NCBI RefSeq assembly: GCF_010550695.1
Contig: NZ_JAAGOB010000007.1
Coordinates: 1 to 64,000 of the forward strand
Length of the DNA stretch: 64,000 nucleotides
Direction: 5' to 3'
Source of the DNA: Phytoactinopolyspora alkaliphila
GTDB taxonomy: Bacteria > Actinomycetota > Actinomycetes > Jiangellales > Jiangellaceae
Shown here: piece after piece, positions 1 to 64,000 of the stretch
Layout of the letters: the number at the start of each line of letters is the position of its first letter
Position numbering within the stretch: position 1 is the stretch's first letter
Notes under the pieces: generated by a model
What the model was told of the DNA's origin: nothing
The model's database searches: none
Seen by the model: only the letters and a program-made list of their open reading frames with translations
Translations under genes and position numbers: made by a program

Positions 1-306
1 CATGCGGGCGATGCCGGCGTTGTTGACCAGCGCGAACAGTTGACCGTGTTCGGCTGCGGTGTCGATCAGCCGGTCCCGGTCCTGTGCAGAGCGGATGTCA
101 CACTCCACCACCACCGCCCGATCACCATGAACACCCGCACTCTCCGCCGACTCTTTCGCCGCATCCGCTGAGAGGTCAGCAAGAACACAGCAGAATCCGT
201 CAGCTAGTAGCCGATGAGCCATCGCCCGCCCCAAACCACCCCCAGCGCCAGTCACCACGGCGACGCGAGGTTTCGAACCACGTGGCTGTTCAAGCTGCGT
301 GCTCAA
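1..306 (-). CDS. Short-chain dehydrogenase/reductase, N-terminal part (cut by window edge)
   Basis: Partial gene: 102 codons are visible and the C-terminus lies beyond the left edge. The translation starts with a TTG codon at 306-304, preceded by a GGAGA ribosome site four bases upstream. It shows the Rossmann glycine motif TGAGGGLG near residue 19, an acidic residue after beta-2, a CDIR stretch and the NNAG motif at the cut end. All of these are classical SDR features; the catalytic Tyr-x3-Lys is outside the window. It is divergent from the SDR at 608-1408, and the pair borders sugar-nucleotide genes, as PtmA-type SDRs border legionaminic acid genes in Campylobacter (known for that family). 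The substrate cannot be told from sequence. Confidence 0.85.
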   Translation of the reverse strand, partial: MSTQLEQPRGSKPRVAVVTGAGGGLGRAMAHRLLADGFCCVLADLSADAAKESAESAGVHGDRAVVVECDIRSAQDRDRLIDTAAEHGQLFALVNNAGIARM

Positions 307-607
307 TGTGTCTCCTTCTGTGACCTACAGCGACAGGGCGGTTCGGGCCACTAGAAACGCAACCAGCCGTCACCTGTCGGACGAGGGCGTAGTTATGAAC
401 GGTGGGCGCACGCAGAGTAATGGAATAATCATTTCATTCTTCTCCATGGCGGTGTCGATCCGCAAGTCCGCGTGTAGATGGATCTCGGCTGCGAGGCGTA
501 ACTCGGCCCGATAGCCAACAGCCCGTTTGCCCTTGAGGATGGCCATGTCGAGCTGCGGCTGCTTTCTCCATGGCAGAGACTCGCGGCAACACGGAGGGGT
601 GGGGACT
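307..607. other. Divergent intergenic region with an imperfect palindrome
   Basis: About 300 bases between two divergent SDR genes with no convincing coding frame. It must hold both promoters. The one visible structure is an AT-rich imperfect dyad at 419-438 (half sites ATGGAA and TTTCAT), unusual in this GC-rich context and a possible operator. No clear -35/-10 pair can be assigned. Confidence 0.4.
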
Positions 608-1408
608 GTGACCGGAGATCACCAAGGAGAGATGGTGGCTGTCATTACGGGCGGGGGTCGTGGCATCGGCCGAGCCATCACGTTGAGGCTGGTGCGACAC
701 GGCTGGCATTGCGTGATTGCCGGCCTGGAAGAAGCCGACTTGAAGGAGACGTCCACCCTGGGTGACCCGTTGGGGCGCTCGATCCGGACCGTGACATGCG
801 ATATCGCCACGGACGACGGTCGCCGGGCCATCAAGCAGGCGTGGGCGGCGTCGTTCGAGAGTTTGAACCTCCTGGTCAATTGCGCGGCTCGGACTACTGG
901 GATACCGCTGTTCGAGCCCTCCCTTGAGGCGTGGCGAGACGAGCTCGAGACGAACGTCGTGGCGATGGCGGCGCTCTCGTCGTGGGCCGTCGAGGTCATG
1001 AAGGAGCAGCGCGACGGCGTGGTGATCAACATCGGGTCCGTCTACGGGTCGCTGGGGCTTAACCACAGGTTCTATGAAGGCGAGTACCCCGGCGATGGCG
1101 ACAGCGGGCCGGTGCACATTCCGGCGTACCACGCGTCGAAGGGTGCAGTGGCGGCTTTGACTCGGGACTTGGCCGTGGTCGCAGGCCAGTGGAACGTCCG
1201 CGTGAACACGATCTCCCCAGGGATGATTCAGACCCCGGAGCGCACGTTCGGCGACGAACGCGTGCGGCGCTTCGTTGAGGCCACTCCGCTTCATCGGATG
1301 GGACGACCGGAGGATGTGGCGGCGGTGGTCGAGTTCCTGGCGTCGGCGGACGCCTCATTCGTCACCGGCGCGGAGTGGGTGGTGGACGGGGGATGGTCCA
1401 TTTGGTGA
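608..1408 (+). CDS. SDR family oxidoreductase (PtmA-like context)
   Basis: A 266-residue classical SDR. GTG at 608 is chosen as start because GGAGGGG lies about eight bases upstream; an in-frame ATG at 632 has a Shine-Dalgarno only two bases away. Visible motifs: TGGGRGIG (residues 14-21), NCAA replacing the usual NNAG, the catalytic Ser in NIGS, Tyr174 and Lys178 in YHASK, a PG turn, and a C-terminal VTGAEWVVDGGW typical of the family. It should bind NAD(P)H and reduce or oxidise a hydroxyl or keto group. It lies 27 bases upstream of the LegB-like dehydratase on the same strand, so it is probably co-transcribed and acts on a sugar or sugar-acid intermediate (inference from context). Confidence 0.85.
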   Translation: MTGDHQGEMVAVITGGGRGIGRAITLRLVRHGWHCVIAGLEEADLKETSTLGDPLGRSIRTVTCDIATDDGRRAIKQAWAASFESLNLLVNCAARTTGIPLFEPSLEAWRDELETNVVAMAALSSWAVEVMKEQRDGVVINIGSVYGSLGLNHRFYEGEYPGDGDSGPVHIPAYHASKGAVAALTRDLAVVAGQWNVRVNTISPGMIQTPERTFGDERVRRFVEATPLHRMGRPEDVAAVVEFLASADASFVTGAEWVVDGGWSIW

Positions 1409-1435
1409 CTGAGCAGCGCATGGCAGAGGGGAACG

Positions 1436-2434
1436 ATGGTGTCTGAGCTTGCTGGCAAGCGGGTCGTCGTGACCGGGGCCGATGGGTTCATCGGCAGCCA
1501 CCTCGTGGAGCGCCTTCTCCGTGACGGCGCTCAGGTCACGGCCTTCTGCGTCTACAACTCGATGGGTTCCTACGGCTGGCTGGAGGAGCTCGCTCGTGCG
1601 CAGCCGGAGAACCTGACGCTTGCGCTCGGTGACATCCGTGACGCACGTGCCGTGCGTGCGGCGGTGCAGGGAGCCGATGTGGTCTTCCACCTAGCGGCCT
1701 TGATCGCTATCCCTTACAGTTACCAGGCACCAGAGTCGTTCGTCGACACGAACGTCAAGGGGACTCTGGCGGTGCTCGAAGCTGCGAGGGACATGGGTGG
1801 TGTCCGCGTCATTCACACATCAACGAGCGAGGTCTACGGCACACCGGAGACGATCCCCATCACGGAGGATCATCCGCTGTGTGGACAGTCGCCGTACGCC
1901 GCCTCGAAGATCGGCGCGGACCAGCTGTGCCAGGCCTACGCCCGTTCTTTCGGTGTCGACGTGCTGACGTTGCGCCCGTTTAACACCTACGGCCCCCGGC
2001 AGTCCGCGCGTGCCGTGCTGCCCACCATCCTTGAGCAGTTGCTGGCTGGCAGCCGTAACGTCCGGCTGGGCAGCCTGGCCCCACGGCGTGACCTGACGTT
2101 TGTCGACGACACGGTGGATGGCTTCGTCCGGATCGCGGAGTCGAATATGGGTCCGGGTTCGGTGGTGCAGCTGGGAACCGGCCAATCGGCTTCCATCGGG
2201 GAGTTGTTCGACCTGTGCTGTGAGGTGACCTGCGTCGACGCTGAGGTGGTCACCGACGAGGAGCGGGTCCGGCCGGCGGCCAGCGAGGTCCAGGTGCTGC
2301 TTTCGGACCCGAGCCGGGCGAAGGACGCACTGGGCTGGCAGGCCGCCTGGTCCCTGCGGGAAGGGCTGGCCGAGACCGCCAGGTGGCTCGCCCCACGCGT
2401 TGACCCCGCACACGTGGGCAGGTACCAGCGGTGA
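1436..2434 (+). CDS. NAD-dependent sugar-nucleotide 4,6-dehydratase, LegB-like
   Basis: 332-residue extended SDR. The N-terminus carries the NAD motif TGADGFIG (13-20); HLAAL, STSEVYG and Tyr-x3-Lys in PYAASK follow, then RPFNTYGPRQ, which is typical of dTDP-glucose/UDP-GlcNAc dehydratases. The DLTFVDDTVDGF segment and overall length match the LegB group, which converts an NDP-GlcNAc to its 4-keto-6-deoxy form at the start of legionaminic or bacillosamine-type synthesis. Its stop overlaps the start of the aminotransferase gene by four bases (GTGA), so translation is coupled, as expected for a dehydratase and transaminase acting in sequence. The sugar carrier (UDP or GDP) cannot be decided. 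Confidence 0.82.
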   Translation: MVSELAGKRVVVTGADGFIGSHLVERLLRDGAQVTAFCVYNSMGSYGWLEELARAQPENLTLALGDIRDARAVRAAVQGADVVFHLAALIAIPYSYQAPESFVDTNVKGTLAVLEAARDMGGVRVIHTSTSEVYGTPETIPITEDHPLCGQSPYAASKIGADQLCQAYARSFGVDVLTLRPFNTYGPRQSARAVLPTILEQLLAGSRNVRLGSLAPRRDLTFVDDTVDGFVRIAESNMGPGSVVQLGTGQSASIGELFDLCCEVTCVDAEVVTDEERVRPAASEVQVLLSDPSRAKDALGWQAAWSLREGLAETARWLAPRVDPAHVGRYQR

Positions 2435-3576
2435 TCCCACTCTCGGAACCCACATTCGACGGCAACGAGGCCCTGTATGTGCGCCAATGCATCGAATCCG
2501 GCTACGTCTCGTCCGCGGGCCCGTTCGTGGGTCGTTTTGAGGACGCGTTCGCGCAGGTGGTCGGAGCGCCGCATGCCGTGGCGTGCGCCAGCGGCACCGC
2601 CGCCCTCCATGTGGCGCTGCAGCTGTCCGGGGAACAACCGCCACGCATGGTCGCGGTCTCCACTTTCACGTTCATCGCCTCTGCCAACGCGGCCACCTAC
2701 ACCGGCGCCCAGCTCCTGCTTGTGGACAGCGAGCCGGACACATGGAACATGAACACGCAGATGCTTCGTGACCACACGGTGCGCAGCGCACGCATGGGCA
2801 AGCGCATCCCGGACGTCATCGAGGTGGTGCACGTGCTCGGGCATCCCGCGGACATGGAACCCCTGTGGGAGCTGCGGGACCGGTTCGGCATCACCATCGT
2901 CGAAGACGCCGCGGAGTCACTCGGCGCCGGCTGGAAATCCGGGACGCTGGCGGGCCAGCACACCGGCACGGCCGGGCAGATGGGCTGCTTCTCGTTCAAC
3001 GGCAACAAGATCGTCACCAGCGGCGGAGGCGGCATGATCGTCACCGCCGACGCCGACCTTGCCGCCAAGGCTCGCCACTTGACCACGCAGGCGAAGAAAC
3101 CGGGCGAGGTCTACGTCCACGACGCCGTGGGATACAACTACCGGCTGACCAACCTTGCGGCCGCGCTCGGACTCGCTCAGCTGGAGCGGCTGCCACAGCG
3201 GCTGCGGAGCAAGCGCGCCATCGCCGCCGCATACAACGCGCTGCTCGGGGACTTGCCGATTACGCTCCCGCCGCGCGCTCCCTGGGCGACGCCCTCGCAT
3301 TGGCTGTACACGGTGCTGCTCCGCAAACGATTCGAGTCGGATGAGCTCGTGGCCGCGATGGCCGCGAACGGCATACAGATGCGTCGCGTCTGGGCACCGC
3401 TGCACCGGCAGCCTCCCTACCGCAAGACCGAGATCCTCGGCGGCGGCGAGGTGGCGGATGATCTGTACTGGCGCGGTGTCTCGCTGCCGAGCTCCGCGCA
3501 TCTTGACGCTGCGCAGCAGAACGAGGTCTGTGAGGCGTTCCGTCAAACGGTCTTGGCCTCGACCCGGCGGCGATGA
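2431..3576 (+). CDS. PLP-dependent sugar aminotransferase, LegC-like (DegT/DnrJ/EryC1/StrS family)
   Basis: 381 residues, GTG start overlapping the dehydratase stop. Fold-type I aminotransferase of the DegT family: SGTAALH (PLP phosphate site), EDAAESLG with the Asp contacting the pyridine nitrogen, and FSFNGNK with Lys193 as Schiff-base lysine, followed by a glycine run. Length and the preceding dehydratase point to LegC, which transaminates the 4-keto group of the 4-keto-6-deoxy-HexNAc nucleotide using glutamate. It ends three bases before the convergent acetyltransferase gene. Specificity for C4 is inferred from family and context. Confidence 0.82.
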   Translation: MIPLSEPTFDGNEALYVRQCIESGYVSSAGPFVGRFEDAFAQVVGAPHAVACASGTAALHVALQLSGEQPPRMVAVSTFTFIASANAATYTGAQLLLVDSEPDTWNMNTQMLRDHTVRSARMGKRIPDVIEVVHVLGHPADMEPLWELRDRFGITIVEDAAESLGAGWKSGTLAGQHTGTAGQMGCFSFNGNKIVTSGGGGMIVTADADLAAKARHLTTQAKKPGEVYVHDAVGYNYRLTNLAAALGLAQLERLPQRLRSKRAIAAAYNALLGDLPITLPPRAPWATPSHWLYTVLLRKRFESDELVAAMAANGIQMRRVWAPLHRQPPYRKTEILGGGEVADDLYWRGVSLPSSAHLDAAQQNEVCEAFRQTVLASTRRR

Positions 3577-3579
3577 GGA

Positions 3580-4206
3580 TCAGGGTGCGATCTCTCGCTC
3601 CCGCAATCGCCTGGCGGGCACACCGCCGTAGATGCCGTACGGCTCGGTGTCTCTAGTAACGACAGCACCCGCACCGATGATGCATCCCTCCGCCACAAAA
3701 GTTCCCGGGGTAACCGTGGCGGTGGCGCCGATCCAGACATCATCAGCGATGCTGACGGGGCGACCTGTACTCGGCGAGAGCACCATCGGGCGGGCGTGCC
3801 TGCGAGTGTCGTGTTCGACACTTGTTAGCACTACGTGGGCCGCAACCCCACAGTAGGCTCCTAGAGTGATTTTGCGTCCACCATACAGGGCGCAACCGGC
3901 CGCGAGGTGTGTTTTCCGGCCAATGTGTATGAGCCCGTCTGGCGAACCCGTCGACAGGTAGGTGTTCGGAAACAGTTCTACCTGCTCAGCGAGGGTCACC
4001 TGGCCGGCGCCCTGCACGAAGCACCACGGATAGATCGTCACGTCGGAGGCGAGCGTCACCTGCGAGATGCCCTGGCTGGTGAATCCCTGTCCGATCCGGA
4101 CTCGGTCACCCACGCTGAAAAGCTCCGGGTGCTCGATATGCACGCCGGGTTCGACAACCACCTGCTCGCCGCACCGGGCGAAACGCGAGCGCAGATCTCC
4201 GGACAT
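3580..4206 (-). CDS. Left-handed beta-helix acetyltransferase (sugar O/N-acetyltransferase type)
   Basis: 208 residues made largely of hexapeptide repeats (for example IGRKTHLAAG, LGAYCGVAA, IADDVWIGATATVTPG, GCIIGAGAVVTRD), the signature of left-handed parallel beta-helix acyltransferases using acetyl-CoA. A central His in SVEHDTRR may be catalytic. The C-terminal YGIYGGVPARRLR is the usual VatB/WbbJ-type ending. It starts four bases after the upstream epimerase gene ends, so it belongs to the minus-strand operon with the epimerase and NeuC-like gene. By context it may acetylate the amino sugar made by the LegB/LegC pair, but an O-acetyltransferase is equally possible. Confidence 0.78.
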   Translation of the reverse strand: MSGDLRSRFARCGEQVVVEPGVHIEHPELFSVGDRVRIGQGFTSQGISQVTLASDVTIYPWCFVQGAGQVTLAEQVELFPNTYLSTGSPDGLIHIGRKTHLAAGCALYGGRKITLGAYCGVAAHVVLTSVEHDTRRHARPMVLSPSTGRPVSIADDVWIGATATVTPGTFVAEGCIIGAGAVVTRDTEPYGIYGGVPARRLREREIAP

Positions 4207-4210
4207 GCGA

Positions 4211-5224
4211 TCAGCCGGCGCCGATCACGGCAGGCGCGCTGCTGAGGGTGTCGTCGAACGTCCATCGCGGCTCATAGCCGAGCAACCGCGCCGCCTTCTG
4301 GCTGGACAGCTCGAACGCCAGCGTCATCGGCATCCTCACCTCCAGGACCTCGGCGCCACGCCGCCGGGCCATGACCTCGGCGCCTTCGGCGAACGTCGTG
4401 GTCCGCGGCCCGAGCATGTTGAACGTCTGGTTCGCCGCCGCCGGATGCTCCAGGGCGAGAACGACCCCGTCCACCACGTCACGCACATCGGTGAAGTGGA
4501 TGGACCACGGCGTGCCACTGGGGCCGGTGACGGCCAGGGCCGGGTTGCCATCGGGTGCGGGCACGGCGGCGTCCAGTTCGCCCACCGGGTCGTCGCACTG
4601 CCGGAACAGCTGCCACAGATTGCTGCGGTCACCCGCGTCGGCGTGCATGGCGAAGAACGCGCGCACCCACTCCCGGCGAAACAGCGGCTCCGCCTCGTCC
4701 GGCGCTATCACCGAGCCCAGCCGCAGGATGGAGTACTCCAGGCCGTGAATCCGGTGGTAGTTCTCCACGAGCCGTTCCGCCAGCAGCTTCGAGGTGCTGT
4801 AGTAGTCGCCCGCGGTCTGCGGGTGATCCTCGGTGATGACCGCAGCCTGCGGATGCACTGGGCCGTAGGTGTTGTCCGTGCTGGCGTGAACGAACCGTCG
4901 CACCGGCGGATCCTGCCGGACGGCCGCCTCGAGCAGGCGCAACGTGCCGCCGGTGTTGATGTCGACGTAGGTGTCCACCGGCGTATCGGCCATCACGATC
5001 TGCGCCGCCAGGTGCACCACGACGTCCGCGCCCGCCACCGCGCGTTCGATGGCTCTGGTGTCGGTGAGAGCTGCCTCCATCACCTGGATCCGGGATCTCA
5101 GCGGCTCCGGCACCGATCGCCCGCCTGGCCTGACCATGCCGCGCACGTCGTGCCCGGAGTTCGCCAGCTCCTCCGCCACCCAGGATCCGACCCGCCCGGC
5201 CGCTCCGGTCACCAGAACTCGCAT
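4211..5224 (-). CDS. NAD-dependent epimerase/dehydratase family protein
   Basis: 337 residues starting at MRVLVTGAAGRVG, the glycine-rich NAD motif at the extreme N-terminus. HLAAQIV, STDNTYGP and YYSTSK (Tyr-x3-Lys) follow, as in extended SDRs acting on sugar nucleotides. The start ATG overlaps the NeuC-like stop by one base (TGATG), so the two are translationally coupled. A longer frame upstream exists but lies inside the NeuC-like gene. Probable role: epimerase, reductase or dehydratase on a nucleotide sugar in the same pathway; the exact reaction is not readable from sequence. Confidence 0.8.
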   Translation of the reverse strand: MRVLVTGAAGRVGSWVAEELANSGHDVRGMVRPGGRSVPEPLRSRIQVMEAALTDTRAIERAVAGADVVVHLAAQIVMADTPVDTYVDINTGGTLRLLEAAVRQDPPVRRFVHASTDNTYGPVHPQAAVITEDHPQTAGDYYSTSKLLAERLVENYHRIHGLEYSILRLGSVIAPDEAEPLFRREWVRAFFAMHADAGDRSNLWQLFRQCDDPVGELDAAVPAPDGNPALAVTGPSGTPWSIHFTDVRDVVDGVVLALEHPAAANQTFNMLGPRTTTFAEGAEVMARRRGAEVLEVRMPMTLAFELSSQKAARLLGYEPRWTFDDTLSSAPAVIGAG

Positions 5225-6420
5225 CAGTGGATCACCTCTCCGCTCAGACTGTCGGCACTCGTCTCGTGGAACTGTTTGGGTATCAGTTCGTCCAGGCCGG
5301 CGGACTTCAGGACGTCGACCACGTGCGTGAGCCGCCCGTCGGCGCTGGCGATCTCGTCGTCGAGCCATGGGAACGGCTCCGGCATGTCCAGGGCCCGGCG
5401 GATGCCGTCGGCGACCTCGTCGGTCCCGGTGCCGCAGTCGATGACCGTCTCCGCGCGTGGCCGGCCCGCCTGCCGGTCGCCGACGTTGACCGTGGGCGTG
5501 CCGAGCACGGGCGCCTCGATCAGCCCGCTCGACGAGTTCCCGAGGACCAAGTCCGCGTGCCTGAGCAGGCCGAGGTAGTTCACCTGGCCGAGCGACGGGA
5601 CCAGCACGGCCCGGTCCGGCCGGTCGGCGGCGTACTCACGCATGGCATCCAGAATCCGCTGGCTTCCGCGGTCCACATTCGGCGCCGTGAACACCAGCGT
5701 CGCCCGTGGAAAGCGGTCCAGAGCGGCCAGCAGATTCCGCGTCGACTCCCACGACCCGTCCGGGTCGGCTGTGGCGGGATGGTGGGTGATCAGGAAGGTC
5801 GGTGGGCGAAGCGGGAGCCCCACGGCCTCCTCGAGATCCTTCGGATCCGGCAGCGCCCGCAACGTGTCCGGATCGATCCCGATAGGCCCAACCGTGTGAA
5901 TGTGCCGGGGCTGTTCGCCCATGTGGATCAGCCGCCGGCGGTCGGCGGGGCTGAAGACGAAATGCAGATGCGCCAGCTTGGAGATTGCGTGGCGCATCTG
6001 GTCGTCGATCGAGCCGCGCGTGAGCTGGCCGCCGGCCACGTGCGCCACGGGGGTGAGGCGGAACAGCGCGGACGTGGCGGCGGCCAGGGCTTCGTAGCGG
6101 TCTCCCGCGATCAGCAGCAGGTCGGGGGAGATCCGCTCCAGCGCGTCGGCGTATCCGGCGCAGGCGAGCCCGAACGACTTTGTGACGGCCGCGGGGGAAT
6201 CGCCGGCGAGCACCATGTCGACGGTTTCGTCGATGGTGACGCCGTCGTCGAGGATCTCGCGGATGGTGCGGCCCTGCGCGCCCACCAGGTGCCCACCGGA
6301 GACCAGCAGCCTTAGGTCCACCTCATCGTCACTGTTCAGCCGCCTGATCAGCGACGCGAGCGGGGAGTAGTCCGCGCGTGATCCGGTGAAGACGCATATC
6401 CGGCGCCGAGCTCGCTGCAC
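5224..6420 (-). CDS. UDP-N-acetylglucosamine 2-epimerase (hydrolysing) family, NeuC/LegG-like
   Basis: About 398 residues. Starts ICVFTGSRADY, the N-terminal motif of NeuC/LegG enzymes, and contains IAGDRYEAL, HVAGGQLTRGSIDDQMRHAISKLAH (split across residues roughly 110-135), a VGPIGID segment, and the active-site region GNSSSGLIEAP plus VNVGDRQAGRPRAE. These enzymes invert C2 of a UDP-HexNAc and hydrolyse the nucleotide, giving free ManNAc or a 6-deoxy-diacetamido analogue. GTG at 6420 is preferred (GGAG four bases upstream, start just before the conserved strand); ATG at 6477 is the alternative. First gene of a three-gene minus operon. No NeuB-like synthase or CMP-transferase is visible in the window. 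Confidence 0.85.
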   Translation of the reverse strand: MQRARRRICVFTGSRADYSPLASLIRRLNSDDEVDLRLLVSGGHLVGAQGRTIREILDDGVTIDETVDMVLAGDSPAAVTKSFGLACAGYADALERISPDLLLIAGDRYEALAAATSALFRLTPVAHVAGGQLTRGSIDDQMRHAISKLAHLHFVFSPADRRRLIHMGEQPRHIHTVGPIGIDPDTLRALPDPKDLEEAVGLPLRPPTFLITHHPATADPDGSWESTRNLLAALDRFPRATLVFTAPNVDRGSQRILDAMREYAADRPDRAVLVPSLGQVNYLGLLRHADLVLGNSSSGLIEAPVLGTPTVNVGDRQAGRPRAETVIDCGTGTDEVADGIRRALDMPEPFPWLDDEIASADGRLTHVVDVLKSAGLDELIPKQFHETSADSLSGEVIH

Positions 6421-6587
6421 ATCGCTCCGATCGGGGGCTGACCACGGGAAGGAAGCGGATCCGAAGACCCTCGTCATGATCACCCGGCACCGGAATGTGA
6501 AGAAAGGTGGCATGTTCCACTTGACCGAACGCCGAAATAACTGTTTCATGTTAAGCGGGTTGGGGAGACGGCCAGAGGGGCGGAACC

Positions 6588-7691
6588 GTGAGAGTTCGGG
6601 AGTTCGTGGCACCGGTGCTGCATCGCTCAGGCGAGCCGCAGGTGATGGACATCGTCCAGCTTCAGGAGCCGCAGGCGGGCGAGGTCCGGGTTCGCATGGT
6701 GGCAGCCGGCGTGTGCCACAGCTGTCTGAGCACGGCGGATGGGTCGTTCGGGGAGATGCCGCTGCCGATGATCCTGGGAGACGAGGGCGCGGGCGTGGTG
6801 GAGGCCGTCGGCGAAGGCTGCCGATCACTGGCCCCAGGCGACCACGTCGTCCTCTCCTGGGCGCCCAGCTGCGGACGGTGCCGGTTCTGCTCGTCTGGCC
6901 GGCCGGGCATTTGTGAAACGCCCGCTCCGCTCGGCCGGATGAGTGACGGGACCTCACGGTTCCGGGTGGACGGTGTCCAGGCGTTCCATATGGGCCCCTC
7001 CACCTACAGCCCGTACGTGGTGGTCGACGAAACCGCCGCGGTGCGGGTCTCCAGGGCCATTCCACTGGAATCGGCCGCTCTCATCGGATGTGCCGTCACC
7101 ACAGGTGTGGGTGCCGTCCTGAACACGGCCAAGGTCCGGGTGGGTGAGAGCGTCGCCGTGTTCGGGTGCGGCGGAGTGGGGCTGAACGCCGTCCAGGGCG
7201 CCGCCCTGGCCGGCGCTCATCCGGTGATCGCCGTCGACGTCCTGGAATCCAAGCTGGACGTGGCTAAGCGGCTCGGCGCCACCGACACCGTGCACTCCGG
7301 CGAGGAGGACCCGGTGGAGCGGATCATCTCGCTCACCGGCGGCGGCGTGGACCACGCCATCGTGGCCGTCGGAGCCACCTCGGTCATGGACGTGGCGCTG
7401 CGATCACTGGGCCGCTCCGGGCAATGTGTGCTGGTGGGCGCACCACCGTTCGGCACCTCCCTGAGCGTGGACCCGTTCCTGCTGGTGGGCTCCGAGCGCA
7501 GGCTGGTGGGCTCACGCTACGGCTCGTCGAACCCGCAGGTCGCCTTCCCGTTCCTGGTGGACCTCTACCTGACCGGGAAGCTCAAGCTCGACGAGCTGAT
7601 CACCACTCGATACCCGATGCACAAGGTCAACGAAGCCTCCGCCGCGCTCGCCAGTGGCGCCGACATCCGCGGCGTGCTGACCTTCGACTGA
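6588..7691 (+). CDS. Zinc-type alcohol dehydrogenase homologue with altered catalytic metal site
   Basis: 367-residue medium-chain dehydrogenase; GTG start with a GAGGGG-type site upstream. The structural zinc loop is complete (CGRCRFCSSGRPGIC, four Cys). The NAD fold has the GCGGVG motif. The catalytic zinc site is unusual: Cys43 is present in GVCHSC, but the normal GHE is GDE (Asp65 for His) and the second-shell Asp after CHT is Cys46. The third ligand region IGCAVTTG is normal. Best overall resemblance is to class III/NDMA-dependent alcohol dehydrogenases. Divergent from the NeuC-like operon and upstream of the GH20 gene. Substrate unknown. Confidence 0.82.
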   Translation: MRVREFVAPVLHRSGEPQVMDIVQLQEPQAGEVRVRMVAAGVCHSCLSTADGSFGEMPLPMILGDEGAGVVEAVGEGCRSLAPGDHVVLSWAPSCGRCRFCSSGRPGICETPAPLGRMSDGTSRFRVDGVQAFHMGPSTYSPYVVVDETAAVRVSRAIPLESAALIGCAVTTGVGAVLNTAKVRVGESVAVFGCGGVGLNAVQGAALAGAHPVIAVDVLESKLDVAKRLGATDTVHSGEEDPVERIISLTGGGVDHAIVAVGATSVMDVALRSLGRSGQCVLVGAPPFGTSLSVDPFLLVGSERRLVGSRYGSSNPQVAFPFLVDLYLTGKLKLDELITTRYPMHKVNEASAALASGADIRGVLTFD

Positions 7692-7857
7692 CCACACCAG
7701 ACCCCCGGGGTAGGTAGGGAAGAAGTGAACAGGAGAGAGGGGGGCGCACGTCGAGTCCGCCGTCGTGGCTTGGCCGCCTCAGCGACGGCGGACCCGACTC
7801 GTTCCCGGTGAAGAACGGCTCCTGGGTGCGGCCGGTGATCTTCGATAGGAAGAGTGC

Positions 7858-9927
7858 GTGGCGCCACGCTTCCGGTTCCGTACCACCTCGCCCGGCGTAG
7901 TGAGCAACGGCGTCGACGACCGTCCCGCTCCGCCGCCCGAGATCTTCCCTCGGCCCCGCCGCGCCCGATGGGGCGCTGAACGCGTGCGCGTCGCTCGGCT
8001 GCGACTGCATCTGCCTCCGTCTCTGGGCCAGTACCGCGAACACGTCAGCGAGCTGGCGTCGGCCGTCGGCTCTGGCTCCGGCCGTGCGTCGCTGCCGGTG
8101 CGCGTCGTCGGCTCCGGGACGCAGCCGGAAGCGTACGAGATCCGCATCACCCGCCGGGGGATCCGGATCGGCACCGCTACCTCCATGGGTGTGCTCCACG
8201 GGATGCGCACTCTGGTGGACCTCTGGGACGACGGCGATGGCGCGACCCTGCCGGTGGCGGAGATCGCCGACAGCCCGTCGTTCGATGTCCGCGGTGTCTT
8301 CGCGGAATCGTTCATCGGCACCGACCGGATGGACCTGGCCGACTGGCGGCGCTTCGTCGACGCGATGGGCCAGCTGAAGCTCAACACGATCGGTGTCTCC
8401 CTCTACGGCTGCTGGGACATGCACCACGGCGAGCGCAGCGAGTACTTGTTCGCGCCCCTGGACGACTACCCGGCGCTGATGACGCCGCGCCGGCTGTGGA
8501 CCTGGGACCCGAAGGCCGAGCGCGAGGTGGAGCACTGCGACCTGCCGCTGATGTTCGAGCACGACTTTTTCGGCGACGTTGTCCGCCATGCGAACCGGCA
8601 GGGGATCGAGATCGTCCCGCACCTGGGCGGGCCCGGACACTCGACCCTGCTGCCGCGGCTGATCCCGGCGCTCTCCGCCCTTGACGACGACGGCCGCCCC
8701 ACCGGCTACGGCTACTGCGTGACCGGCGATGCCGCCCGGGAGGCGCTCGCGCGGCTGGTGCGAAGCCTGGCAGGCCAGCATCTGCTGCCGAACCGGATCG
8801 CGCGGCTGCATGTGGCCGGCGACGAGTACTACCCCATCCGCAACGTGGACCCCGCCGATGCCCGCCGGGTGGTCAGCCCGTACTGCCGGTGTTCCGGCTG
8901 CCGGGACCTCACCGCCGGGCAGATGCTGATGGAGTACCTCATCCACGTTGGCCAGGTGCTCGACGAGTACGGCATCACCATGGTCCACTGGCAAGACACT
9001 CTGGTGCGCGAGGGCGTGCTCGACGAGTACCTGGACCGGGTCGAGGCTCGTAGCCTGGCGCGCCCGGTGATCGCCTGGTGGAAGTACAACGATCCGGTGC
9101 CTGCCCCGGACACCTCGCGGGCGGAGGCGTGGAGCTGCCCGATCACCGGCTTCGCCCCGTTCCTGTTCCACCAGGACTTCACCCCGAACATCGAGACCGT
9201 GCTGCGCCGCGGGCACGCCGCGGGCGCCACCGGGGTGTTCGGGTACGGCCAGCCGGACCCGTCGTTCCACCTGAACTACGCCTTCCTGGCCGACCAGGCG
9301 TGGAACGTCGACGGCGGGGGCGGCGCCGAGGAGTTCCTGCGCCGGTTGGCGGCGCGCCTGTGCCCGGAGCAGCCCGAGGCCGCGCGGTACGCGTTCTCGT
9401 CGGCGCGCACGATCACCGCGTCGTATCCGCTGATGATGTACGTCATGCAGCACGTGCTGCCGTTCTTCTCCACGGCTGCCGCAGGAGCGACGAGCTACCC
9501 GGACGACCTGCTGCGGGCGTTCGCCATCGCCCAGCCGCCGCTGGCCGACGTGCTGCGCCAGGTGGCCGACACTCTGCGCGATGCCGTCGCCGGCATGCCG
9601 TCCGGGCGGGAGATCCGGCACTGGCCGAACCCCGTCCGGACCTGGACGCAGGAGAATCTGCGCATCGCGGACACGGCCGATCTGCTCCTTCAGGCGCTCG
9701 TCGTCGCGCGGGCGCCCGAGCCGCCTGCCGCGCACGTCGTGGAGGAATTGGACCGCGCGGGAAAGGCGCTTTTGCGCTCCGTCGCCGCGGTGAAACCGGG
9801 CTATTCCGCACCGGCCGCATTGCGGGAACATTGGATCTTCGTACGGGAACTCCATACCGCGCTCAACCGCCTCCGCGAGAGCGGGGGAGTGGCCGGTGCG
9901 GAATCCTGGTATGCGTGGATTGTCTGA
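7858..9927 (+). CDS. Glycoside hydrolase family 20, beta-N-acetylhexosaminidase-like
   Basis: 689 residues with no recognisable signal peptide, so probably cytoplasmic. The N-terminal 130 residues look like the GH20b-type domain. The catalytic barrel begins at DSPSFDVRGVFAESF. The catalytic Asp-Glu pair lies in LHVAGDEYYP (family pattern HxGGDE, with Ala for the first Gly). IVPHLGGPGHS and WWKYND are further barrel strands. Two Cys in YCRCSGC could bind metal. Known family role: removes terminal GlcNAc or GalNAc by substrate-assisted catalysis. GTG start with AGGAAG upstream. Neighbouring ABC ATPases suggest use of imported oligosaccharides, but this is inference. Confidence 0.83.
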   Translation: MAPRFRFRTTSPGVVSNGVDDRPAPPPEIFPRPRRARWGAERVRVARLRLHLPPSLGQYREHVSELASAVGSGSGRASLPVRVVGSGTQPEAYEIRITRRGIRIGTATSMGVLHGMRTLVDLWDDGDGATLPVAEIADSPSFDVRGVFAESFIGTDRMDLADWRRFVDAMGQLKLNTIGVSLYGCWDMHHGERSEYLFAPLDDYPALMTPRRLWTWDPKAEREVEHCDLPLMFEHDFFGDVVRHANRQGIEIVPHLGGPGHSTLLPRLIPALSALDDDGRPTGYGYCVTGDAAREALARLVRSLAGQHLLPNRIARLHVAGDEYYPIRNVDPADARRVVSPYCRCSGCRDLTAGQMLMEYLIHVGQVLDEYGITMVHWQDTLVREGVLDEYLDRVEARSLARPVIAWWKYNDPVPAPDTSRAEAWSCPITGFAPFLFHQDFTPNIETVLRRGHAAGATGVFGYGQPDPSFHLNYAFLADQAWNVDGGGGAEEFLRRLAARLCPEQPEAARYAFSSARTITASYPLMMYVMQHVLPFFSTAAAGATSYPDDLLRAFAIAQPPLADVLRQVADTLRDAVAGMPSGREIRHWPNPVRTWTQENLRIADTADLLLQALVVARAPEPPAAHVVEELDRAGKALLRSVAAVKPGYSAPAALREHWIFVRELHTALNRLRESGGVAGAESWYAWIV

Positions 9928-10209
9928 TCCATTTCACCCCCGCTGAGTCACATTTTTCTGGTGTCGCTGCAGGTCAGCACATGCATGAAAAGTGGCTGTA
10001 GGGGAAACTACTGTCGAAATGCTAAAGTCAATCACTGAAACCGAAGTGAATGGCTCGTCGCCTCTGCCATCGCCACTCCAGGCGGGCAGCCGTCGTCGAA
10101 AGGAGGCGCGCACGCTCGGCCCAGTGCTTCCGGATTGCCGTCCAGGCGCCTATTCCACTCGCTATCCGCCGCCCCCATTCCGCCCGACCTCCTAGGAGGA
10201 CGAGTGTCC
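9928..10209. other. Intergenic leader before the ABC ATPase pair
   Basis: About 280 bases without a gene. The first 110 bases are noticeably AT-richer than their surroundings and probably contain the promoter for the ATPase pair. I see no strong hairpin or clear -35/-10 pair. Confidence 0.35.
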
Positions 10210-11301
10210 ATGGACATTTCCTCTGAGCCGCAGACCCCGGATCGAGCGGACACCAGGCTAGGCGCACCGCTGCTGTCGGTGCGCGACCTCACCACGCGAC
10301 TCGCGGTGGAGAGCGGAGTCGTCCAGGCGGTACGCGGAGTGAGCTGGGACATCTATCCCGGTGAGATCCTCGGCATCGTCGGCGAATCCGGATCGGGCAA
10401 GAGCGTGAGCGTGAGCTCGCTGCTCCGGCTGCTGCCCTCGCCGCCGGCCATCGTGTCCGGCTCGGTGATGTACAACGGCCAGGACCTGCTGACACTGCCC
10501 GAGCGCAGGATGCGGCGGATCCGGGGCCAGGAGATCTCGATGATCTTCCAGGACCCGATGACGTCGTTCAACCCGGTCAAGACCATCGGCAGCCAGATCT
10601 CCGAAGCCATCCGCGTCCATCACCGCTCGGTCTCCCGCCGTGCGGCCCGGGCCAGGGCCATCGAGCTGCTCGGCATGGTGGGCGTGCCCAGCCCGGAGGG
10701 CCGCTACAAGCAGTTCCCGCACGAGTACTCCGGCGGCATGCGGCAGCGCGCTATGATCGCGATGGCGATGGCGAACCAGCCGAAGCTGATCATCGCCGAC
10801 GAGCCGACCACCGCGCTGGACGTCACCATCCAGGCGCAGGTGCTGGAGATCCTCCAGCTCGCGCAGCGTGAGACCAACGCGGCTATCGTGCTCATCACCC
10901 ATGACCTGGGGCTGATTGCCGAGCTGGCCGACCGGGTGCTGGTCATGTATGCCGGCAAGGTGGTGGAGTCGGCACCGGTGATGGAGCTCTTCCGCCAGCC
11001 ACGGCACCCCTACACGCTCAGCCTGCTGGGCAGCCTGCCGCGCCTGGACGTCGAGCTGGACCACCTGGTGTCCATCCCCGGCCAGCCGCCGAGCCTGACC
11101 AACCCGCCACCCGGCTGCGCGTTCTACCTGCGCTGCAAGATGAGCGACGGCCGGGAGAGGTGCTGGCAGGAAGAACCGGCGCTGCTCAGCATCGGCGCCG
11201 GGCCACGCTCCGCGGCGTGCCACTTCTCCGACGAGATGGACGGGCTCGCGCAGTCCGTCACCGAGACGACAGGCGTCGACGTCCGTGCCGGAAAGGAATA
11301 A
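10210..11301 (+). CDS. ABC transporter ATP-binding protein, OppD/DppD type
   Basis: 363 residues. Walker [10 protein letters not shown]-loop [11 protein letters not shown], signature YSGGMRQR, Walker [13 protein letters not shown] and the switch His in ITHD are all intact. The C-terminal oligopeptide-transporter extension with a Cys-rich motif (GCAFYLRC ... RCW ... AACHF) is present. ATG 10210 is chosen: AGGAGG sits ten bases upstream; GTG 10204 is the alternative. It powers import of peptides, oligosaccharides or nickel-type substrates with its partner at 11309. No permease or binding protein adjoins the pair. Confidence 0.9.
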
Positions 11302-11308
11302 GCCCTCT

Positions 11309-12385
11309 ATGACGAGCATCGCGACGGCGCGCCTGCAGAGCACAGGGCAGACGGCCGAGAAATCACCCGGAGGCACGGAGATCCTGCGGGTCGAGGGGCT
11401 CAAGGTCCATTTCCCGGTGACGTCCACCCTGCTGCGCCGCACGCTGGGCACCGTGAAGGCGGTGGACGGCGTCGACTTCACCATCGCGGCTGGGGAGACC
11501 CTCGGCCTGGTGGGGGAGTCCGGCTGCGGCAAGTCCACCACCGGGCTGTCCATCCTCCGGCTGATCGAGCCGACGTCGGGCCGCGTCGTCTTCCGCGGGG
11601 AGGATCTCACTGGACTGAGCAAGCGGAGCCTGCGCCCCTATCGGCGGGAGATGCAGATCGTCCTGCAGGATCCGTACTCGTCGCTGGACCCGCGGATGAC
11701 GGTGCGTTCCATCGTCTCGGAGCCGCTGAAGGTGCACCGGCTGTACAAGGGCGCCGCCCGCGCGGAGCGGGTGGACGAGCTGCTCCAGCTGGTGGGGCTG
11801 CAGCCGGAACACGCCAGCCGGTATCCGCACGAGTTCTCCGGCGGGCAGCGCCAGCGCATCAGCATCGCCCGGGCGCTGGCGCTGGACCCGCAGCTGCTGG
11901 TGCTCGACGAGCCGGTCTCCGCGCTCGACGTCTCCATCCAGGCGCAGGTGGTGAACCTGCTCGAGCGACTGCAGGACGAGCTGTCTCTCGCGTACCTGTT
12001 CGTCGCGCACGACCTGTCGATCGTCAAGCACATCTGCGACCGGGTGGCGGTGATGTACCTGGGCCACATCGTCGAGACCGGGACCACCGACGACGTCTAC
12101 AAGCGGCCGACGCACCCCTACACCCAGGCGCTGCTGTCCGCCGTGCCGATCCCCGACCCCGAACATCGCGGCCGGAAGAAGCGGATCGTGCTGCAAGGAG
12201 ACGTGCCCAGCCCGCAGAACCCGCCCTCCGGCTGCCCGTTCCGGACCCGGTGCTGGAAGGCGCAGGACATCTGCGCCGAGGAGATGCCCGAGCTGATCGA
12301 CCGCTTCGGCCACGGCCATCCCAGCGCATGCCACTTCGCGGCGCCGCCGGAGAACGGCCCGGCGGTGCCCGCGTCCGTCCGGTGA
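11309..12385 (+). CDS. ABC transporter ATP-binding protein, OppF/DppF type
   Basis: 358 residues. Walker [11 protein letters not shown]-loop [15 protein letters not shown], signature FSGGQRQR, Walker [13 protein letters not shown], switch His in VAHD; the C-terminal Cys-rich extension GCPFRTRC ... CAEE ... SACHF is intact. ATG 11309 has GGAAAGGA upstream and follows the OppD-like stop by seven bases, so the two form an operon and presumably a heterodimeric ATPase. A short C-rich hairpin region (12399-12425) separates it from the convergent copper chaperone gene and may end both transcripts. Confidence 0.9.
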
Positions 12386-12434
12386 CGCGGGCACCGCGCC
12401 GGGTAAGCCAGGTCAGGCCCGGGTCAGTCCGCGG

Positions 12435-12650
12435 TCAGGCCGGTGCGACGGCTGCCGTGTATCCGGCCTCGGCGATCGCCGTGTGGACCGCCTCTTCGGA
12501 GACGTGACCGTGCACGGTGACCGTCGAGCTGTCGAGGTCGACGACGGTGGCGGTGGCGCCTGGGAGCTTGCCGACGGCCGTCTCGACCTTGGTGGCGCAT
12601 CCGCCACACGTCATCCCGGCTACCTGGTAGGTGGTCGCGATGTCACACAT
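12435..12650 (-). CDS. copZ: Copper chaperone, heavy-metal-associated domain (CopZ-like)
   Basis: 71-residue single HMA domain with the copper site MTCGGC near residue 13 and a beta-alpha-beta-beta-alpha-beta pattern ending AIAEAGYTAAV. ATG 12650 has AGGAG nine bases upstream. CopZ-type proteins carry Cu(I) to P-type ATPases; no such ATPase or csoR gene is in the window, so it is a monocistronic outlier. A CsoR-type operator lies in its promoter (12712-12736), which fits copper induction. Confidence 0.9.
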   Translation of the reverse strand: MCDIATTYQVAGMTCGGCATKVETAVGKLPGATATVVDLDSSTVTVHGHVSEEAVHTAIAEAGYTAAVAPA

Positions 12651-12711
12651 GGGTTCTCCTTCTCGTCCGGCGATGGCCGGCACCGCCCGTTTTGACCGAT
12701 ACGCTCAGTAC

Positions 12712-12736
12712 ATTACCCCCCTAGGGTATTGGTCAA
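12712..12736 (-). promoter_or_regulatory. Promoter with CsoR-type operator for the copper chaperone
   Basis: On the minus strand a TTGACC -35 (12736-12731) and a TAATGT-like -10 (about 12715-12710) flank the dyad TACCCCCCTAGGGTA (12714-12728). This G/C-run pseudo-palindrome with TA ends is the known CsoR copper-repressor site. Its position between -35 and -10 would block polymerase until Cu(I) releases the repressor. The site was recognised by eye, not by a matrix search. Confidence 0.7.
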
Positions 12737-12811
12737 GGGTGGTGGCTCTGACAGCACGCCCGATTCGAGCGCTCCCCCGAGGAGCCGGGTGATAGCCCGG
12801 GTGGGGGGTGA

Positions 12812-13633
12812 TCAGGCCACGGACATCCGGGCGGACACGTGCCGGGCGGTGAGGACGAGCTGCGGGCCGATGCCCTCGACGTGCCGCGCCAGGCGTGACG
12901 TGGGGCCGGAGACGTTGATCGCGGCCAGGGTCTCCCCGGTGGCGCTGGTGATCGGCGCCCCCACCGACGTGAGCCCGTCCTCGAGCTCGTCGATGGCCAC
13001 CGTGAACCCCCGCGCTCGTTCCTGCCTGATCAGGTCGATGACGCTGCGCATGCTTTCCGGCGCGCGTGGCCCCAGGCCCGCACCCTGGAGATCCCCGTGC
13101 ACGAGGTTCGCGACATCCTCGTCGGACATGTGCAGCATGAGCGCCCGGCCCGACGCGCAGGAATGCAGCGGCGACGTCCGTCCCACCCAGCCTCCGGCCT
13201 GGACGGACTGCATGGAGCTCTCCCTGGCCACCGTGAAGGACCGGTTGCCCTGCAGGACCGAGATGAGGGCCGTCTCCCTGGTACGGGCCACGAGATCGCG
13301 CAACGCCGGCGTGGCCAGCGCGAGCAGCCGCTGATCCCCGGCGCGGCCGGCTAAGTGATACATCCTCCAGCCCAGTCGGTAGGCGCGGGTCTCCTGATCC
13401 TGCTCGAGCAGCCCGGATGCCGCCAGCACCTTGAGCATGCGCGACACCTGGCTGCGCTCACGGCCCAGATGGCGGGCGACCTCGCTGACGGTGAGGGCGC
13501 CGGACGTGCCCCGGTCACCGAAGGCGAGCAGGACCGTGGCCACCCGTCCGGCGGCGGAGGAGTTGAGGTCATCCCCATCGGCCGGCGCTTTGGCGGGGCC
13601 GGTGCGGTCAGTGGTCGCGGCTGTTCTCGGCAT
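12812..13633 (-). CDS. IclR family transcriptional regulator
   Basis: 273 residues. N-terminal winged helix-turn-helix (LTVSEVARHLGRERSQVSRMLKVLAASGLL, about residues 48-77) and a C-terminal IclR ligand domain (SPLHSCASGRALM, GFTVAIDELEDGLTSVGAPI). ATG 13633 has GAAGGGA eight bases upstream. It is divergent from the lyase gene at 13749 across 115 bases, the usual arrangement for local control of a catabolic operon. The intergenic region holds the dyad AGCAA-N6-TTGCT at 13674-13689. Confidence 0.88.
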   Translation of the reverse strand: MPRTAATTDRTGPAKAPADGDDLNSSAAGRVATVLLAFGDRGTSGALTVSEVARHLGRERSQVSRMLKVLAASGLLEQDQETRAYRLGWRMYHLAGRAGDQRLLALATPALRDLVARTRETALISVLQGNRSFTVARESSMQSVQAGGWVGRTSPLHSCASGRALMLHMSDEDVANLVHGDLQGAGLGPRAPESMRSVIDLIRQERARGFTVAIDELEDGLTSVGAPITSATGETLAAINVSGPTSRLARHVEGIGPQLVLTARHVSARMSVA

Positions 13634-13673
13634 GTCTGCCGTCCCTTCGCCGGAAATCTGAGCGTGTTGTGAC

Positions 13674-13689
13674 AGCAATCGTGCTTGCT
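13674..13689. promoter_or_regulatory. Candidate IclR operator between regulator and lyase gene
   Basis: A dyad AGCAA-TCGTGC-TTGCT lies midway between the divergent IclR and lyase starts, next to an AT-rich stretch ending GAAACACA. Position and symmetry suit an IclR dimer site; assignment is by eye only. Confidence 0.4.
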
Positions 13690-13748
13690 ATTGAAACACA
13701 CCATCTTCAGGATCGGCACAAGCCGTACGACGAAGGGACCGGTACACC

Positions 13749-15083
13749 GTGGAGAGACTGGCCCGCACCGACACTGAGTCGCAGATCTTCTATGCCGATC
13801 AGACCCGGCTCGCGCTGGAGAACTTCCCGCACGGCGGCCGGCGGCTCAGCGACGTGCCCGAGTTCGTCCGGGCCTACGGGCTGGTCAAGCTGGCATGCGC
13901 ACGGGCCAACATCGAGCTCGGTGTGATCGACGCCACCCGCGGGGAAGCCATCGTGGCGGCCGCCAGAAGCGTGGCCGCTTTGGAGCATCTCCCGCAGTTC
14001 CGCACCGCACTGGTGCAGGGCGGCGGCGGCACCTCCAGCAACATGAACGTCAACGAGGTGATCGCGACGCTGGCCAACCGGATGCTCGACGCCTCGGGCC
14101 TACTCGACGGCGACGGCACCCGGGTGCACCCCAACGATCACGTGAACGCGTCGCAGTCCACCAACGACACCTACCCGACGGCCATGTCACTGACGCTGAC
14201 CGAGCGGGCCCAGCCGGCGCTGGCCGCGCTGGCCGGGCTTCGCGAAGCGTTGCTCCGGCAGGCGGAGAAGGGCGGCACGACCCGCCGTCTCGGCCGGACG
14301 TGCCTGCGCGACGCCACGTCGCTCAGTGTCGAGCAGACGCACCACGCCCAGGCGAACATCGTGGGTCACGGGCTTACCGCGCTGCGCGAGAGCATCGACG
14401 CGTTGCGCACCGTGCCGCTGGGCGGAACCGTCCTCGGCACCGGTGCCGGCGCTCCCGGCGGGTTCGCGCGGGTGGCAGTGGCTGGTCTCTCGGCCGAGAC
14501 AGGCCTGGACCTGGCGTCGCCGGCCGACGTGTTCGCCGCGATGGCGCATCCGGACTCACTGGCCACTGTGGCGGCGGCGTGCCGGCAAGCCGCAATCGCG
14601 ATGGCCCGGATCGCCGCGGATCTGCGGTTCCTGTCGGCCGGGCCGGTGGGCGGCCCAGCCGAGGTGGTGCTGCCGGCGCTGCAGAACGGATCGTCGATCA
14701 TGCCCGGCAAGGTGAACCCGGTGATACCCGAGCTCGTCATCCAGCTCAGCTACCGGGTCCGCGGCAACGCCCACACCGCCGAGCTGGCCGTGGCGGCGGG
14801 TGAGCTCGAGCTCAACGTCATGGGGCCGGTAGCGCTGGATGCGCTCCTCACCTGCCTCACCGACATCCGCGATGCCGCGACCTACTTCGCCGAGAAGTGC
14901 ATAGATGGACTTCAGTGGGACCGCCGGGCGACTGAACACGCCTTGAGCGGGTCGCTCGACGGGCTCGTCGATCTGGCGAGTGCGAACGGTTACACGGCCG
15001 CTTCGCGTCAGGCGGAGCCGAAGCAGGCCCCCGTCGTTCCTGGCGATATACGGCTAGGCACGACGCCTTCGAATAGTGAATAG
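13749..15083 (+). CDS. Aspartase/fumarase superfamily lyase with altered substrate pocket
   Basis: 444 residues. Typical superfamily signatures: GTSSNMNVNEV, NASQSTNDTYPTA and GSSIMPGKVNPVIPE (G314-S315-S316 begin the mobile catalytic loop), closest to aspartate ammonia-lyase. The normally conserved GRTHLQDA is GRTCLRDA (Cys185 for His, Arg187 for Gln), and the GTGLNA stretch is GTGAGAPGG, so the carboxylate pocket differs. GTG start, GAAGGGA upstream. These enzymes eliminate an amine or water from a succinyl skeleton to give fumarate or an analogue. First gene of the catabolic operon controlled by the divergent IclR; probably acts on an N-substituted aspartate or another beta-amino acid (inference). 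Confidence 0.78.
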   Translation: MERLARTDTESQIFYADQTRLALENFPHGGRRLSDVPEFVRAYGLVKLACARANIELGVIDATRGEAIVAAARSVAALEHLPQFRTALVQGGGGTSSNMNVNEVIATLANRMLDASGLLDGDGTRVHPNDHVNASQSTNDTYPTAMSLTLTERAQPALAALAGLREALLRQAEKGGTTRRLGRTCLRDATSLSVEQTHHAQANIVGHGLTALRESIDALRTVPLGGTVLGTGAGAPGGFARVAVAGLSAETGLDLASPADVFAAMAHPDSLATVAAACRQAAIAMARIAADLRFLSAGPVGGPAEVVLPALQNGSSIMPGKVNPVIPELVIQLSYRVRGNAHTAELAVAAGELELNVMGPVALDALLTCLTDIRDAATYFAEKCIDGLQWDRRATEHALSGSLDGLVDLASANGYTAASRQAEPKQAPVVPGDIRLGTTPSNSE

Positions 15084-15144
15084 TCCCGCAGAACCGGCGT
15101 GCCACGCTGCGGCGCCGTTTCGGTAACGCTGAGGAGGACAGATC

Positions 15145-16824
15145 ATGAAGCCTCGATCGGCCGCAACACGAGCGACGTCTGCCGGTGCCGCGCTAATCCT
15201 GTCGGCCATGGTCACGGTCTCGTGCACCACCGGTCCGCCGCCGCAGGGCACGGACGGCGACGGCGAGGCGAACGTCGCCGACGTCGAATCCCTCACGCCT
15301 GTGCAACCCTTCGAGTTCATCACCACCACCACGGCCGACAACCCGCAGCGTTTCGAGGTCGGCAGGATCATCGTGGAGTCCTGGGAGCAGCTCGGCATCC
15401 CGGTGGAGCTCGCGACGTACTCGCCGGACGAGATGGCACGGCGGGCGTTCAGCACCAAGGAGTACGACACTTACCTGATCGAGTACAGCCCCACCGTCGA
15501 ACGCCTCGACCCCAACGACCTGCTGAGCAGGTTCTACTCCGGCAACGCCGGAGACGACGGGAGCAACCTCTCCGGCTATCAGAACCCCGAGTTCGACGAG
15601 CTGTACGACAAGCAGCTCGTCGCCGTGGACCAGGAGAGCCGCGCGGACCTCGTCCGCCGAGCCCAGGAGCTGGTGGCCGAGGACGTGCCGGTCGGCCTTC
15701 TGCTGCACCCCACGTATGTGGGCCCGTACAACGCCGAGGATTGGAGCGGGGCCGTGGACGCCGCCGAGGCGCCGGCCTACAACTTCTGGAGCCTGCTGGA
15801 GATGACGCCGACGGGGGACAGGGCGACGCTGGTCACGGCCACCATCGCCGGCACCAACACGCTGAACCCGCTGGTGGCCACCGGGATAGAGGACCGGCTT
15901 CCGGTGTCCTACATCTACGACTCGCTGGTGCGCATCGGCCCGGGCGCCACCCCCGAACTGTGGGCGGCGGAGTCCGTGGACGTGGACGGCACGGTGGTCA
16001 CCGTGACCCTGCGCGACGGGATGGCCTTCCACGACGGGACGCCGGTCACCGCGGAGGACGTCGCCTTCACCTTCCAGTACATGAAAGAGCACGAGGCGCT
16101 CGCCTTCGCCAGCCGTCTCGCGCAGGTGGACGACGTCTCGGTCGACGGCGACCAGGTGGTGTTCGAGCTGGCACAGCCGAGCGCCGCGTTCGAGACCGTG
16201 GTTCTCGGCTCGGTGCCCATCCTCCCGCGGCACATCTGGGAGGAGATCGACGATCCCCTCGGCTACGACAACGCCGAGCCGGTCGGATCCGGCCCGTTCG
16301 AGTTCGACTCACAGCGGCGAGACGCCGAGCTGCGGATGACGGCCAACGAGGAGCACTTCAGCCCACCCAACGCCGACGGGCTGGTGCTGACGGTCTACGG
16401 CAGCCGGGATGCCATGATCGGTGCCCTGGAGACGGGCGACGCCGACCTGCTCAGCGTCCCGCTCACCATCCCGCAGGCCGCCCGCTTCGACGGAAGCGCC
16501 GACGTGGGCGTCATCGAGACCGGCGGATACGGCTGGCTCGGCGTCCACTACAACATGCGCAAGCCTCCGTTCGACGACGTGCGGTTCCGGCGTGCGCTGT
16601 CGATGCTGATTCCCGCGGAGGACGTCATCGACATCGTCTACGACGGCTCGGGCGAACCGGCCGGATCGATCATCGCGCCGGTGCTGCCGTGGAACAACCC
16701 CGACGTGGCGCCGCTGCCCTACGATCCGGACGGCGCCCGGGCCGAGCTGGAGGCCGCCGGGTACGTCATCGACGCAGGCACGCTCTACTACCCGCCGGAC
16801 CACCAGCCGGAAGGCGACGAGTAG
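15145..16824 (+). CDS. Extracellular solute-binding protein, family 5, circularly permuted
   Basis: 559-residue lipoprotein: basic N-terminus, hydrophobic core, lipobox ending at Cys27. Family 5 proteins bind peptides, opines, nickel or sugars. Here the order of halves is reversed. Residues about 48-212 hold what is normally the C-terminal lobe (EVGRIIVESWEQLGIPVEL, YSGN, LSGYQNPEFDELYD, RAQELVAEDVPV). Residues about 227-555 hold what is normally the N-terminal lobe (TNTLNPLVAT, YDSLVRI, LRDGMAFHDGTPVTAEDV, PVGSGPFEF, FDDVRFRRALSM, YDPDGARAELEAAGY). The protein ends LYYPPDHQPEGDE, where the normal protein would run on into the C-lobe. Followed by its permease genes. Confidence 0.9.
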   Translation: MKPRSAATRATSAGAALILSAMVTVSCTTGPPPQGTDGDGEANVADVESLTPVQPFEFITTTTADNPQRFEVGRIIVESWEQLGIPVELATYSPDEMARRAFSTKEYDTYLIEYSPTVERLDPNDLLSRFYSGNAGDDGSNLSGYQNPEFDELYDKQLVAVDQESRADLVRRAQELVAEDVPVGLLLHPTYVGPYNAEDWSGAVDAAEAPAYNFWSLLEMTPTGDRATLVTATIAGTNTLNPLVATGIEDRLPVSYIYDSLVRIGPGATPELWAAESVDVDGTVVTVTLRDGMAFHDGTPVTAEDVAFTFQYMKEHEALAFASRLAQVDDVSVDGDQVVFELAQPSAAFETVVLGSVPILPRHIWEEIDDPLGYDNAEPVGSGPFEFDSQRRDAELRMTANEEHFSPPNADGLVLTVYGSRDAMIGALETGDADLLSVPLTIPQAARFDGSADVGVIETGGYGWLGVHYNMRKPPFDDVRFRRALSMLIPAEDVIDIVYDGSGEPAGSIIAPVLPWNNPDVAPLPYDPDGARAELEAAGYVIDAGTLYYPPDHQPEGDE

Positions 16825-16861
16825 CAGCCGCCCGGCACGACGGAGCACCCCTGGGGGCGAC

Positions 16862-17839
16862 GTGAATCTTCTCAACTACGCGGTGAAGCGCCTGGGCTTC
16901 ATGCTCGCGACTCTGCTGGGCGTCGTGACCTTCACCTTCGTTCTGGTGCGGGCCGCCGGTGACCCCGATCAGGTGATGATCGGACCGGATCTCGACCCCA
17001 GCGTCCGCGAGACATTGCGGGAGGCGTACGGCCTCGACGAGTCGCTGTTCACGCAGTACGTCAAGTTCATCGGCAACGCTGCCACCGGGGACCTCGGCAC
17101 GTCGTTCCAATACCGGGCACCCGTGGCGGACGTGCTGGGCGAGAAGCTGGTCAACACGCTGTTGCTCCTGCTGCCCGCCTTGGCCCTGGGCATGGGGCTG
17201 GGCATGGTGCTCGGTGTGCTGGCGGGCGCGTTCTGGGGCCGGCCGCTGGACGCGGTGATCACTCGGTTCGCGCTGCTGGTGCGCGCCGCGCCGCTGTTCT
17301 GGGTGGCCACCCTGGTGCTGCTGCTCTTCAGCTACACGCTGGGCTGGTTCCCGTCCGGCGGGATGTTCGACCCCGGCTCCGGCGCGGGAGAGAGCTTCAC
17401 CGCTCGGGTGCTGTCGCTGGAGTTCCTGCGGCGGCTGGTGCTTCCCCTGGGTGTGACCGTGCTGCTGATCATGGTGTGGCCGTTGCTGACCATGCGCACC
17501 GCCATGCTCGATGTGATGAAGCAGGACTTCATGCAGGTGCTGGAGGCTGCGGGCATGTCGCGGACGCGCATCCTGTTCCGCCACGGCGCCCGCAACGCGC
17601 TCCTGCCGGTGGTGAGCCTGATGCCGTCCATGATCGGATTCCTCGTCGGCGGCCAAGTGGTGGTCGAGACGGTGTTCTCGTGGCCCGGCATGGGCCGGGA
17701 GCTCGTGGCGTCGGTGGATGCCTTCGACTACCCGGTGCTCCAGGGTGGCTTCCTGCTGACCGCCACCGTGGTGATCGTCGTGGGGGTCCTGGCCGATATC
17801 GCCTACGCGTACCTCGACCCGCGAGTGAGGCTGACATGA
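16862..17839 (+). CDS. ABC transporter permease, DppB/OppB type
   Basis: 325 residues, about six membrane helices (first at residues 12-30; others about 100-123, 135-160, 190-212, 250-275, 290-312). The binding-protein-dependent permease EAA-type motif appears as EAAGMSRTRILFRHGARNA, and VVVETVFSWPGMGRE is typical of DppB. GTG start with a GGGGG site. It lies 37 bases after the binding protein and overlaps the next permease by four bases. It forms the pore with the DppC partner. Confidence 0.92.
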   Translation: MNLLNYAVKRLGFMLATLLGVVTFTFVLVRAAGDPDQVMIGPDLDPSVRETLREAYGLDESLFTQYVKFIGNAATGDLGTSFQYRAPVADVLGEKLVNTLLLLLPALALGMGLGMVLGVLAGAFWGRPLDAVITRFALLVRAAPLFWVATLVLLLFSYTLGWFPSGGMFDPGSGAGESFTARVLSLEFLRRLVLPLGVTVLLIMVWPLLTMRTAMLDVMKQDFMQVLEAAGMSRTRILFRHGARNALLPVVSLMPSMIGFLVGGQVVVETVFSWPGMGRELVASVDAFDYPVLQGGFLLTATVVIVVGVLADIAYAYLDPRVRLT

Positions 17840-18759
17840 CAGCACCGACGCCGCTGGACCAGGCGCTGCCGGCAACGTCCGGTACCGACGAGCCGCCCGA
17901 CCTCCGCCCGCCCAGCTCCTGGAAGCTGGTGTGGAGGGACCGCCGGGCGCGGGCCGGAGCCGTCGTTATCCTGCTCTTCGCGCTGGTGGCGCTGCTGGCC
18001 CCGCTGATCGCGCCGTACCATCCGCTGGAGCGGCTCGTCGGGCCGGACGGTGACCTGCTGCGGCTGCAGCCGCCGTCGCTGGAGCATCCGTTCGGGACCT
18101 CGAACTACGGCCGGGACCTGTTCAGCCAGGCCATCTGGGGTACTCGTCGTACTTTGCAGGTGGGCGTGATCGCCGCCGTGGTCGCGGTGGTGATCGGCAC
18201 CAACATCGGCCTGATCGCCGGGTTCGCCGGCGGCTGGGTGGAGCAGGTGCTGATGCGGCTGAACGACGCCGCGCTGGCCCTGCCGTTCGTCCCCCTGGCG
18301 ATCGTGCTGATCGGCACGCTGGGCCGCAGCGACGTCGTCCTCATCATCGCGATCGCCCTGGTGTTCTGGCGAATACCGGCCCGGGTGGTGCGCGCGGAGG
18401 TGCTCGTGCTGAAGGAGCTGGGCTTCGTGCGCGCGGCGACCTGCGGCGGCGCGACCCGCCGGCGCATCCTCTACCGGCAGATCGCCCCGAACATCCTCCC
18501 GTACGCCTTCCTCTACGGCATGCTGCTCACCGCCGAGGCGGTGATCGCCGAGGCGACGCTGAGCTTCCTCGGCTTCGCCCCGCGAGACGCACTGTCGCTG
18601 GGAACCATCATGTTCGACGCCTTCAGCTCGCAGCAGATCAGGCAGGCGTGGTGGTGGCCTTTGTTCCCGGGCCTGATGATCATGGCCTTCGTCGTCGCCG
18701 TCTCGTTGCTCAGCGAGGCCTACGAGCGGCTCCTGTCCCTGGAAGGGGTGGACCGATGA
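17836..18759 (+). CDS. ABC transporter permease, DppC/OppC type
   Basis: 307 residues with a proline-rich cytoplasmic N-tail, a first membrane helix near residues 41-62, the LEHPFGTSNYGRDLFSQ motif that marks DppC permeases, further helices, and the EAA-type loop RAATCGGATRRRILYRQIAPN. A late motif EATLSFLGFA is also family-typical. ATG overlaps the upstream stop (ATGA), and its own stop overlaps the next ATPase in the same way, so translation is coupled across the operon. Confidence 0.92.
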   Translation: MTAPTPLDQALPATSGTDEPPDLRPPSSWKLVWRDRRARAGAVVILLFALVALLAPLIAPYHPLERLVGPDGDLLRLQPPSLEHPFGTSNYGRDLFSQAIWGTRRTLQVGVIAAVVAVVIGTNIGLIAGFAGGWVEQVLMRLNDAALALPFVPLAIVLIGTLGRSDVVLIIAIALVFWRIPARVVRAEVLVLKELGFVRAATCGGATRRRILYRQIAPNILPYAFLYGMLLTAEAVIAEATLSFLGFAPRDALSLGTIMFDAFSSQQIRQAWWWPLFPGLMIMAFVVAVSLLSEAYERLLSLEGVDR

Positions 18760-19595
18760 CGTCCCTGCTGGAAGTAGCGAACCTGACCGTGCGCTTCGCC
18801 CGTGGCGACGGCGGCGCGGCGGTGAGCGACGTGTCGCTGAGCGTGCACGAAGGCGAGACCCTCGGTGTCGTCGGGGAGTCCGGGTGCGGCAAGACCACCA
18901 CCGCCCGTGCGGTCCTGCGGCTGCTCCCCCGGGGGACAGCGGTGAGCGGGTCGGTCCGGTTCGGCGGCCGCGATCTGCTGGGCATGCCGAAGCGAGAGCT
19001 TCGCCGGCTGCGGTGGCACGAGCTGGCCCTGGTGCCGCAGTCGGCCATGAACTCCCTCGATCCAGTCCGCACAGTGGAGAGCCAGTTCATCGAGATCATC
19101 CGGGTGCACGTCCGCTGCTCCCGGCGCGAGGCCCGTCGCACGGTGCACGCCGCGCTCGCCGACGTCGGCATCGATCCGGACCGCGGATCGTCCTATCCGC
19201 ACCAGTTCAGCGGCGGCATGCGCCAGCGAGCGCTCATCGCGATGGCGACGGTCCTGCGGCCGCGGCTGCTGATCGCCGACGAGCCCACCACCGGCCTCGA
19301 CGTGATCGTTCAGGACCAGGTGCTGCGGACCCTGGAGCAGGTGCAGCAGCGGCACGGCCTCGCGGTGCTGCTGGTGACGCACGACCTGGGCGTCGTCGCC
19401 GAGATGTGCGACCGGATAGCCGTCATACGTCAGGGAGAGATCGTGGAGGTGGGAACGGTGTCCGAAGTGATCCTGAATCCCCAGCACGAGTACACCGCCC
19501 GGCTGATCGCCGCGGCCGGGCATCATGCGCAGACGACGGCCGAAGAACGCGCGGTGGCGCTCGCGTCGACACCGGGCACGGAGCGAGACCGATGA
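18756..19595 (+). CDS. ABC transporter ATP-binding protein, DppD type, shortened
   Basis: 279 residues, shorter than the usual 320-350. Walker A GESGCGKTT, Q-loop VPQSAMNSLDP, signature FSGGMRQR, Walker B LLIADEPTTGLD and switch His in VTHD are intact. The usual C-terminal Cys-rich oligopeptide extension is absent: after HEYTARLIAAA the protein runs into a short Ala/Glu-rich tail. Four-base overlaps on both sides. It pairs with the ATPase at 19592, which does keep the Cys-rich extension. Confidence 0.9.
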   Translation: MTSLLEVANLTVRFARGDGGAAVSDVSLSVHEGETLGVVGESGCGKTTTARAVLRLLPRGTAVSGSVRFGGRDLLGMPKRELRRLRWHELALVPQSAMNSLDPVRTVESQFIEIIRVHVRCSRREARRTVHAALADVGIDPDRGSSYPHQFSGGMRQRALIAMATVLRPRLLIADEPTTGLDVIVQDQVLRTLEQVQQRHGLAVLLVTHDLGVVAEMCDRIAVIRQGEIVEVGTVSEVILNPQHEYTARLIAAAGHHAQTTAEERAVALASTPGTERDR

Positions 19596-20617
19596 GCGCC
19601 GGCAACGGCACGGCCGGCATGCCCGCGGTGTCGGCCGACGACGTGAACGTGGAGTTCGGCACCGCGCGCGGCCTGGCGGCGCTGCTGGCCGAGCGTCGGA
19701 TCCGGGTCCTCGAAGACGTCAGCTTCGCCATCCAGCCGGGGGAGATCCTCGGCCTGGGCGGGGAGAGCGGCTCCGGGAAGAGCACCGTCGCGGGTGTGCT
19801 GTGCGGCCTGGTCGGCGTGAGCGCGGGCCAGGTGCGGGTGGGCGGACAGGACGTCACGCACTTCTCGCACCGCGAATGGCGCGGGGTTCGCACCGAGATC
19901 CAGCTGATCTTCCAGGATCCGTTCGAATCCCTGAACCCGCAGTTCACCGTCTTCGCCTCGGTCGCCGAGCCCTTGGTGTCGCTCGGCCTGTGTGCCAAGG
20001 ACGAGCTGGTGCCCCGGGTGATCGATGCCCTGGACAAGGCCGAGCTGAGGCCCCCGTCGGCCTACCTGAATCGTCGCCCCACGTCGTTGTCCGGCGGCGA
20101 GCGGCAGCGGGTCGCGATCGCCCGGGCGCTCGTCGTGAACCCGTCGGTGCTCGTCGCCGACGAGCCGGTCTCGATGCTGGACCCCACCACCGCCGTCGAG
20201 ATCACCTCGCTTCTGCGCCGCCTCGCCGACGATCTGGGCGTGGCGATCCTGCTGATCTCGCACGACCTGAAGCTGCTGGGCGGTGTCTGCGACCGGGTCG
20301 GCATCATGTACCTGGGGCGGCTGGTGGAGACCGGCTCGGCGTCGGATGTGCTCCGGCACGCCAAGCACCCGTACACCAAGCTCCTCGTGTCCGCCGTTCC
20401 CAACGTCGATCCGCGGCTGCGCCGGCCCAGAGTGGTGCTCAAAGGCGCACTGCCGTCTCCCGCTCACCGTCCGTCGGGGTGTCCCTTCCATCCTCGCTGC
20501 CCCATCGCCGATGGTGGCGGCTGCGCCACGACGGTCCCGGAGTTGACCGGACAGGCGCATCGATGCGCCTGCCACCGCGCCGGTGAGATACCGGACGCAG
20601 AGAGGAGTTACCAGTGA
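19592..20617 (+). CDS. ABC transporter ATP-binding protein, DppF type
   Basis: 341 residues. Walker [11 protein letters not shown]-loop IFQDPFESLNPQFTV, signature LSGGERQR, Walker B VLVADEPVSMLD, switch His in ISHD, and the C-terminal Cys-rich segment GCPFHPRC ... GGGCA ... RCACH. The N-terminus has an insertion (LAALLAERRIRV) between strand one and Walker A. ATG overlaps the DppD stop, and its stop overlaps the aldehyde dehydrogenase GTG start, tying transport to catabolism in one transcript. Confidence 0.9.
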   Translation: MSAGNGTAGMPAVSADDVNVEFGTARGLAALLAERRIRVLEDVSFAIQPGEILGLGGESGSGKSTVAGVLCGLVGVSAGQVRVGGQDVTHFSHREWRGVRTEIQLIFQDPFESLNPQFTVFASVAEPLVSLGLCAKDELVPRVIDALDKAELRPPSAYLNRRPTSLSGGERQRVAIARALVVNPSVLVADEPVSMLDPTTAVEITSLLRRLADDLGVAILLISHDLKLLGGVCDRVGIMYLGRLVETGSASDVLRHAKHPYTKLLVSAVPNVDPRLRRPRVVLKGALPSPAHRPSGCPFHPRCPIADGGGCATTVPELTGQAHRCACHRAGEIPDAERSYQ

Positions 20618-22140
20618 CGGACACCCTCGCCACGAGCACGGCCGCTGGACCACCTGACGGGCTGCCGGCCGACCTGCCTGGCGATCTGCTGGGCGACCTG
20701 CCTGGCGACCTGCTGATCGGCGGCGACTGGGTCTCGCGGGTCACCGACGGCCGGGTTTTCGAGGTCACCGACCCGGCCACCGGCGAGGTGGTGGCGACCC
20801 TGCCGGACGGCGGCGCCGCGGAGACTCAGGCCGCGATCGACGCCGCCGACGCCGTCCGGCAGAGCTGGGCGGGCACCACAGCCCTGGAACGCTCGGCCCT
20901 CCTGCGTGACGCGGCGCAGCGGATGCGTGCCGACACCGAGCGGCTGGCTCGCCTCATCACCCTCGAGCAGGGCAAGCCGCTGTCCGAGAGCCGTGGCGAG
21001 GTCGCCTATGCGGCGTCGTTCTTCGACTGGTTCGCCGAGGAGAGCCGCCGGGTGATGGGAAGCATGGTGCCCGCGCCCAGGCGAGACAAGCGCATCCTGG
21101 TCTCCAAGCGTCCGGTCGGGATCACGGCCGCCATCACGCCGTGGAACTTCCCGGCCGCGGCGATCGCGCGCAAGCTGGCGGCGGCGCTCGCGGCCGGATG
21201 CCCGATGATTGTCAAGCCTTCCGAGCTGACGCCGCTGACCGCGCTGGCGCTCGGGCGGGTCTTCGAGGACGCGGGCCTGCCCGCCGGCGTGCTGTCCGTG
21301 GTGGTCGGATCGGATCCTGCGGCGGTGGCGGGCCCCCTGATGTCCGACTTCCGGGTACGCGCCGTCTCGTTCACCGGTTCGCGGCCCGTCGGCGAGCTGC
21401 TGATGCGGCAGGCCGCGCCGAGCATGAAGCGGATCACGCTCGAGCTGGGGGGCCAGGCGCCGTTTATCGTCTTCCCCGACGCCGACATCACCGCAGCCGC
21501 CGACGGCGCGGTGGCCTCCAAGATGCGGAATATGGGCCAGACGTGCGTGTGCGCGAATCGCTTCTACGTCCACGAGCATGTGGCGGGGGAATTCCAGGAG
21601 GCACTGGCCGAGCGGTTGCGCTCGATGCCGGTGGGCAACGGGTTCGACGACGGGGTCCAGATCGGCCCGCTGATCAACCAGGACGCCGTGGAGAAGGTGG
21701 ACGCGCACGTCGACGACGCCCTGCGCGGCGGAGCCACGCTGGTCCTGGAGGGCGGCAGGGACGCCGGCTCATCCGGGCACTTCTACCGGCCGGTGGTGCT
21801 CAGCGGGGTGACCGAGAGCATGCGGGTGGTTCAGGAGGAGACCTTCGGGCCGGTGTCGCCGATCATGACCTTCCAGACCGAGGACGAGGTGGTACGGCGG
21901 GCGAACGCGACCGAGTTCGGGCTGGCCGCCTACTGCTACACCCGGGATCTCAGCCGCGTGTTCCGCCTGGTCGACCGGCTGGAATTCGGGATTCTCGGCA
22001 TCAACGACGGCGTCGTGTCCACAGCCGAAGGCCCCTTCGGCGGAGTGAAAGGAAGCGGATTCGGCCGCGAGGGCGGCACCGTGGGGATCGACGAGTTCGT
22101 CGACTCCGTGTACGTGTCCATCGGCAACGTCCATGACTAG
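20614..22140 (+). CDS. NAD(P)-dependent aldehyde dehydrogenase, succinate-semialdehyde dehydrogenase type
   Basis: 508 residues. ITPWNFPAAAIARK (cofactor site), FTGSRPVGE, catalytic Glu in LELGGQAP and catalytic Cys in MGQTCVCANR are all present, with ETFGPVSPI and GGVKGSGFGREGG at the C-terminus. GabD-like enzymes share this pattern; the aldehyde oxidised here is not known. GTG start overlaps the upstream ATPase stop. The N-terminal tail contains two copies of a DLPGDLL unit (20677-20715), an apparent tandem duplication outside the fold. Last gene before a strong hairpin. Confidence 0.88.
   Translation: MTDTLATSTAAGPPDGLPADLPGDLLGDLPGDLLIGGDWVSRVTDGRVFEVTDPATGEVVATLPDGGAAETQAAIDAADAVRQSWAGTTALERSALLRDAAQRMRADTERLARLITLEQGKPLSESRGEVAYAASFFDWFAEESRRVMGSMVPAPRRDKRILVSKRPVGITAAITPWNFPAAAIARKLAAALAAGCPMIVKPSELTPLTALALGRVFEDAGLPAGVLSVVVGSDPAAVAGPLMSDFRVRAVSFTGSRPVGELLMRQAAPSMKRITLELGGQAPFIVFPDADITAAADGAVASKMRNMGQTCVCANRFYVHEHVAGEFQEALAERLRSMPVGNGFDDGVQIGPLINQDAVEKVDAHVDDALRGGATLVLEGGRDAGSSGHFYRPVVLSGVTESMRVVQEETFGPVSPIMTFQTEDEVVRRANATEFGLAAYCYTRDLSRVFRLVDRLEFGILGINDGVVSTAEGPFGGVKGSGFGREGGTVGIDEFVDSVYVSIGNVHD
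20677..20715 (+). repeat. Short tandem duplication inside the aldehyde dehydrogenase tail
   Basis: Two adjacent units of about 21 bases, each encoding GDLPGDLL-like residues, differ at a few bases. In frame, so the reading frame is preserved; likely replication slippage in a non-structural tail. Confidence 0.6.
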
Positions 22141-22177
22141 GGCTGCCCGTGCGCCCTGGTGGCAGCTCACCCGCCCG

Positions 22178-22233
22178 CCCTTTGCAATGCGCACACCGGC
22201 GCAACGATGCGTCCGTGTGCGCATTGCAAAGGG
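22178..22233. repeat. Perfect 19-bp inverted repeat with nested hairpin
   Basis: Arms 22178-22196 and 22215-22233 are exact reverse complements (CCCTTTGCAATGCGCACAC), with an 18-base loop that itself contains CGCA-ACGA-TGCG. It lies 38 bases after the aldehyde dehydrogenase stop and 90 bases before the FAD oxidase start, both on the plus strand. There is no T-tract, but actinobacterial terminators often lack one. It is either a terminator/attenuator or a mobile palindromic element. Confidence 0.85.
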
Positions 22234-22323
22234 GATCGAAGTGGGACCGAACGTGGGTGCGGGGTGGGTGCGGAGTGAGTGCGGAAGACATGAAGGTGGG
22301 ACAGGGATGAGAGGTTTGAACAC

Positions 22324-23469
22324 GTGAACTATGACGCAGACGTGGCCGTGATCGGTGTTGGGTCCATCGGCAGCATGGCGCTGTGGCGGTTGGCCAGCCG
22401 CGGCGTAGCCGTGCACGGATTCGAGCAGTACGGCGTGCCGCATGACCGCAGCGCGATGGGCGGGGAGTCGCGGATGTTCCGCAGCACGAGCCCGCGGGAG
22501 CCGGTGTACGTGTCCTTCGCGGCGGAGTCGCTGGCGTTGTGGCAGCAGCTGGAGGCCGAGACCGGGCAGCGGGTCCTGCGGCTCAACGGAGAGCTGGTGC
22601 TCGGCCCCGAGACCGCGCCGCACATCGTCAACGTGCTGGAGTCCGTGCGGGCCTACGGCCTGGAGCACGAGCTTCTCGACGAGCGTGACATCGCCCGCCG
22701 CTACCCGCAGCAGCGGATCCGCCCCGGCGACATCGGCATCCTCGATCCCCACGCCGGGTTCCTCCGGCCGGAACTGGCGGTCCTGGCCGCGGCCCGGCGC
22801 GCGGGTGCGCTCGGCGCGGTGCTGCACGCTCACACGCCCGTGCTTCAGGTGGAACCCGACGCCGACGGAGTCACGGTCACCACCACGGAGCGCGCGCACC
22901 GTTACCAGCAGGTGGTCCTCGCGGGCGGTCCCTGGGTAGACCGGCTGGCGCCGCAGTTGCGAGGCAAGATCCAGGTCAGGCGGCCGATCCAAGTGTGGTA
23001 CGCGGTGGACGATCCGCCGGCGTACACACCTGAGCGCTTCCCCATCACGCTGCGTCCCGAGGACGACGGCTTCTACGCCTTCCCCAGCCTGGACGGCGTC
23101 ACGGTCAAAGCTGGCCCCACCGGCCCGTTCAAACAGGTGGTGCCGGACCCGGATCAGCTGGACCGCACGGTGGGCATGGACGAGGTCCGCACCCTGAACG
23201 AGATCATCAAGCGTGACCTCCCCGGACTGCACCCCGACCCGATTCGCGTCTCCGCCTACATGGATGGTTACACCGCGGACAACCGGCCGATCGCCGGGCA
23301 CGCGGACAGCAGTGATCGCGTGGTGATCCTCGGCGGCTTCTCCGGCCTCGGCTTCAAGTACGCCACGGCGTTCGGCGAGGCTGGCGCGGAACTCGTCGTC
23401 GACGGCGCGTCCAGGTTCGACCTCAAGCCGTTCTCCCCGGACCGGGAGCTGAGCACATGGCCGAGCTGA
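22324..23469 (+). CDS. FAD-dependent amine oxidase, sarcosine oxidase / N-methyltryptophan oxidase-like
   Basis: 381 residues; GTG start, GAGAGG upstream. DAO-fold FAD motif VIGVGSIGSM at the N-terminus, SAMGGESRMFR (where monomeric sarcosine oxidases contact flavin), LAGGPWVD and the C-terminal GFSGLGFKYATAFGE. The covalent flavin Cys of sarcosine oxidase and SolA (pattern C-x-Y-T) is Asp314 in DGYTADNRP, so FAD is probably not linked at that position. Family chemistry: oxidises a secondary or N-methyl amine to imine with H2O2. It overlaps the next PLP-enzyme gene by 13 bases, so the two are coupled. Confidence 0.8.
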   Translation: MNYDADVAVIGVGSIGSMALWRLASRGVAVHGFEQYGVPHDRSAMGGESRMFRSTSPREPVYVSFAAESLALWQQLEAETGQRVLRLNGELVLGPETAPHIVNVLESVRAYGLEHELLDERDIARRYPQQRIRPGDIGILDPHAGFLRPELAVLAAARRAGALGAVLHAHTPVLQVEPDADGVTVTTTERAHRYQQVVLAGGPWVDRLAPQLRGKIQVRRPIQVWYAVDDPPAYTPERFPITLRPEDDGFYAFPSLDGVTVKAGPTGPFKQVVPDPDQLDRTVGMDEVRTLNEIIKRDLPGLHPDPIRVSAYMDGYTADNRPIAGHADSSDRVVILGGFSGLGFKYATAFGEAGAELVVDGASRFDLKPFSPDRELSTWPS

Positions 23470-24803
23470 CCGGACCGGAGGTGGACCACAGGGCGGGACG
23501 GCCGGGAACTGAGCCGGGGGCCGCCGAGCAGGGGGTGGGAGCTGAGCACGTGGCGGAGCCTGCCCGTGAAAGAGGCGTGCCGGCTGACGCCGCGTTCGTG
23601 TTGCGATGCCCCCGCTGCGGCCGCGACGGGACCGGCACGTCCGGATGCCCGCACTGCCGCGCCGAGGGTGTGGCAGTGAACCTCGAACCGCCCCTGGCGG
23701 ACCTGACCGCGCATGATCTCGCGGCCTTCCCGGGCGGCCCGTGGGGCTGGCGGGAGACGGTGCCGATCCCCGGCGGCGCGGCCGTGGTCACCTTGGGCGA
23801 AGGAAACACGCCCAACGTCTGGCTTCCTCCGCGCCCGGACGGCCGAGGAGTGTGGCTGAAGAACGAGGCCGCCAACCCGACCCTGACGCACAAGGACCGG
23901 TATATGGCCGCCGCCATGGCCACGGCGCGAGCGCAGGGGTTCGAGACGGTGATCGCGGCGTCCAGCGGCAACGCCGGTGCGTCTGCCGCGGCCTACGCCG
24001 CGAGAGCTGGGCTGCGCTGCGTCGTCGTCACGAAGAGCTCGCTGCCGCCCGCGATTCACGCGCAGATCCTCGCCGCCGGCGCGGTGGTGGTGGGCTTCGA
24101 CGACAGCGTGGCCCGCAACAACACCATGCGGCAGGCCGTGGAGCAGCTCGGCTGGTTCCCCCTGACCAACTTCGTCGAACCCGGCGCGGGCGGGCATCCG
24201 TACGCCATCGAGGGGCTGAAGAGCATCGCCTACGAGCTCGCCCGCGATTTCGGCGACGAGCTCGGCGCGGTCGTGGTGCCGACGTCGCGGGCGGACCTGC
24301 TCAGCGGGGTCAGCCGTGGTTTCAAGGAGATCGTGGCCGCAGGCCTGCTGCGAGCATGTCCGCGTCTGATCGCGGCCGAGCCGAGTGTCGCTCCGGCGTT
24401 CAGTACGGCCCTGGCGCGTCCGGGCTTGCGGGATCAGGAGACCACCCAGATTCCCTACGTGGGTAGCGCGGCGTTCTCCATCGGCAGCGATGTCGCCAAT
24501 TGGCAGGGGTTGCAGGCGCTGCGGGACAGCGGAGGAGAAGCGGTCGCTGTCGACGAGGCCACCTTCCTCGACGAGTACCGCCGGTGCGCGGCCGAGGACG
24601 GGATCTTCATCGAGGCGTCGTCGGCGGTCGCCGTGTCGGTGGCCCGTGGCGTGGCCGGTCCAGGCACGGTCGTGGCGCTCGGTACGTCGTCGGGGTTGAA
24701 AGACTTGGACCTGGCCCTGCGTGGTGCACCGGATCTGCCGGTCATCGAGGAGAATCTCGACGAGCTCCAGCGGGTGGTGGCCGACGCGGCGAAGCGTGCG
24801 TGA
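23457..24803 (+). CDS. Threonine-synthase-like PLP enzyme (fold type II) with zinc-ribbon N-terminus
   Basis: 448 residues. After a 40-residue variable tail there is a zinc ribbon CPRC-x9-CPHC, then the PLP domain: Lys146 in NPTLTHKDR, ASSGNAGAS (PLP O3 contact), and a long C-terminal half. The usual glycine-rich phosphate loop (TGGGG) reads VPTSRADLLSG, an unusual form. Threonine synthase, cysteate synthase and diaminopropionate lyase share this fold, so beta-elimination or replacement is likely but the substrate is open. Coupled to the FAD oxidase gene by overlap; end of the catabolic island. Confidence 0.75.
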   Translation: MAELTGPEVDHRAGRPGTEPGAAEQGVGAEHVAEPARERGVPADAAFVLRCPRCGRDGTGTSGCPHCRAEGVAVNLEPPLADLTAHDLAAFPGGPWGWRETVPIPGGAAVVTLGEGNTPNVWLPPRPDGRGVWLKNEAANPTLTHKDRYMAAAMATARAQGFETVIAASSGNAGASAAAYAARAGLRCVVVTKSSLPPAIHAQILAAGAVVVGFDDSVARNNTMRQAVEQLGWFPLTNFVEPGAGGHPYAIEGLKSIAYELARDFGDELGAVVVPTSRADLLSGVSRGFKEIVAAGLLRACPRLIAAEPSVAPAFSTALARPGLRDQETTQIPYVGSAAFSIGSDVANWQGLQALRDSGGEAVAVDEATFLDEYRRCAAEDGIFIEASSAVAVSVARGVAGPGTVVALGTSSGLKDLDLALRGAPDLPVIEENLDELQRVVADAAKRA

Positions 24804-24836
24804 TCGGTGGGGATTCTGGCCGGTGACCGGGCGGTG

Positions 24837-25496
24837 TCACACTGGCCGTGAAGATCTCCGTGGGGAAAACAGCCGGGTGTGGTGCCAGAGGGCGCGGAGG
24901 AGGGTAGGCGGCGAGACCTCCAACTCGGCGGCGGCCTGGTCGAGCAGGTGGCGGGCCTCAGTGGACGTCACCGCCCGGCCGAGGGCCTCACGTACGTACC
25001 GGACCGTGCGTGCGTCGGGCCTGGTGCCGTTCACGCCGAGGAGCATGAGGAAGTGTGCCCACGTCGCCGGGCCCAGGCCGGGCACGGCGGTGAACGCACG
25101 CCGGTGAGCGGGGGAGGGCTGGGCGAGATCGGCGGCGCGGCGCACCCCGGCGTAGGCCAGGTTCCGGGCCGCGTGGGTGATCGCCCAGCTGGCCGGCAGA
25201 CCGCCGGGGAGGATCTGCCGGCTGTCCAGGACCGCGGCGAGGTGGACCGGGCTGGCCATGGCCAGTCGCCGCAGATCGTCGGGCCGGGCGGTGTTCCGCT
25301 CGGTGCTCCACCGCGCGGCCGACGTACCCGCGGCGTGGTGTGTGCGACCGCCCCGGGCACGGACGGACAGGACGGCCTCGATCAGGGCAAGCTCGATTCG
25401 CCCGGTCCGGCCACCGGGTCGTGACCGCCACGCGCGCGGCAGGTCGTTGTCGATGGTCTTGGCGAGCAGGGTGATGTCGTGGGGATCCGCAGCCAT
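24837..25496 (-). CDS. HhH-GPD-like DNA-repair-fold protein
   Basis: 219 residues. A helix-hairpin-helix with VPGLGPATWAHFLMLLG followed by TRPDARTVRYV resembles the HhH-GPD region of endonuclease III-type glycosylases, including an Asp in the expected place, but the Cys cluster and the rest of the glycosylase are not obvious. ATG 25496; convergent with the PLP-enzyme gene, 33 bases apart. Enzymatic activity is uncertain. Confidence 0.6.
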   Translation of the reverse strand: MAADPHDITLLAKTIDNDLPRAWRSRPGGRTGRIELALIEAVLSVRARGGRTHHAAGTSAARWSTERNTARPDDLRRLAMASPVHLAAVLDSRQILPGGLPASWAITHAARNLAYAGVRRAADLAQPSPAHRRAFTAVPGLGPATWAHFLMLLGVNGTRPDARTVRYVREALGRAVTSTEARHLLDQAAAELEVSPPTLLRALWHHTRLFSPRRSSRPV

Positions 25497-25601
25497 GGTG
25501 GTCCTTCAGCGTTCGCGGCCGTGATGTGACGGGCGCAGCTTACAGGGGCCACGTTGCCGGCGACGCCATTGTGTGTTGCGCCGGCATGATGGAATCGTGG
25601 C

Positions 25602-26543
25602 ATGACGGATATGCGCTATCGCCAGCTGGGCGAATCAGGTCTGACGGTGTCTGTTTTGGGTGTCGGGTGCAACGCGTTCGGTAATCGGATCGACGCCACG
25701 GCAGTGGGTGAGGTGGTCGCAGCCGCGATCGACCATGGCATCACCCTCTTCGACACCGCCGATGTCTACGGCACCGGCCAGAGCGAGACCCTGCTGGGTG
25801 AGGCTCTCGGCGGCCGGCGCGCCGACGTGGTGGTGGCCACCAAGTTCGGCATGGACATGCAGGGCGCCAACGGGCCGGACTGGGGCACTCGAGGCTCGCG
25901 CCGCTACATCCGCACCGCGGTGGAAGCGAGCCTGCGCCGGCTGGGGACCGACTGGATCGACCTCTATCAGATGCACGAACCGGATCCGCGTACACCGGTG
26001 GAGGAGACACTCGCGGCGCTGCACGAGCTGGTGCTTGAAGGCAAGATCCGCTACGTCGGCTCGTCGAACTTCTCCGCCTGGCAGGTGGTCGACGCCGACT
26101 GGGTGGCCCGCTCCAGCGGGTTCGAACGGTTCATCAGCGCACAGAACAAGTACTCCCTCTACGACCGGTCGGCCGAGGCGGAGCTGGTGCCCGCCGCCCA
26201 GCACTCCGGCGTGGGCATCCTGCCGTTCTTCCCACTGGAGTACGGCCTGCTCACCGGGAAGTACCGCCGCGGCGAACAGGCGCCAGAGGGCAGCCGGCTC
26301 GCCAGCCGGACGTCCGTGCTCGACCGGGCCGATTTCGACCGGATCGAGGCGCTCGAGGGCTACGCCGCCGAACGGGATCTTGGTATTCTTGACGTCGCGA
26401 TCGGCGGCCTTGCCGCGCAGCCGGCCGTCGGGTCGGTCATCGCCGGCGCCACCAGCGCGGCGCAGATCGAGGCCAATGTCCGCGCGGCGCACTGGCAGCC
26501 CACACCGGCTGACCTGGCCGAGCTGGACGAGATCTCGTCCTGA
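25602..26543 (+). CDS. Aldo/keto reductase
   Basis: 313 residues of the (beta/alpha)8 AKR family. The catalytic tetrad is visible: Asp in LFDTAD, Tyr in VYG, Lys in VATKFG and His in QMHEPD. GSSNFSAWQ and FPLEYGLLTGKY are typical of YdhF/potassium-channel-beta-like AKRs, and the NADPH site is GSVIAGATSAAQIEANV. Start at 25602 (ATG); 25611 is possible. Divergent from the HhH gene, no operon partner. Broad carbonyl reduction with NADPH is known for the family. Confidence 0.9.
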   Translation: MTDMRYRQLGESGLTVSVLGVGCNAFGNRIDATAVGEVVAAAIDHGITLFDTADVYGTGQSETLLGEALGGRRADVVVATKFGMDMQGANGPDWGTRGSRRYIRTAVEASLRRLGTDWIDLYQMHEPDPRTPVEETLAALHELVLEGKIRYVGSSNFSAWQVVDADWVARSSGFERFISAQNKYSLYDRSAEAELVPAAQHSGVGILPFFPLEYGLLTGKYRRGEQAPEGSRLASRTSVLDRADFDRIEALEGYAAERDLGILDVAIGGLAAQPAVGSVIAGATSAAQIEANVRAAHWQPTPADLAELDEISS

Positions 26544-26640
26544 CGCTGGCCGGGCACTCCAGCGCGGGTCACGGTTTCACCGGCACGAGTAGGGGATCAG
26601 CGCCGAGCACCGCCGACGTCGGTCCCAGGGGCGAGGGACG

Positions 26641-27096
26641 TTGATAGACACCGATCTACTGGGCTACTGGTCCGACGACGGCCGGCGTTCTGGTGCCGCC
26701 GAGGCCAACGACATGGCCTTTCGCGACGACGGCTCCGGGTTCACGTACTGGGCGCGCATCGTCGGGGGAACATTCACCGTCGAACGCTTCACCTGGCTGG
26801 TCGATGCCGGCGGGCGGCTGCAGATCAGGTTCAACGAGCTGCTGTACGGCAACTGGGTGGTGGAGAACGGGCAGATCGTGCACCGGGTGGAGAACACGAG
26901 CCCGGCTACCGACATCCCGCGCGAATTCCAGATCACCACGTACTCGGTGACATCCGGAACCAGCATGTTCGGCAAGAGGATCACCAGCCTGAAGCTGGAC
27001 GTGCTCATTCATCTCGGCGCACAGGTGTATTACTACAAGCACAACGACGTCGATACGACATACGGCGTATTCGACCCACGACGGGACATCCGCTAG
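26641..27096 (+). CDS. Hypothetical protein, paralogue of 40064-40513
   Basis: 151 residues, no signal peptide. I do not recognise a named family; the predicted beta-rich pattern (LLGYWSDD, GSGFTYWAR, VERFTWLVD, LQIRF, WVVENGQIVHRVE) looks like a small lipocalin-like barrel. The same pattern recurs at 40064-40513 (ID-T-x-L-x-GYWSDD, FR-x-DGSGFTYWAR, the FTW-x-VD motif), so these are paralogues. TTG start with AGGGG about ten bases upstream. It precedes a small GntR gene by nine bases, which may regulate it. Confidence 0.7.
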   Translation: MIDTDLLGYWSDDGRRSGAAEANDMAFRDDGSGFTYWARIVGGTFTVERFTWLVDAGGRLQIRFNELLYGNWVVENGQIVHRVENTSPATDIPREFQITTYSVTSGTSMFGKRITSLKLDVLIHLGAQVYYYKHNDVDTTYGVFDPRRDIR

Positions 27097-27105
27097 TCTC
27101 CGAAT

Positions 27106-27351
27106 GTGATTGATCGCCATTCGGATGAACTCGTCTGGAAACAACTCGCCAACAGTCTGCGTCAGCAGATCGAATCCGGTGAGATCACCAGAACTCTCCC
27201 GGCGGAGAGATATCTGCGCGAGACGTACAAGGTCTCCGCGTCGACGGTGAGCAAGGCTATGGGACTCCTCGCCGAGGAGGGGCTGATCGTGCGGCTCACC
27301 GGGCTGGGGACGTTCGTCAAAGACCCGGCCAGACACCGGAAGACGGAGTAG
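27106..27351 (+). CDS. Minimal GntR-type winged helix regulator
   Basis: 81 residues: only the GntR N-terminal winged helix-turn-helix (WKQLANSLRQQIESGEI, LPAERYLRETYKVSASTVSKAM, GLIVRLTGLGTFV) with no effector domain. GTG start. Such short GntR proteins may be ligand-free repressors or depend on a partner; the adjacent barrel protein (26641) is a plausible partner (inference). The frame closes naturally after DPARHRKTE, so it is not evidently truncated by frameshift. Confidence 0.8.
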   Translation: MIDRHSDELVWKQLANSLRQQIESGEITRTLPAERYLRETYKVSASTVSKAMGLLAEEGLIVRLTGLGTFVKDPARHRKTE

Positions 27352-27474
27352 GTCGCAGGCCCCACCCGTCAGCCGTCGCCGCTGACCGCGGCCATCCGCG
27401 GCGGTTCGCGGCGCACTGCCCTGGTGAAAGCGCTGGGCAGCGCGCCGCGGTCCCGTCCCGGCCGGTGGAGGCGA

Positions 27475-30243
27475 TCAGGCGCCCGCCTCATGCCGGCACT
27501 CGTAGTACGAGGTGCCGGGAGCGGCCTGCAGGTCGCTGCCGGTGGGCAGGCGGACGTCGGCGGTGGCGCCGGGCGGGACGCTCACCTCCATCTGGAACCG
27601 CTCCCCGTCGAGCCGCCAGGAGACCTTGATGCTTCCGTACGGGGATTGATGGGTGACGCATGCGGACGTGATTCCGCCGCCCGGCCGCGGCGCGATGCGG
27701 AAATGCCGATATCCCGGATGGTCGTCGAGCAGCTGAATTCCTCCGGTATATCTGTGCAGGAAAGAAACGACGGCGCCTTTGCTGTAGTGATTCAGCGACA
27801 GGTACGGTATGCCGTTCTCGCTTACTCCATTCCAGTCTTCCCATATCGTCGTCGCGCCACGATCCACCATGGTGAGCCAGGACGGGGGAGTGTCCTGGAA
27901 AAGAACCTCGTAGGCGATGTCGAGGTGCCCGGCATCGGCGAGCACCGGCAGCAGGTACGGAGTGGCGAGAAAGCCGGTGCCGAGGTGGGTCCCGGCCTTG
28001 CGGATGAGTTCGACCAGCCGCTGCGCCATCTGCGGGCGCGACTCGTCCGGAACCAGGCCGAACGCCAGCGCTCGCACGTAGGTGGCCTGGGTGTCCGGAG
28101 CCAGCGTGCCGTCGCCGCGGATGAACTCCGTCTGCCAGGCCGCCCGGGTGGCGGCCGCGAGGTTGCGGTAGCGGACGGCGTCGTCGTCCCGGCCCAAGAT
28201 GCCTGCGATGCGGGCCAGCAGGCTGGCGGAGTAATGCAGATACGCCGTGGCGACGGCGCCGTGGTCCGCGACGGCGAGCGTGCTGATGATGTTCGGCTCC
28301 CAGACGTCGGGCTCCAGCCACTCGCCCCAGTGGTACCCGCTGTCCCAGAGGAACTCCTCATGCACGGCCGGTTCCGGGCGAGCGGCCACCCGATCCGGAT
28401 GACGGTGTTCCCGGGCGGCGCGTGCCGCGTACTCGACCCACGCCGTCATCGACGGCCATTGCTCGGCCAGAACGTCGACGTCCGCGTAGGCGCGATACGT
28501 CTCCCACGGCACGATCACCGCGGCGTCGCCCCAGCCGGAGGAGCCGGGCGGGGCGCCGATCTTCTTCAGCGCCCGCATCGACATCGTCTCCGGGACGCAG
28601 TGCAGCACCAGGCCGTCGGATTGCTGCTCCGCGGCCAGGTCGCGCAGCCACTTGGTGGAGAACCCGGCGACGTCGTAGAGGAACGCCGCCGTGGGCGCGA
28701 AGATCTGCCAGTCGCCGGTCCACCCGGCCCGTTCCCGGGTGGGGCAGTCGGTGGGGATGTCACAGGCGTTGCCGCGGAAGCTCCACATCGCGGCGTCGTG
28801 CAGGGCGTTGATCCGCTCGTCGCTGCATGTGAACGAGCCGGTGGGCCGGAGCGCGGTGTGCACCACCACACCCGTGGCCTGATCCGGCTCGATGGTCCCG
28901 GGGTGGCCCTCCACCCGCACGTAGCGGAAGCCGTGAGTGGTGTGGCGGGGCTCGAAGAACTCACCCGGCCGCCCGGACGAGACGACGCTGTCGACCTGTA
29001 GCGGCAGGGCCAGGTTGGCGAACTCCGGATCCTGCAGGTCCTGGTTGGCTTCGGGGTCGGGGACCAGATTGGCCTGGGTGACGTCGCCGTCCGGATCGAG
29101 CGCCTCGCCGTGCGTGAGGGTCAGCTCGGTACCGGCCGGGCCGAGGCTCTCCAGCCTGATCCAGCCGTTGATGTTGCGGCCCAGGTCGATCACCTGCCGG
29201 TCCGGGCGCGGCTGGGTCACGGCTATCGGGCGTAGTTCCTCCACTCGTCGCACGGGCGGGGCCGGCGAGGACGTCAGGCGGGACAGATCGTGGTCGCGGA
29301 CCCGCACGCCTGCCCAGCCGTGGTCACCACCGCCGGTGGCAGTCCCGTCGGTGTCAGTCCCGCCGGCGCCAGCTGCGTCGGTGTCAGTCGCGCCGGGGCC
29401 AATCGCGCCAGTGAAAGCCCCGCTAGGAGCACTCCAGCCGGGGCGGGCGTGCCGCAGATCGATCCGCTGGCCCTGATAGAGGTCGGCCTCGGTGATGGCC
29501 CCGGTGCCGACCTCCCAGTCCGGTCCGGTCCCGATGCTGGTGACCGAGCCGTTGTCCTGGGTGACGTCGAGCTGCGCGAGCAGAGCGACGCTGTCCCCGT
29601 ACAGGTTGGTCAGCCGGAAGCCGCTGACCTGCCCGCGGAACCAGCCGTCGGAGACGATCGCGCCGACGACGTTCTCCCCGGGCTCAAGGAGACCGGTCAC
29701 GTCGAAGGCCTGCACCTGCAGGATGGAACCGTAGCTGGTGAAGCCCGGGGTGAGCTCCATGTCGCCCACCCGGCGCCCGTTGATGTGGCACTCGTACACG
29801 CCGTGCGCCGTCGCGTACAGGCGGGCCTTCTTCACCTCGCCGGCCAGGGTGAACGAATGCCGGAACAGGTAGGCGGGCCGCGGCGTGCGGTCGCGGACGT
29901 CCTCGGCCTCGTCGGGCTCGATGAAGCGTGCCGTCCAGTCACCGGCTTCGAGCAGTCCGGCCTCCCACCACCCCGGCGCCGACCAGTCGCTGCGCCCGGC
30001 GTCGGTCCACACCTGGACCTGCCACTCCACTCGCCGGCCCGAGCGTGCGGGCGGGCCGCCATACCGGACGAGCACGGACTGGTCCGATTCCACCCGGCCG
30101 GAGTCCCAGCCGTCGGCGCGGATCCGGTACGCCACCTGCCGGCGGCTGCCCGCCGGTAGCTGCCAGGACAGCCGCGGCTGCCGGACGGTGATCCCCAGGG
30201 GATCGGGAAGATGCTCGACACGCAAGGAGTGTGGGGCCGTCAC
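27475..30243 (-). CDS. Alpha-L-rhamnosidase, glycoside hydrolase family 78
   Basis: 922 residues. N-terminal Bac_rhamnosid_N-like beta domains (ARLYATAHGVYECHINGRRVG), then the (alpha/alpha)6 barrel with DCPTRERAGWTGD, GWGDAAVIVPW, and EDWNG before LNHYSKGAVVSFLH, typical of GH78, and a C-terminal beta sandwich. Hydrolyses terminal alpha-L-rhamnose. No clear secretion signal. Residues about 274-307 are a low-complexity Gly/Thr/Asp/Ala insertion with repeated TDTD units (DNA 29322-29424). Solitary gene on the minus strand; its promoter lies in the AT-rich part of 30244-30538. Confidence 0.93.
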   Translation of the reverse strand: MTAPHSLRVEHLPDPLGITVRQPRLSWQLPAGSRRQVAYRIRADGWDSGRVESDQSVLVRYGGPPARSGRRVEWQVQVWTDAGRSDWSAPGWWEAGLLEAGDWTARFIEPDEAEDVRDRTPRPAYLFRHSFTLAGEVKKARLYATAHGVYECHINGRRVGDMELTPGFTSYGSILQVQAFDVTGLLEPGENVVGAIVSDGWFRGQVSGFRLTNLYGDSVALLAQLDVTQDNGSVTSIGTGPDWEVGTGAITEADLYQGQRIDLRHARPGWSAPSGAFTGAIGPGATDTDAAGAGGTDTDGTATGGGDHGWAGVRVRDHDLSRLTSSPAPPVRRVEELRPIAVTQPRPDRQVIDLGRNINGWIRLESLGPAGTELTLTHGEALDPDGDVTQANLVPDPEANQDLQDPEFANLALPLQVDSVVSSGRPGEFFEPRHTTHGFRYVRVEGHPGTIEPDQATGVVVHTALRPTGSFTCSDERINALHDAAMWSFRGNACDIPTDCPTRERAGWTGDWQIFAPTAAFLYDVAGFSTKWLRDLAAEQQSDGLVLHCVPETMSMRALKKIGAPPGSSGWGDAAVIVPWETYRAYADVDVLAEQWPSMTAWVEYAARAAREHRHPDRVAARPEPAVHEEFLWDSGYHWGEWLEPDVWEPNIISTLAVADHGAVATAYLHYSASLLARIAGILGRDDDAVRYRNLAAATRAAWQTEFIRGDGTLAPDTQATYVRALAFGLVPDESRPQMAQRLVELIRKAGTHLGTGFLATPYLLPVLADAGHLDIAYEVLFQDTPPSWLTMVDRGATTIWEDWNGVSENGIPYLSLNHYSKGAVVSFLHRYTGGIQLLDDHPGYRHFRIAPRPGGGITSACVTHQSPYGSIKVSWRLDGERFQMEVSVPPGATADVRLPTGSDLQAAPGTSYYECRHEAGA
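29322..29424 (-). repeat. Low-complexity tandem repeat inside the GH78 gene
   Basis: Imperfect repeats of about 30 bases (plus-strand unit contains GTCGGTGTCAGTC then CGCCGG) encode a Gly/Thr/Asp-rich linker. In frame and in a predicted loop, so expansion would be tolerated. Confidence 0.6.
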
Positions 30244-30538
30244 AAGATCTCTCCTTCACCGATCCGCCGGAACGGGCGGAGTCTCCGGGCTGGTCACGGG
30301 CCGTAACGCGGTCATCGGCGGCCTGCGTTCGCGTGCACGGTCCGCAGAGGGCTCACCGGTCGGCAGAGGATGTATAGATGAAAGGGCGATTTTACAGAAT
30401 AAACTAGCTGTCCGTTCCGTGGTGGTCAAACGGTCCGGTTCGGGTCCTGCCGATCCGTCGGCGGTCCACGTGGTTCGCTTCCCGCTGTCGATGAGCGTGC
30501 TCTTGCGCTCGCGGCTCGGGTCATCGAGAGGACACGTC

Positions 30539-30934
30539 GTGAATCTGGCGGGACCCCAAACAGCCATCATCACCGGTGCAGGAACGGGGCTGGCGCGGGC
30601 CACCGCGGAGAAGCTAACCGCGATGGGATACATGTGTGCGATCGCGGGAACCAGCAGGGCAAGCTTGGAGAACATCGCAGCGATCGTCGCCACCTGGGGT
30701 GGGCAGGCGGTGCCGGTGGAGGTGAACGTGGTGCGCTCCGGCGCGATAGAGATGCGTCACTACTCGAAGACGTCGGTCACGTGCCCGGACATCGCCGACA
30801 CCCCACCCCTTCGGCGCGTCGGCGGGCCTGAAGAGGTCGCCAATGTGGTCAGCTTCCTGCTGTCCACGGAGTACAGCTATGTGACCGGGGCGGACATCGC
30901 TGTGGACGGCGGGTGGACGTCGCTGGTCTCCTGA
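30539..30934 (+). pseudogene. SDR remnant with internal deletion
   Basis: A 131-codon frame beginning GTG with GAGAGGA six bases upstream. The N-terminal 55 residues are a normal SDR Rossmann start (TGAGTGLARATAEKL), and the last 45 are a normal SDR end (TPPLRRVGGPEEVANVVSFLL, VTGADIAVDGGW). The central 100 or so residues with NNAG, catalytic Ser and Tyr-x3-Lys are missing and replaced by an unrelated 20-residue stretch. It cannot be a working oxidoreductase, so most likely a decayed gene, though the frame is still open. Confidence 0.75.
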
Positions 30935-30956
30935 GCCCGAACGTGCGGACTTTCGC

Positions 30957-31550
30957 CTACTTCTGGATCTCGTAGCGCAGAAGGACCACGCCGTTGTCGA
31001 ATAAGGTGGCCTCGACCGGCTGCAGGTCGTGCGAGCCCTCGAAGATGCGCGTTCCCGTGCCGCGTGCCGCTGGGCAGACCAGCATCCGGACTTCGTCGAC
31101 GACGCCCGTGTCCAGCAGGGAGCGCATGAGCTTCAAGCTGCCCCACAGCCAGATGTCCTGGCCGCTCTGCTCCTTGAGTTCCCGGATGGTGGCGGCTGGG
31201 TCGCGCGTTACGGTGCCGGCGGGAAAGTCGCCCCAGGGCGCGTCCTCCAGCTGCGACGAAGCGACGAACCTGGTCAGATTGTTGAGCTTCTCGCCGTACT
31301 CGCCCTGCTCGACGGCGTATGGCCAGTAGTCCTTGGTCTGGGTGTACGTATTCGCGCCGAGAATCATTGTGTCGACCGAGTCGATGAATCCCATCATGCT
31401 TGCCTTGAAGGCTGGATCGGTGGTCTCGGAGAAGGGCTCCCCTGACACGAAACTGAGCCCGCCGTCCTCTTCCGCGGCGATGTTGTCGACGGTAACCCAC
31501 TGCTGGACTATGAGCTTTCGCATGGCGCCCCGTCGGCCGGTGTCGTCCAT
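30957..31550 (-). CDS. Dihydrofolate reductase / RibD C-terminal domain family protein
   Basis: 197 residues. MRKLIVQQWVTVDNIAAEEDGG, MILGANTYTQTKDYWPY, VTRDPAATIRELKEQSGQDIWLWGS and a C-terminal VDEVRMLVCPAARGTGTRIFE are typical of small RibD_C proteins (often annotated deaminase/reductase) that bind NADPH. ATG 31550 has a strong GAGAGGAG site seven bases upstream. 32 bases separate it from the upstream PPOX gene on the same strand. Physiological substrate unknown. Confidence 0.85.
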   Translation of the reverse strand: MDDTGRRGAMRKLIVQQWVTVDNIAAEEDGGLSFVSGEPFSETTDPAFKASMMGFIDSVDTMILGANTYTQTKDYWPYAVEQGEYGEKLNNLTRFVASSQLEDAPWGDFPAGTVTRDPAATIRELKEQSGQDIWLWGSLKLMRSLLDTGVVDEVRMLVCPAARGTGTRIFEGSHDLQPVEATLFDNGVVLLRYEIQK

Positions 31551-31582
31551 GGTGATCTCCTCTCAGGTTCGGTTGTGCGTGT

Positions 31583-32080
31583 TCAGGCTTGCTGGCGTCC
31601 CTTCTGTTGCCGCATGAGCTCCTCAATGGCGGTGGGCAGGGTGTTCTCGAAGTCGATAAGCTTGGCCCAGGTCGGGGTCACCACGACCCGGACCATGCCG
31701 TCGTAGAGCGACCGCACGCCGGCCTCCCACTCGGCCCGTTGCTCGGGCGTCATCTCGTAGGTGCCGTTCCACTGGAAGTACTCCTCGGGGATGCCGTCGA
31801 CGGCATCCAGCTCGGTCTGGCCACGGATGAGCAGGACCTTCGGCGGGTGCGTCTCGGTGTCGATGGTCAGGGCGACGGCGGGGTTGCGCCGCAGGGCCGG
31901 CAGCTTCCGCGCGTTCTTCGCGGTGCACATGACGATCTGCGAGCCGTTCCACGTGAACCCGATCGGGATCGACCGGGGGGTGCCGTCGAGCGCGACGAAG
32001 GCCAGGCGGGTCAGGTCGCGGGCCAGGAGCTCTTGGCTGAGCGGCTGGCTGAGGATCTCGTCGATAGCGTGCTGATTCAT
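31583..32080 (-). CDS. Pyridoxamine 5-phosphate oxidase-like flavin-binding protein
   Basis: 165 residues. PPOX-type split barrel: LTRLAFVALDGTPRSIPIGFTWNGSQIVMCT, RRNPAVALTIDTET and a late WAKLIDFENTLP. The fold binds FMN or F420; actinobacterial members are often F420-dependent, but the cofactor cannot be read from sequence. ATG 32080 with AGGAG upstream. Probably co-transcribed with the RibD-like gene. Confidence 0.8.
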   Translation of the reverse strand: MNQHAIDEILSQPLSQELLARDLTRLAFVALDGTPRSIPIGFTWNGSQIVMCTAKNARKLPALRRNPAVALTIDTETHPPKVLLIRGQTELDAVDGIPEEYFQWNGTYEMTPEQRAEWEAGVRSLYDGMVRVVVTPTWAKLIDFENTLPTAIEELMRQQKGRQQA

Positions 32081-32195
32081 GATCGGTTTGCTCCTAAGGA
32101 TCGGCGATGTGCCGGCGGTGGGCACCACGGGGACGGAGCCGTGCCCGGCACTTCGACACGGCCCGACTGTGACGTACAACACCGCCGTGCTTGGA

Positions 32196-32729
32196 TCAGT
32201 TGTAGTAGCGGCGGGCGCTCGACCCGATCCGGGTGATGTCGGTGCCGTAGATGTGCAAACTGATGGCGGTTTCGGTGCCGTCGTTCCGAATGAGGTGGAT
32301 GTCGCCCGGCGGCGCGAAGCCGCTGACCTCGCCCGAGTGGTTGTCGCGTACACCCACGGGGTTGAGCGATTCATCGAACAGTTCTTCGTGCTCGGTGCCC
32401 GCTAGCACGCCCACGACGCACCACGTGATGTGGTCGTGGATGCGGGTGCTCTGGCCGGGCCGCCAGACCAGACCGAGGATGGAGAACGTGCCGTCAGGCT
32501 CGGCGTGCAGGAGGTGGCCGGCAGGTCGGTCGGGGTGACCGCGACGCTGCTCGGGTGTCAGAAGGCCGGGGCCGGGTAGGTGTGTGCGGAGCTGGCCGGC
32601 GACGAGGTCCGCGGTGCGAGCCCAATCGTCTCGCATGCCGGTCACTTGGCGCACCGCCACGACGAGATCGGTGAGCGCGGGCGTGTCCGCCGAGGCGGCC
32701 GGGTAGTGAGTGGCCGATGTGATTGTCAT
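32196..32729 (-). CDS. Cysteine dioxygenase family protein
   Basis: 177-residue cupin. The iron site is visible as HDHITWCVVGVLAGTEHEE (two His then Glu) and a third His in GDIHLIRN. It resembles bacterial type I cysteine dioxygenases and 3-mercaptopropionate dioxygenases; thiol preference is uncertain. Product would be a sulfinate. ATG 32729 has GGAGG seven bases upstream. Divergent from a LysR gene 109 bases away, suggesting control by that regulator and a sulfur metabolism role. Confidence 0.85.
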   Translation of the reverse strand: MTITSATHYPAASADTPALTDLVVAVRQVTGMRDDWARTADLVAGQLRTHLPGPGLLTPEQRRGHPDRPAGHLLHAEPDGTFSILGLVWRPGQSTRIHDHITWCVVGVLAGTEHEELFDESLNPVGVRDNHSGEVSGFAPPGDIHLIRNDGTETAISLHIYGTDITRIGSSARRYYN

Positions 32730-32789
32730 GGCGTGTCCTCCACTTTTCACGAGCGAATCTGTCCCGCTCAGCGTCTCGCCAAAAGCTCT

Positions 32790-32804
32790 CATTCGTCTAA
32801 TGAC
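32790..32804. promoter_or_regulatory. Candidate LysR operator
   Basis: Perfect dyad TCATT-CGTCT-AATGA in the 109-base divergent region between the cysteine dioxygenase and LysR genes. LysR regulators bind interrupted dyads of T-N11-A type, and this matches that spacing. No binding data. Confidence 0.5.
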
Positions 32805-32838
32805 AATCTTCACGCCTACCCATGACTATCATTGATGG

Positions 32839-33780
32839 ATGCTGGATATCCTGCGGTTACGCGTGCTCGCGGCGATCGCCGCGCACGGCTCGGTCACCAA
32901 GGCCGCCAAGCAGCTGAATTACTCACAGCCAGCGGTCAGCCACCATCTGGCTCGGCTGGAGGCCGAGACCGGCGCACGGCTCGTGCAGCGGGTCGGCCGG
33001 GGCATCCGGCTCACGCCGGAGGGCGAACACCTGGCCCGTCGCGCCGCTGAGATCGTCGGCCGGGTCGACACCGCTGCCGCGGAACTGTCCGCGATGGTGG
33101 GCCTGCGCACCGGCCGGGTCCGGGTCGCCGGCTTCCAATCGGCGCTGGCCACGCTGGTGCCTCACGCCGCGGCCACCCTGCGCCGCGAGCACCCCGGTAT
33201 CGAGCTGCACCTGAGCGACGCCCATCCGCGGGTGGCACTTGACCTCCTGCGGTCCGGAGAGGTCGACGCCGCCGTCATCTTCCGCTACGACGACGCGACA
33301 CCGGACGACATCCGCGCCACCCATCTGTTCGACGACCCGATGTGCCTGCTCAGCCTCGAACCCGGCCAGACGCTGGCCGACCACCGCGAGTCGGACTGGA
33401 TCGCCGGTTGCGTGAACTGCCGACAGGAGTTCGTCGAGGCATGCCAGCAAGTCGGCTTCACCCCGAACATCGCCTACACCAGCGACGACGTGATCGTCGA
33501 CCAGGCACTCGTCGCCGCCGGCATGGGCGTGACCACCATGCCCGCGCTGGCCCTGCGCACCCACTGGCTGCCCGGGATCCGGGCAACCCAACTGCGTGGC
33601 TTCCGGAGACGCGTCTACCTGGCCACCTACGGTGACCCACCGAATCCCCCCGCGACCACGGCCTTCATCGCCGCGCTGGACCACGCCGTCCGGCAGACCC
33701 GAACCGACGAGCCGACCCCACCCACAACGGCCCCGCATCCGGTGGACATCAGCGAAGCGACAGAAGATCCACCGGCGTGA
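32839..33780 (+). CDS. LysR family transcriptional regulator
   Basis: 313 residues. N-terminal LysR helix-turn-helix (LRVLAAIAAHGSVTKAAKQLNYSQPAVSHHLARLE), linker, and a periplasmic-binding-type effector domain. The C-terminal 40 residues are Pro/Thr rich. Divergent from the cysteine dioxygenase gene, so it probably responds to a sulfur compound or product of that enzyme (inference). Confidence 0.9.
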   Translation: MLDILRLRVLAAIAAHGSVTKAAKQLNYSQPAVSHHLARLEAETGARLVQRVGRGIRLTPEGEHLARRAAEIVGRVDTAAAELSAMVGLRTGRVRVAGFQSALATLVPHAAATLRREHPGIELHLSDAHPRVALDLLRSGEVDAAVIFRYDDATPDDIRATHLFDDPMCLLSLEPGQTLADHRESDWIAGCVNCRQEFVEACQQVGFTPNIAYTSDDVIVDQALVAAGMGVTTMPALALRTHWLPGIRATQLRGFRRRVYLATYGDPPNPPATTAFIAALDHAVRQTRTDEPTPPTTAPHPVDISEATEDPPA

Positions 33781-33820
33781 CCGCACACCCGGCTGCGCCT
33801 CATACCGGCCTCCGAAAAGG

Positions 33821-34207
33821 TCAGCGGGTGTCGCGCCGCAGCGGATGATCGCCGGGGATCTCCACCAGGACGATCGCGATACCGTCCGGGTCCTCGATCC
33901 ACATCTCGATCAGGCCCCACGGCTCCTGGCGCGGTTCGCGCGTGATCGCGACACCGACGGCGGCGAGGCGGTGGTGCTCGGCGCGCACGTCGCGTACCTG
34001 GAGCCAGATCCGCACCGGGCCGGGAGGTTCCTCGGCACCGGAGCCCGATACTTCCAGAAGGCCCTGCCCGAGGAAGAAGGCGACACCGGGATGCTCAGGT
34101 GGGCCGAATTCCCGATAGACGGCCAGGCCGAGCACATCCCGGTAGAAGCGCTGGCTGCGCTGCGGATCCGACGGCCGAAGCAAGATGCGGCTGCTGAGGA
34201 TCTCCAT
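33821..34207 (-). CDS. VOC (glyoxalase/bleomycin resistance) superfamily protein
   Basis: 128 residues with a single pair of beta-alpha-beta3 units: SSRILLRPSDPQRSQRFYRDVLGLAVYREF and IWLQVRDVRAEHHRLAAVG, ending IEDPDGIAIVLVE. Family members are metal-dependent isomerases, dioxygenases or antibiotic-binding proteins. ATG 34207. Convergent with LysR. No substrate hint. Confidence 0.85.
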   Translation of the reverse strand: MEILSSRILLRPSDPQRSQRFYRDVLGLAVYREFGPPEHPGVAFFLGQGLLEVSGSGAEEPPGPVRIWLQVRDVRAEHHRLAAVGVAITREPRQEPWGLIEMWIEDPDGIAIVLVEIPGDHPLRRDTR

Positions 34208-34289
34208 GCCCGATCATCCCTCGCTGGGGTGGCCGGTGGCTATCGCGTGCTGCCGACGCCCGAGATGACAGCGCGGCGTGCCGCTCGGC

Positions 34290-35072
34290 TCACCGTCGCC
34301 GCGCGCGGATGAGGAACCGGTGGCTGGTGACCGTGAAGCCGCCGGATGCGCGGATGGTGGCGTCGATCTCGCGCAGGCGCTCGTCGAACCGCTCGACGTC
34401 GAACCCGGGAACTTGCCACGGCACCGCTGTGAGCTGGTAGACCACCGCACCGATGTCGAGGTAGCGGGTGGCCGGGAACTCCTCGCGTGCCATCTCGACG
34501 ACCAGCCCCGCGGCCTCCAGCGCACTGACAGCCGTAGTCAGAGTGTGCTCGTCGTGGCCGGCCGGCCGCGGCACACCGAGGGCGTCGTTGAACGCGGTGT
34601 CGTTGCGGCTGCCGACCTGCTGGGTGAGCAACGTCCCGCCCGCCCGCAGCACCCGCGCGATCTCTTCCGCGTGGAGCATGCCGTGCCGGTTGAGGGCCAG
34701 GTCGACGTCGCCGTCGGCTACGGGCAGCGCCGCGCCCGTGCCGGGCCGGACCTCCACACCCAAGGGAGCCAGCCGCGCCTTCGCGATCGGCACGTTGGGT
34801 GGGTGCGGTTCAGTGGCGATCGCGTCGGGCAGGTCACCCAGGTCCGCCAGAAGAGCCCCGTCGCCCGTGTCGATGTCCAGGACGCGGGTGGCACCAGCGA
34901 TCGCGGCGCGCGCCAATCCCGAGTAGTCCCACGTCAGTTCTTCGCCGGCCGTCCGCCCGGTCAGCCAGGAGAAATCCCAGCCCTCGAAGGGCGCGGCGAC
35001 CGCCTCGCGGACCAAGTGCTCGTACGCACGCTCACCTGGCGGGGCCGGCGTCGTCTCGCTCTCCAACGTCAC
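34290..35072 (-). CDS. SAM-dependent methyltransferase
   Basis: 260 residues. Class I fold: motif I is VLDIDTGDGALLADL, then an acidic residue in ATEP, LPVADGDVDLALNRHG, and EEIARVLRAGGTLLTQQVG. The N-terminal region (YEHLVREAVAAPFEGWDFSWLTGR) resembles small-molecule methyltransferases. Its 5-prime end overlaps the lipoprotein gene by 41 bases, so it is probably co-transcribed with it. Substrate unknown. Confidence 0.85.
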   Translation of the reverse strand: MTLESETTPAPPGERAYEHLVREAVAAPFEGWDFSWLTGRTAGEELTWDYSGLARAAIAGATRVLDIDTGDGALLADLGDLPDAIATEPHPPNVPIAKARLAPLGVEVRPGTGAALPVADGDVDLALNRHGMLHAEEIARVLRAGGTLLTQQVGSRNDTAFNDALGVPRPAGHDEHTLTTAVSALEAAGLVVEMAREEFPATRYLDIGAVVYQLTAVPWQVPGFDVERFDERLREIDATIRASGGFTVTSHRFLIRARRR

Positions 35073-35694
35073 TCCTCGATCTCGGACACATCTGGTTCAG
35101 CTCGCTCAGGTAGTCGTCGAGCGGCTCCAGGCCTGCGTCGGCGCGTCGCTGCTCGACGTTCTCGGGGTCGACGATCGGGGTGGCGGGTTCGGCGCCGTCG
35201 GGCCCGCAGCCGATCTGAGTGCCATATAGCTGTGGCAGTCCTTTGCCGACGGCTACCCGGTCCTCGAGATAGGCGAGGTTTCCCGCGGATGCCTGGCCCT
35301 CGGCGGCCGCCGCGCGGAGCAGTTCGAGCGCCCGCTCCTGGAAGCCGGGGTCGAGGTCGGAGTGCTGGGCGATGGCCCAGGCGGCCTCGGCTCCATCCTC
35401 ACCCACCAGGTCGAAGGTCGGCCAGCCGTACTCGTCGATGATCTCGGCCAGCCGGTCGGTGCGCGTTTGGTCGCCGTCCATCGGCGCCTCACCCGTGCGC
35501 TCGGCCTGGTCGTCGTCGAGCATCCGCATCAGCTCGTCATGCAGCGCCTGGTTGAAGGCGTGCGACGACGATGCGCCGGACGGCTCGTCGTCGCTCTCGG
35601 AGCAGCCTGGGCCGGCGAGGAGCACGCATCCCAGCAGCGCCGATGCGCGCAGAAGGTGGACCGCGCGACGTGTTCTGGCATGACTGGCCCGCAC
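35032..35694 (-). CDS. Lipoprotein, DUF6624-like
   Basis: 220 residues. Signal peptide with Arg-rich n-region, hydrophobic core and lipobox LLAGPGC (lipid Cys near residue 31). The mature part contains RLAEIIDEYGWPTFDLVGEDGAEAAWAIAQHSD and GNLAYLEDRVAVGKGLPQLYGTQ, the pattern of the DUF6624 family (function unknown). Its last 41 bases overlap the methyltransferase start in another frame, a longer overlap than elsewhere in the window. Confidence 0.8.
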   Translation of the reverse strand: MRASHARTRRAVHLLRASALLGCVLLAGPGCSESDDEPSGASSSHAFNQALHDELMRMLDDDQAERTGEAPMDGDQTRTDRLAEIIDEYGWPTFDLVGEDGAEAAWAIAQHSDLDPGFQERALELLRAAAAEGQASAGNLAYLEDRVAVGKGLPQLYGTQIGCGPDGAEPATPIVDPENVEQRRADAGLEPLDDYLSELNQMCPRSRSDVGERDDAGPAR

Positions 35695-35867
35695 AGCGGT
35701 CTCACCCCTCCCGGGTACAGGGTTCCGGTGATCACCAGGATCACCGAGGCTTCAGGCTAGCGGGCCGGCCCGCGCCGCGGCACCCGGTTAATGGCGGGGG
35801 GCCGCCGGGGCGGGAGATCGTCGTCCGCGGCCGGATGGACACCGGCCAGATGCCCTACCCTCGGATC

Positions 35868-36380
35868 ATGACTGGTTCTCCTGCAGTCACGCTGCGCGCG
35901 GCCAGGCCCGACGACGCCCCGGCGGTGGCCGCCATCTGGCACGACGGCTGGCCGGACGGGCACCTCGGGCACGTCCCTGACGACCTGGTGGCAGCCCGCA
36001 CCGCGGAGTCGTTCGCCACCCGCGCGGCCGAGCGCGTCGATGACACGGTGGTGGCGATCGTGGACGCCGCCGTGGCCGGGTTCGTCATGGTGAGTGACGA
36101 CGAGGTGGAACAGGTCTACGTGGCGGCACGGCATCGAGGTACGGGCGTGGCGGGCGTCCTGCTCGCCGCGGCGGAGTGCGTCGTCGCCGATCATGGCCGG
36201 CAGCAGGCGTGGCTCGCGGTGGTCGCGGGAAACGCTCGTGCCCGCAGGTTCTACGAACGCCAGGGATGGGCCGACGATGGACCGTTCGAGTACTACGCGC
36301 CGGGCGGCGACGGCGAGATCCTCGTGCCGTGCCGCCGGTACACGAAGCGCGTGGGCCGGCCTGCCGACGACGCCGTCTGA
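35868..36380 (+). CDS. GNAT family N-acetyltransferase
   Basis: 170 residues. ATG at 35868; the long upstream frame is not used. Acetyl-CoA motif A appears as VEQVYVAARHRGTGVAGVLLAAAE, then VVAGNARARRFYERQGW is the motif B region typical of GNAT acetyltransferases. Substrate unknown. It ends eight bases before the convergent clpX stop. Confidence 0.88.
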   Translation: MTGSPAVTLRAARPDDAPAVAAIWHDGWPDGHLGHVPDDLVAARTAESFATRAAERVDDTVVAIVDAAVAGFVMVSDDEVEQVYVAARHRGTGVAGVLLAAAECVVADHGRQQAWLAVVAGNARARRFYERQGWADDGPFEYYAPGGDGEILVPCRRYTKRVGRPADDAV

Positions 36381-36388
36381 GCCGGAGC

Positions 36389-37687
36389 TCAGGCGGATTT
36401 CTCCCGGCGGTGCGGCTTGTGTGCCAGGTGATCGCGTGGCACGAGCGTGGGGTTGACGTTCTCCAGGACGGTGTCGCGGGTGATGACCACGCGGCCGACG
36501 TCCTTGCGGCTGGGGATCTCGTACATGACGTTGAGCAGGACTTCTTCGAGGATGGCGCGGGTGGCCCGGGCACCGGTGCGGCGCAGGAGCGCCTGATCGG
36601 CGATGGCGGCCACCGCGTCGTCGTCGAACTCCAGCTCCACGCCGTCGAGCTCGAACAGCACCTGGTACTGCTTGATCAGCGCGTTGCGTGGCTCGGTGAG
36701 GATGCGGATGAGCGTGTCGCGGTCCAGCGGGCTCACCGTGGTGAGGATCGGCAGCCGGCCGACGAACTCCGGAATCAGCCCGTACTTGAGCAGGTCTTCC
36801 GGCATCACCTGGGCGAACACGTCCGCGGACTCGCGCTCCGCCTTGGTGCCGATCTCGGCGGCGAAACCGAGGCCACGCCTGCCGACGCGCTGCTGGATGA
36901 TGTCGTCCAGGCCGGCGAAGGCGCCACCGACGATGAACAGCACCTTGGTGGTGTCGATCTGGATGAACTCCTGCTGTGGGTGCTTGCGGCCACCCTGGGG
37001 CGGGACGTTCACCGTAGCGCCCTCGAGGATCTTCAGCAGCGCCTGCTGGACGCCCTCGCCCGAGACGTCCCGGGAGATGGACGGGTTCTCGCTCTTGCGG
37101 GCGATCTTGTCGATCTCGTCGATGTAGATGATGCCTGTCTCGGCCTTCTTGACGTCGTAGTCCGCAGCCTGGATCAGTTTCAGCAGGATGTTCTCGACGT
37201 CTTCGCCGACGTAGCCGGCCTCGGTGAGCGCAGTGGCGTCGGCGATGGCGAACGGCACGTCCAGCAACCGAGCCATCGTCTGCGCCAGATGCGTCTTGCC
37301 GCAGCCGGTGGGGCCGACCAGCAGGACGTTGGACTTGTCGATCTCGACGGAATTGTCCTGAGGCGCCTCGCGGCCCGCCGACGGGCTGGACGGCAGGACT
37401 CGCTTGTAGTGGTTGTAGACGGCAACCGAGAGTGACTTCTTGGCCATGTCCTGGCCGATCACGTACTGCTCGAGAAACTCGTAGATCTGGCGCGGCTTCA
37501 GCAGCTCGCGGTTGGCGTCCGCGCCGTCCTCGGTGAGCTCCTCCTCGAGGATCTCGTTGCAGATGACGATGCACTCGTCACAGATGCATATGCGGCTGGG
37601 CCCCGCGATGAGCTTCTTGACCTGCTTCTGCGTCTTGCCGCAGAACGAGCACTTGAGCAGGTCGCTGCTCTCGCCGATGCGCGCCAC
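36389..37687 (-). CDS. clpX: ATP-dependent Clp protease ATP-binding subunit ClpX
   Basis: 432 residues. N-terminal zinc domain (KCSFCGK and [10 protein letters not shown], four zinc Cys with a slightly unusual SRICIC segment), Walker [10 protein letters not shown], Walker [12 protein letters not shown], sensor region with [14 protein letters not shown], and the pore loop near GYVG. The C-terminus RREKSA is typical of actinobacterial ClpX. GTG 37687 with GAGGGGA upstream is the start; a longer frame to 37825 has no homology. Unfolds substrates for ClpP. No clpP or tig gene lies upstream: the next gene is an unrelated flavin protein. Confidence 0.95.
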
Positions 37688-37841
37688 TCGAATACGTCCC
37701 CTCAACAAGTCGGTGCCGGCGACACCCGGAGATGTTAAGGGCCGGGGAGCCTCCTGCGGTGAACGGGTACCACTGAGATGATCTCGCCATCCTGTGCGTT
37801 CACGGTATCCCGGATCCGAACCCACAGCAACGGATTGACGA

Positions 37842-37922
37842 CGTTGGCACGGCGGAGCGGCGGAGCGGCGGGGCGGTGCGGCGCGGTGCGGTGCAAGAGG
37901 TGCGGTGCGGCGCGTGCGACCC
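37842..37922 (+). repeat. GC-rich short-unit repeat between clpX and a flavin protein gene
   Basis: A run of GCGG/GCGGA/GTGCGG units of five to nine bases with no coding signal. Looks like a slippage-prone microsatellite of the upstream intergenic region. Confidence 0.5.
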
Positions 37923-37956
37923 GATATTGTCAGGCGCCCCTCCTATCTTCGTGTGC

Positions 37957-38382
37957 ATGAAGCTCGAAGCAGAAGAACGCGAACGTTTCCTTGCCGAACC
38001 GCACGTTGCCGCGCTGTCCGTCGTGGACCGGCCGGATCGGGCACCGTTGACTGTGCCCATCTGGTACCAGTACAAGCCCGGCGGAGAAGCGTGGGTGCTG
38101 ACTCAGGCCGGGTCCAAGAAGGCACGCCGCATCGAAGCCGCCGGCCGGTTCACCCTGATGGTAGACCGGCTGGCGCCCACTGTGCGCTATGTCACGGCAG
38201 AGGGGCCGGTCACTCGAACCCAGCCGATGACGGAAGAGAAGATCTGGGAGATCGCCCAGCGCTATCTTCCTGAGGACAGCGCCGCCGCCTATGTCAAGAT
38301 GTCGCTCGCCGAACACGGCGAGCAGGTGGTCATCCATATGCGTCCCGAGCATTGGCTGTCTTCCGACTTGGGCGGCTTCTGA
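37957..38382 (+). CDS. PPOX-class flavin/F420-binding protein
   Basis: 141 residues. FLAEPHVAALSVVDRPDRAPLTVPIWYQYKPGGEAWVLTQ and a middle RFTLMVDRLAPTVRYVTAEGPV match the actinobacterial PPOX/F420-dependent split-barrel family. ATG 37957 is chosen by homology; no strong ribosome site is visible. Cofactor and reaction uncertain. Confidence 0.8.
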   Translation: MKLEAEERERFLAEPHVAALSVVDRPDRAPLTVPIWYQYKPGGEAWVLTQAGSKKARRIEAAGRFTLMVDRLAPTVRYVTAEGPVTRTQPMTEEKIWEIAQRYLPEDSAAAYVKMSLAEHGEQVVIHMRPEHWLSSDLGGF

Positions 38383-38511
38383 CCAGCGCGCCGAGCGCCG
38401 GGGCGGGCCGCAGCCGGGGTACGTGCCGGACATTGGGGCCGGCCGCGCGCCGGATACGTGCGCTGGGCGTGCCGGAAGGATACGTGCCGCATGCAGGGTA
38501 AGGAGAGCAGC

Positions 38512-38892
38512 ATGAGCCCTCAGTTAAGATTCACCACCGTCAACATCAGCGCTGCCGATCCGCGTCGGCTGGCTCAGTTCTATGCACGTCTTCTCGGCTG
38601 GAAGATCACCGTCAACGAGGCAGACTGGGTCGTGATGCGCAACCCGGACGGCGGCGTCGGCCTGGCGTTCCAGCCTGAGTCGCCCTATGTGCCTCCGGTC
38701 TGGCCCACCACGCCGGAGCATCAGCAGATGATGATGCATCTGGAGATCGGCGTCGATGAGCTCGTGCCGGCGGTGGAGCACGCCCTGGAGTGCGGCGCCA
38801 CGGTGGCGGAGTTCCAGCCTCAGGACGACGTGCGGGTCTGCCTCGACCCGGACGGACACCCCTTCTGTCTCTTCCTCCACCACCCGGAGTAG
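38512..38892 (+). CDS. VOC superfamily protein
   Basis: 126 residues. TVNISAADPRRLAQFYARLLGWKITV, MHLEIGVDELVPAVEHALECGATVA and CLDPDGHPFCLFLH give the paired beta-alpha-beta units of VOC proteins. ATG 38512 with AAGGAG upstream. Single gene, no substrate clue. Confidence 0.85.
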   Translation: MSPQLRFTTVNISAADPRRLAQFYARLLGWKITVNEADWVVMRNPDGGVGLAFQPESPYVPPVWPTTPEHQQMMMHLEIGVDELVPAVEHALECGATVAEFQPQDDVRVCLDPDGHPFCLFLHHPE

Positions 38893-38981
38893 CCCGAGCG
38901 GGCCGAGCCGCCCGGCGCCGTTGTCTGTAGGTCTCAGGTGCTAGGGGTCTCAGATGCTGTGGTTCTCGGGTGTTGTGGATC

Positions 38982-39935
38982 TCAGGTGTCGCGGCGCTCG
39001 CGGGCTCTTCGCTTGCCCTCGTGCATCGCCTGCACCCGGGCCACGGGGATCGTGTGCCCCTCCTCGATCAGGTCCGGCGGCAAGGTCTGCGGCTCCGGCA
39101 TCAGCTTGGCCCACGGGTCGTCGTCGCCGATCAGCTGTGGCGCCGTGTGGATGGTGAAGTCGGCGGGCGACACCCGGTCCAGGTGGTCCCAGGCCACCGG
39201 GAAGGACACCGGAACCCCGGGGCGCACGCGGGGACTGTACGCGGCCGCGACCGTGGCGCCTCCGGCCCGTGTCGAGTCGAGGAACACCTTGCCGTGGCGT
39301 TCGTCGCGCACGTATTGCGTGGTGGTCAGGTCCGGGTCGAGGCGTTCGGCGCGGGCCGCCACCGCACGAGTGGCCGCGGCGACGTCCTCCGGGCCCGCCG
39401 ACGCCTTCAGCGGCACGAACACGTGCATCCCCTTGGCTCCGCTGGTCTTCGCCGCCGCTTGCAGGCCGTCGTCGGCGAGAGCTTGACGCACGACGTGCGC
39501 GGCCCGGACCACCACCTCGAAGCCTGCGCCCTCGGGAGGGTCGATGTCGATGATCAGGTGTGTCGGCTCATGTTCGTGTCCGGCCCGGGTCAGCGTCGGG
39601 TGATATTCCACGGCGCGCTGGTTGGCGAACCACAACAGGGTGCGCCGGTCGTTGCACAGTGCGTAGGACACCTCCCGCTTCGAGGCCTCCGCCCAGACCT
39701 GCACGGTCTTGACCCACGACGGCGTGTACTTCGGGGTGTTCTTCTGCATAAAAGGCTTCTGGCCGCGAAGCGCCCGGATCACCGACAGCGGCCGGTCACG
39801 CAGGCCGGCGATGATGTTCGAGCTGACCGCATCCAGATAGTCCACGAGATCACGCTTCGTGGCACCCGCATCTTTGAACAGGGGCTGATCCAGGTTGGTC
39901 AGCGAGACACCGTCGCGCTCTTCGTCGCCGCTCAT
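38982..39935 (-). CDS. DNA ligase D polymerase-domain protein (LigD-type primase/polymerase)
   Basis: 317 residues. Polymerase motifs of the archaeo-eukaryotic primase type: HLIIDIDPPEGAGF with the metal-binding Asp-x-Asp, SGAKGMHVFVPL, and RDERHGKVFLDSTR. Stand-alone LigD polymerase domain without ligase or nuclease, as in actinobacterial non-homologous end joining. ATG 39935 with a GAAGGG site upstream. No ku gene is in the window. It may act in fill-in synthesis. Confidence 0.9.
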   Translation of the reverse strand: MSGDEERDGVSLTNLDQPLFKDAGATKRDLVDYLDAVSSNIIAGLRDRPLSVIRALRGQKPFMQKNTPKYTPSWVKTVQVWAEASKREVSYALCNDRRTLLWFANQRAVEYHPTLTRAGHEHEPTHLIIDIDPPEGAGFEVVVRAAHVVRQALADDGLQAAAKTSGAKGMHVFVPLKASAGPEDVAAATRAVAARAERLDPDLTTTQYVRDERHGKVFLDSTRAGGATVAAAYSPRVRPGVPVSFPVAWDHLDRVSPADFTIHTAPQLIGDDDPWAKLMPEPQTLPPDLIEEGHTIPVARVQAMHEGKRRARERRDT

Positions 39936-40063
39936 GTGGTTCACCCTTCCCCAGAGTGCCCGCCGGGTCAACGAGACATGACGTGCACGGCGAGCGGAGA
40001 CGGCCCCGCGTGCCGCGGGTTCTTCACCGCGACATATCCGGACAGGTGGGTCACAATGAGCGG

Positions 40064-40513
40064 GTGATCGACACTTCGCTCGTCGGATACTGGTCGGACG
40101 ACATCATGTACTCCGGCGCCACGGAGGCGAACGACCTCACGTTCCGCCCGGACGGCTCGGGGTTCACGTACTGGGCGCGGCTCGGAGACGTCTTCGAGGT
40201 GGACCGTTTCACCTGGCACGTCGACTCCGCGGGGAAGCTGCACGTCCGCCTCATCCGGATGCTGACCGGCACATGGACCGTCCGGGACAATCGCATTCAC
40301 CATCGCGTGCAGCTGGAGGACGACATCGACGTCGCTCACGAGACGAGCTACGCGCTGGCAGCGGGCCGTGACGTGTTCGGCAACAACGTCTCCACGCTGA
40401 CCCTGCACCGCCCGATCCTTCCGGCCGCGACCGTGTTCGCGTTGCGCAAGGACGGCCAGGACGACCCGACCGCGGCCGACACGGTGTCGTTCGGCGAGCC
40501 ACCGGCGCGCTAG
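40064..40513 (+). CDS. Hypothetical protein, paralogue of 26641-27096
   Basis: 149 residues, GTG 40064. Unrecognised small beta-rich protein; ID-T-x-L-x-GYWSDD, FRPDGSGFTYWAR, the FTW-x-VDS motif and a C-terminal ETSYAL region pair it with the gene at 26641. An upstream frame extension to 39956 is not supported by similarity. The palindromic element at 40539 follows the stop codon by 25 bases. Confidence 0.7.
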   Translation: MIDTSLVGYWSDDIMYSGATEANDLTFRPDGSGFTYWARLGDVFEVDRFTWHVDSAGKLHVRLIRMLTGTWTVRDNRIHHRVQLEDDIDVAHETSYALAAGRDVFGNNVSTLTLHRPILPAATVFALRKDGQDDPTAADTVSFGEPPAR

Positions 40514-40538
40514 CCCCCGCGCCAGCCATCTCCGACCC

Positions 40539-40628
40539 CCGCCTCAACCCCTGGCATGGGTTGAGGTCGTCAATGTGCCCGAAATATCCGATTCCAACGA
40601 CCACAACCCATGCCAGGGGTTGTGGCGG
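40539..40628. repeat. Palindromic repeat element, copy 1 (bidirectional terminator position)
   Basis: Two 32-base arms (40539-40570 and 40597-40628) match as reverse complements at 30 positions; core CAACCCCTGGCATGGGTTG. The 26-base loop includes GAAATATCCGATTCC. It lies between convergent genes. A second copy is at 44300-44388 with a loop of the same length that matches this one in reverse orientation. Confidence 0.85.
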
Positions 40629-40644
40629 TGCGGTGGAGGGAGGG

Positions 40645-41259
40645 CTATTCGCCGGTGAGCAGCTGTTCGAACGGCACGGACGTCAGTCCGCTGTCGGACG
40701 TCGAAGGACGCGGGGGAGTGCGGCCCGCTACGAGCTCGGCGAACTCCCCGGCCGCGCGTTCTATACGGCGGCCCAGGTGGCCATCGCCTGAGCCCCAGTC
40801 GGACGACGCCGCGTACACGGCGGTCGGCGCCGGAAGTGCACGCAGGTAGGCGAAGACACCACGCATCTGGTAGTCCAGCACCAGGGAATGGCGTTCGGTG
40901 CCGCCGGTGGCGCCGAGGAGCACGGGCAGCCCGACCAGGTCCTCGTTGCCGATGACGTCGACGAACGACTTGAACAGCCCGCTGTACGACGCCGTGAACA
41001 CCGGCGTGACGGCGATCAGCCCGTCAGCGGAGCGGACCGTGTCCAGGGCGGAGCGCAGCGCCGCGCCGGGGACTTGGGTCACGAGGTGGTGGGCGATGTC
41101 GGTCGCGAGTTCACGCAGTTCGACTACGTGAATGCTTGCTTCGTCGCCGCCCTGCAGGAGGGCGTCGCGGGTGGCCGTGGCCAGGCGATCGGCCAGCAGC
41201 CGGGTGGATGACGGCTGGCTCAGCCCAGCTGTCACCACGGCGATGGAGCGTTCTGTCAT
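40645..41259 (-). CDS. NADPH-dependent FMN reductase, CE1759 type
   Basis: 204 residues, flavodoxin-like: VVTAGLSQPSSTRLLADRL (phosphate loop), VIAVTPVFTASYSGLFKSFVDVI and LVLLGATGGTERH are typical of NADPH-dependent FMN reductases paired with LLM monooxygenases. Overlaps the LLM gene by four bases (ATGA), so it probably supplies reduced FMN to that enzyme. C-terminal tail unusual but short. Confidence 0.85.
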   Translation of the reverse strand: MTERSIAVVTAGLSQPSSTRLLADRLATATRDALLQGGDEASIHVVELRELATDIAHHLVTQVPGAALRSALDTVRSADGLIAVTPVFTASYSGLFKSFVDVIGNEDLVGLPVLLGATGGTERHSLVLDYQMRGVFAYLRALPAPTAVYAASSDWGSGDGHLGRRIERAAGEFAELVAGRTPPRPSTSDSGLTSVPFEQLLTGE

Positions 41260-42338
41260 GCGTGTCGCCTCCCGGCGGCCTTGAGCGATGCGTGGGTGGG
41301 AGCGTCGGGTATGTGTGCGGGCCGGCCGGCGGCCATCTCCGCGCGCAATACTGGCACCACCTCACTGCCCAGCATCTCAATCTGCTCCAGCACCACGGGC
41401 AGGGGGAGTCCGGCGTGGTCCATGAGGAACAGCTGTCTCTGGTAGTCGCCGACGTGCTCGCGCATGCTCGCATAGCGGTCGATCACCTGTTGTGGACTGC
41501 CCACGGTCAGGGGCGTCTCGGCGCTGAAGTCCTCCAGGCTGGGGCCGTGTCCGTAGACCGGGGCATTGTCGAAGTACGGGCGGAACTCGCGGACTGCGTC
41601 CTGGGAGTTCTTGCGCATGAACACCTGCCCGCCAAGGCCGACGATGGCCTGGTCGGCCGGGCCGTGCCCGTAGTGCTCGAACCGGTTCCGGTACAGCTGC
41701 ACCATCTGCTTGGTGTGGGACATCGGCCAGAAAATGTTGTTGTGGAAGAAGCCGTCGCCGTAGTACGCGGCCTGCTCGGCGATCTCCGGACTGCGGATCG
41801 AGCCGTGCCAGACGAACGGAGGCACGCCGTCGAGCGGGCGTGGGGTGGAGGTGAAACCCTGCAGCGGCGTACGGAACTTGCCTTCCCAGTCGACCACCTC
41901 TTCTCGCCACAGGCGGCGCAGCAGCGCGTAGTTCTCGACGGCCAGAGCGATGCCGTTGCGGATGTCCTGGCCGAACCACGGGTAGACCGGCCCGGTGTTG
42001 CCGCGGCCCATCATCAGGTCCACGCGCCCATCTGCCAGGTGCTGAAGCATCGCGTAGTCCTCGGCGATCTTCACCGGATCGTTCGTGGTGATCAGCGTAG
42101 TGGCCGTCGAGAGGATGAGGTTGCGCGTACGGGCCGCGATGTAGCCGAGCATGGTGGTGGGCGACGAGGGCACGAATGGCGGATTGTGATGCTCGCCGGT
42201 GGCGAAGACGTCCAGGCCGACTTCCTCGGCCTTCAAGGCGATCGCGACCATCGCCTTGATGCGCTCGTGCTCCGACACCGTGGTGCCGGTGGTCGGGTCA
42301 GTGGTGACGTCGCCGACGCTGAAGATTCCGAACTGCAT
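41256..42338 (-). CDS. LLM-class flavin-dependent monooxygenase/reductase
   Basis: 360 residues. MQFGIFSVGD start, EHHNPPFVPSSP, LILSTATTLITTNDPVKIAEDYAMLQHLADGRVDLMMGRGNTGPVYPWFG and VENYALLRRLW are luciferase-like family motifs (split here over residues 1-140). ATG 42338 preferred over 42368 because GGGAG lies eight bases upstream. Coupled to the FMN reductase gene: a two-component flavin system acting on an unknown substrate. Divergent from MarR. Confidence 0.9.
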   Translation of the reverse strand: MQFGIFSVGDVTTDPTTGTTVSEHERIKAMVAIALKAEEVGLDVFATGEHHNPPFVPSSPTTMLGYIAARTRNLILSTATTLITTNDPVKIAEDYAMLQHLADGRVDLMMGRGNTGPVYPWFGQDIRNGIALAVENYALLRRLWREEVVDWEGKFRTPLQGFTSTPRPLDGVPPFVWHGSIRSPEIAEQAAYYGDGFFHNNIFWPMSHTKQMVQLYRNRFEHYGHGPADQAIVGLGGQVFMRKNSQDAVREFRPYFDNAPVYGHGPSLEDFSAETPLTVGSPQQVIDRYASMREHVGDYQRQLFLMDHAGLPLPVVLEQIEMLGSEVVPVLRAEMAAGRPAHIPDAPTHASLKAAGRRHA

Positions 42339-42441
42339 GGCGGATGCTCCCAACGGTGCCAGATTCATGCGTGCGCATCTACGCCAACAGGCCCGGCTGG
42401 CTGTCTATTCCTCAGGCGAATCCTTCAGTCGTGGTGCCCCA

Positions 42442-42480
42442 CGATGCATCGGTGCCGAACTATCGATGCGCGTGCATCGA
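42442..42480. promoter_or_regulatory. Paired palindromes, candidate MarR operators
   Basis: CGATGCATCG (42442-42451) and TCGATGC-GCGT-GCATCGA (42463-42480) share the half-site GCATCGA. They lie upstream of the MarR gene, within the divergent region facing the LLM monooxygenase. A TATGCT -10 ends six bases before the MarR GTG, suggesting a leaderless transcript. Confidence 0.6.
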
Positions 42481-42502
42481 GTTGGCGGATTATGCTGGTC
42501 CT

Positions 42503-42964
42503 GTGAGGAAGACGGCCAGCCGCGCTACGTCGCGCCGGTTCAAGGTGCACGTGTGGCGCTCGTTGATGGAGGTCTATACGGCCGTTCTGGCCGAGACCGA
42601 GCAGGCGCTGGCGGCCCAGCACGGGCTCGCGCTGTCCGAGTTCGACGTGCTGGTCAACATCCCGCGCGAAGGCGTACGGCAAGGCGAGCTCACCCATCGC
42701 GTTGTGCTGAGCCAGAGCGCTGTGAGCCGGCTCGTCGTCCGCCTGGAACGACGCGGACTGGTCACCCGGGAGAACGACGCCCGGGACTCCCGGGGCGTCG
42801 TCGTTCATCTGACCGCCCAGGGGAGGGCCGTCCTGCATCCGGCTATCCGGACCAACGCCGAGATCGTCGAGCGCTCCTTCGCGGACTGGTTCACGCCGGA
42901 AGAGCTGGCGGCGCTGGACGCAGGTTTCACCCGGTTGCTGACCGCTCGTGCGGTGGCGCCTTGA
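42503..42964 (+). CDS. MarR family transcriptional regulator
   Basis: 153 residues. Winged helix with LSEFDVLVNIPREGVRQGELTHRVVLSQSAVSRLVVRLERRGLVTRENDARDSRG typical of MarR (shown as family pattern across residues 42-95). GTG 42503 start; the longer frame upstream covers the operator region and lacks support. Divergent from the LLM monooxygenase operon, so it is likely its repressor. Confidence 0.88.
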   Translation: MRKTASRATSRRFKVHVWRSLMEVYTAVLAETEQALAAQHGLALSEFDVLVNIPREGVRQGELTHRVVLSQSAVSRLVVRLERRGLVTRENDARDSRGVVVHLTAQGRAVLHPAIRTNAEIVERSFADWFTPEELAALDAGFTRLLTARAVAP

Positions 42965-43119
42965 GCGCCTCGACGTCCGCCGGCCGGCGGCTCGCTCTGC
43001 CGTCGTGCGGGGCCGACTGGGCGTGCCGCACCGCTGGGGCTGCGACTCGATGTCACAACCGGCACCAGTCCGGCGTGATCTTCTGTGAACTTTGCGCTTT
43101 CTGGATATGTTCTCCGGCC

Positions 43120-43153
43120 GAAACACTGGTGGCCAGCCGGAAACATGTGTTTC
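43120..43153 (+). promoter_or_regulatory. GAAACA/TGTTTC repeats upstream of the pseudo-threonine-synthase gene
   Basis: Contains GAAACA at 43120-43125 and the interrupted dyad GAAACA-TG-TGTTTC at 43140-43153. The same half site forms TGTTTC-AT-GAAACA at 45144-45157 over the start codon of the neighbouring IclR gene, so IclR probably controls both. Confidence 0.55.
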
Positions 43154-43197
43154 AGTACATCTAGGCGGGTGGGCTCCTCGATGGGAGGACGTGAGCC

Positions 43198-44298
43198 GTG
43201 AATTCGGAAAAGCGAGGCCTGGTGCGCTTCGCCAGGGACTTGCCGCTGGTCGACGAGTACGTAACTCTCGGCGAAGGGGAGACGCCGCTGGTCCCGCTCG
43301 ACAAGCTCGCGAAGCGGCTAAAGATGGGCCGCCTCTCCGCGAAGCTGGAGTCACACAACCCCACAGGCTCTTTCCATGACCGGGTGGCGGCGATGTCCAT
43401 GTCACTCGCCCGGACTCGTGGCAAGAAGGGCTGGATAGCCACGTGTTCGGAGTCGGCGGGCATGGCGCTCGCCGCCTACGGCGCTCGGGCCGGCCTGCCC
43501 GGCCTGTTGTGCGTGGTGTCGTCGGCTCCTGGTCAGGACTACGCGTCCTTGCTGCCGTTCGGCGCGCACGTGGTCGGGGTCCAGAGCGCCGCGGATGGAA
43601 TGACGAGCAAATCGATGGAGGAGATGTTCGCACGCATCGCCGTCTCCGCGGAGCAACACAATCTGTATCTGGCGAGCGCCGTGCACACGCACAACCACGA
43701 CGGCATGCGCGGCTTGGACGCCATCGGCTACGAACTCGCCGAGCAGGCCCCCAAGGCCAGCCACGTGTACGTCCCGACCGGCGGCGGAGGCCTGGCGGCG
43801 GCCATCGGCCGAGGGCTGAAGTATCAGGGCATCAAGGCGAAAATGATCGCGTGCCAGCCGGCCGGATGCGCGCCTGTCGTGTATTTCCTCAGTGGTGTCA
43901 GTTCCAGTCCCACCGTCTATCGGTGTGAGAGCAAGATCGCCGGGCTGCAGGTGCCGCACCCTCCGGACGGCCGGCTGGCCGCCGACGCGGTGCGCAAGTC
44001 CGGGGGGTGGGGGACTGTCGCGAGCGACGACGAGATCATCGCCGCTCAGAGCATGCTGGCCGCCACGGAGGGCATCTTCGTGGAGGCTGCCGGAGGCGCC
44101 GCGTTGGCGGCCATGATCAAGGATCTGGAGTACGGCCGGATCGACGCCACTGGCCACCAGATCCTGGTGCTGAGCGGTGCGGGGTGGAAGGACATGGGCC
44201 GGTATGGCGCTGCGGCCGCAGCACCCCCGGTGGTGGACGTCGCTGACCTTCAGGGCCAGGTGGACCGCTGGGCGGAAGAGCTGAACGACAAACCGTGA
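43198..44298 (+). CDS. Threonine-synthase-like fold-type II PLP homologue lacking the catalytic Lys
   Basis: 366 residues. The PLP-lysine motif reads NPTGSFHDR with His60 (codon CAT) in the Lys place. The usual SGNA loop is SESA (residues 84-87), so the Asn that contacts PLP is also lost. The phosphate loop PTGGGGLAAAIGRG is intact, as is the C-terminal half (FVEAAGGAALAAM). A standard PLP reaction through an internal aldimine is not possible, so it is a pseudoenzyme, a binding protein, or uses a non-covalent PLP. Convergent with an IclR gene that shares its operator motif. Confidence 0.8.
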   Translation: MNSEKRGLVRFARDLPLVDEYVTLGEGETPLVPLDKLAKRLKMGRLSAKLESHNPTGSFHDRVAAMSMSLARTRGKKGWIATCSESAGMALAAYGARAGLPGLLCVVSSAPGQDYASLLPFGAHVVGVQSAADGMTSKSMEEMFARIAVSAEQHNLYLASAVHTHNHDGMRGLDAIGYELAEQAPKASHVYVPTGGGGLAAAIGRGLKYQGIKAKMIACQPAGCAPVVYFLSGVSSSPTVYRCESKIAGLQVPHPPDGRLAADAVRKSGGWGTVASDDEIIAAQSMLAATEGIFVEAAGGAALAAMIKDLEYGRIDATGHQILVLSGAGWKDMGRYGAAAAAPPVVDVADLQGQVDRWAEELNDKP

Positions 44299-44299
44299 C

Positions 44300-44388
44300 C
44301 CGCCACAACCACTGGCATGGGTTGTGGTCGTTGAAGCGGACATATCGGACCGATTTGCGACCTCAACCCATGCCAGGGGTTGTGGCGG
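44300..44388. repeat. Palindromic repeat element, copy 2
   Basis: Arms 44300-44330 and 44358-44388 are reverse complements with two mismatches and share the core with copy 1. Its 27-base loop aligns with the reverse complement of the copy 1 loop (shared GAA-CGGA-AT-TCGG pattern). The right arm supplies the last codons and stop of the IclR gene at 44363. It sits between convergent genes, like copy 1. Confidence 0.85.
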
Positions 44389-45151
44389 CGCCACGGGTTG
44401 TGTCGGCGTGGAGAAGGGCGGCGCACGCCTTGAGTGCGTCCGCGGCCGCGGGTAACTGCTGCATGCTGAAGCGGGGTGCGGGAGCGGAGATGCTGATGGC
44501 GGCGGGCAGCCCGGCCGCGGTCAGCGGCACCGCCACGCAGCGGCTGTCGATCTCGTTCTCGCGGTCATCCACGGCGTGGCCCTCGGCGGCGACCTTCTCC
44601 ATTTCCCGCATGAACGCCTCGATGCTGGTAATGGTCCGGGCGGTTCGCCGCGGCATGCCGTCCGCCGCCAGGATGACCTCCACCCGCTTCGCGTCCATGA
44701 TCGACGCGATGGCCTTCCCCAGGGCGGTGCTGTGCAGGTGCTCGACGTCGCCCGGGCGCGCGGTGAGGCGGACGCCGTTCGGGCTGTCGAGGACGTCGAC
44801 GTAGCAGATCCGGAAGCCGTCTAGGGCCGCGAGGCACACCGTCTCATTGAACCGGTCACGCAGCTCGGCCAGATGCGGGCGCAGCCGGACCGCGAGCACG
44901 CTGAGCTGCTGTGCGTGCAGTGGTATGAAGGCCGGCCCGATGCGGTACACGTCCGTCGAGGGGTCGCGGGTGACGTAGCGCCGGTCCTCGAGAGTGGTTA
45001 GGTAGCGGTAGGCCGTGCTCTTCGGGACATTCGTAGCATCGATGACCTGGGTCAGCGAAAAGCCCTCAGGATTCCTCTGGATGAAGTCGAGCATGTCGCA
45101 CACGCGTGCCGCGGCCCGGATCGTGTAGTCGTTCCTGGGCCCGTGTTTCAT
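44363..45151 (-). CDS. IclR family transcriptional regulator
   Basis: 262 residues. N-terminal winged helix-turn-helix (FSLTQVIDATNVPKSTAYRYLTTLEDRRYV) and IclR C-terminal domain (LHSTALGKAIASIMD, EGHAVDDRENEIDSRCVAVPL). The C-terminal TTPGMG and the stop codon come from the palindromic element. A dyad TGTTTC-AT-GAAACA covers its start codon, so autorepression is likely. Likely regulator of the adjacent threonine-synthase homologue. Confidence 0.88.
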   Translation of the reverse strand: MKHGPRNDYTIRAAARVCDMLDFIQRNPEGFSLTQVIDATNVPKSTAYRYLTTLEDRRYVTRDPSTDVYRIGPAFIPLHAQQLSVLAVRLRPHLAELRDRFNETVCLAALDGFRICYVDVLDSPNGVRLTARPGDVEHLHSTALGKAIASIMDAKRVEVILAADGMPRRTARTITSIEAFMREMEKVAAEGHAVDDRENEIDSRCVAVPLTAAGLPAAISISAPAPRFSMQQLPAAADALKACAALLHADTTRGAATTPGMG

Positions 45152-45157
45152 GAAACA
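45144..45157 (-). promoter_or_regulatory. Operator over the IclR start codon
   Basis: Perfect palindrome TGTTTCATGAAACA; the ATG inside is the IclR start. Dimer binding here would block translation initiation or transcription of its own gene. The related half sites upstream of 43198 support a shared regulon. Confidence 0.6.
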
Positions 45158-45297
45158 AAATCCAAAGTTCTTTCCATGATCCTACGATACGTAGCTCACG
45201 GCCTCCGGGCAAGCAATCACCGACGCGAGGGCGTCGGGCTGTTCCGGTGAGACGGAGGCCAGGCTGTGCCGGCGTGCCCCAGATCTGGTCCGGCAAG

Positions 45298-45335
45298 CCT
45301 GAAGGAGTGCCGCGGTAAGCCGCGGCACTCCTTCA
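45298..45335 (-). terminator. Strong hairpin terminator after the second IclR gene
   Basis: Perfect 17-bp stem (CTGAAGGAGTGCCGCGG with its complement) and a TAAG loop, 20 bases past the stop of the IclR gene at 45355-46254 on the minus strand. No T-run follows. Confidence 0.8.
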
Positions 45336-45354
45336 GCGGGTCGAAGAACGACCC

Positions 45355-46254
45355 TCACGCCTCGTCGACGTCGTCCTCGTCTTCGGGCTCGGTCACAATG
45401 CCGTCGGCCACCTCGATCAGGACCTTGGCCACCTTCTCCAGGTCCTTGGTGGTGAACCGGCTGGCTGGGCCGCTCACGCTGAGCGCCGCCGGAAGGCTGG
45501 TGCCCAGGATCGGCGCCGCCACGCACCGCCCGTCCACGTCGTTCTCACCGTCGTCGATCGCGTAGCCACGCCTGCGGACCTTGTTCAGCTCCTCAAGGTA
45601 GTCATCGACGGCGGTGATGGTGTTGTCTGTGCGACGTTCCATTCCCGCGCGGGTCAAGATGCCCCGCACCTGGGCCTCTGGCAGCTGTGCGGCGATGGCT
45701 TTGCCCAATGCCGTGCAGTGCAGCGGATCGCGGTGGCCGCTCCGGGTGGCCATGCGTACCCAGCGCTTGCTCTCGGCGACGTCGAGGTACCGGATCTGAT
45801 CGCCGTCGAGCATGCCCAGGTTGGCGCTCTCACCGGTCTCGTCGCGCAGCCGTTCGAGCGAGTTCCGCGCACGTTCGCGGAGCACTTCGAGGTGGCGGGA
45901 CTGCATGCCGACGAAGCCGAGGCCGAGCCGGTAGCTGCCGGAGTTGCCTTCGCGCTCGACGTACCGGTGCTTCTCGAGTGTCCAGAGATAGCGGAACGCC
46001 GACGCCTTGGCGAGCTTGACCGTGCTGCTGATCTGGGCAAGCGTCATTCCGTTGGATGACTCCTGGAGCACGTTCAGAATAGAGATCACACGTTCGACCG
46101 AGCGATTGTTGTACTTGCGAAACTCTTCTGGTGATGCGGTGGCCGGATCCGGCGCGTCCGAGATATTCAGATTCTCGTCGTTGTGAAGCTCATCTGCATG
46201 ATCGTCACCGTGCAGATCGGTATCGCTACGTCGCTGGCTGCGCTGACGTGGCAT
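45355..46254 (-). CDS. IclR family transcriptional regulator
   Basis: 299 residues with an unusual acidic/basic N-tail of about 50 residues before the helix-turn-helix (MTLAQISSTVKLAKASAFRYLWTLEKHRYV). C-terminal IclR domain with LHCTALGKAIAAQLPE and RGYAIDDGENDVDGRCVAAPI. ATG 46254 with GGAGG upstream. The C-terminus ends in an acidic tail. It is divergent from the aminotransferase gene across about 270 bases and probably controls it. Confidence 0.87.
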   Translation of the reverse strand: MPRQRSQRRSDTDLHGDDHADELHNDENLNISDAPDPATASPEEFRKYNNRSVERVISILNVLQESSNGMTLAQISSTVKLAKASAFRYLWTLEKHRYVEREGNSGSYRLGLGFVGMQSRHLEVLRERARNSLERLRDETGESANLGMLDGDQIRYLDVAESKRWVRMATRSGHRDPLHCTALGKAIAAQLPEAQVRGILTRAGMERRTDNTITAVDDYLEELNKVRRRGYAIDDGENDVDGRCVAAPILGTSLPAALSVSGPASRFTTKDLEKVAKVLIEVADGIVTEPEDEDDVDEA

Positions 46255-46526
46255 GACGCTGCCTCCCTTGTTTCTTCTTTCGAATTTCGTGTTTCTCTCG
46301 GAGTTTACTGGATCAAGAGGCTCCAGGGAGGGGCCAATTTCGAAGCAAGTCGGGATCGCTCCGGATCTCTCCGGAGAGTCCACTTTCGGTGCAGTCTGGC
46401 CCCTTGACGCGCCTCGGTCACGGTCCTACGGTTAATTCGACTGTTGGCTACAATATTTCATTGAGCGAAATGATCGATGGGCGGGCGGACATCGCTCTGC
46501 CGGTGACCGAGACAGGGGGCCGGAAG
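46255..46526. other. Divergent region before the aminotransferase, with a perfect palindrome
   Basis: About 270 bases between IclR and aminotransferase starts. It contains CTCTCCGGAGAG (46367-46378), a perfect palindrome, and an AT-rich stretch with TTTCGAATTTCG-type repeats near 46276-46290, either of which may be the regulator site. An alternative start codon for the aminotransferase (46470) lies here. Confidence 0.4.
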
Positions 46527-47804
46527 GTGAACGACGGCACGCTGGCACACGAGAACTCGATCCAGCTGCAGACGAGAGCACGGCAACGGGTGCCAGGTGG
46601 CGTGCACTCGAACGTGCGCCTGTCGGGGCCGCAGCCCTACGTCGAGCGTGGCAAGGGGGCCTGGCTGTACGACGTGGACGGCCGCAACTATGTGGACTAC
46701 CTCCTGGGGCAGGGGCCCAACTTCCTCGGTCATGCGCCGGACGCCGTCCTCGACGTGGTCAGCGCCGCGGATCGTCGCGGCCTTGTCTACGGTGGCCAGC
46801 ACGCGCTTGAGATCGAAGCGGCGGAAGCCGTGTGTGCCGCGCTCGAGTGGCCGGACATGGTCCGGTTCGGCGTCACCGGAACCGAGATCGTCCAGGCCGC
46901 GCTGCGGCTCGCCCGCGCGGTGACCGGCCGGGAGAAGGTCATCCGCTTCGAGGGGCACTACCACGGCTGGCTGGACAACGTGCTCGTCGCCGAGCACGAC
47001 GGCGCCTGGGGCGTCGCCAGTGAGGGCCAGCTGCCGCACCATCTCGACGACTTCGTGGTCCTGCCCTGGAACGACGCCGAGGCGCTCGCCGAGGCGTTGC
47101 GCCGGCACGGACCCGAGATCGCGGCCGTGATCATGGAGCCGGTGATGATCAACGCCGGTGTGATCCAGCCGCTGGACGGATATCTGGAGCGGGTCCGCGA
47201 GCTGTGCACGGCGCACGGCGCGATGCTGATCTTCGATGAGGTGATCTCCGGCTTCCGGATCGGTCTGCAGGGTGCTGTGGGCCGCTACGGCGTGGTCCCC
47301 GACCTGGCGACCTACGGGAAGGCGCTCGGTGCCGGCGGTACCGTCGCGGCGCTGGTCGGCCGCAGGGACGTCATGGAGCTGTTCGGCCACGGGATGGTGA
47401 ACCACTCCGGCACCTTCAACGGTGCGGTTCCGGCGATGGCTGCCGTCACTGCCAGTCTTGCCGTCCTGCGGGAGGATCCGCCGTATCCGGGCGTCGAGCG
47501 GCACGGCACGGCCCTGATGGCAGGCATCCGCCGGCTGGCCGCTGCGCATCGGATCCCGTTGCGGGTGGAGGGCCTGCCCGCGGCCTTCCACGTCTCCTTC
47601 GGCGACGTCGAGGTGACCGACTATCGCAGCCTCCAACTCTTGGACCTCGATCGCTACGCCCGCTTCTCCGAGGTACTCGTCCGGCACGGCATCTGGGTCG
47701 CCCCTCGAGGTATCTGGTACGTCTCCGCGTGTCACGGCGACGACGAGCTGGACGCCGCGCTCGCGAGGTTCAGCAAGGCGCTTGTCGCTTGGTCCGGCGG
47801 CTGA
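46527..47804 (+). CDS. Class III aminotransferase, glutamate-1-semialdehyde aminomutase-like
   Basis: 425 residues from GTG 46527 (AGGGGG upstream); ATG 46470 would add 19 residues. RARQRVPGGVHSNVRL, GHYHGWLDNVLV, the EPVMINAG and LIFDEVISGFRIG motifs and PLP Lys in TYGKALGAG match HemL/class III enzymes. HemL itself is usually encoded elsewhere, so this is likely an amino-donor transaminase or aminomutase on a small keto or semialdehyde substrate. Regulated by the divergent IclR (inference). Confidence 0.83.
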   Translation: MNDGTLAHENSIQLQTRARQRVPGGVHSNVRLSGPQPYVERGKGAWLYDVDGRNYVDYLLGQGPNFLGHAPDAVLDVVSAADRRGLVYGGQHALEIEAAEAVCAALEWPDMVRFGVTGTEIVQAALRLARAVTGREKVIRFEGHYHGWLDNVLVAEHDGAWGVASEGQLPHHLDDFVVLPWNDAEALAEALRRHGPEIAAVIMEPVMINAGVIQPLDGYLERVRELCTAHGAMLIFDEVISGFRIGLQGAVGRYGVVPDLATYGKALGAGGTVAALVGRRDVMELFGHGMVNHSGTFNGAVPAMAAVTASLAVLREDPPYPGVERHGTALMAGIRRLAAAHRIPLRVEGLPAAFHVSFGDVEVTDYRSLQLLDLDRYARFSEVLVRHGIWVAPRGIWYVSACHGDDELDAALARFSKALVAWSGG

Positions 47805-48088
47805 CGCGCCGAGTGTGGCTCGCTGGAATGCGCCGATTGCCGGAATTCCCGATAACAACTCGGACTCGTGTGCGTTCGCAACGACTTCTGCATTGCGAAC
47901 ATCGCGGGATTGTGCAGAATGAATAGCACGCTGGCGTGGATGGGAAATGCCTTGCCGCTCACTTTCATGTGGTGAGTGGTGCCGTTCAGATCGAACACGG
48001 TCGCCTGTGTGGCGAACCCCGGACCGTGTGAGCGCGGGTCTAGCCACTCGCTGAGCACTAGGGAAACGATCGAGACTAGGCGGCCGAG
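47805..48088. other. Intergenic region, less GC-rich, possible gene remnant
   Basis: About 280 bases without a supported gene. On the minus strand it reads LSEWLDPRSHGPGFATQATVFDL and MKVSGKAFPIHASVL through a stop-free frame with no start or ribosome site, so it may be a decayed fragment. Base composition is lower in GC than its neighbours. Confidence 0.3.
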
Positions 48089-48751
48089 ATGACTCTTCTT
48101 CCCACGAGCCCGATGTCTGTCGAATTGACCATCTCGCACAGTCGGCTGTGGTGGCAGCCCGAAGGCGAGGACGAGCAGCCGGCGCATTGGAACGTTTCCG
48201 CGGACGTGTGGCCGATGACCCGATGCGCCGATCGCTATCGGCACGTCGCCGACATCGCGGTTTCCGTCGCGGACATCAGCCCCGAGCTCAGCCTCCTCGA
48301 CTCGATCGATCTGGGGGACTGGTCCACCGAGTTCATCGCGGAGACCGTCCTGGACCTGGCGAAGGGCTCGCTCGTGAGCGAACTCGACCGACGGGTCAGC
48401 CAGGGTCCGGAGCGGATGCTGATCCTCAACCGGGTGGAGGTCCAGCCGGCGTGGCGCGGACACGGCCTGGCCGGGCCGCTGACGGCTGCCGCGCTGCATC
48501 GTTTCTCTCAGATGGCGCGGCTGGCCGTGTGCCGGCTGTCTCCGGCCGACTTCATGGACGCGGCGCCGGATCGGATCACCGCCGAGCTGGCGAGCCTGCG
48601 GCTCGGTGGCATGCTCGAGCGGATCGGCTTCTTCCTGTGGAACGGCGTGTACGTCGTGGATCTGCGCAGTACGGAGCTGATCGACGCCAGTCTCGAGCCA
48701 TTGGAGCGGTGGGGCCCGTACAGCGGGCGGCAGGATGAGATCGCCTCTTGA
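48089..48751 (+). CDS. GNAT-fold hypothetical protein
   Basis: 220 residues. The middle carries an acetyltransferase motif A: LNRVEVQPAWRGHGLAGPL. The N-terminal half is not recognisable. It is upstream of DUF3145 on the same strand, 172 bases apart. ATG 48089; an inner ATG at 48113 is possible. Function unknown. Confidence 0.65.
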   Translation: MTLLPTSPMSVELTISHSRLWWQPEGEDEQPAHWNVSADVWPMTRCADRYRHVADIAVSVADISPELSLLDSIDLGDWSTEFIAETVLDLAKGSLVSELDRRVSQGPERMLILNRVEVQPAWRGHGLAGPLTAAALHRFSQMARLAVCRLSPADFMDAAPDRITAELASLRLGGMLERIGFFLWNGVYVVDLRSTELIDASLEPLERWGPYSGRQDEIAS

Positions 48752-48923
48752 GATGTGCGTGCCGGATCCACCGTGAAGCATGGGCCGACACGCCGGTCGG
48801 GGCGTGTCGTGCACATTGAGTGGCAATCGTGTCGTGTGTCAGGCACAATGATCTCGTCGCAGGTCCTCGGAATACGGGGAGAGGCCGCAGGGGAAGGCGT
48901 CCCTCGACCCACAGGAGGATCCG

Positions 48924-49418
48924 GTGACCACACGTGGCGTCCTGTACGTCCACGCCGCAACGCCGGCGTTGTGCCCGCATGTCGAGTGGGCCGCCGCCGG
49001 CGCTCTTGGTGTGCGCGTAAGCCTTGATTGGACACCTCAGCCTGCCCAGCCTGGCGCGTTCCGTGCGGAGTTGTCGTGGCAGGGCGAAGCGGGGACCGGT
49101 GCGCGCATCGCCTCCGCGCTCCGAGGCTGGCTGCATCTGCGCTTCGAGGTCACCGAGGAGCCCAGCGGCGGCAACGAGGGCGCACGCTACGCATACACTC
49201 CCGCGCTGGGGATCTTCCATGCGGTCACGGGGGTGCACGGCGACATCATGATCCCCGAGGACCGGATCAAGGCAGCCATCGTCCAAGCTGCTTCCGGCGA
49301 GATCGATCTTGAGGAAGAGTTGTGCCGGCTGGTTGGCAAACCCTGGGATGACGAGCTCGAGTCGTTCCGCTATGCGGGTGATGGCGCACCTGTGCGGTGG
49401 TTGCACCAGGTTGTCTAA
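48924..49418 (+). CDS. DUF3145 family protein
   Basis: 164 residues. MTTRGVLYVHAATPALCPHVEWA start, WTPQPAQPGAFRAELSWQGEAGTGARIASALRGW and EVTEEPSGGNEGARYAYTPALGIFHAVTGVHGDIMIPEDRI (split over residues 33-120) define DUF3145, an actinobacterial family of unknown function often located near fatty-acid synthesis genes. ATG 48924; AGGAGG upstream. Convergent with the fab-accD operon. Confidence 0.88.
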   Translation: MTTRGVLYVHAATPALCPHVEWAAAGALGVRVSLDWTPQPAQPGAFRAELSWQGEAGTGARIASALRGWLHLRFEVTEEPSGGNEGARYAYTPALGIFHAVTGVHGDIMIPEDRIKAAIVQAASGEIDLEEELCRLVGKPWDDELESFRYAGDGAPVRWLHQVV

Positions 49419-49874
49419 AAAGTTGTCGTCGAGGGGTTCCGCCTGGGTGTTGTCACGTGTATGGTCACACCCAGGTAACGACTCGCAGCGTGGCCGCTCC
49501 GGCACTGGTGATTCCCCGGCCCGGTGATCCGGAAACACAGCGGCCTCACCACCTGGATGTGGCCCGGCTCCCCGACAGGGTTGAGCTGGGCCACATCGCT
49601 GTGTGCTGCTAGAGGCCCGTCACGATTGCGAAGACTGCGAGGTAGCGTTCCGCGGACGGAGCGCCCGGCAACGCGCGCTGTTGAGTAGGCTCTACGGTGA
49701 GGTGCGAAGACCCTCCACTCGTGCCCCCGCCATCACCAGTCGGTGATCGCCGTGCTCGCAAGCAACACCACACGCTACGGCTATGCGTACCCACGTCCGG
49801 GGCAGCCTGGTCACCTTGAAGCCTCCGGGGAGGCGATCAGACGACACAGCGACGATCAGGTGACCAATGTGAGG
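49419..49874. other. Convergent intergenic region with terminator hairpins
   Basis: 456 bases between DUF3145 and accD with no supported gene. It holds CCTGGGTGT...ACACCCAGG (49442-49475), a 15-bp stem with one mismatch at 49556-49570/49583-49597, and a small GTGACC...GGTCAC stem across the accD stop (49860-49878). These probably terminate the two converging transcripts. Confidence 0.7.
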
Positions 49875-51308
49875 TCACAGAGGGATGTTGCCGTGCTGGC
49901 CGCGGGTATGCGGAGCCTCGGCCAAGGCTCGGGCCAGGGCGGAACGGGTGCGGGCCGGGTCGACCACCTCGTCGACGACGCCGATCTCCATCGCCTTGTC
50001 CAGTCCTCCGGCCACGCGCTCGTGTTCTTCCGCGAGCTCCGTTTCAACCTGAGCCCGCAGCTCGGGATGGACCTCGGCGAGCTTGCGGCGGTGGAGAATC
50101 CGCACCGCGGCGACGGCGCCCATGACGGCTACCTCCGCCGTGGGCCACGCCAGCACCTTCGTGGCGCCGAGGGCGCGGGAGTTCATCGCGATATACGCCC
50201 CGCCGTACGCCTTGCGGGTCACCAGCGTGACCCGGGGGACGGTGGCTTCGGCGAACGCGTGCAGGAGCTTGGCGCCGCGGCGCACCACACCGTCCCATTC
50301 CTGGCCCACACCAGGTAGATAGCCCGGAACGTCCACGACGACGACGAGAGGCACCCCGAGGGCGTCGCACATCCGGACGAACCGGGCCGCTTTCTCCGCG
50401 GAAGTGGAGTCGAGGCATCCACCCAGGCGCAGTGGGTTGTTCGCGATGACACCTACGGTGCGCCCTCCCAGGCGGCCGAGGGTCGTGGTGATGTTCGGCG
50501 CCCATCGGGCATGCAGTTCCAGCGCCGTCTCGTCGTCGAGCAGGTCGTCGACGATGGGATGGACGTCGTAGGCGCGCCTCGCTGACTCCGGCAGGTGCCG
50601 GCTGAGGTCCACGTCGGCGACATCGTCCAGCTTTAGCGTGCCCGGCGAGCCCAGGAGCGCCCCGAGGTGCGCGGCCCGGTCCAGGGCTTCACGCTCGCTA
50701 CTGGCGAGCACGTGCACCACGCCGGAGCGGCGGCCATGCGGCTCCGGCCCGCCGAGGCGCAACATGTCGACGTCCTCGCCGGTGACCGAGCGCACCACGT
50801 CCGGCCCGGTGACGAAGATGCGCCCCTCAGGGCCGAGGACGACGACGTCGGTGAGCGCCGGGCCGTAGGCGGCACCGCCCGCGGCCGGACCCAACACCAC
50901 CGACAGCTGCGGGACCGTGCCCGATGCGCGGGTCATGGCGGCGAAGATCTGCCCGACCGCATGCAGCGAGAGCACGCCCTCGGGCAGCCGTGCACCGCCG
51001 GAATGCCACAGGCCGATGATCGGCACGCCGTCGGCGAGCGCACGCTCGTAGGCCTCGACCACCACGCGGCAGCCATCCGCTCCCATGGCGCCGCCCATCA
51101 CCGTGGCGTCGGAACAGAACGCGACAACCGGGGTGCCGTGCACGGTCCCGGTCGCGGCGAGCATGCCGCTCCGGTCGTCCGGGCTGATCAACTGCAGCGA
51201 GCCGTCGTCGAGGAGAGCCGCGAGCCGGTGGTTCGGGTGACGCGGATCGTCCCCGCGCACCGGCTTGCTGGCCTGCCCGGGGACTGAACGGCTGGCCACA
51301 GCGGTCAT
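49875..51308 (-). CDS. accD: Acyl-CoA carboxylase carboxyltransferase subunit (AccD type)
   Basis: About 477 residues. Carboxyltransferase fold in two halves: SDATVMGGAMGADGCRVVVEAYERAL, GGARLPEGVLSLHAVGQIFA, VVLGPAAGGAAYGPALTD and later NNPLRLGGCLDSTSAEKAARFVR and GVPLVVVVDVPGYLPGVGQEWDG, RKAYGGAYIAMNSRALG (given in pieces). It is homologous to the beta subunits of acetyl/propionyl-CoA carboxylase. ATG 51308 or GTG 51311 overlaps the fabF stop. It likely supplies malonyl-CoA; the biotin subunit is not in the window. Confidence 0.9.
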   Translation of the reverse strand: MTAVASRSVPGQASKPVRGDDPRHPNHRLAALLDDGSLQLISPDDRSGMLAATGTVHGTPVVAFCSDATVMGGAMGADGCRVVVEAYERALADGVPIIGLWHSGGARLPEGVLSLHAVGQIFAAMTRASGTVPQLSVVLGPAAGGAAYGPALTDVVVLGPEGRIFVTGPDVVRSVTGEDVDMLRLGGPEPHGRRSGVVHVLASSEREALDRAAHLGALLGSPGTLKLDDVADVDLSRHLPESARRAYDVHPIVDDLLDDETALELHARWAPNITTTLGRLGGRTVGVIANNPLRLGGCLDSTSAEKAARFVRMCDALGVPLVVVVDVPGYLPGVGQEWDGVVRRGAKLLHAFAEATVPRVTLVTRKAYGGAYIAMNSRALGATKVLAWPTAEVAVMGAVAAVRILHRRKLAEVHPELRAQVETELAEEHERVAGGLDKAMEIGVVDEVVDPARTRSALARALAEAPHTRGQHGNIPL

Positions 51309-52567
51309 CACGGCCGCCGGAAGGCCAGGACCACGTTGTGACCGCCGAATCCGAACGCGTTGTTCAGCGCGGCCAGCTGGCCGTCCTCGAGTTTCCTCGG
51401 CACGTCGCGGACGACGTCGAGGTGGATCTGCTCATCGACGTTGTCGACGTTGATGGTCGGCGGGATCAGCCCGTGGTACAGCGACAGCACCGTGGCCATC
51501 GCCTCGACCGCGCCGGCGCCACCCAGCAGGTGACCGATCATCGACTTCGGCGCCGTCACCGGGATGCCCGGCAACGCGTCGCCGAACACCTTGCTCAGCG
51601 CGAGCGCCTCGGCGACGTCTCCGGCCGGCGTGGACGTCGCATGGCAATTGACGTGCGCGACGTCACCGGGGGAGAGGTCGGCGTCGGCGAGAGCCTTGCG
51701 GGTGGCGGCGATGATCCCGACACCGTCCGGTTCCGGCTGGGCGATGTGGTGGGCGTCGGCGCTCATGCCCGCGCCGGCGAGCACACCGTAGACGCGGGCG
51801 CCGCGAGCCTTGGCATGTGAGGCCGTCTCCAGCACGAACAGCGCGCCGCCCTCGCCGAGCACGAAGCCGTCCCGGTCACGGTCGAACGGCCGGCTGGCCA
51901 GTTCCGGCTCGTCGTTGCGCTTCGACAGCGCCATCATGTTGGCGAACGCCGCGATGGGCAGCGGGTGGATGACCGCCTCGGTGCCACCGGCGACGACGAT
52001 GTCGGCGCGACCCGAGCGGATCATGTCCAGTCCGTAGGCGATGGCCTCCGAGCCCGACGAGCAGGCGCTGACCGGAGTGTGAACGCCGGCGCGGGCCTGC
52101 AGCTCCAGGCCGACGTTGGCGGCCGGGCTGTTCGGCATCAGCATCGGGATCGCCAGCGGCGACACCTTGCGGGGTCCGTGCGCAAGCAGCTGGTCGTAGT
52201 TGCCGAGCAGCGTGTGAAGCCCGCCGATACCGGAGGCGCACACCACGCCGAGCCGGTCCGGGTCGATACCGGCATCGGTCGCCTTGCCCTCGAATCCGGC
52301 GTCGGCCCATGCCTCACGCGCCGCGATGACGGCGATCTGCGCCGAGCGGTCCAGGCGCCGGGCCTGGACCCGGGACAGCACCTCGGAGGGGTCGACGGCG
52401 ACCGGCGCGCCGAAACGCACCGGCATGTCGTCGACCCACTCCCCGGTCAGAGGCCGCACGCCTGAGCGGCCCGCCAGCAGCGAGTCCCAGGTCGACGCGA
52501 CATCGCCTCCGACGGGCGTACTCGCGCCGAGCCCGGTGACGACGACAGGTTCCTGGGAACGGGTCAT
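51308..52567 (-). CDS. fabF: 3-oxoacyl-ACP synthase II, FabF
   Basis: 419 residues. Ketosynthase active site: Cys in SACSSGSEA, His in NCHATSTPAGD and His in KSMIGHLLGGAGAVEA. Also GTEAVIHPLPIAAFANMMALSKRND, the usual FabF middle region. Fatty-acid chain elongation by condensing malonyl-ACP with acyl-ACP. Order fabD-fabH-acpP-fabF-accD is the actinobacterial fatty-acid operon. Its stop overlaps accD. Confidence 0.95.
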   Translation of the reverse strand: MTRSQEPVVVTGLGASTPVGGDVASTWDSLLAGRSGVRPLTGEWVDDMPVRFGAPVAVDPSEVLSRVQARRLDRSAQIAVIAAREAWADAGFEGKATDAGIDPDRLGVVCASGIGGLHTLLGNYDQLLAHGPRKVSPLAIPMLMPNSPAANVGLELQARAGVHTPVSACSSGSEAIAYGLDMIRSGRADIVVAGGTEAVIHPLPIAAFANMMALSKRNDEPELASRPFDRDRDGFVLGEGGALFVLETASHAKARGARVYGVLAGAGMSADAHHIAQPEPDGVGIIAATRKALADADLSPGDVAHVNCHATSTPAGDVAEALALSKVFGDALPGIPVTAPKSMIGHLLGGAGAVEAMATVLSLYHGLIPPTINVDNVDEQIHLDVVRDVPRKLEDGQLAALNNAFGFGGHNVVLAFRRP

Positions 52568-52572
52568 GACGA

Positions 52573-52818
52573 TCAGGCTCCTGCCTTTTCGATGAACGAC
52601 ACGGCGTCACCCACGGTGGCGAGGTTCTTGACCTCGTCCTCCGGGATCTTCACGCCGAACTTCTCCTCGGCGGCGACAACGACCTCGATCATGGACAGCG
52701 AGTCGATGTCGAGGTCGTCGGTGAACGACTTCTCCAACTGGACGTCGGCCGCCGGCACGCCGGTGATCTCGTTGACGATCTCGGCGAGACCGCTGCGGAT
52801 CTCTTCAGTGCTAGCCAT
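52573..52818 (-). CDS. acpP: Acyl carrier protein
   Basis: 81 residues. DLDIDSLSM with Ser40 as phosphopantetheine site, four-helix pattern, acidic. ATG 52818. It carries growing acyl chains in the FAS II operon; it starts 82 bases after fabH and ends five bases before fabF. An ordinary ACP. Confidence 0.95.
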   Translation of the reverse strand: MASTEEIRSGLAEIVNEITGVPAADVQLEKSFTDDLDIDSLSMIEVVVAAEEKFGVKIPEDEVKNLATVGDAVSFIEKAGA

Positions 52819-52900
52819 GTTTTCCGGTTTCTCCTTCGGTGTTCGGTTGAAGCTGGACGAGAGGCGGGACGCGCACGTCGTCGGGCGGGCCGCCGCTGGG

Positions 52901-53917
52901 TCAGGGTATGCGGACCACCTGGGCGGCGTAGACCAGACCCGCCCCAAATCCGATGATGAGAGCCAAATCACCACTCTTCGCCTGGCCGTTCTCCAGCATC
53001 CGCTCCAATGCGAGCGGGATGGAGGCCGCCGAGGTGTTGCCCTGCGTGGCGATGTCCCTGGCGATCTCCACCGTGTCCGGCAGCTTGAGCTGCTTGGCCA
53101 TCACGTCGGTGATGCGCATGTTGGCCTGGTGGGGGACGAACAGGTCGAGCTGGTCGGCGGTGATGCCCGCGGCGTCGAGCGCCTGCTGGGCGGCCTTCGC
53201 CATCTCGTACGACGCCCACCGGAACACCGGGTTGCCGAGCATCGTCAGATGCGGCATGCGTGGGCCGTCGTCGTTGAACAGGGCCTCGCGCCACTCCTCC
53301 TTCTGCCGGATGTGGTCGAGGTGCTCGCCGTCGGACCCCCACACCACCGGGCCGATACCCTGCTCGGCGTCGTCGTCGCCGGCTCCCACGACAGCCGCGC
53401 CGGCGCCGTCGGCGAAGATGAACGCGGTGGACCGGTCGTGCTTGTCGGTGAGGTCGGACAGCCGCTCCACCCCGATCACCATCACGTGACGGGCCGTGCC
53501 GGCACGGACCATGTCCGAGGCGAGCGAGAGGCCGTAGCAGAAGCCCGCGCAGGCCGCGGAGACGTCGAACGCGGCCGCGTGCTTGGTGCCGAGCTTGTGC
53601 GCGATCTCCACCGCCGCCGACGGCGTCTGGTACAGATGCGTCACCGTCGAGACGATCACGCAGTCCACCTGCTCCGCCTGGATGCCCGCGTGCGCCAGTG
53701 CCTTGCCGGCCGCGGCCAGGCTCATCGCGACAACGGTCTCCTCCTCGGAGGCCCAGCGCCGGCTCTCGATCCCGGAGCGGGTGCGGATCCACTCGTCGGA
53801 GGAGTCGATGTTCTCGATGATCTCCGCGTTCGTGACCACCCGCGTGGGGCGGTAGCCGCCGATGCCCAGGATGCGCGCCGGGCGCATCTGCGTCGGGACG
53901 TTGAGCGAGCCGCTCAT
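52901..53917 (-). CDS. fabH: 3-oxoacyl-ACP synthase III, FabH
   Basis: 338 residues. Cys in SAACAGFCYGL, His in VPHQANMRI and Asn in ATQGNTSAAS form the catalytic triad; GAGLVYAAQVVR at the C-terminus. Starts fatty-acid synthesis from a short acyl-CoA and malonyl-ACP. ATG at 53917 overlaps the fabD stop (ATGA). Substrate preference (acetyl or branched) is not determinable. Confidence 0.95.
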   Translation of the reverse strand: MSGSLNVPTQMRPARILGIGGYRPTRVVTNAEIIENIDSSDEWIRTRSGIESRRWASEEETVVAMSLAAAGKALAHAGIQAEQVDCVIVSTVTHLYQTPSAAVEIAHKLGTKHAAAFDVSAACAGFCYGLSLASDMVRAGTARHVMVIGVERLSDLTDKHDRSTAFIFADGAGAAVVGAGDDDAEQGIGPVVWGSDGEHLDHIRQKEEWREALFNDDGPRMPHLTMLGNPVFRWASYEMAKAAQQALDAAGITADQLDLFVPHQANMRITDVMAKQLKLPDTVEIARDIATQGNTSAASIPLALERMLENGQAKSGDLALIIGFGAGLVYAAQVVRIP

Positions 53918-55098
53918 GATGCCACCGCCTCAGGGTGCAGCCGGACCAGCGGTTGGCCCGGGGCGACCGGGTCGCCGTCCTCTACCAGCCATTCCAGCAC
54001 GGTTCCGCCGTGCGTCGCCGTGACTTCCACGGAATCTCGCAGCGTGGCGACGGTGCCAATGATGTCGCCGGCGTTGAGTTGGGTGCCCGCCGGGAGACTG
54101 GCGGCGCTGAACGTGCCTTTCATCGGCGCGACCGCGAGCCGCCAAGTGGGACTGGCCGTCATGGGGCTCGGGCTTCCGTGCCGCTCAACGAATGCGCGGG
54201 CGTCGTCGAGCTGATCCGGCGTCTTCAACGCGAAGGTCTCGACGCCGGGAAGCGCGCGGCGGGCCAGCCCCGTCAGGGTGCCCGCGGGCGGCATCTCCAG
54301 CACGCCGGTGACACCGAGGTCGGCCATGGTTGCCTGGCACAGGTCCCAGCGCACCGGGTTCGACACCTGCTCCACGATCCGATTGAGCACCTCGCGCCCG
54401 TCGTGCACGACGTGGCCGTCGCGGTTGGAGAGCAGCCGGGTGCGGGGGTCGTGCGTGCTGATGGCGGTGGAATAGGAGCGCAGGGTGCTGACCGCGGGTG
54501 CCATGTGACGGGTGTGGAACGCGCCGGCGACCGCGAGGGGACGTAGCCGGGCGCCCTCCGGCGGGTCGTTCTTCAGCGCGTCGAGCTGTTCCACAGTGCC
54601 GGCGGCCACTACCTGGCCGGCGCCGTTGACGTTGGCCGGGGTCAGCCCGTGCTTCTCCAGGACCTGCAGGACGTCGTCGGCGTCGCCGCCGAGAACGGCG
54701 GTCATGCCGGTGGGGGTGGCGCTGGCCGCTTCCGCCATAGCGCGACCACGTTCGCGAACGAAGACCATGGCCTGCTCGGCGGTGATCACCCGTGCGCCCG
54801 CCGCGGCGGTGATCTCACCGACGCTGTGCCCGGCGACCGCCGCGACCGTGCTGAACGCGTCGGCTGGCTGCGGGAAGAGCTCCAGAGCTGCGACCAGTCC
54901 GGCCGCCACGAGCAGGGGCTGTGCGATCGCGGTGTCGCGGATGGCGTCCGCGTCGGCGTCGGTGCCGTAGTGCTTCAGGTCCAGGCCGGCGACGGCGGAC
55001 AGCCACTCGATCCGGTTGGCGAACGTCGGCACCTCGAGCCACGGCGTGAGGAAGCCTGGAGTTTGGGAGCCCTGTCCGGGCGCGACGATGACCAACAC
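53914..55098 (-). CDS. fabD: Malonyl-CoA:ACP transacylase FabD with C-terminal biotinyl-carrier-like domain
   Basis: 394 residues against the usual 300-320. The first 310 form a normal FabD: GQGSQTPGF, Ser92 in GHSVGE, Arg117 and His195 in AFHTRH. Residues about 317-388 form an extra domain like the biotin/lipoyl carrier: VAPMKGTF, GDIIGTV, then GGTVLEWLVEDGDPVAPGQPLVRL. The biotinylated Lys (AMKM) is replaced: the aligned stretch is VATLRDSV with Arg354. No biotin can be attached there. The gene is coupled to fabH. Known chemistry: moves malonyl from CoA to ACP. Confidence 0.9.
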   Translation of the reverse strand: MLVIVAPGQGSQTPGFLTPWLEVPTFANRIEWLSAVAGLDLKHYGTDADADAIRDTAIAQPLLVAAGLVAALELFPQPADAFSTVAAVAGHSVGEITAAAGARVITAEQAMVFVRERGRAMAEAASATPTGMTAVLGGDADDVLQVLEKHGLTPANVNGAGQVVAAGTVEQLDALKNDPPEGARLRPLAVAGAFHTRHMAPAVSTLRSYSTAISTHDPRTRLLSNRDGHVVHDGREVLNRIVEQVSNPVRWDLCQATMADLGVTGVLEMPPAGTLTGLARRALPGVETFALKTPDQLDDARAFVERHGSPSPMTASPTWRLAVAPMKGTFSAASLPAGTQLNAGDIIGTVATLRDSVEVTATHGGTVLEWLVEDGDPVAPGQPLVRLHPEAVAS

Positions 55099-55204
55099 CC
55101 TTCAAGCCTGCTCGTTACTCGTTCGTAGGAGGCATCGGCCCGGTCACAAGGTCGTCACAGTAAGTTTGGGTGGTTCCTACAAACGCTCACTGCTGCCGTC
55201 CTCC

Positions 55205-55313
55205 CGCCCCTTCCAGAATGATCATGTAAACCATGTTTTCTCGTGCGATACGAGGGCTGCAGGCATGGTGAAGCACGAGAAAACATGGTTTACATGATCA
55301 TTCTGAAGGGGCG
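55205..55313. repeat. Long inverted repeat between fasR and fabD
   Basis: Arms 55205-55246 and 55273-55313 are reverse complements apart from one deleted base; 26-base loop. Arms include an AT-rich core (AATGATCATGTAAACCATG) unlike the surrounding GC-rich DNA. It lies 25 bases past the fasR stop and 107 before fabD, all on the minus strand, so it could end fasR transcription or be a mobile palindromic element. Confidence 0.85.
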
Positions 55314-55337
55314 GTCTGGGGAGGGTGGGGGTGGGCG

Positions 55338-56537
55338 TCAGTCGATGGCCGGTGGGCGCAGACGCCCCAGTGTGAGCGCGAGCCGGAGCGTGTACGAGTC
55401 CCGTGGATCCGTTGGCATGAGCCCGACGACGTCCGCGACCCGCCGCAACCGGTAACGCACCGTGTTGGGATGGACGAAGAGCAACCGCGCTGCGGCTTCC
55501 ACCGAGGCGCCGGTCTCCAGATAGGCGGCGAGCGTCTCCAGCACCACCGGTCCCGCTTCGGCGATGGGCGCGTACACCTCGGCGACGAGCTCCCGGGCGG
55601 CGTCGTCGTCCCCGGACAGCGCACGCTCGGCAAGCAGCGCGGATGCCGTCACCGGCCGGGGTGCGTCCGGCCAGCCGGCGGCCGCGAGCAGCCCTGAAAC
55701 CGCGGCGCGCGCCGACACGGCCGCGGAGACCAGGTCCGGGACGAGCGGGCCGGCGATCACCGGGCCGGGTCCGAAGTGCGGCACGAGACACGTTGCCGCC
55801 TTCACCGGATCGTCCACCCGGCCAAGCACCACCACCAGGCGATCGCCCTGCACGCCGGTGAGCACGTCGTAGCCGGCCTTACGTGCCGTGCGGCGGACGT
55901 CGTCCACCGTGTTGTCGCTCGCGGCGGGGGGCCGGCCGATGGCCACCGTCACCCCGCTCTGAGCCGTCCAGCCCAGCGCCGAGGCGTGCGAGCGGACGTC
56001 CTCGTCGACTTCGCCGCGCAGGAGAGAGTCGACCACGGTCGCCTCCAGCCGGGCATCCCACGATCCCCGCGCCTCCGCGTAGCGGGCATAGACGTGCGCC
56101 GCGGAGAAGGCGACCTCACGTGAGTAGCGCAGCACACCTTCCAGGACGGCGGGGGAGTCCTCGTCGCCCACCACGTCGACGACGTTGTCCTCGACCACCT
56201 CGATGGCCACCCGCACCACCTCCACCGCCTGCTGCAGGCTGATGGAGCGGATGAGCTCGCGCGGCGCGGTGCCGAACACATCCGCGGTCGGCGTGGGCCG
56301 GGCGTGGTCCGGGTTGCGATACCAGTCGACGAAGGCCGCGATGCCCGCCTGGATCACCAGGCCTACCCACGACCTTTGCTCGGGAGGCATCGACCGGTAC
56401 CAGGACAGGCGCTCCTCCATCTTGCCGATGGCGGCGGTCGCCAACGTGCCGGTGGCCCGCTCGAGCAGGTGCACCGTGTTCTCGTGGCGATTGACGTCGC
56501 GGCGTGGAGACATATCCGGCAGCGTACGCGCCGGCAC
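55338..56537 (-). CDS. fasR: PucR-type regulator of fatty-acid synthesis, FasR-like
   Basis: About 399 residues, N-terminus uncertain (GTG 56537, ATG 56513). The C-terminus carries the PucR helix-turn-helix: AAYLETGASVEAAARLLFVHPNTVRYRLRRV (in part) typical of regulators adjacent to fabD; the middle is a GGDEF-like PucR domain. FasR activates the fab operon in Streptomyces; the same gene order here supports that role. Divergent from a membrane-protein gene. Confidence 0.85.
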   Translation of the reverse strand: MPARTLPDMSPRRDVNRHENTVHLLERATGTLATAAIGKMEERLSWYRSMPPEQRSWVGLVIQAGIAAFVDWYRNPDHARPTPTADVFGTAPRELIRSISLQQAVEVVRVAIEVVEDNVVDVVGDEDSPAVLEGVLRYSREVAFSAAHVYARYAEARGSWDARLEATVVDSLLRGEVDEDVRSHASALGWTAQSGVTVAIGRPPAASDNTVDDVRRTARKAGYDVLTGVQGDRLVVVLGRVDDPVKAATCLVPHFGPGPVIAGPLVPDLVSAAVSARAAVSGLLAAAGWPDAPRPVTASALLAERALSGDDDAARELVAEVYAPIAEAGPVVLETLAAYLETGASVEAAARLLFVHPNTVRYRLRRVADVVGLMPTDPRDSYTLRLALTLGRLRPPAID

Positions 56538-56642
56538 GCGGCCGCTGAGCAGCCACCGGCCGCCGTTCGTGGCGGCGCGCCCGGAGAATCGTTGTTTGCG
56601 GAGGCTAGGAACGCGGCACGATCACCACTAGGCTGACGGCCT

Positions 56643-57131
56643 ATGTCCACATCGGTGCCTCCCGGACCTCAACCCCGGCGCACGTCGCTGGATAAGATCG
56701 GCACGGAACTCCGGCCCATCCTCTTGGCCATGGCCGGTGGCCCGGTGCTGCTGATCGTCGTCGTCCTCCTGTCGTTCACCGAGAGCGGCGGCGTCACGTC
56801 GTTCCTGATCGCGCTCGTGGCGGGCCTGGCACTGATGAGCGCCGCGTGGCTCGTGCCAGGCGCGAGGCTGTCGCCTTTGGACCCGGGGCAGCGGGCAGAC
56901 CCGATCGCCGCGGAACAGACGCTGCGTACCACCGCAATGCTCACCATGGCGCTCGCCGAGGCGCCCGTGCTGATCGGGCTGGCGATCGCCTTCGTCACCA
57001 ACGGCTGGCTGCCCGCCCTGGCGGGAGGCATCATCGCCACCGCCGGCCTCCTCGTCTTCGGACCCACTCGCGCCCGGCTGACTGCCTGGAAGGAACGGCT
57101 CGAGGAACACGGAGCCCGGACGGGGCTTTAG
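56643..57131 (+). CDS. Predicted four-helix membrane protein
   Basis: 162 residues. Hydrophobic segments near residues 25-45, 51-70, 95-115 and 120-140, with a short polar N-tail and a basic/acidic C-tail. No family recognised. ATG 56643. Divergent from fasR, so both may share a promoter region; function unknown. Confidence 0.7.
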   Translation: MSTSVPPGPQPRRTSLDKIGTELRPILLAMAGGPVLLIVVVLLSFTESGGVTSFLIALVAGLALMSAAWLVPGARLSPLDPGQRADPIAAEQTLRTTAMLTMALAEAPVLIGLAIAFVTNGWLPALAGGIIATAGLLVFGPTRARLTAWKERLEEHGARTGL

Positions 57132-57217
57132 CTCGCGTGTCGTGCCGAGGCCAGGACGACGGACACGGCGCGAGGACTCCTCACTACCTGTCCAGGTCTC
57201 GGGGCAGACTTGTCGGT

Positions 57218-58111
57218 GTGGATGACTTTCGTGTGATGCGCGGTTCGGAACGCTTCGTCAGCACCGAGCCGGGCCTCACGTCGCGGCATTCGTTCTCCTT
57301 CGGTCGCCACTACGATCCGGGGAACGTCGGCTTCGGTCTTCTCGTCATGAACAACGACGACGTGCTGCGCCCCGGCGCCGGTTACGACACTCACCCGCAC
57401 CGCGACGTGGAGATCGTGACCTGGGTGCTGGAGGGCGCGCTGGTGCATCGGGACTCCACCGGGGCCGGCGGAGTGGTGTATCCAGGATTGGTGCAGCGGC
57501 TCAGCGCCGGCCGCGGGGTCCAGCACTCCGAGTTCAACGACGGCCCGGGTCCACGGCCCGAAGGAAACGCCGAGCTATCCGCGGCGCGGGCAGGCGCGGG
57601 TGACCCCGCCGGTGTGGGCGACCCCACTGGCGCGGCTGCTCCGCTGCGATTCGTGCAGATGTGGGTCCCGCCGAGTGAGCATGGCGTGGATCCGTCGTAC
57701 GAACAGCGTGATGTGTCTGCTGATCTCGGCGCCGGAGCGGGCCTGGTGACCGTGGCCAGCGGCATGTCGCGGCACGCGGGCGTCGCAGCGATCAGCCTGG
57801 GGCAGCGGGCGGCGGCGATGCACGTCGCACGATTGACCGCGGGTCAGCCCGTGCGGGCGGGGAGTGAGCCATTCGTGCCAAGGGCTGTCGTCCTGCCCGG
57901 CGCGCCGTTCGTCCACGTGTATGTGGCTCGCGGCTCGGTGGAGGTCGAGGGTATCGGCCGGCTGGACGAGGGGGACGCCGTGCGCATCACCGACGAGGGT
58001 GGACGTCGGGTGACAGCGTCTGCCGACCGCCGTGACACCGGGCCGGAGGACGTCGTCGCCGAGATCATTATCTGGGAAATGCACGCCGACGTTCGTGGCG
58101 CCGCCGGCTGA
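57218..58111 (+). CDS. Pirin family protein
   Basis: 297 residues. Pirin cupin motifs: VMNNDDVLRPGAGYDTHPHRDVEIVTWVLEG (two His plus Glu, metal site) and LVQRLSAGRGVQHSEFN. A low-complexity stretch (AARAGAGDPAGVGDP) interrupts the middle. GTG 57218. Bacterial pirins can act as quercetinases or as regulators of pyruvate metabolism; the neighbour aceE makes the second link attractive (inference). Confidence 0.85.
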   Translation: MDDFRVMRGSERFVSTEPGLTSRHSFSFGRHYDPGNVGFGLLVMNNDDVLRPGAGYDTHPHRDVEIVTWVLEGALVHRDSTGAGGVVYPGLVQRLSAGRGVQHSEFNDGPGPRPEGNAELSAARAGAGDPAGVGDPTGAAAPLRFVQMWVPPSEHGVDPSYEQRDVSADLGAGAGLVTVASGMSRHAGVAAISLGQRAAAMHVARLTAGQPVRAGSEPFVPRAVVLPGAPFVHVYVARGSVEVEGIGRLDEGDAVRITDEGGRRVTASADRRDTGPEDVVAEIIIWEMHADVRGAAG

Positions 58112-58248
58112 ACGGCCGTCGTCGATGCGATCCCGCGTTGAACCGGTGCGTCCCATGCTGACGATCAGATGACGGAACCCGGTGTTCTTGCGCCGGATTG
58201 TCACCTGATCCTTTTCAACTGCGAGGGGACGAGGGGAGGCTCGCCGCC

Positions 58249-58274
58249 GGTGACGGCCGGGTGTGGCCGTCACC
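58249..58274 (-). terminator. Hairpin terminator after aceE
   Basis: Perfect 10-bp stem GGTGACGGCC with a six-base loop, 11 bases past the aceE stop on the minus strand. No T-tract, common for this group. Confidence 0.75.
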
Positions 58275-58284
58275 AGCGGGCGGG

Positions 58285-61083
58285 TCAGGACTCGCCGCCG
58301 GCTTCCTCAGCCGTGGTGGCGTTGACGTCGCCGAGTTTGTACTGCTCGTGCGCCTTCTTGACGACGTCCCACGGCACCTCGTTGCGCCGGGCGAGCAGCG
58401 TGAGCACGTTGATCACGATCGATTGTGCATCGACCTTGAAGTGCCGCCGCAGCGCCGCACGCGTGTCGGACAGGCCGAACCCGTCGGTACCTAGGGACAC
58501 CCAGTCGCTCGGCACGTAAGGCGCGATCTGGTCCTGCACAGCACGCATGTAGTCGCTGACCGCGACGACGGGACCCTGTGTTTCGACGAGACGCTCGGTC
58601 ACGTAGGGGACGCGCGGCTCCTCCGAGGGGTTCATCAGGTTCCACTCGTCGCAGCTCAGAGCTTCCCGGCGCAGCTCGTTCCACGACGTCACGGACCACA
58701 CGTCGGCGGCGATCTGCCACTCGTCGGCGAGACGCTGCTGCGCCTCCACGGCCCAGTTCATCGCCACGCCGGAGGCCAGGATCTGCGCGTGCGGCACCTT
58801 GTCGCCCGGCGCCACCTCCATCGGCTTGTACAGGTACATGCCCTTGAGCAGGCCATCGACGTCGAGATTCTCGGGCTCGGCCGGCTGGACGTACGGCTCG
58901 TTGTAGACCGTGAGGTAGTAGTAGATGTTCTCGGCTTCCTCGCCGTACATGCGGCGCAGGCCGTCCCGGACGATGTGCCCCACCTCGAAGCCGTAGGCGG
59001 GGTCGTAGTGCACGACGGCCGGGTTGGTGGAGGCGAGGAGCACGGAATGGCCGTCCTCGTGCTGCAGGCCTTCACCGTTCAGGGTGGTGCGCCCGGCCGT
59101 GGCGCCGAGGACGAAGCCCTTGGCCATCTGGTCCGCAGCAGCCCAGAAGCCGTCGCCGGTGCGCTGGAACCCGAACATCGAGTAGAAGATGTAGATCGGG
59201 ATCATCGTTTCGCCGTGGGTGGCGTAGGAGGTGCCCACCGCCGTCCACGACGCGACGGAGCCGGCCTCGTTGATGCCCTCGTGCAGGATCTGGCCCTCGG
59301 TGGACTCCTTGTAGGACAAGAACAGCTCGCGGTCCACCGAGGTGTAGTTCTGCCCGTGCGGCGAGTAGATCTTCAGCGTGGGGAACAGGGAGTCCATGCC
59401 AAAGGTGCGCGCCTCGTCGGGGATGATCGGCACGATCCGGTGCCCGATCTCGGAGTCCTTGAGCAGGTCCTTCAAGAGCCGCACGAACGCCATGGTGGTG
59501 GCGACGGCCTGCTTGCCGGAGCCGCGCTTGGCTACTTCGTACACCTTGTCGCCGGGCAGGACCAGAGGCTTGGCGCTGGTGCGGCGCTCGGGGAGGAAGC
59601 CGCCCAGTTTGGACCGGCGTTCCATCATGTAGGCGTGCTCGTCGGAGTCCTTGCCCGGGTGGAAGTACGGCGGGTTGTAGACGTCCTCCAGCGCGGAGTC
59701 GGGGATCTCCATGTACAGCCGGTCCCGGAAGAGCTTGAGGTCGTCGCCGGTGAGCTTTTTCATCTGGTGGGTGGCGTTGCGGGACTCGAAATGCGAGCCG
59801 AGCGTCCATCCCTTGATCGTCTTGGCCAGGATCACGGTGGGCTGGCCGGTGTGCTCGGTGGCGGCGCGATAGGCCGCGTAGAGCTTCTGGTAGTCGTGGC
59901 CGCCGCGCTTGAGGCCCCAGATCTGTTCGTCGGTGAGGTTTTCGACCATCTTGGCCGTGCGCGGGTCGCGGCCGAAGAAGTGCTCACGGACGTAGGCACC
60001 GGACTCGGCCTTGTACGTCTGGTAGTCGCCGTCCGGGGTGGCGTTCATGAGGTTGACCAGCGCACCCTCGGTGTCCTCGGCGAGCAGGGGGTCCCACTCG
60101 CGGCCCCAGATCACCTTGATGACGTTCCAGCCGGCGCCGCGGAACAGCGACTCCATCTCCTGGATGATCTTGCCGTTGCCGCGGACCGGGCCGTCGAGCC
60201 GCTGCAGGTTGCAGTTGACGACGAAGGTCAGGTTGTCCAGCTCTTCGCGGGCCGCGGCGCCGATGGCGCCGACGGTCTCCGGTTCGTCCATCTCGCCGTC
60301 GCCGAGGAACGCCCAGATGTGCTGCTGGTCGGTGTCCTTGATGCCGCGATTGTGCAGGTAGCGGTTGAACCGAGCCTGGTAGATCGCGTTGATCGGGCCG
60401 AGGCCCATGGAGACGGTGGGAAACTCCCAGAAGTCCGGCATCAGCCGTGGGTGCGGGTACGACGGGAGGCCGCCCCCGAAGCCGGCGTGGGAGAGCTCCT
60501 GGCGGAACCCGTCCATCTGGTGCTCGGTGAGGCGTCCCTCTAAATACGCGCGCGCGTACATGCCGGGGGACGCGTGGCCCTGGAAGAAGATCTGGTCGCC
60601 GCCGCCAGGGTGGTCCTTGCCGCGGAAGAAATGGTTGAAGCCGACCTCGTAGAGGCTCGCCGACGACGCGTAGGTGGAGATGTGCCCGCCGACGCCGACG
60701 CCGGGGCGCTGGGCCCGCTGCACCATCATGGCAGCGTTCCAGCGGGTGTAGGCGCGGATTCGCCGCTCGACGAACTCGTCGCCGGGGAACTCGGGCTCGG
60801 ACTCCGGCGGGATGCTGTTGATGTAGTCGGTGTTGCGCAGGCTGGGGATGCCGACCTGGTTCTCACCGGCATGCTGGAGAAGGCGCAGCATCAGATACCG
60901 GGCGCGGTGTTTCCCGCCGTGCTTGATCGCAGCGTCCAGGGACTCCAGCCACTCTTGTGTTTCCTCCGTGTCAGCATCAGGAAGCTGGCTGGGAAGGCCG
61001 TTGATGATGATCGAGGAGCGGTCTGCAGCCACGATGATCCCTTCGCGGTTGTTAGGCGTCAGCACGTGTGGTGCCGGACTCAT
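58285..61083 (-). CDS. aceE: Pyruvate dehydrogenase E1 component, homodimeric
   Basis: 932 residues. The ThDP motif is GDGEMDEPE ... [14 protein letters not shown], and [19 protein letters not shown] with [20 protein letters not shown] (in parts) is typical of the single-chain AceE. It decarboxylates pyruvate and passes the acetyl group to the lipoyl E2 to form acetyl-CoA. ATG 61083. No E2 or E3 gene adjoins. Downstream hairpin at 58249-58274. Confidence 0.95.
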
Positions 61084-61310
61084 GGTTGTGCCAGGGTCAC
61101 TGTTTCAGTTCCTATCCTCCTCGCTCGGCCGGGATTCGTCATCATCGGGGTCTGGATTCTTGCCTCCCGGCGCCCCACACGTAGCGCCAACGTGCCAGGC
61201 TGTACCAAACTTGTCCGGCGGGTTCACTTGCGCGAAGGCGCATGCTTAGGTGGACTACGGGCTATGGGTGGTTCGCACGGGGCGACCACGCGACGCGAGG
61301 AGGACGATCG

Positions 61311-61736
61311 GTGGGCCAGACCGCGGGTCAATCGGCTGCTGAAGTCGAAGGGCCGGCCAGGAAGCTTGGATTCCGACCAGGCCAGGTGGTGCAAGAGCTT
61401 GGCTGGGACGAGGACTGCGATGACGATCTGCGCATCGACATTGAGGACACGACCGGAACCGAGCTCGTTGACCAGGGCAGCGGCGACGTCGCCGACGTCG
61501 TTCTGCAGTGGTGGAGAGATGACGATGGCGACCTCACCGACGGGCTGGTGGACGCCATCACCGAGCTGGCACCGGGTGGGGTGGTGTGGTTGCTCACGCC
61601 CAAGGTGGGCCGGGATGGGCATGTAGAGGCGAGTGACATCGCTGACGCCGCTCTCACGGCCGGCCTGTCGACCACGACGACGGTCTCAGTGACCGAGGAT
61701 TGGTCAGGTACAAAACTGGTCGCACCCAGAGGTTAG
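61311..61736 (+). CDS. DUF3052 family protein
   Basis: 141 residues, GTG 61311 with GAGGACG upstream. KLGFRPGQVVQELGWDEDCDDDLR and VDQGSGDVADVVLQWWRDDDGDLTDGLVDAITELAPGGVVWLLTPK (in parts) match DUF3052, a small actinobacterial family found beside aceE and a peroxiredoxin. Function unknown; the gene order is conserved in actinomycetes. Confidence 0.88.
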   Translation: MGQTAGQSAAEVEGPARKLGFRPGQVVQELGWDEDCDDDLRIDIEDTTGTELVDQGSGDVADVVLQWWRDDDGDLTDGLVDAITELAPGGVVWLLTPKVGRDGHVEASDIADAALTAGLSTTTTVSVTEDWSGTKLVAPRG

Positions 61737-61747
61737 TCTTACCCGCG

Positions 61748-62215
61748 ATGAACCTGAGCGGCAGACCTGCTCCGGATTTCGACCTGCCGGATCACCACGG
61801 GGCCGCGTGGCGTCTGTCGTCGCTGCGCGGACAACCCGTGCTGATCGTCTTCTATCCCTACGCCTTCACCGGCGTGTGCACGGGCGAGCTCAGAGCCCTG
61901 CGAGACGACTTCATCCCCTCCATGGCGGCGGAAACACAGGTGCTCGCGGTCTCCTGTGACTCGATGTTCTCGTTGCGGATCTTCGCCGAGCAGGAGAAGC
62001 TCGAGTTTCCGCTTCTGTCCGACTACTGGCCACATGGAGCGGTGGCTTCATCATACGGTGTACTTGATCAAGAACGCGGCTGTGCGCGTCGGGCAAGCTT
62101 TCTTGTCGATGCCAAGGGGAAGGTGCAGTGGAGTGTGGTCAACGCCATACCGCAAGCGCGCGATATCGGGGATTATCGTCGTGCCCTTGCCGGGCTGACG
62201 TCCGCGCCGAACTGA
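61748..62215 (+). CDS. One-Cys peroxiredoxin, AhpE type
   Basis: 155 residues. Peroxidatic Cys in YPYAFTGVCTGEL, and LDQERGCARRASFLVDAKG (no clear resolving Cys in the usual position). It matches AhpE-type 1-Cys peroxiredoxins of actinobacteria that reduce peroxides with mycothiol-linked reductants. ATG 61748, 11 bases after DUF3052, so probably the same operon. Confidence 0.88.
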   Translation: MNLSGRPAPDFDLPDHHGAAWRLSSLRGQPVLIVFYPYAFTGVCTGELRALRDDFIPSMAAETQVLAVSCDSMFSLRIFAEQEKLEFPLLSDYWPHGAVASSYGVLDQERGCARRASFLVDAKGKVQWSVVNAIPQARDIGDYRRALAGLTSAPN

Positions 62216-62230
62216 CGGGAAGAGAGAGCT

Positions 62231-62755
62231 ATGCCTTGCTACCGCTGTGGAGCGCGGGAGGCGGACCCGGGCCGGGGTTCGCGGCTGTGGGTCCGTGCCG
62301 TTCGTGCCGATCTTCAGGTGCTGGTTTGCCCCGAGTGCCAGCAGGGCCACGGGTGGTCCTCCGACGTCGATCACTGTCCCACCTGTGACGGCACCAATTT
62401 GGTGCGCCGGCTCGGCGAGACGGTCTGCCGGACCTGTGAGTCGTCGGCCACGGCGGAGTTTCTCGCTGTGGAGAGCACCATGGATCGGGGGCTGACGGCG
62501 ATCGGCGCGGGCGGCCGGCATCGCAGGCCCGACGACGGACGTGACCTCGAGTCGGAAGTCGCCACTGCCATCGATCGGGTGCTGGGCAAACATGCCAAAC
62601 GCCCGGCCAACGATCCACCGCGCTATCCGCCTGAGGACGACGAGCCGGCTGAGTCCGGTGATCGCGTCACCGACCCGGCCACGACGCGCGGCGTGCGGGC
62701 CGGCGGGGAGACGAAAGGCGAGACGGACCGCTCCAAACGGAGCTGGTTCCGCTGA
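62231..62755 (+). CDS. Zinc-ribbon-rich hypothetical protein
   Basis: 174 residues. Four CxxC knuckles in the first 70 residues (C3-x2-C6, C33-x2-C36, C49-x2-C52, C66-x2-C69) suggest two zinc ribbons; the rest is polar and disordered-looking with a basic end. ATG 62231 with GGGAAGAG upstream. No family assigned; possibly nucleic-acid binding or a protein adaptor. Confidence 0.7.
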   Translation: MPCYRCGAREADPGRGSRLWVRAVRADLQVLVCPECQQGHGWSSDVDHCPTCDGTNLVRRLGETVCRTCESSATAEFLAVESTMDRGLTAIGAGGRHRRPDDGRDLESEVATAIDRVLGKHAKRPANDPPRYPPEDDEPAESGDRVTDPATTRGVRAGGETKGETDRSKRSWFR

Positions 62756-62842
62756 CCCGTGGTCGTGGTGCCCGATTCGGCATTCTTCCACCCCACTGGG
62801 TAGGCTGTTCCGGCTGAGGCCGGTCCTCAAGGCCGGCCCACG

Positions 62843-62914
62843 GGGCGCATAGCTCAGCGGTAGAGCACTGGTCTTACAAACCAGGGGTCGTTGGTTCGAA
62901 CCCAACTGCGCCCA
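62843..62914 (+). tRNA. tRNA-Val (anticodon TAC)
   Basis: 72-base cloverleaf: acceptor GGGCGCA/TGCGCCC, D-arm GCTC/GAGC, anticodon stem CTGGT/ACCAG with loop CTTACAA (anticodon TAC), T-arm GTTGG-TTCGAAC-CCAAC, discriminator A. CCA is not encoded. Confidence 0.95.
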
Positions 62915-63002
62915 CCCCAGCTAACCTGCAATAACACCCGGATCAAAGGTCACTCAGGCGAACGTGCTGTACCTGAGGCTGTACCTTACCCGGGAGGACC
63001 GC

Positions 63003-63257
63003 ATGACCCGCACAGCACGACTCCAGCCCCGACGCGTTATTCGTCGTGGCATTGCCATCATCCTTGCCGCCGTCGCCTTGACGGCCGGCGCAGCCGTCGC
63101 CGCATCGGCCGCCACGGCCCCGCCGAACTTCACCCCCGCACCGCCGTCGTTCCAGATCGGTGGCGGCGACGGCTGCGAGGTTCCGCCACACGTTGGCCAG
63201 CCGCGCACCGCGCCCCCCAACTTCTACTACACGCCGCCGGTCTTCCGGATCGGCTAG
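63003..63257 (+). CDS. Small secreted repeat protein
   Basis: 84 residues. Signal peptide (RRVIRRGIAIILAAVALTAGAAVAASAA). The mature part holds two near-identical 16-residue units, TAPPNF-x3-PPSFQIG and TAPPNFYYTPPVFRIG, separated by a single Cys region. ATG 63003 with GGGAGG upstream. No known family. Followed by a long hairpin. Confidence 0.75.
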   Translation: MTRTARLQPRRVIRRGIAIILAAVALTAGAAVAASAATAPPNFTPAPPSFQIGGGDGCEVPPHVGQPRTAPPNFYYTPPVFRIG

Positions 63258-63268
63258 TCCCACCGACC

Positions 63269-63334
63269 GGCAGCGCCGGCCAACGCCCCGGGGTCTCCCT
63301 CCCGGGTGCCCCGGATGGGATGGCCGGCGCTGCC
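63269..63334. terminator. Large hairpin downstream of the secreted repeat protein
   Basis: Perfect 14-bp stem (GGCAGCGCCGGCCA at 63269-63282, complement at 63321-63334) with a 38-base loop containing inner C/G palindromes. It follows the stop by 11 bases, so terminator function is likely. Confidence 0.75.
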
Positions 63335-63429
63335 CTTCATCGGCGGCGTCGGGGTGCAGGGAGACGCCTTCCCGGGTGTACTCACCCCGACGTCGCCCCA
63401 TCGTTTCGATCACAACCTGGGAGACCCAC

Positions 63430-63963
63430 ATGAGCACACCCGAACCACAAGCCCCGACTCGCAAGCCGCGCCGGTGGCCCTGGGTCCTCGCCGTCATCGT
63501 CGCGTTGTTCGTTGGCATCGGCATCGGGCAGGCCACCGGAGACAACGACAACGCCACAGCGGCCGAGACGGCTTCGCCATCGACCGGGTCGGAGCCGAAC
63601 CTCGAGCCCGTCGTCGAGGACGAGCCCGCACCTGAGCCGGAACCGGAGCCCGAGCCGGAACCAGATGCCTATGAGCCCACCGTCGACGACTTCGAACTCG
63701 ACGTCAAGACGCTGGAGAAGCAGTGCTTCGGTAGCGCCGGATGCAACGTGACGTTCCGGATCGAGGTCGCCTACGGCGGTGAACCGCTAGACCCTGACAC
63801 CACCTATGAGGTCATCTACGAGATCGAGGGCGGCGACGATCCGAAGATCAACACGCTGACCATCACCGGAGACAGCTACCGTGTCGACGAGACCGAACGG
63901 ATCGGGACACCGTCGAGCGATTCTGAGCTAGTAGCGATCGTGACGAGCGTTTCGGAGTACTGA
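63430..63963 (+). CDS. Membrane-anchored acidic proline-rich protein
   Basis: 177 residues. A single membrane helix (PWVLAVIVALFVGIGIG, residues 17-33), then a Glu/Pro repeat tract (residues 66-78), and a beta-rich C-domain with two Cys (CFGSAGC). Short cytoplasmic basic N-tail, so the domain is extracellular. No family recognised. ATG 63430. Confidence 0.75.
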   Translation: MSTPEPQAPTRKPRRWPWVLAVIVALFVGIGIGQATGDNDNATAAETASPSTGSEPNLEPVVEDEPAPEPEPEPEPEPDAYEPTVDDFELDVKTLEKQCFGSAGCNVTFRIEVAYGGEPLDPDTTYEVIYEIEGGDDPKINTLTITGDSYRVDETERIGTPSSDSELVAIVTSVSEY

Positions 63964-64000
63964 GTCAACACGCCATCGCTGATGTGACAACTGCGGCCCC

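What the first reader, a model, noticed from the sequence alone, without database searches (positions are those of the whole stretch)
15145..16824. Circularly permuted family 5 solute-binding protein
The lobe that normally ends the protein comes first (residues 48-212), and the lobe that normally begins it comes second (227-555). The protein stops with LYYPPDHQPEGDE exactly where the C-lobe would normally follow. The lipoprotein signal is intact and the permeases follow directly, so it is likely functional. Motif order was read directly by eye.
Basis: partly seen in the sequence, partly recalled or inferred. Interest (0 to 1): 0.8.

Follow-up and report, generated by a model that had tools for sequence, protein, structure and literature searches.

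The report
Rearranged nutrient-binding protein of an importer
The protein that catches a nutrient for a bacterial import pump has its two parts in swapped order along the chain, and the same swap turns up in relatives from other bacteria and from salt-loving archaea, so it looks like an old, shared redesign rather than a sequencing error.

Summary
Window 15145-16824 encodes a 559-residue lipoprotein-like family 5 solute-binding protein (PF00496) in circularly permuted order. Residues 55-218 match the last third of linear members and residues 224-543 the first two thirds; about 5 residues join old C-terminus to old N-terminus. The cut lies in a loop after the AGY motif, not between lobes.

It is not an assembly artefact. 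Eleven permuted genes were found in 10 genomes of three classes of one phylum (order), probably Actinomycetota (WhiB in 10 of 10). All 13 single-piece plasmid matches fetched, from Alphaproteobacteria and Halobacteria, are permuted. With order removed, 24 permuted and 31 linear sequences fall on opposite sides of one branch (SH-aLRT 99), fitting one old origin. Crude dN/dS is 0.14-0.47. A permease gene lies in the same cluster in 10 of 11 contexts.

Natural permutation of binding proteins is known in other families (Tp0684, glycine-betaine binders): a new variant of a known kind. Ten literature searches listed no family 5 case. Structure models were too poor to confirm the fold; the ligand is unknown.

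The parts
15145..16824 (+). Circularly permuted family 5 solute-binding lipoprotein (559 aa)
   Evidence: ORF; PF00496 E 1.7e-68; permuted alignment to DppA
15145..15225 (+). Signal peptide ending in a lipobox-like Cys27 (TVSC; position -3 is not canonical, lipobox consensus recalled)
   Evidence: read from sequence; a Cys near this place in 8 of 8 aligned permuted proteins, but not obvious in the alphaproteobacterial ones
15226..15306 (+). New spacer, residues 28-54, low complexity
   Evidence: residues 29-54 not matched by the linear profile
15307..15798 (+). Ancestral C-terminal third, now first (residues 55-218)
   Evidence: hhalign to linear 349-514 of 520, E 5.5e-30
15799..15813 (+). Junction of old C-terminus to old N-terminus (residues 219-223)
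   Evidence: gap between the two hhalign matches
15814..16773 (+). Ancestral N-terminal two thirds, now second (residues 224-543)
   Evidence: hhalign to linear 9-335, E 3.6e-85
16774..16821 (+). New C-terminal tail after AGY (residues 544-559, ...LYYPPDHQPEGDE)
   Evidence: the 8 aligned permuted proteins end 0-20 residues after AGY; archaeal and proteobacterial ones have tails of varied length there
16862..17839 (+). OppB-type permease
   Evidence: PF00528 E 7.6e-35
17839..18759 (+). OppC-type permease (start approximate)
   Evidence: PF00528 and PF12911
18753..19595 (+). OppD-type ATPase
   Evidence: PF00005
19589..20617 (+). OppF-type ATPase (start approximate)
   Evidence: PF00005 and oligo_HPY
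13749..15083 (+). Lyase_1 family (aspartase/fumarase-like) enzyme upstream in the cluster
   Evidence: PF00206 E 1.3e-58; NCBIfam hits below cut-off
12812..13678 (-). Regulator resembling BhcR/PcaR/KdgR models, divergent (IclR type, recalled)
   Evidence: NCBIfam hits below cut-off

Best explanation
A genuine, probably functional family 5 solute-binding protein whose gene was circularly permuted once, long ago. The most likely route (inferred) is tandem duplication, fusion and loss of the outer ends: the old C-terminus was fused to the old N-terminus through about 5 residues, and new ends opened in the loop after AGY. Shown here: the permuted order, its conservation, its single placement in trees of the combined sequence, selection against amino-acid change, and the gene cluster. 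Inferred: the folded chain is the usual two-lobed binding protein, it captures a solute outside the membrane, and it delivers it to the adjacent OppBCDF importer, with the lipid anchor now attached at what was an internal loop. The enzymes beside it suggest a small nitrogen-containing acid or peptide-like ligand, but the ligand is not identified.
For: Two-part match to chains of known structure and to a linear profile covering 9-335 and 349-514 of 520. Eleven permuted genes in 10 genomes; order test on 97 distinct ORFs: 11 permuted, 77 linear, 9 undecided, 0 odd. Plasmid search: of the 60 best records listed, 46 match in one piece over at least 80% of the query in permuted order, several of them near-identical strains; all 13 single-piece genes fetched test as permuted. 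Trees with order removed: permuted one clade at 97 (86 rows), 99/97 (46 rows), 99 (55 rows); by part, 84 and 97 on the 86-row set. dN/dS 0.14-0.47 in 7 pairs. Permease in the same cluster in 10 of 11 contexts, the eleventh cut by a contig end, and no linear family 5 binding protein found in the 11 stretches.
Against: No good structure model: pLDDT 53.4, pTM 0.36 with a 16-row alignment whose rows and trimming I chose so that they aligned in register. Foldseek hits are family 5 proteins but with TM about 0.3 over some 300-380 alignment columns. On the wide 55-row set the tree of the N part alone places one long-branched row (Haloarcula) outside the clade; the AU test does not reject one clade (p 0.52). 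One permuted gene (G761) is interrupted by a transposase ORF. dN/dS is a simple Nei-Gojobori count. Function rests on context only.
Confidence: 0.9

Rival explanations
1. Assembly or annotation artefact: two neighbouring gene pieces joined in the wrong order.
For: Only that the window comes from a 33-contig assembly.
Against: Same order in 11 genes of 10 genomes, with similar breakpoints in the 10 that were aligned, and in 13 of 14 fetched plasmid genes, among them records titled as complete sequences.
Confidence: 0.01
2. Two different binding proteins were fused: the C-terminal third and the N-terminal two thirds come from different parents.
For: None direct.
Against: On the 86-row set the trees of both parts give the permuted group as one clade, and in both it lies on the same side of the deepest split as the linear clades around L036/L076 and L055/L057 (part of the C-part tree was printed). 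The C-part tree of the wide set gives one clade at 98.
Confidence: 0.07
3. The permutation arose several times independently, in the window's phylum, in Alphaproteobacteria and in Halobacteria.
For: Long branches; the N-part tree of the wide set needs 2 changes.
Against: Combined tree 99 for one clade, C part 98, AU p 0.52 for one clade on the N part with slightly higher likelihood when held together, similar breakpoint across groups. The one haloarchaeal and two alphaproteobacterial linear controls fall with the linear group.
Confidence: 0.08
4. A decaying or non-transport relative (for example a sensor) rather than a working importer subunit.
For: One copy is broken by a transposase ORF; ligand unknown.
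Against: dN/dS 0.14-0.47; it is the only family 5 binding protein found in the 11 stretches, 10 of which hold OppB-like genes; permease and ATPase genes follow it in 11 of 11 annotated permuted plasmid loci.
Confidence: 0.06

Closest known systems
Family 5 solute-binding proteins (PF00496: DppA, OppA, NikA, AppA)
   Same: Sequence family, content of both parts, gene neighbourhood with OppBCDF-type genes.
   Different: Order of the two parts is swapped. In the 60 best PDB chains shown of 112 matched by the permuted profile, the best stretch starts at profile position 217 or later, that is, it stays in the second part.
Tp0684 (MglB-2), glucose-binding protein of Treponema pallidum, proposed Type Ic / Cluster Bc (PMC4990184; passages read)
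   Same: Natural circular permutation of an importer's binding protein that is a lipoprotein, with relatives in other bacteria.
   Different: Cluster B sugar binder of another family; there the first three strands of one lobe are moved to the end, here about a third of a larger protein is moved to the front.
Glycine-betaine-binding proteins compared in the CPSARST paper (2B4L, 1R9L, 1SW1; PMC2395249, passages and section 11 read)
   Same: Circular-permutation relations among binding proteins of importers.
   Different: Other families, under 24% identity, found by structure; here the relation is plain in sequence.

Membership tests
Family 5 solute-binding protein (PF00496) | Significant match to the family model | tested here: met
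   E 1.7e-68, 231.9 bits against a cut-off of 32.4
Family 5 solute-binding protein (PF00496) | Exported or lipid-anchored, with signal peptide | tested here: inconclusive
   Read by eye only: hydrophobic start and Cys27, similar in 8 of 8 aligned permuted relatives; no signal predictor was run and position -3 is not canonical
Family 5 solute-binding protein (PF00496) | Encoded with two permeases and two ATPases | tested here: met
Family 5 solute-binding protein (PF00496) | Usual order of sequence, first two thirds before last third | tested here: not met
   it is therefore filed as a permuted variant
Family 5 solute-binding protein (PF00496) | Two-lobed fold with ligand cleft | tested here: inconclusive
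   AlphaFold2 models of pLDDT 36.6 and 53.4; Foldseek hits with TM about 0.3
Family 5 solute-binding protein (PF00496) | Binds a peptide, metal chelate or similar solute | not testable with these tools
   needs a binding assay
Tp0684-like permuted sugar-binding proteins (Type Ic) | Sequence homology to cluster B glucose/galactose binders | tested here: not met
   PF00496 is the only Pfam family listed at E up to 1, and the PDB chains shown are family 5 types

The most novel reading that the evidence does not exclude
A whole permuted class of family 5 binding proteins, from a single ancient event and now spread over at least two bacterial groups and haloarchaea, has gone unrecognised under the label 'ABC transporter substrate-binding protein'. 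Moving the membrane anchor to an internal loop changes how the protein is tethered and perhaps how it docks on its importer.
Probability: 0.65. Interest if true: 0.75.

Novelty: new variant of a known kind. Interest (0 to 1): 0.62.

Why it matters
It would be a natural circular permutation within one of the large binding-protein families, with many living examples and linear relatives as controls, so the effect of topology and tether position on folding, docking and transport becomes testable. It also means that annotation that ignores order hides a widespread architecture, and it offers a natural permutation site for engineering family 5 biosensors.

Tried and rejected
Structure prediction: a single-sequence model (pLDDT 36.6) and a 16-row alignment (pLDDT 53.4, pTM 0.36) did not give a usable fold. 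A first alignment (A4) put the C-terminal fragments on the wrong part; I then tried 245 row subsets in a script, of which 116 aligned as expected, looked at one of them (A5), and trimmed fragment ends. The model therefore is not independent evidence of the permutation.

The genome-contig scan gave two weak loci, one linear and one undecided. Viral-contig scans gave no permuted relative (checked). In phages no record had a place covering 80% of the query. In the window's own genome 35 matches were listed; the 19 other loci fetched gave 20 ORFs in the order test, 16 linear and 4 undecided; the remaining matches were not fetched. The one two-piece plasmid match that I tested, Cytobacillus, is linear, so the other 10 two-piece records are not counted as permuted. 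Assembly artefact, fusion of two parents, repeated origin and decay are ranked as rivals.

Rows dropped: 11 of 97 ORFs (9 undecided, 2 fragments) were left out; I used a chosen part of the linear rows (35 and 31) to shorten the run. Searches with thresholds of 1e-60, 1e-50, 1e-45 and 1e-80, of which searches scored only the best 3 or 4 candidates per genome, so absence there is not proof. The 14 plasmid loci were chosen by me for diversity, 13 single-piece and 1 two-piece.

Literature: searches listed no paper whose title or shown abstract reports a permuted family 5 protein; the library holds open-licence papers only and I opened three. PMC4990184: passages. PMC2395249: passages and section 11. 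PMC2588589: two passages, irrelevant. The rest were seen as listings.

Full report
Observation. The ORF at 15145-16824 encodes 559 residues with a hydrophobic start and Cys27. Pfam gives family 5 solute-binding protein, E 1.7e-68, best stretch 270-546 against profile 2-284 of 368. phmmer against PDB sequences gives residues 30-368 of a dipeptide-binding protein chain at query 228-540 and residues 386-518 of the same chain at query 66-201. hhalign against a profile of linear relatives gives query 224-543 to linear 9-335 and query 55-218 to linear 349-514 of 520. Together these cover almost the whole family domain once, with 5 residues between old C-terminus and old N-terminus and the new ends in the loop after AGY. 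From memory, the breakpoint lies in domain III of OppA/DppA; no coordinates were available to check this.

Not an artefact. Colinear full-length relatives occur in four other genomes of the same family at 39-69% identity (5 of 22 family genomes including the window's own, six genes). A draw of 396 genomes of the phylum gave 11 with a match at 1e-50, of which the own genome and two others, in other families, are permuted (order). The two classes these belong to gave three further (4 of 66 genomes permuted, 1 of 24). In all, 11 genes in 10 genomes. On 97 distinct family 5 ORFs from the loci then held, the order test gave 11 permuted, 77 linear, 9 undecided and none odd. Draws of 393 class genomes at 1e-60 and of 286 phylum genomes at 1e-80 added none, with only the top 3-4 candidates scored per genome. 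The phylum is unnamed by the tools; WhiB (PF02467) is found in 10 of 10 of these genomes and among the 14 control genomes only in Corynebacterium glutamicum, so Actinomycetota is likely.

Wider spread. tblastn of the window protein against 72,556 plasmid records found 58 records with at least 80% of the query in one place. Of the 60 best listed, 46 match in a single piece over at least 80%, in permuted order; several are near-identical strains. I fetched 13 single-piece and 1 two-piece match. The 13 test as permuted, from Halobacteria (Halalkalicoccus, Halobaculum, Natrinema, Haladaptatus, Haloprofundus, Natrialba, Haloarcula) and Alphaproteobacteria (Microvirga, Ketogulonicigenium, Nitratireductor, Roseomonas, Neorhizobium, Maritalea). 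The two-piece one, from Cytobacillus, is linear. The 11 annotated permuted ones are labelled only 'ABC transporter substrate-binding protein'. As a check, a re-ordered Halalkalicoccus query shows 7 of the tested permuted genes as two pieces and 5 tested linear ones as one piece (order of the linear ones).

Origin. Trees were built from sequences put in one common order, so that gene order itself carries no signal. Permuted sequences form one side of a branch with 86 rows (97), 46 rows (99/97) and 55 rows including linear controls from Halobacteria, Alphaproteobacteria, Deinococcota and Bacillota (99). By part, the 86-row set gives 84 for the N part and 97 for the C part. The 55-row set gives 98 for the C part, while the N part leaves one long-branched row outside; holding all 24 together is not rejected (p 0.52) and has slightly higher likelihood. 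One origin followed by spread, with transfer between bacteria and archaea because the two are mixed in the tree, is the best reading. Duplication, fusion and trimming is the usual model for such permutations (recalled) and is inferred, not shown.

Function. dN/dS by a simple Nei-Gojobori count is 0.14-0.20 in four closer pairs and 0.30-0.47 in three distant ones. In 11 contexts (window and ten fetched regions of 8-19 kb) an OppB-like permease lies in the same cluster in 10; the eleventh is cut by a contig end; no linear family 5 binding protein was found in them. In the 11 annotated permuted plasmid loci, permease and ATPase genes follow the gene, in one case after a small ORF. The window cluster also has an aspartase/fumarase-like lyase, an aldehyde dehydrogenase closest to succinate-semialdehyde dehydrogenase, an oxidase that passes the N-methyl-L-tryptophan oxidase cut-off (the only one above a cut-off in the rows shown) and a regulator of the BhcR/PcaR kind. 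Elsewhere neighbours include hydantoinase/oxoprolinase, creatininase, D-aminoacylase and M20, M28 or M81 peptidases. Small amides, amino-acid derivatives or peptides are therefore plausible ligands, perhaps differing by clade. A motif ER-LDP (window residues 119-123) recurs: the Arg is present in 20 of 23 permuted sequences that have letters there. Residue 119 aligns with residue 408 of the 1dpp chain, which I recall as the Asp that binds the ligand's amino group.

Structure. Two AlphaFold2 jobs were limited by the sequences allowed and gave pLDDT 36.6 and 53.4. The best Foldseek hits are family 5 proteins, but at TM about 0.3. The fold is inferred from sequence.

Comparison. Natural permutation of binding proteins is known: Tp0684 of Treponema (PMC4990184) and glycine-betaine binders (PMC2395249). 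Ten literature searches listed none for family 5, and in the 60 PDB chains shown of 112 matched the best stretch stays in the second part of the permuted profile. I rate it a new variant of a known kind, with wide spread and a likely single origin as the surprise.

Noticed in passing
L130 8795-12004 (genome G761): The permuted binding-protein gene is split by a Mutator-family (PF00872) transposase ORF at 10179-11447, while importer genes remain downstream.
   Followed up: partly
window 10135-12385: A second OppD/OppF-type ATPase pair after a glycoside hydrolase family 20-like gene. In 9501-28000 the only OppB/OppC-like and family 5 genes found are those of the permuted cluster; ORFs upstream of 9501 were only listed.
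   Followed up: no
L122 14052-15341 and L130 3805-5130: A threonine-synthase-like PLP enzyme (PF00291) sits near the clusters of permuted binding proteins in two classes.
   Followed up: no
L173, L175, L177, L178, L182: Permuted binding proteins of haloarchaea and Alphaproteobacteria lie near creatininase, hydantoinase/oxoprolinase, D-aminoacylase or metallopeptidase genes, a hint at cyclic amide or peptide-like ligands.
   Followed up: partly
L173, L177, L181-L184, L186: Haloarchaeal members start with twin-arginine-like signals followed by Cys, the alphaproteobacterial ones with signals lacking an obvious lipobox (read by eye, signal types recalled).
   Followed up: no
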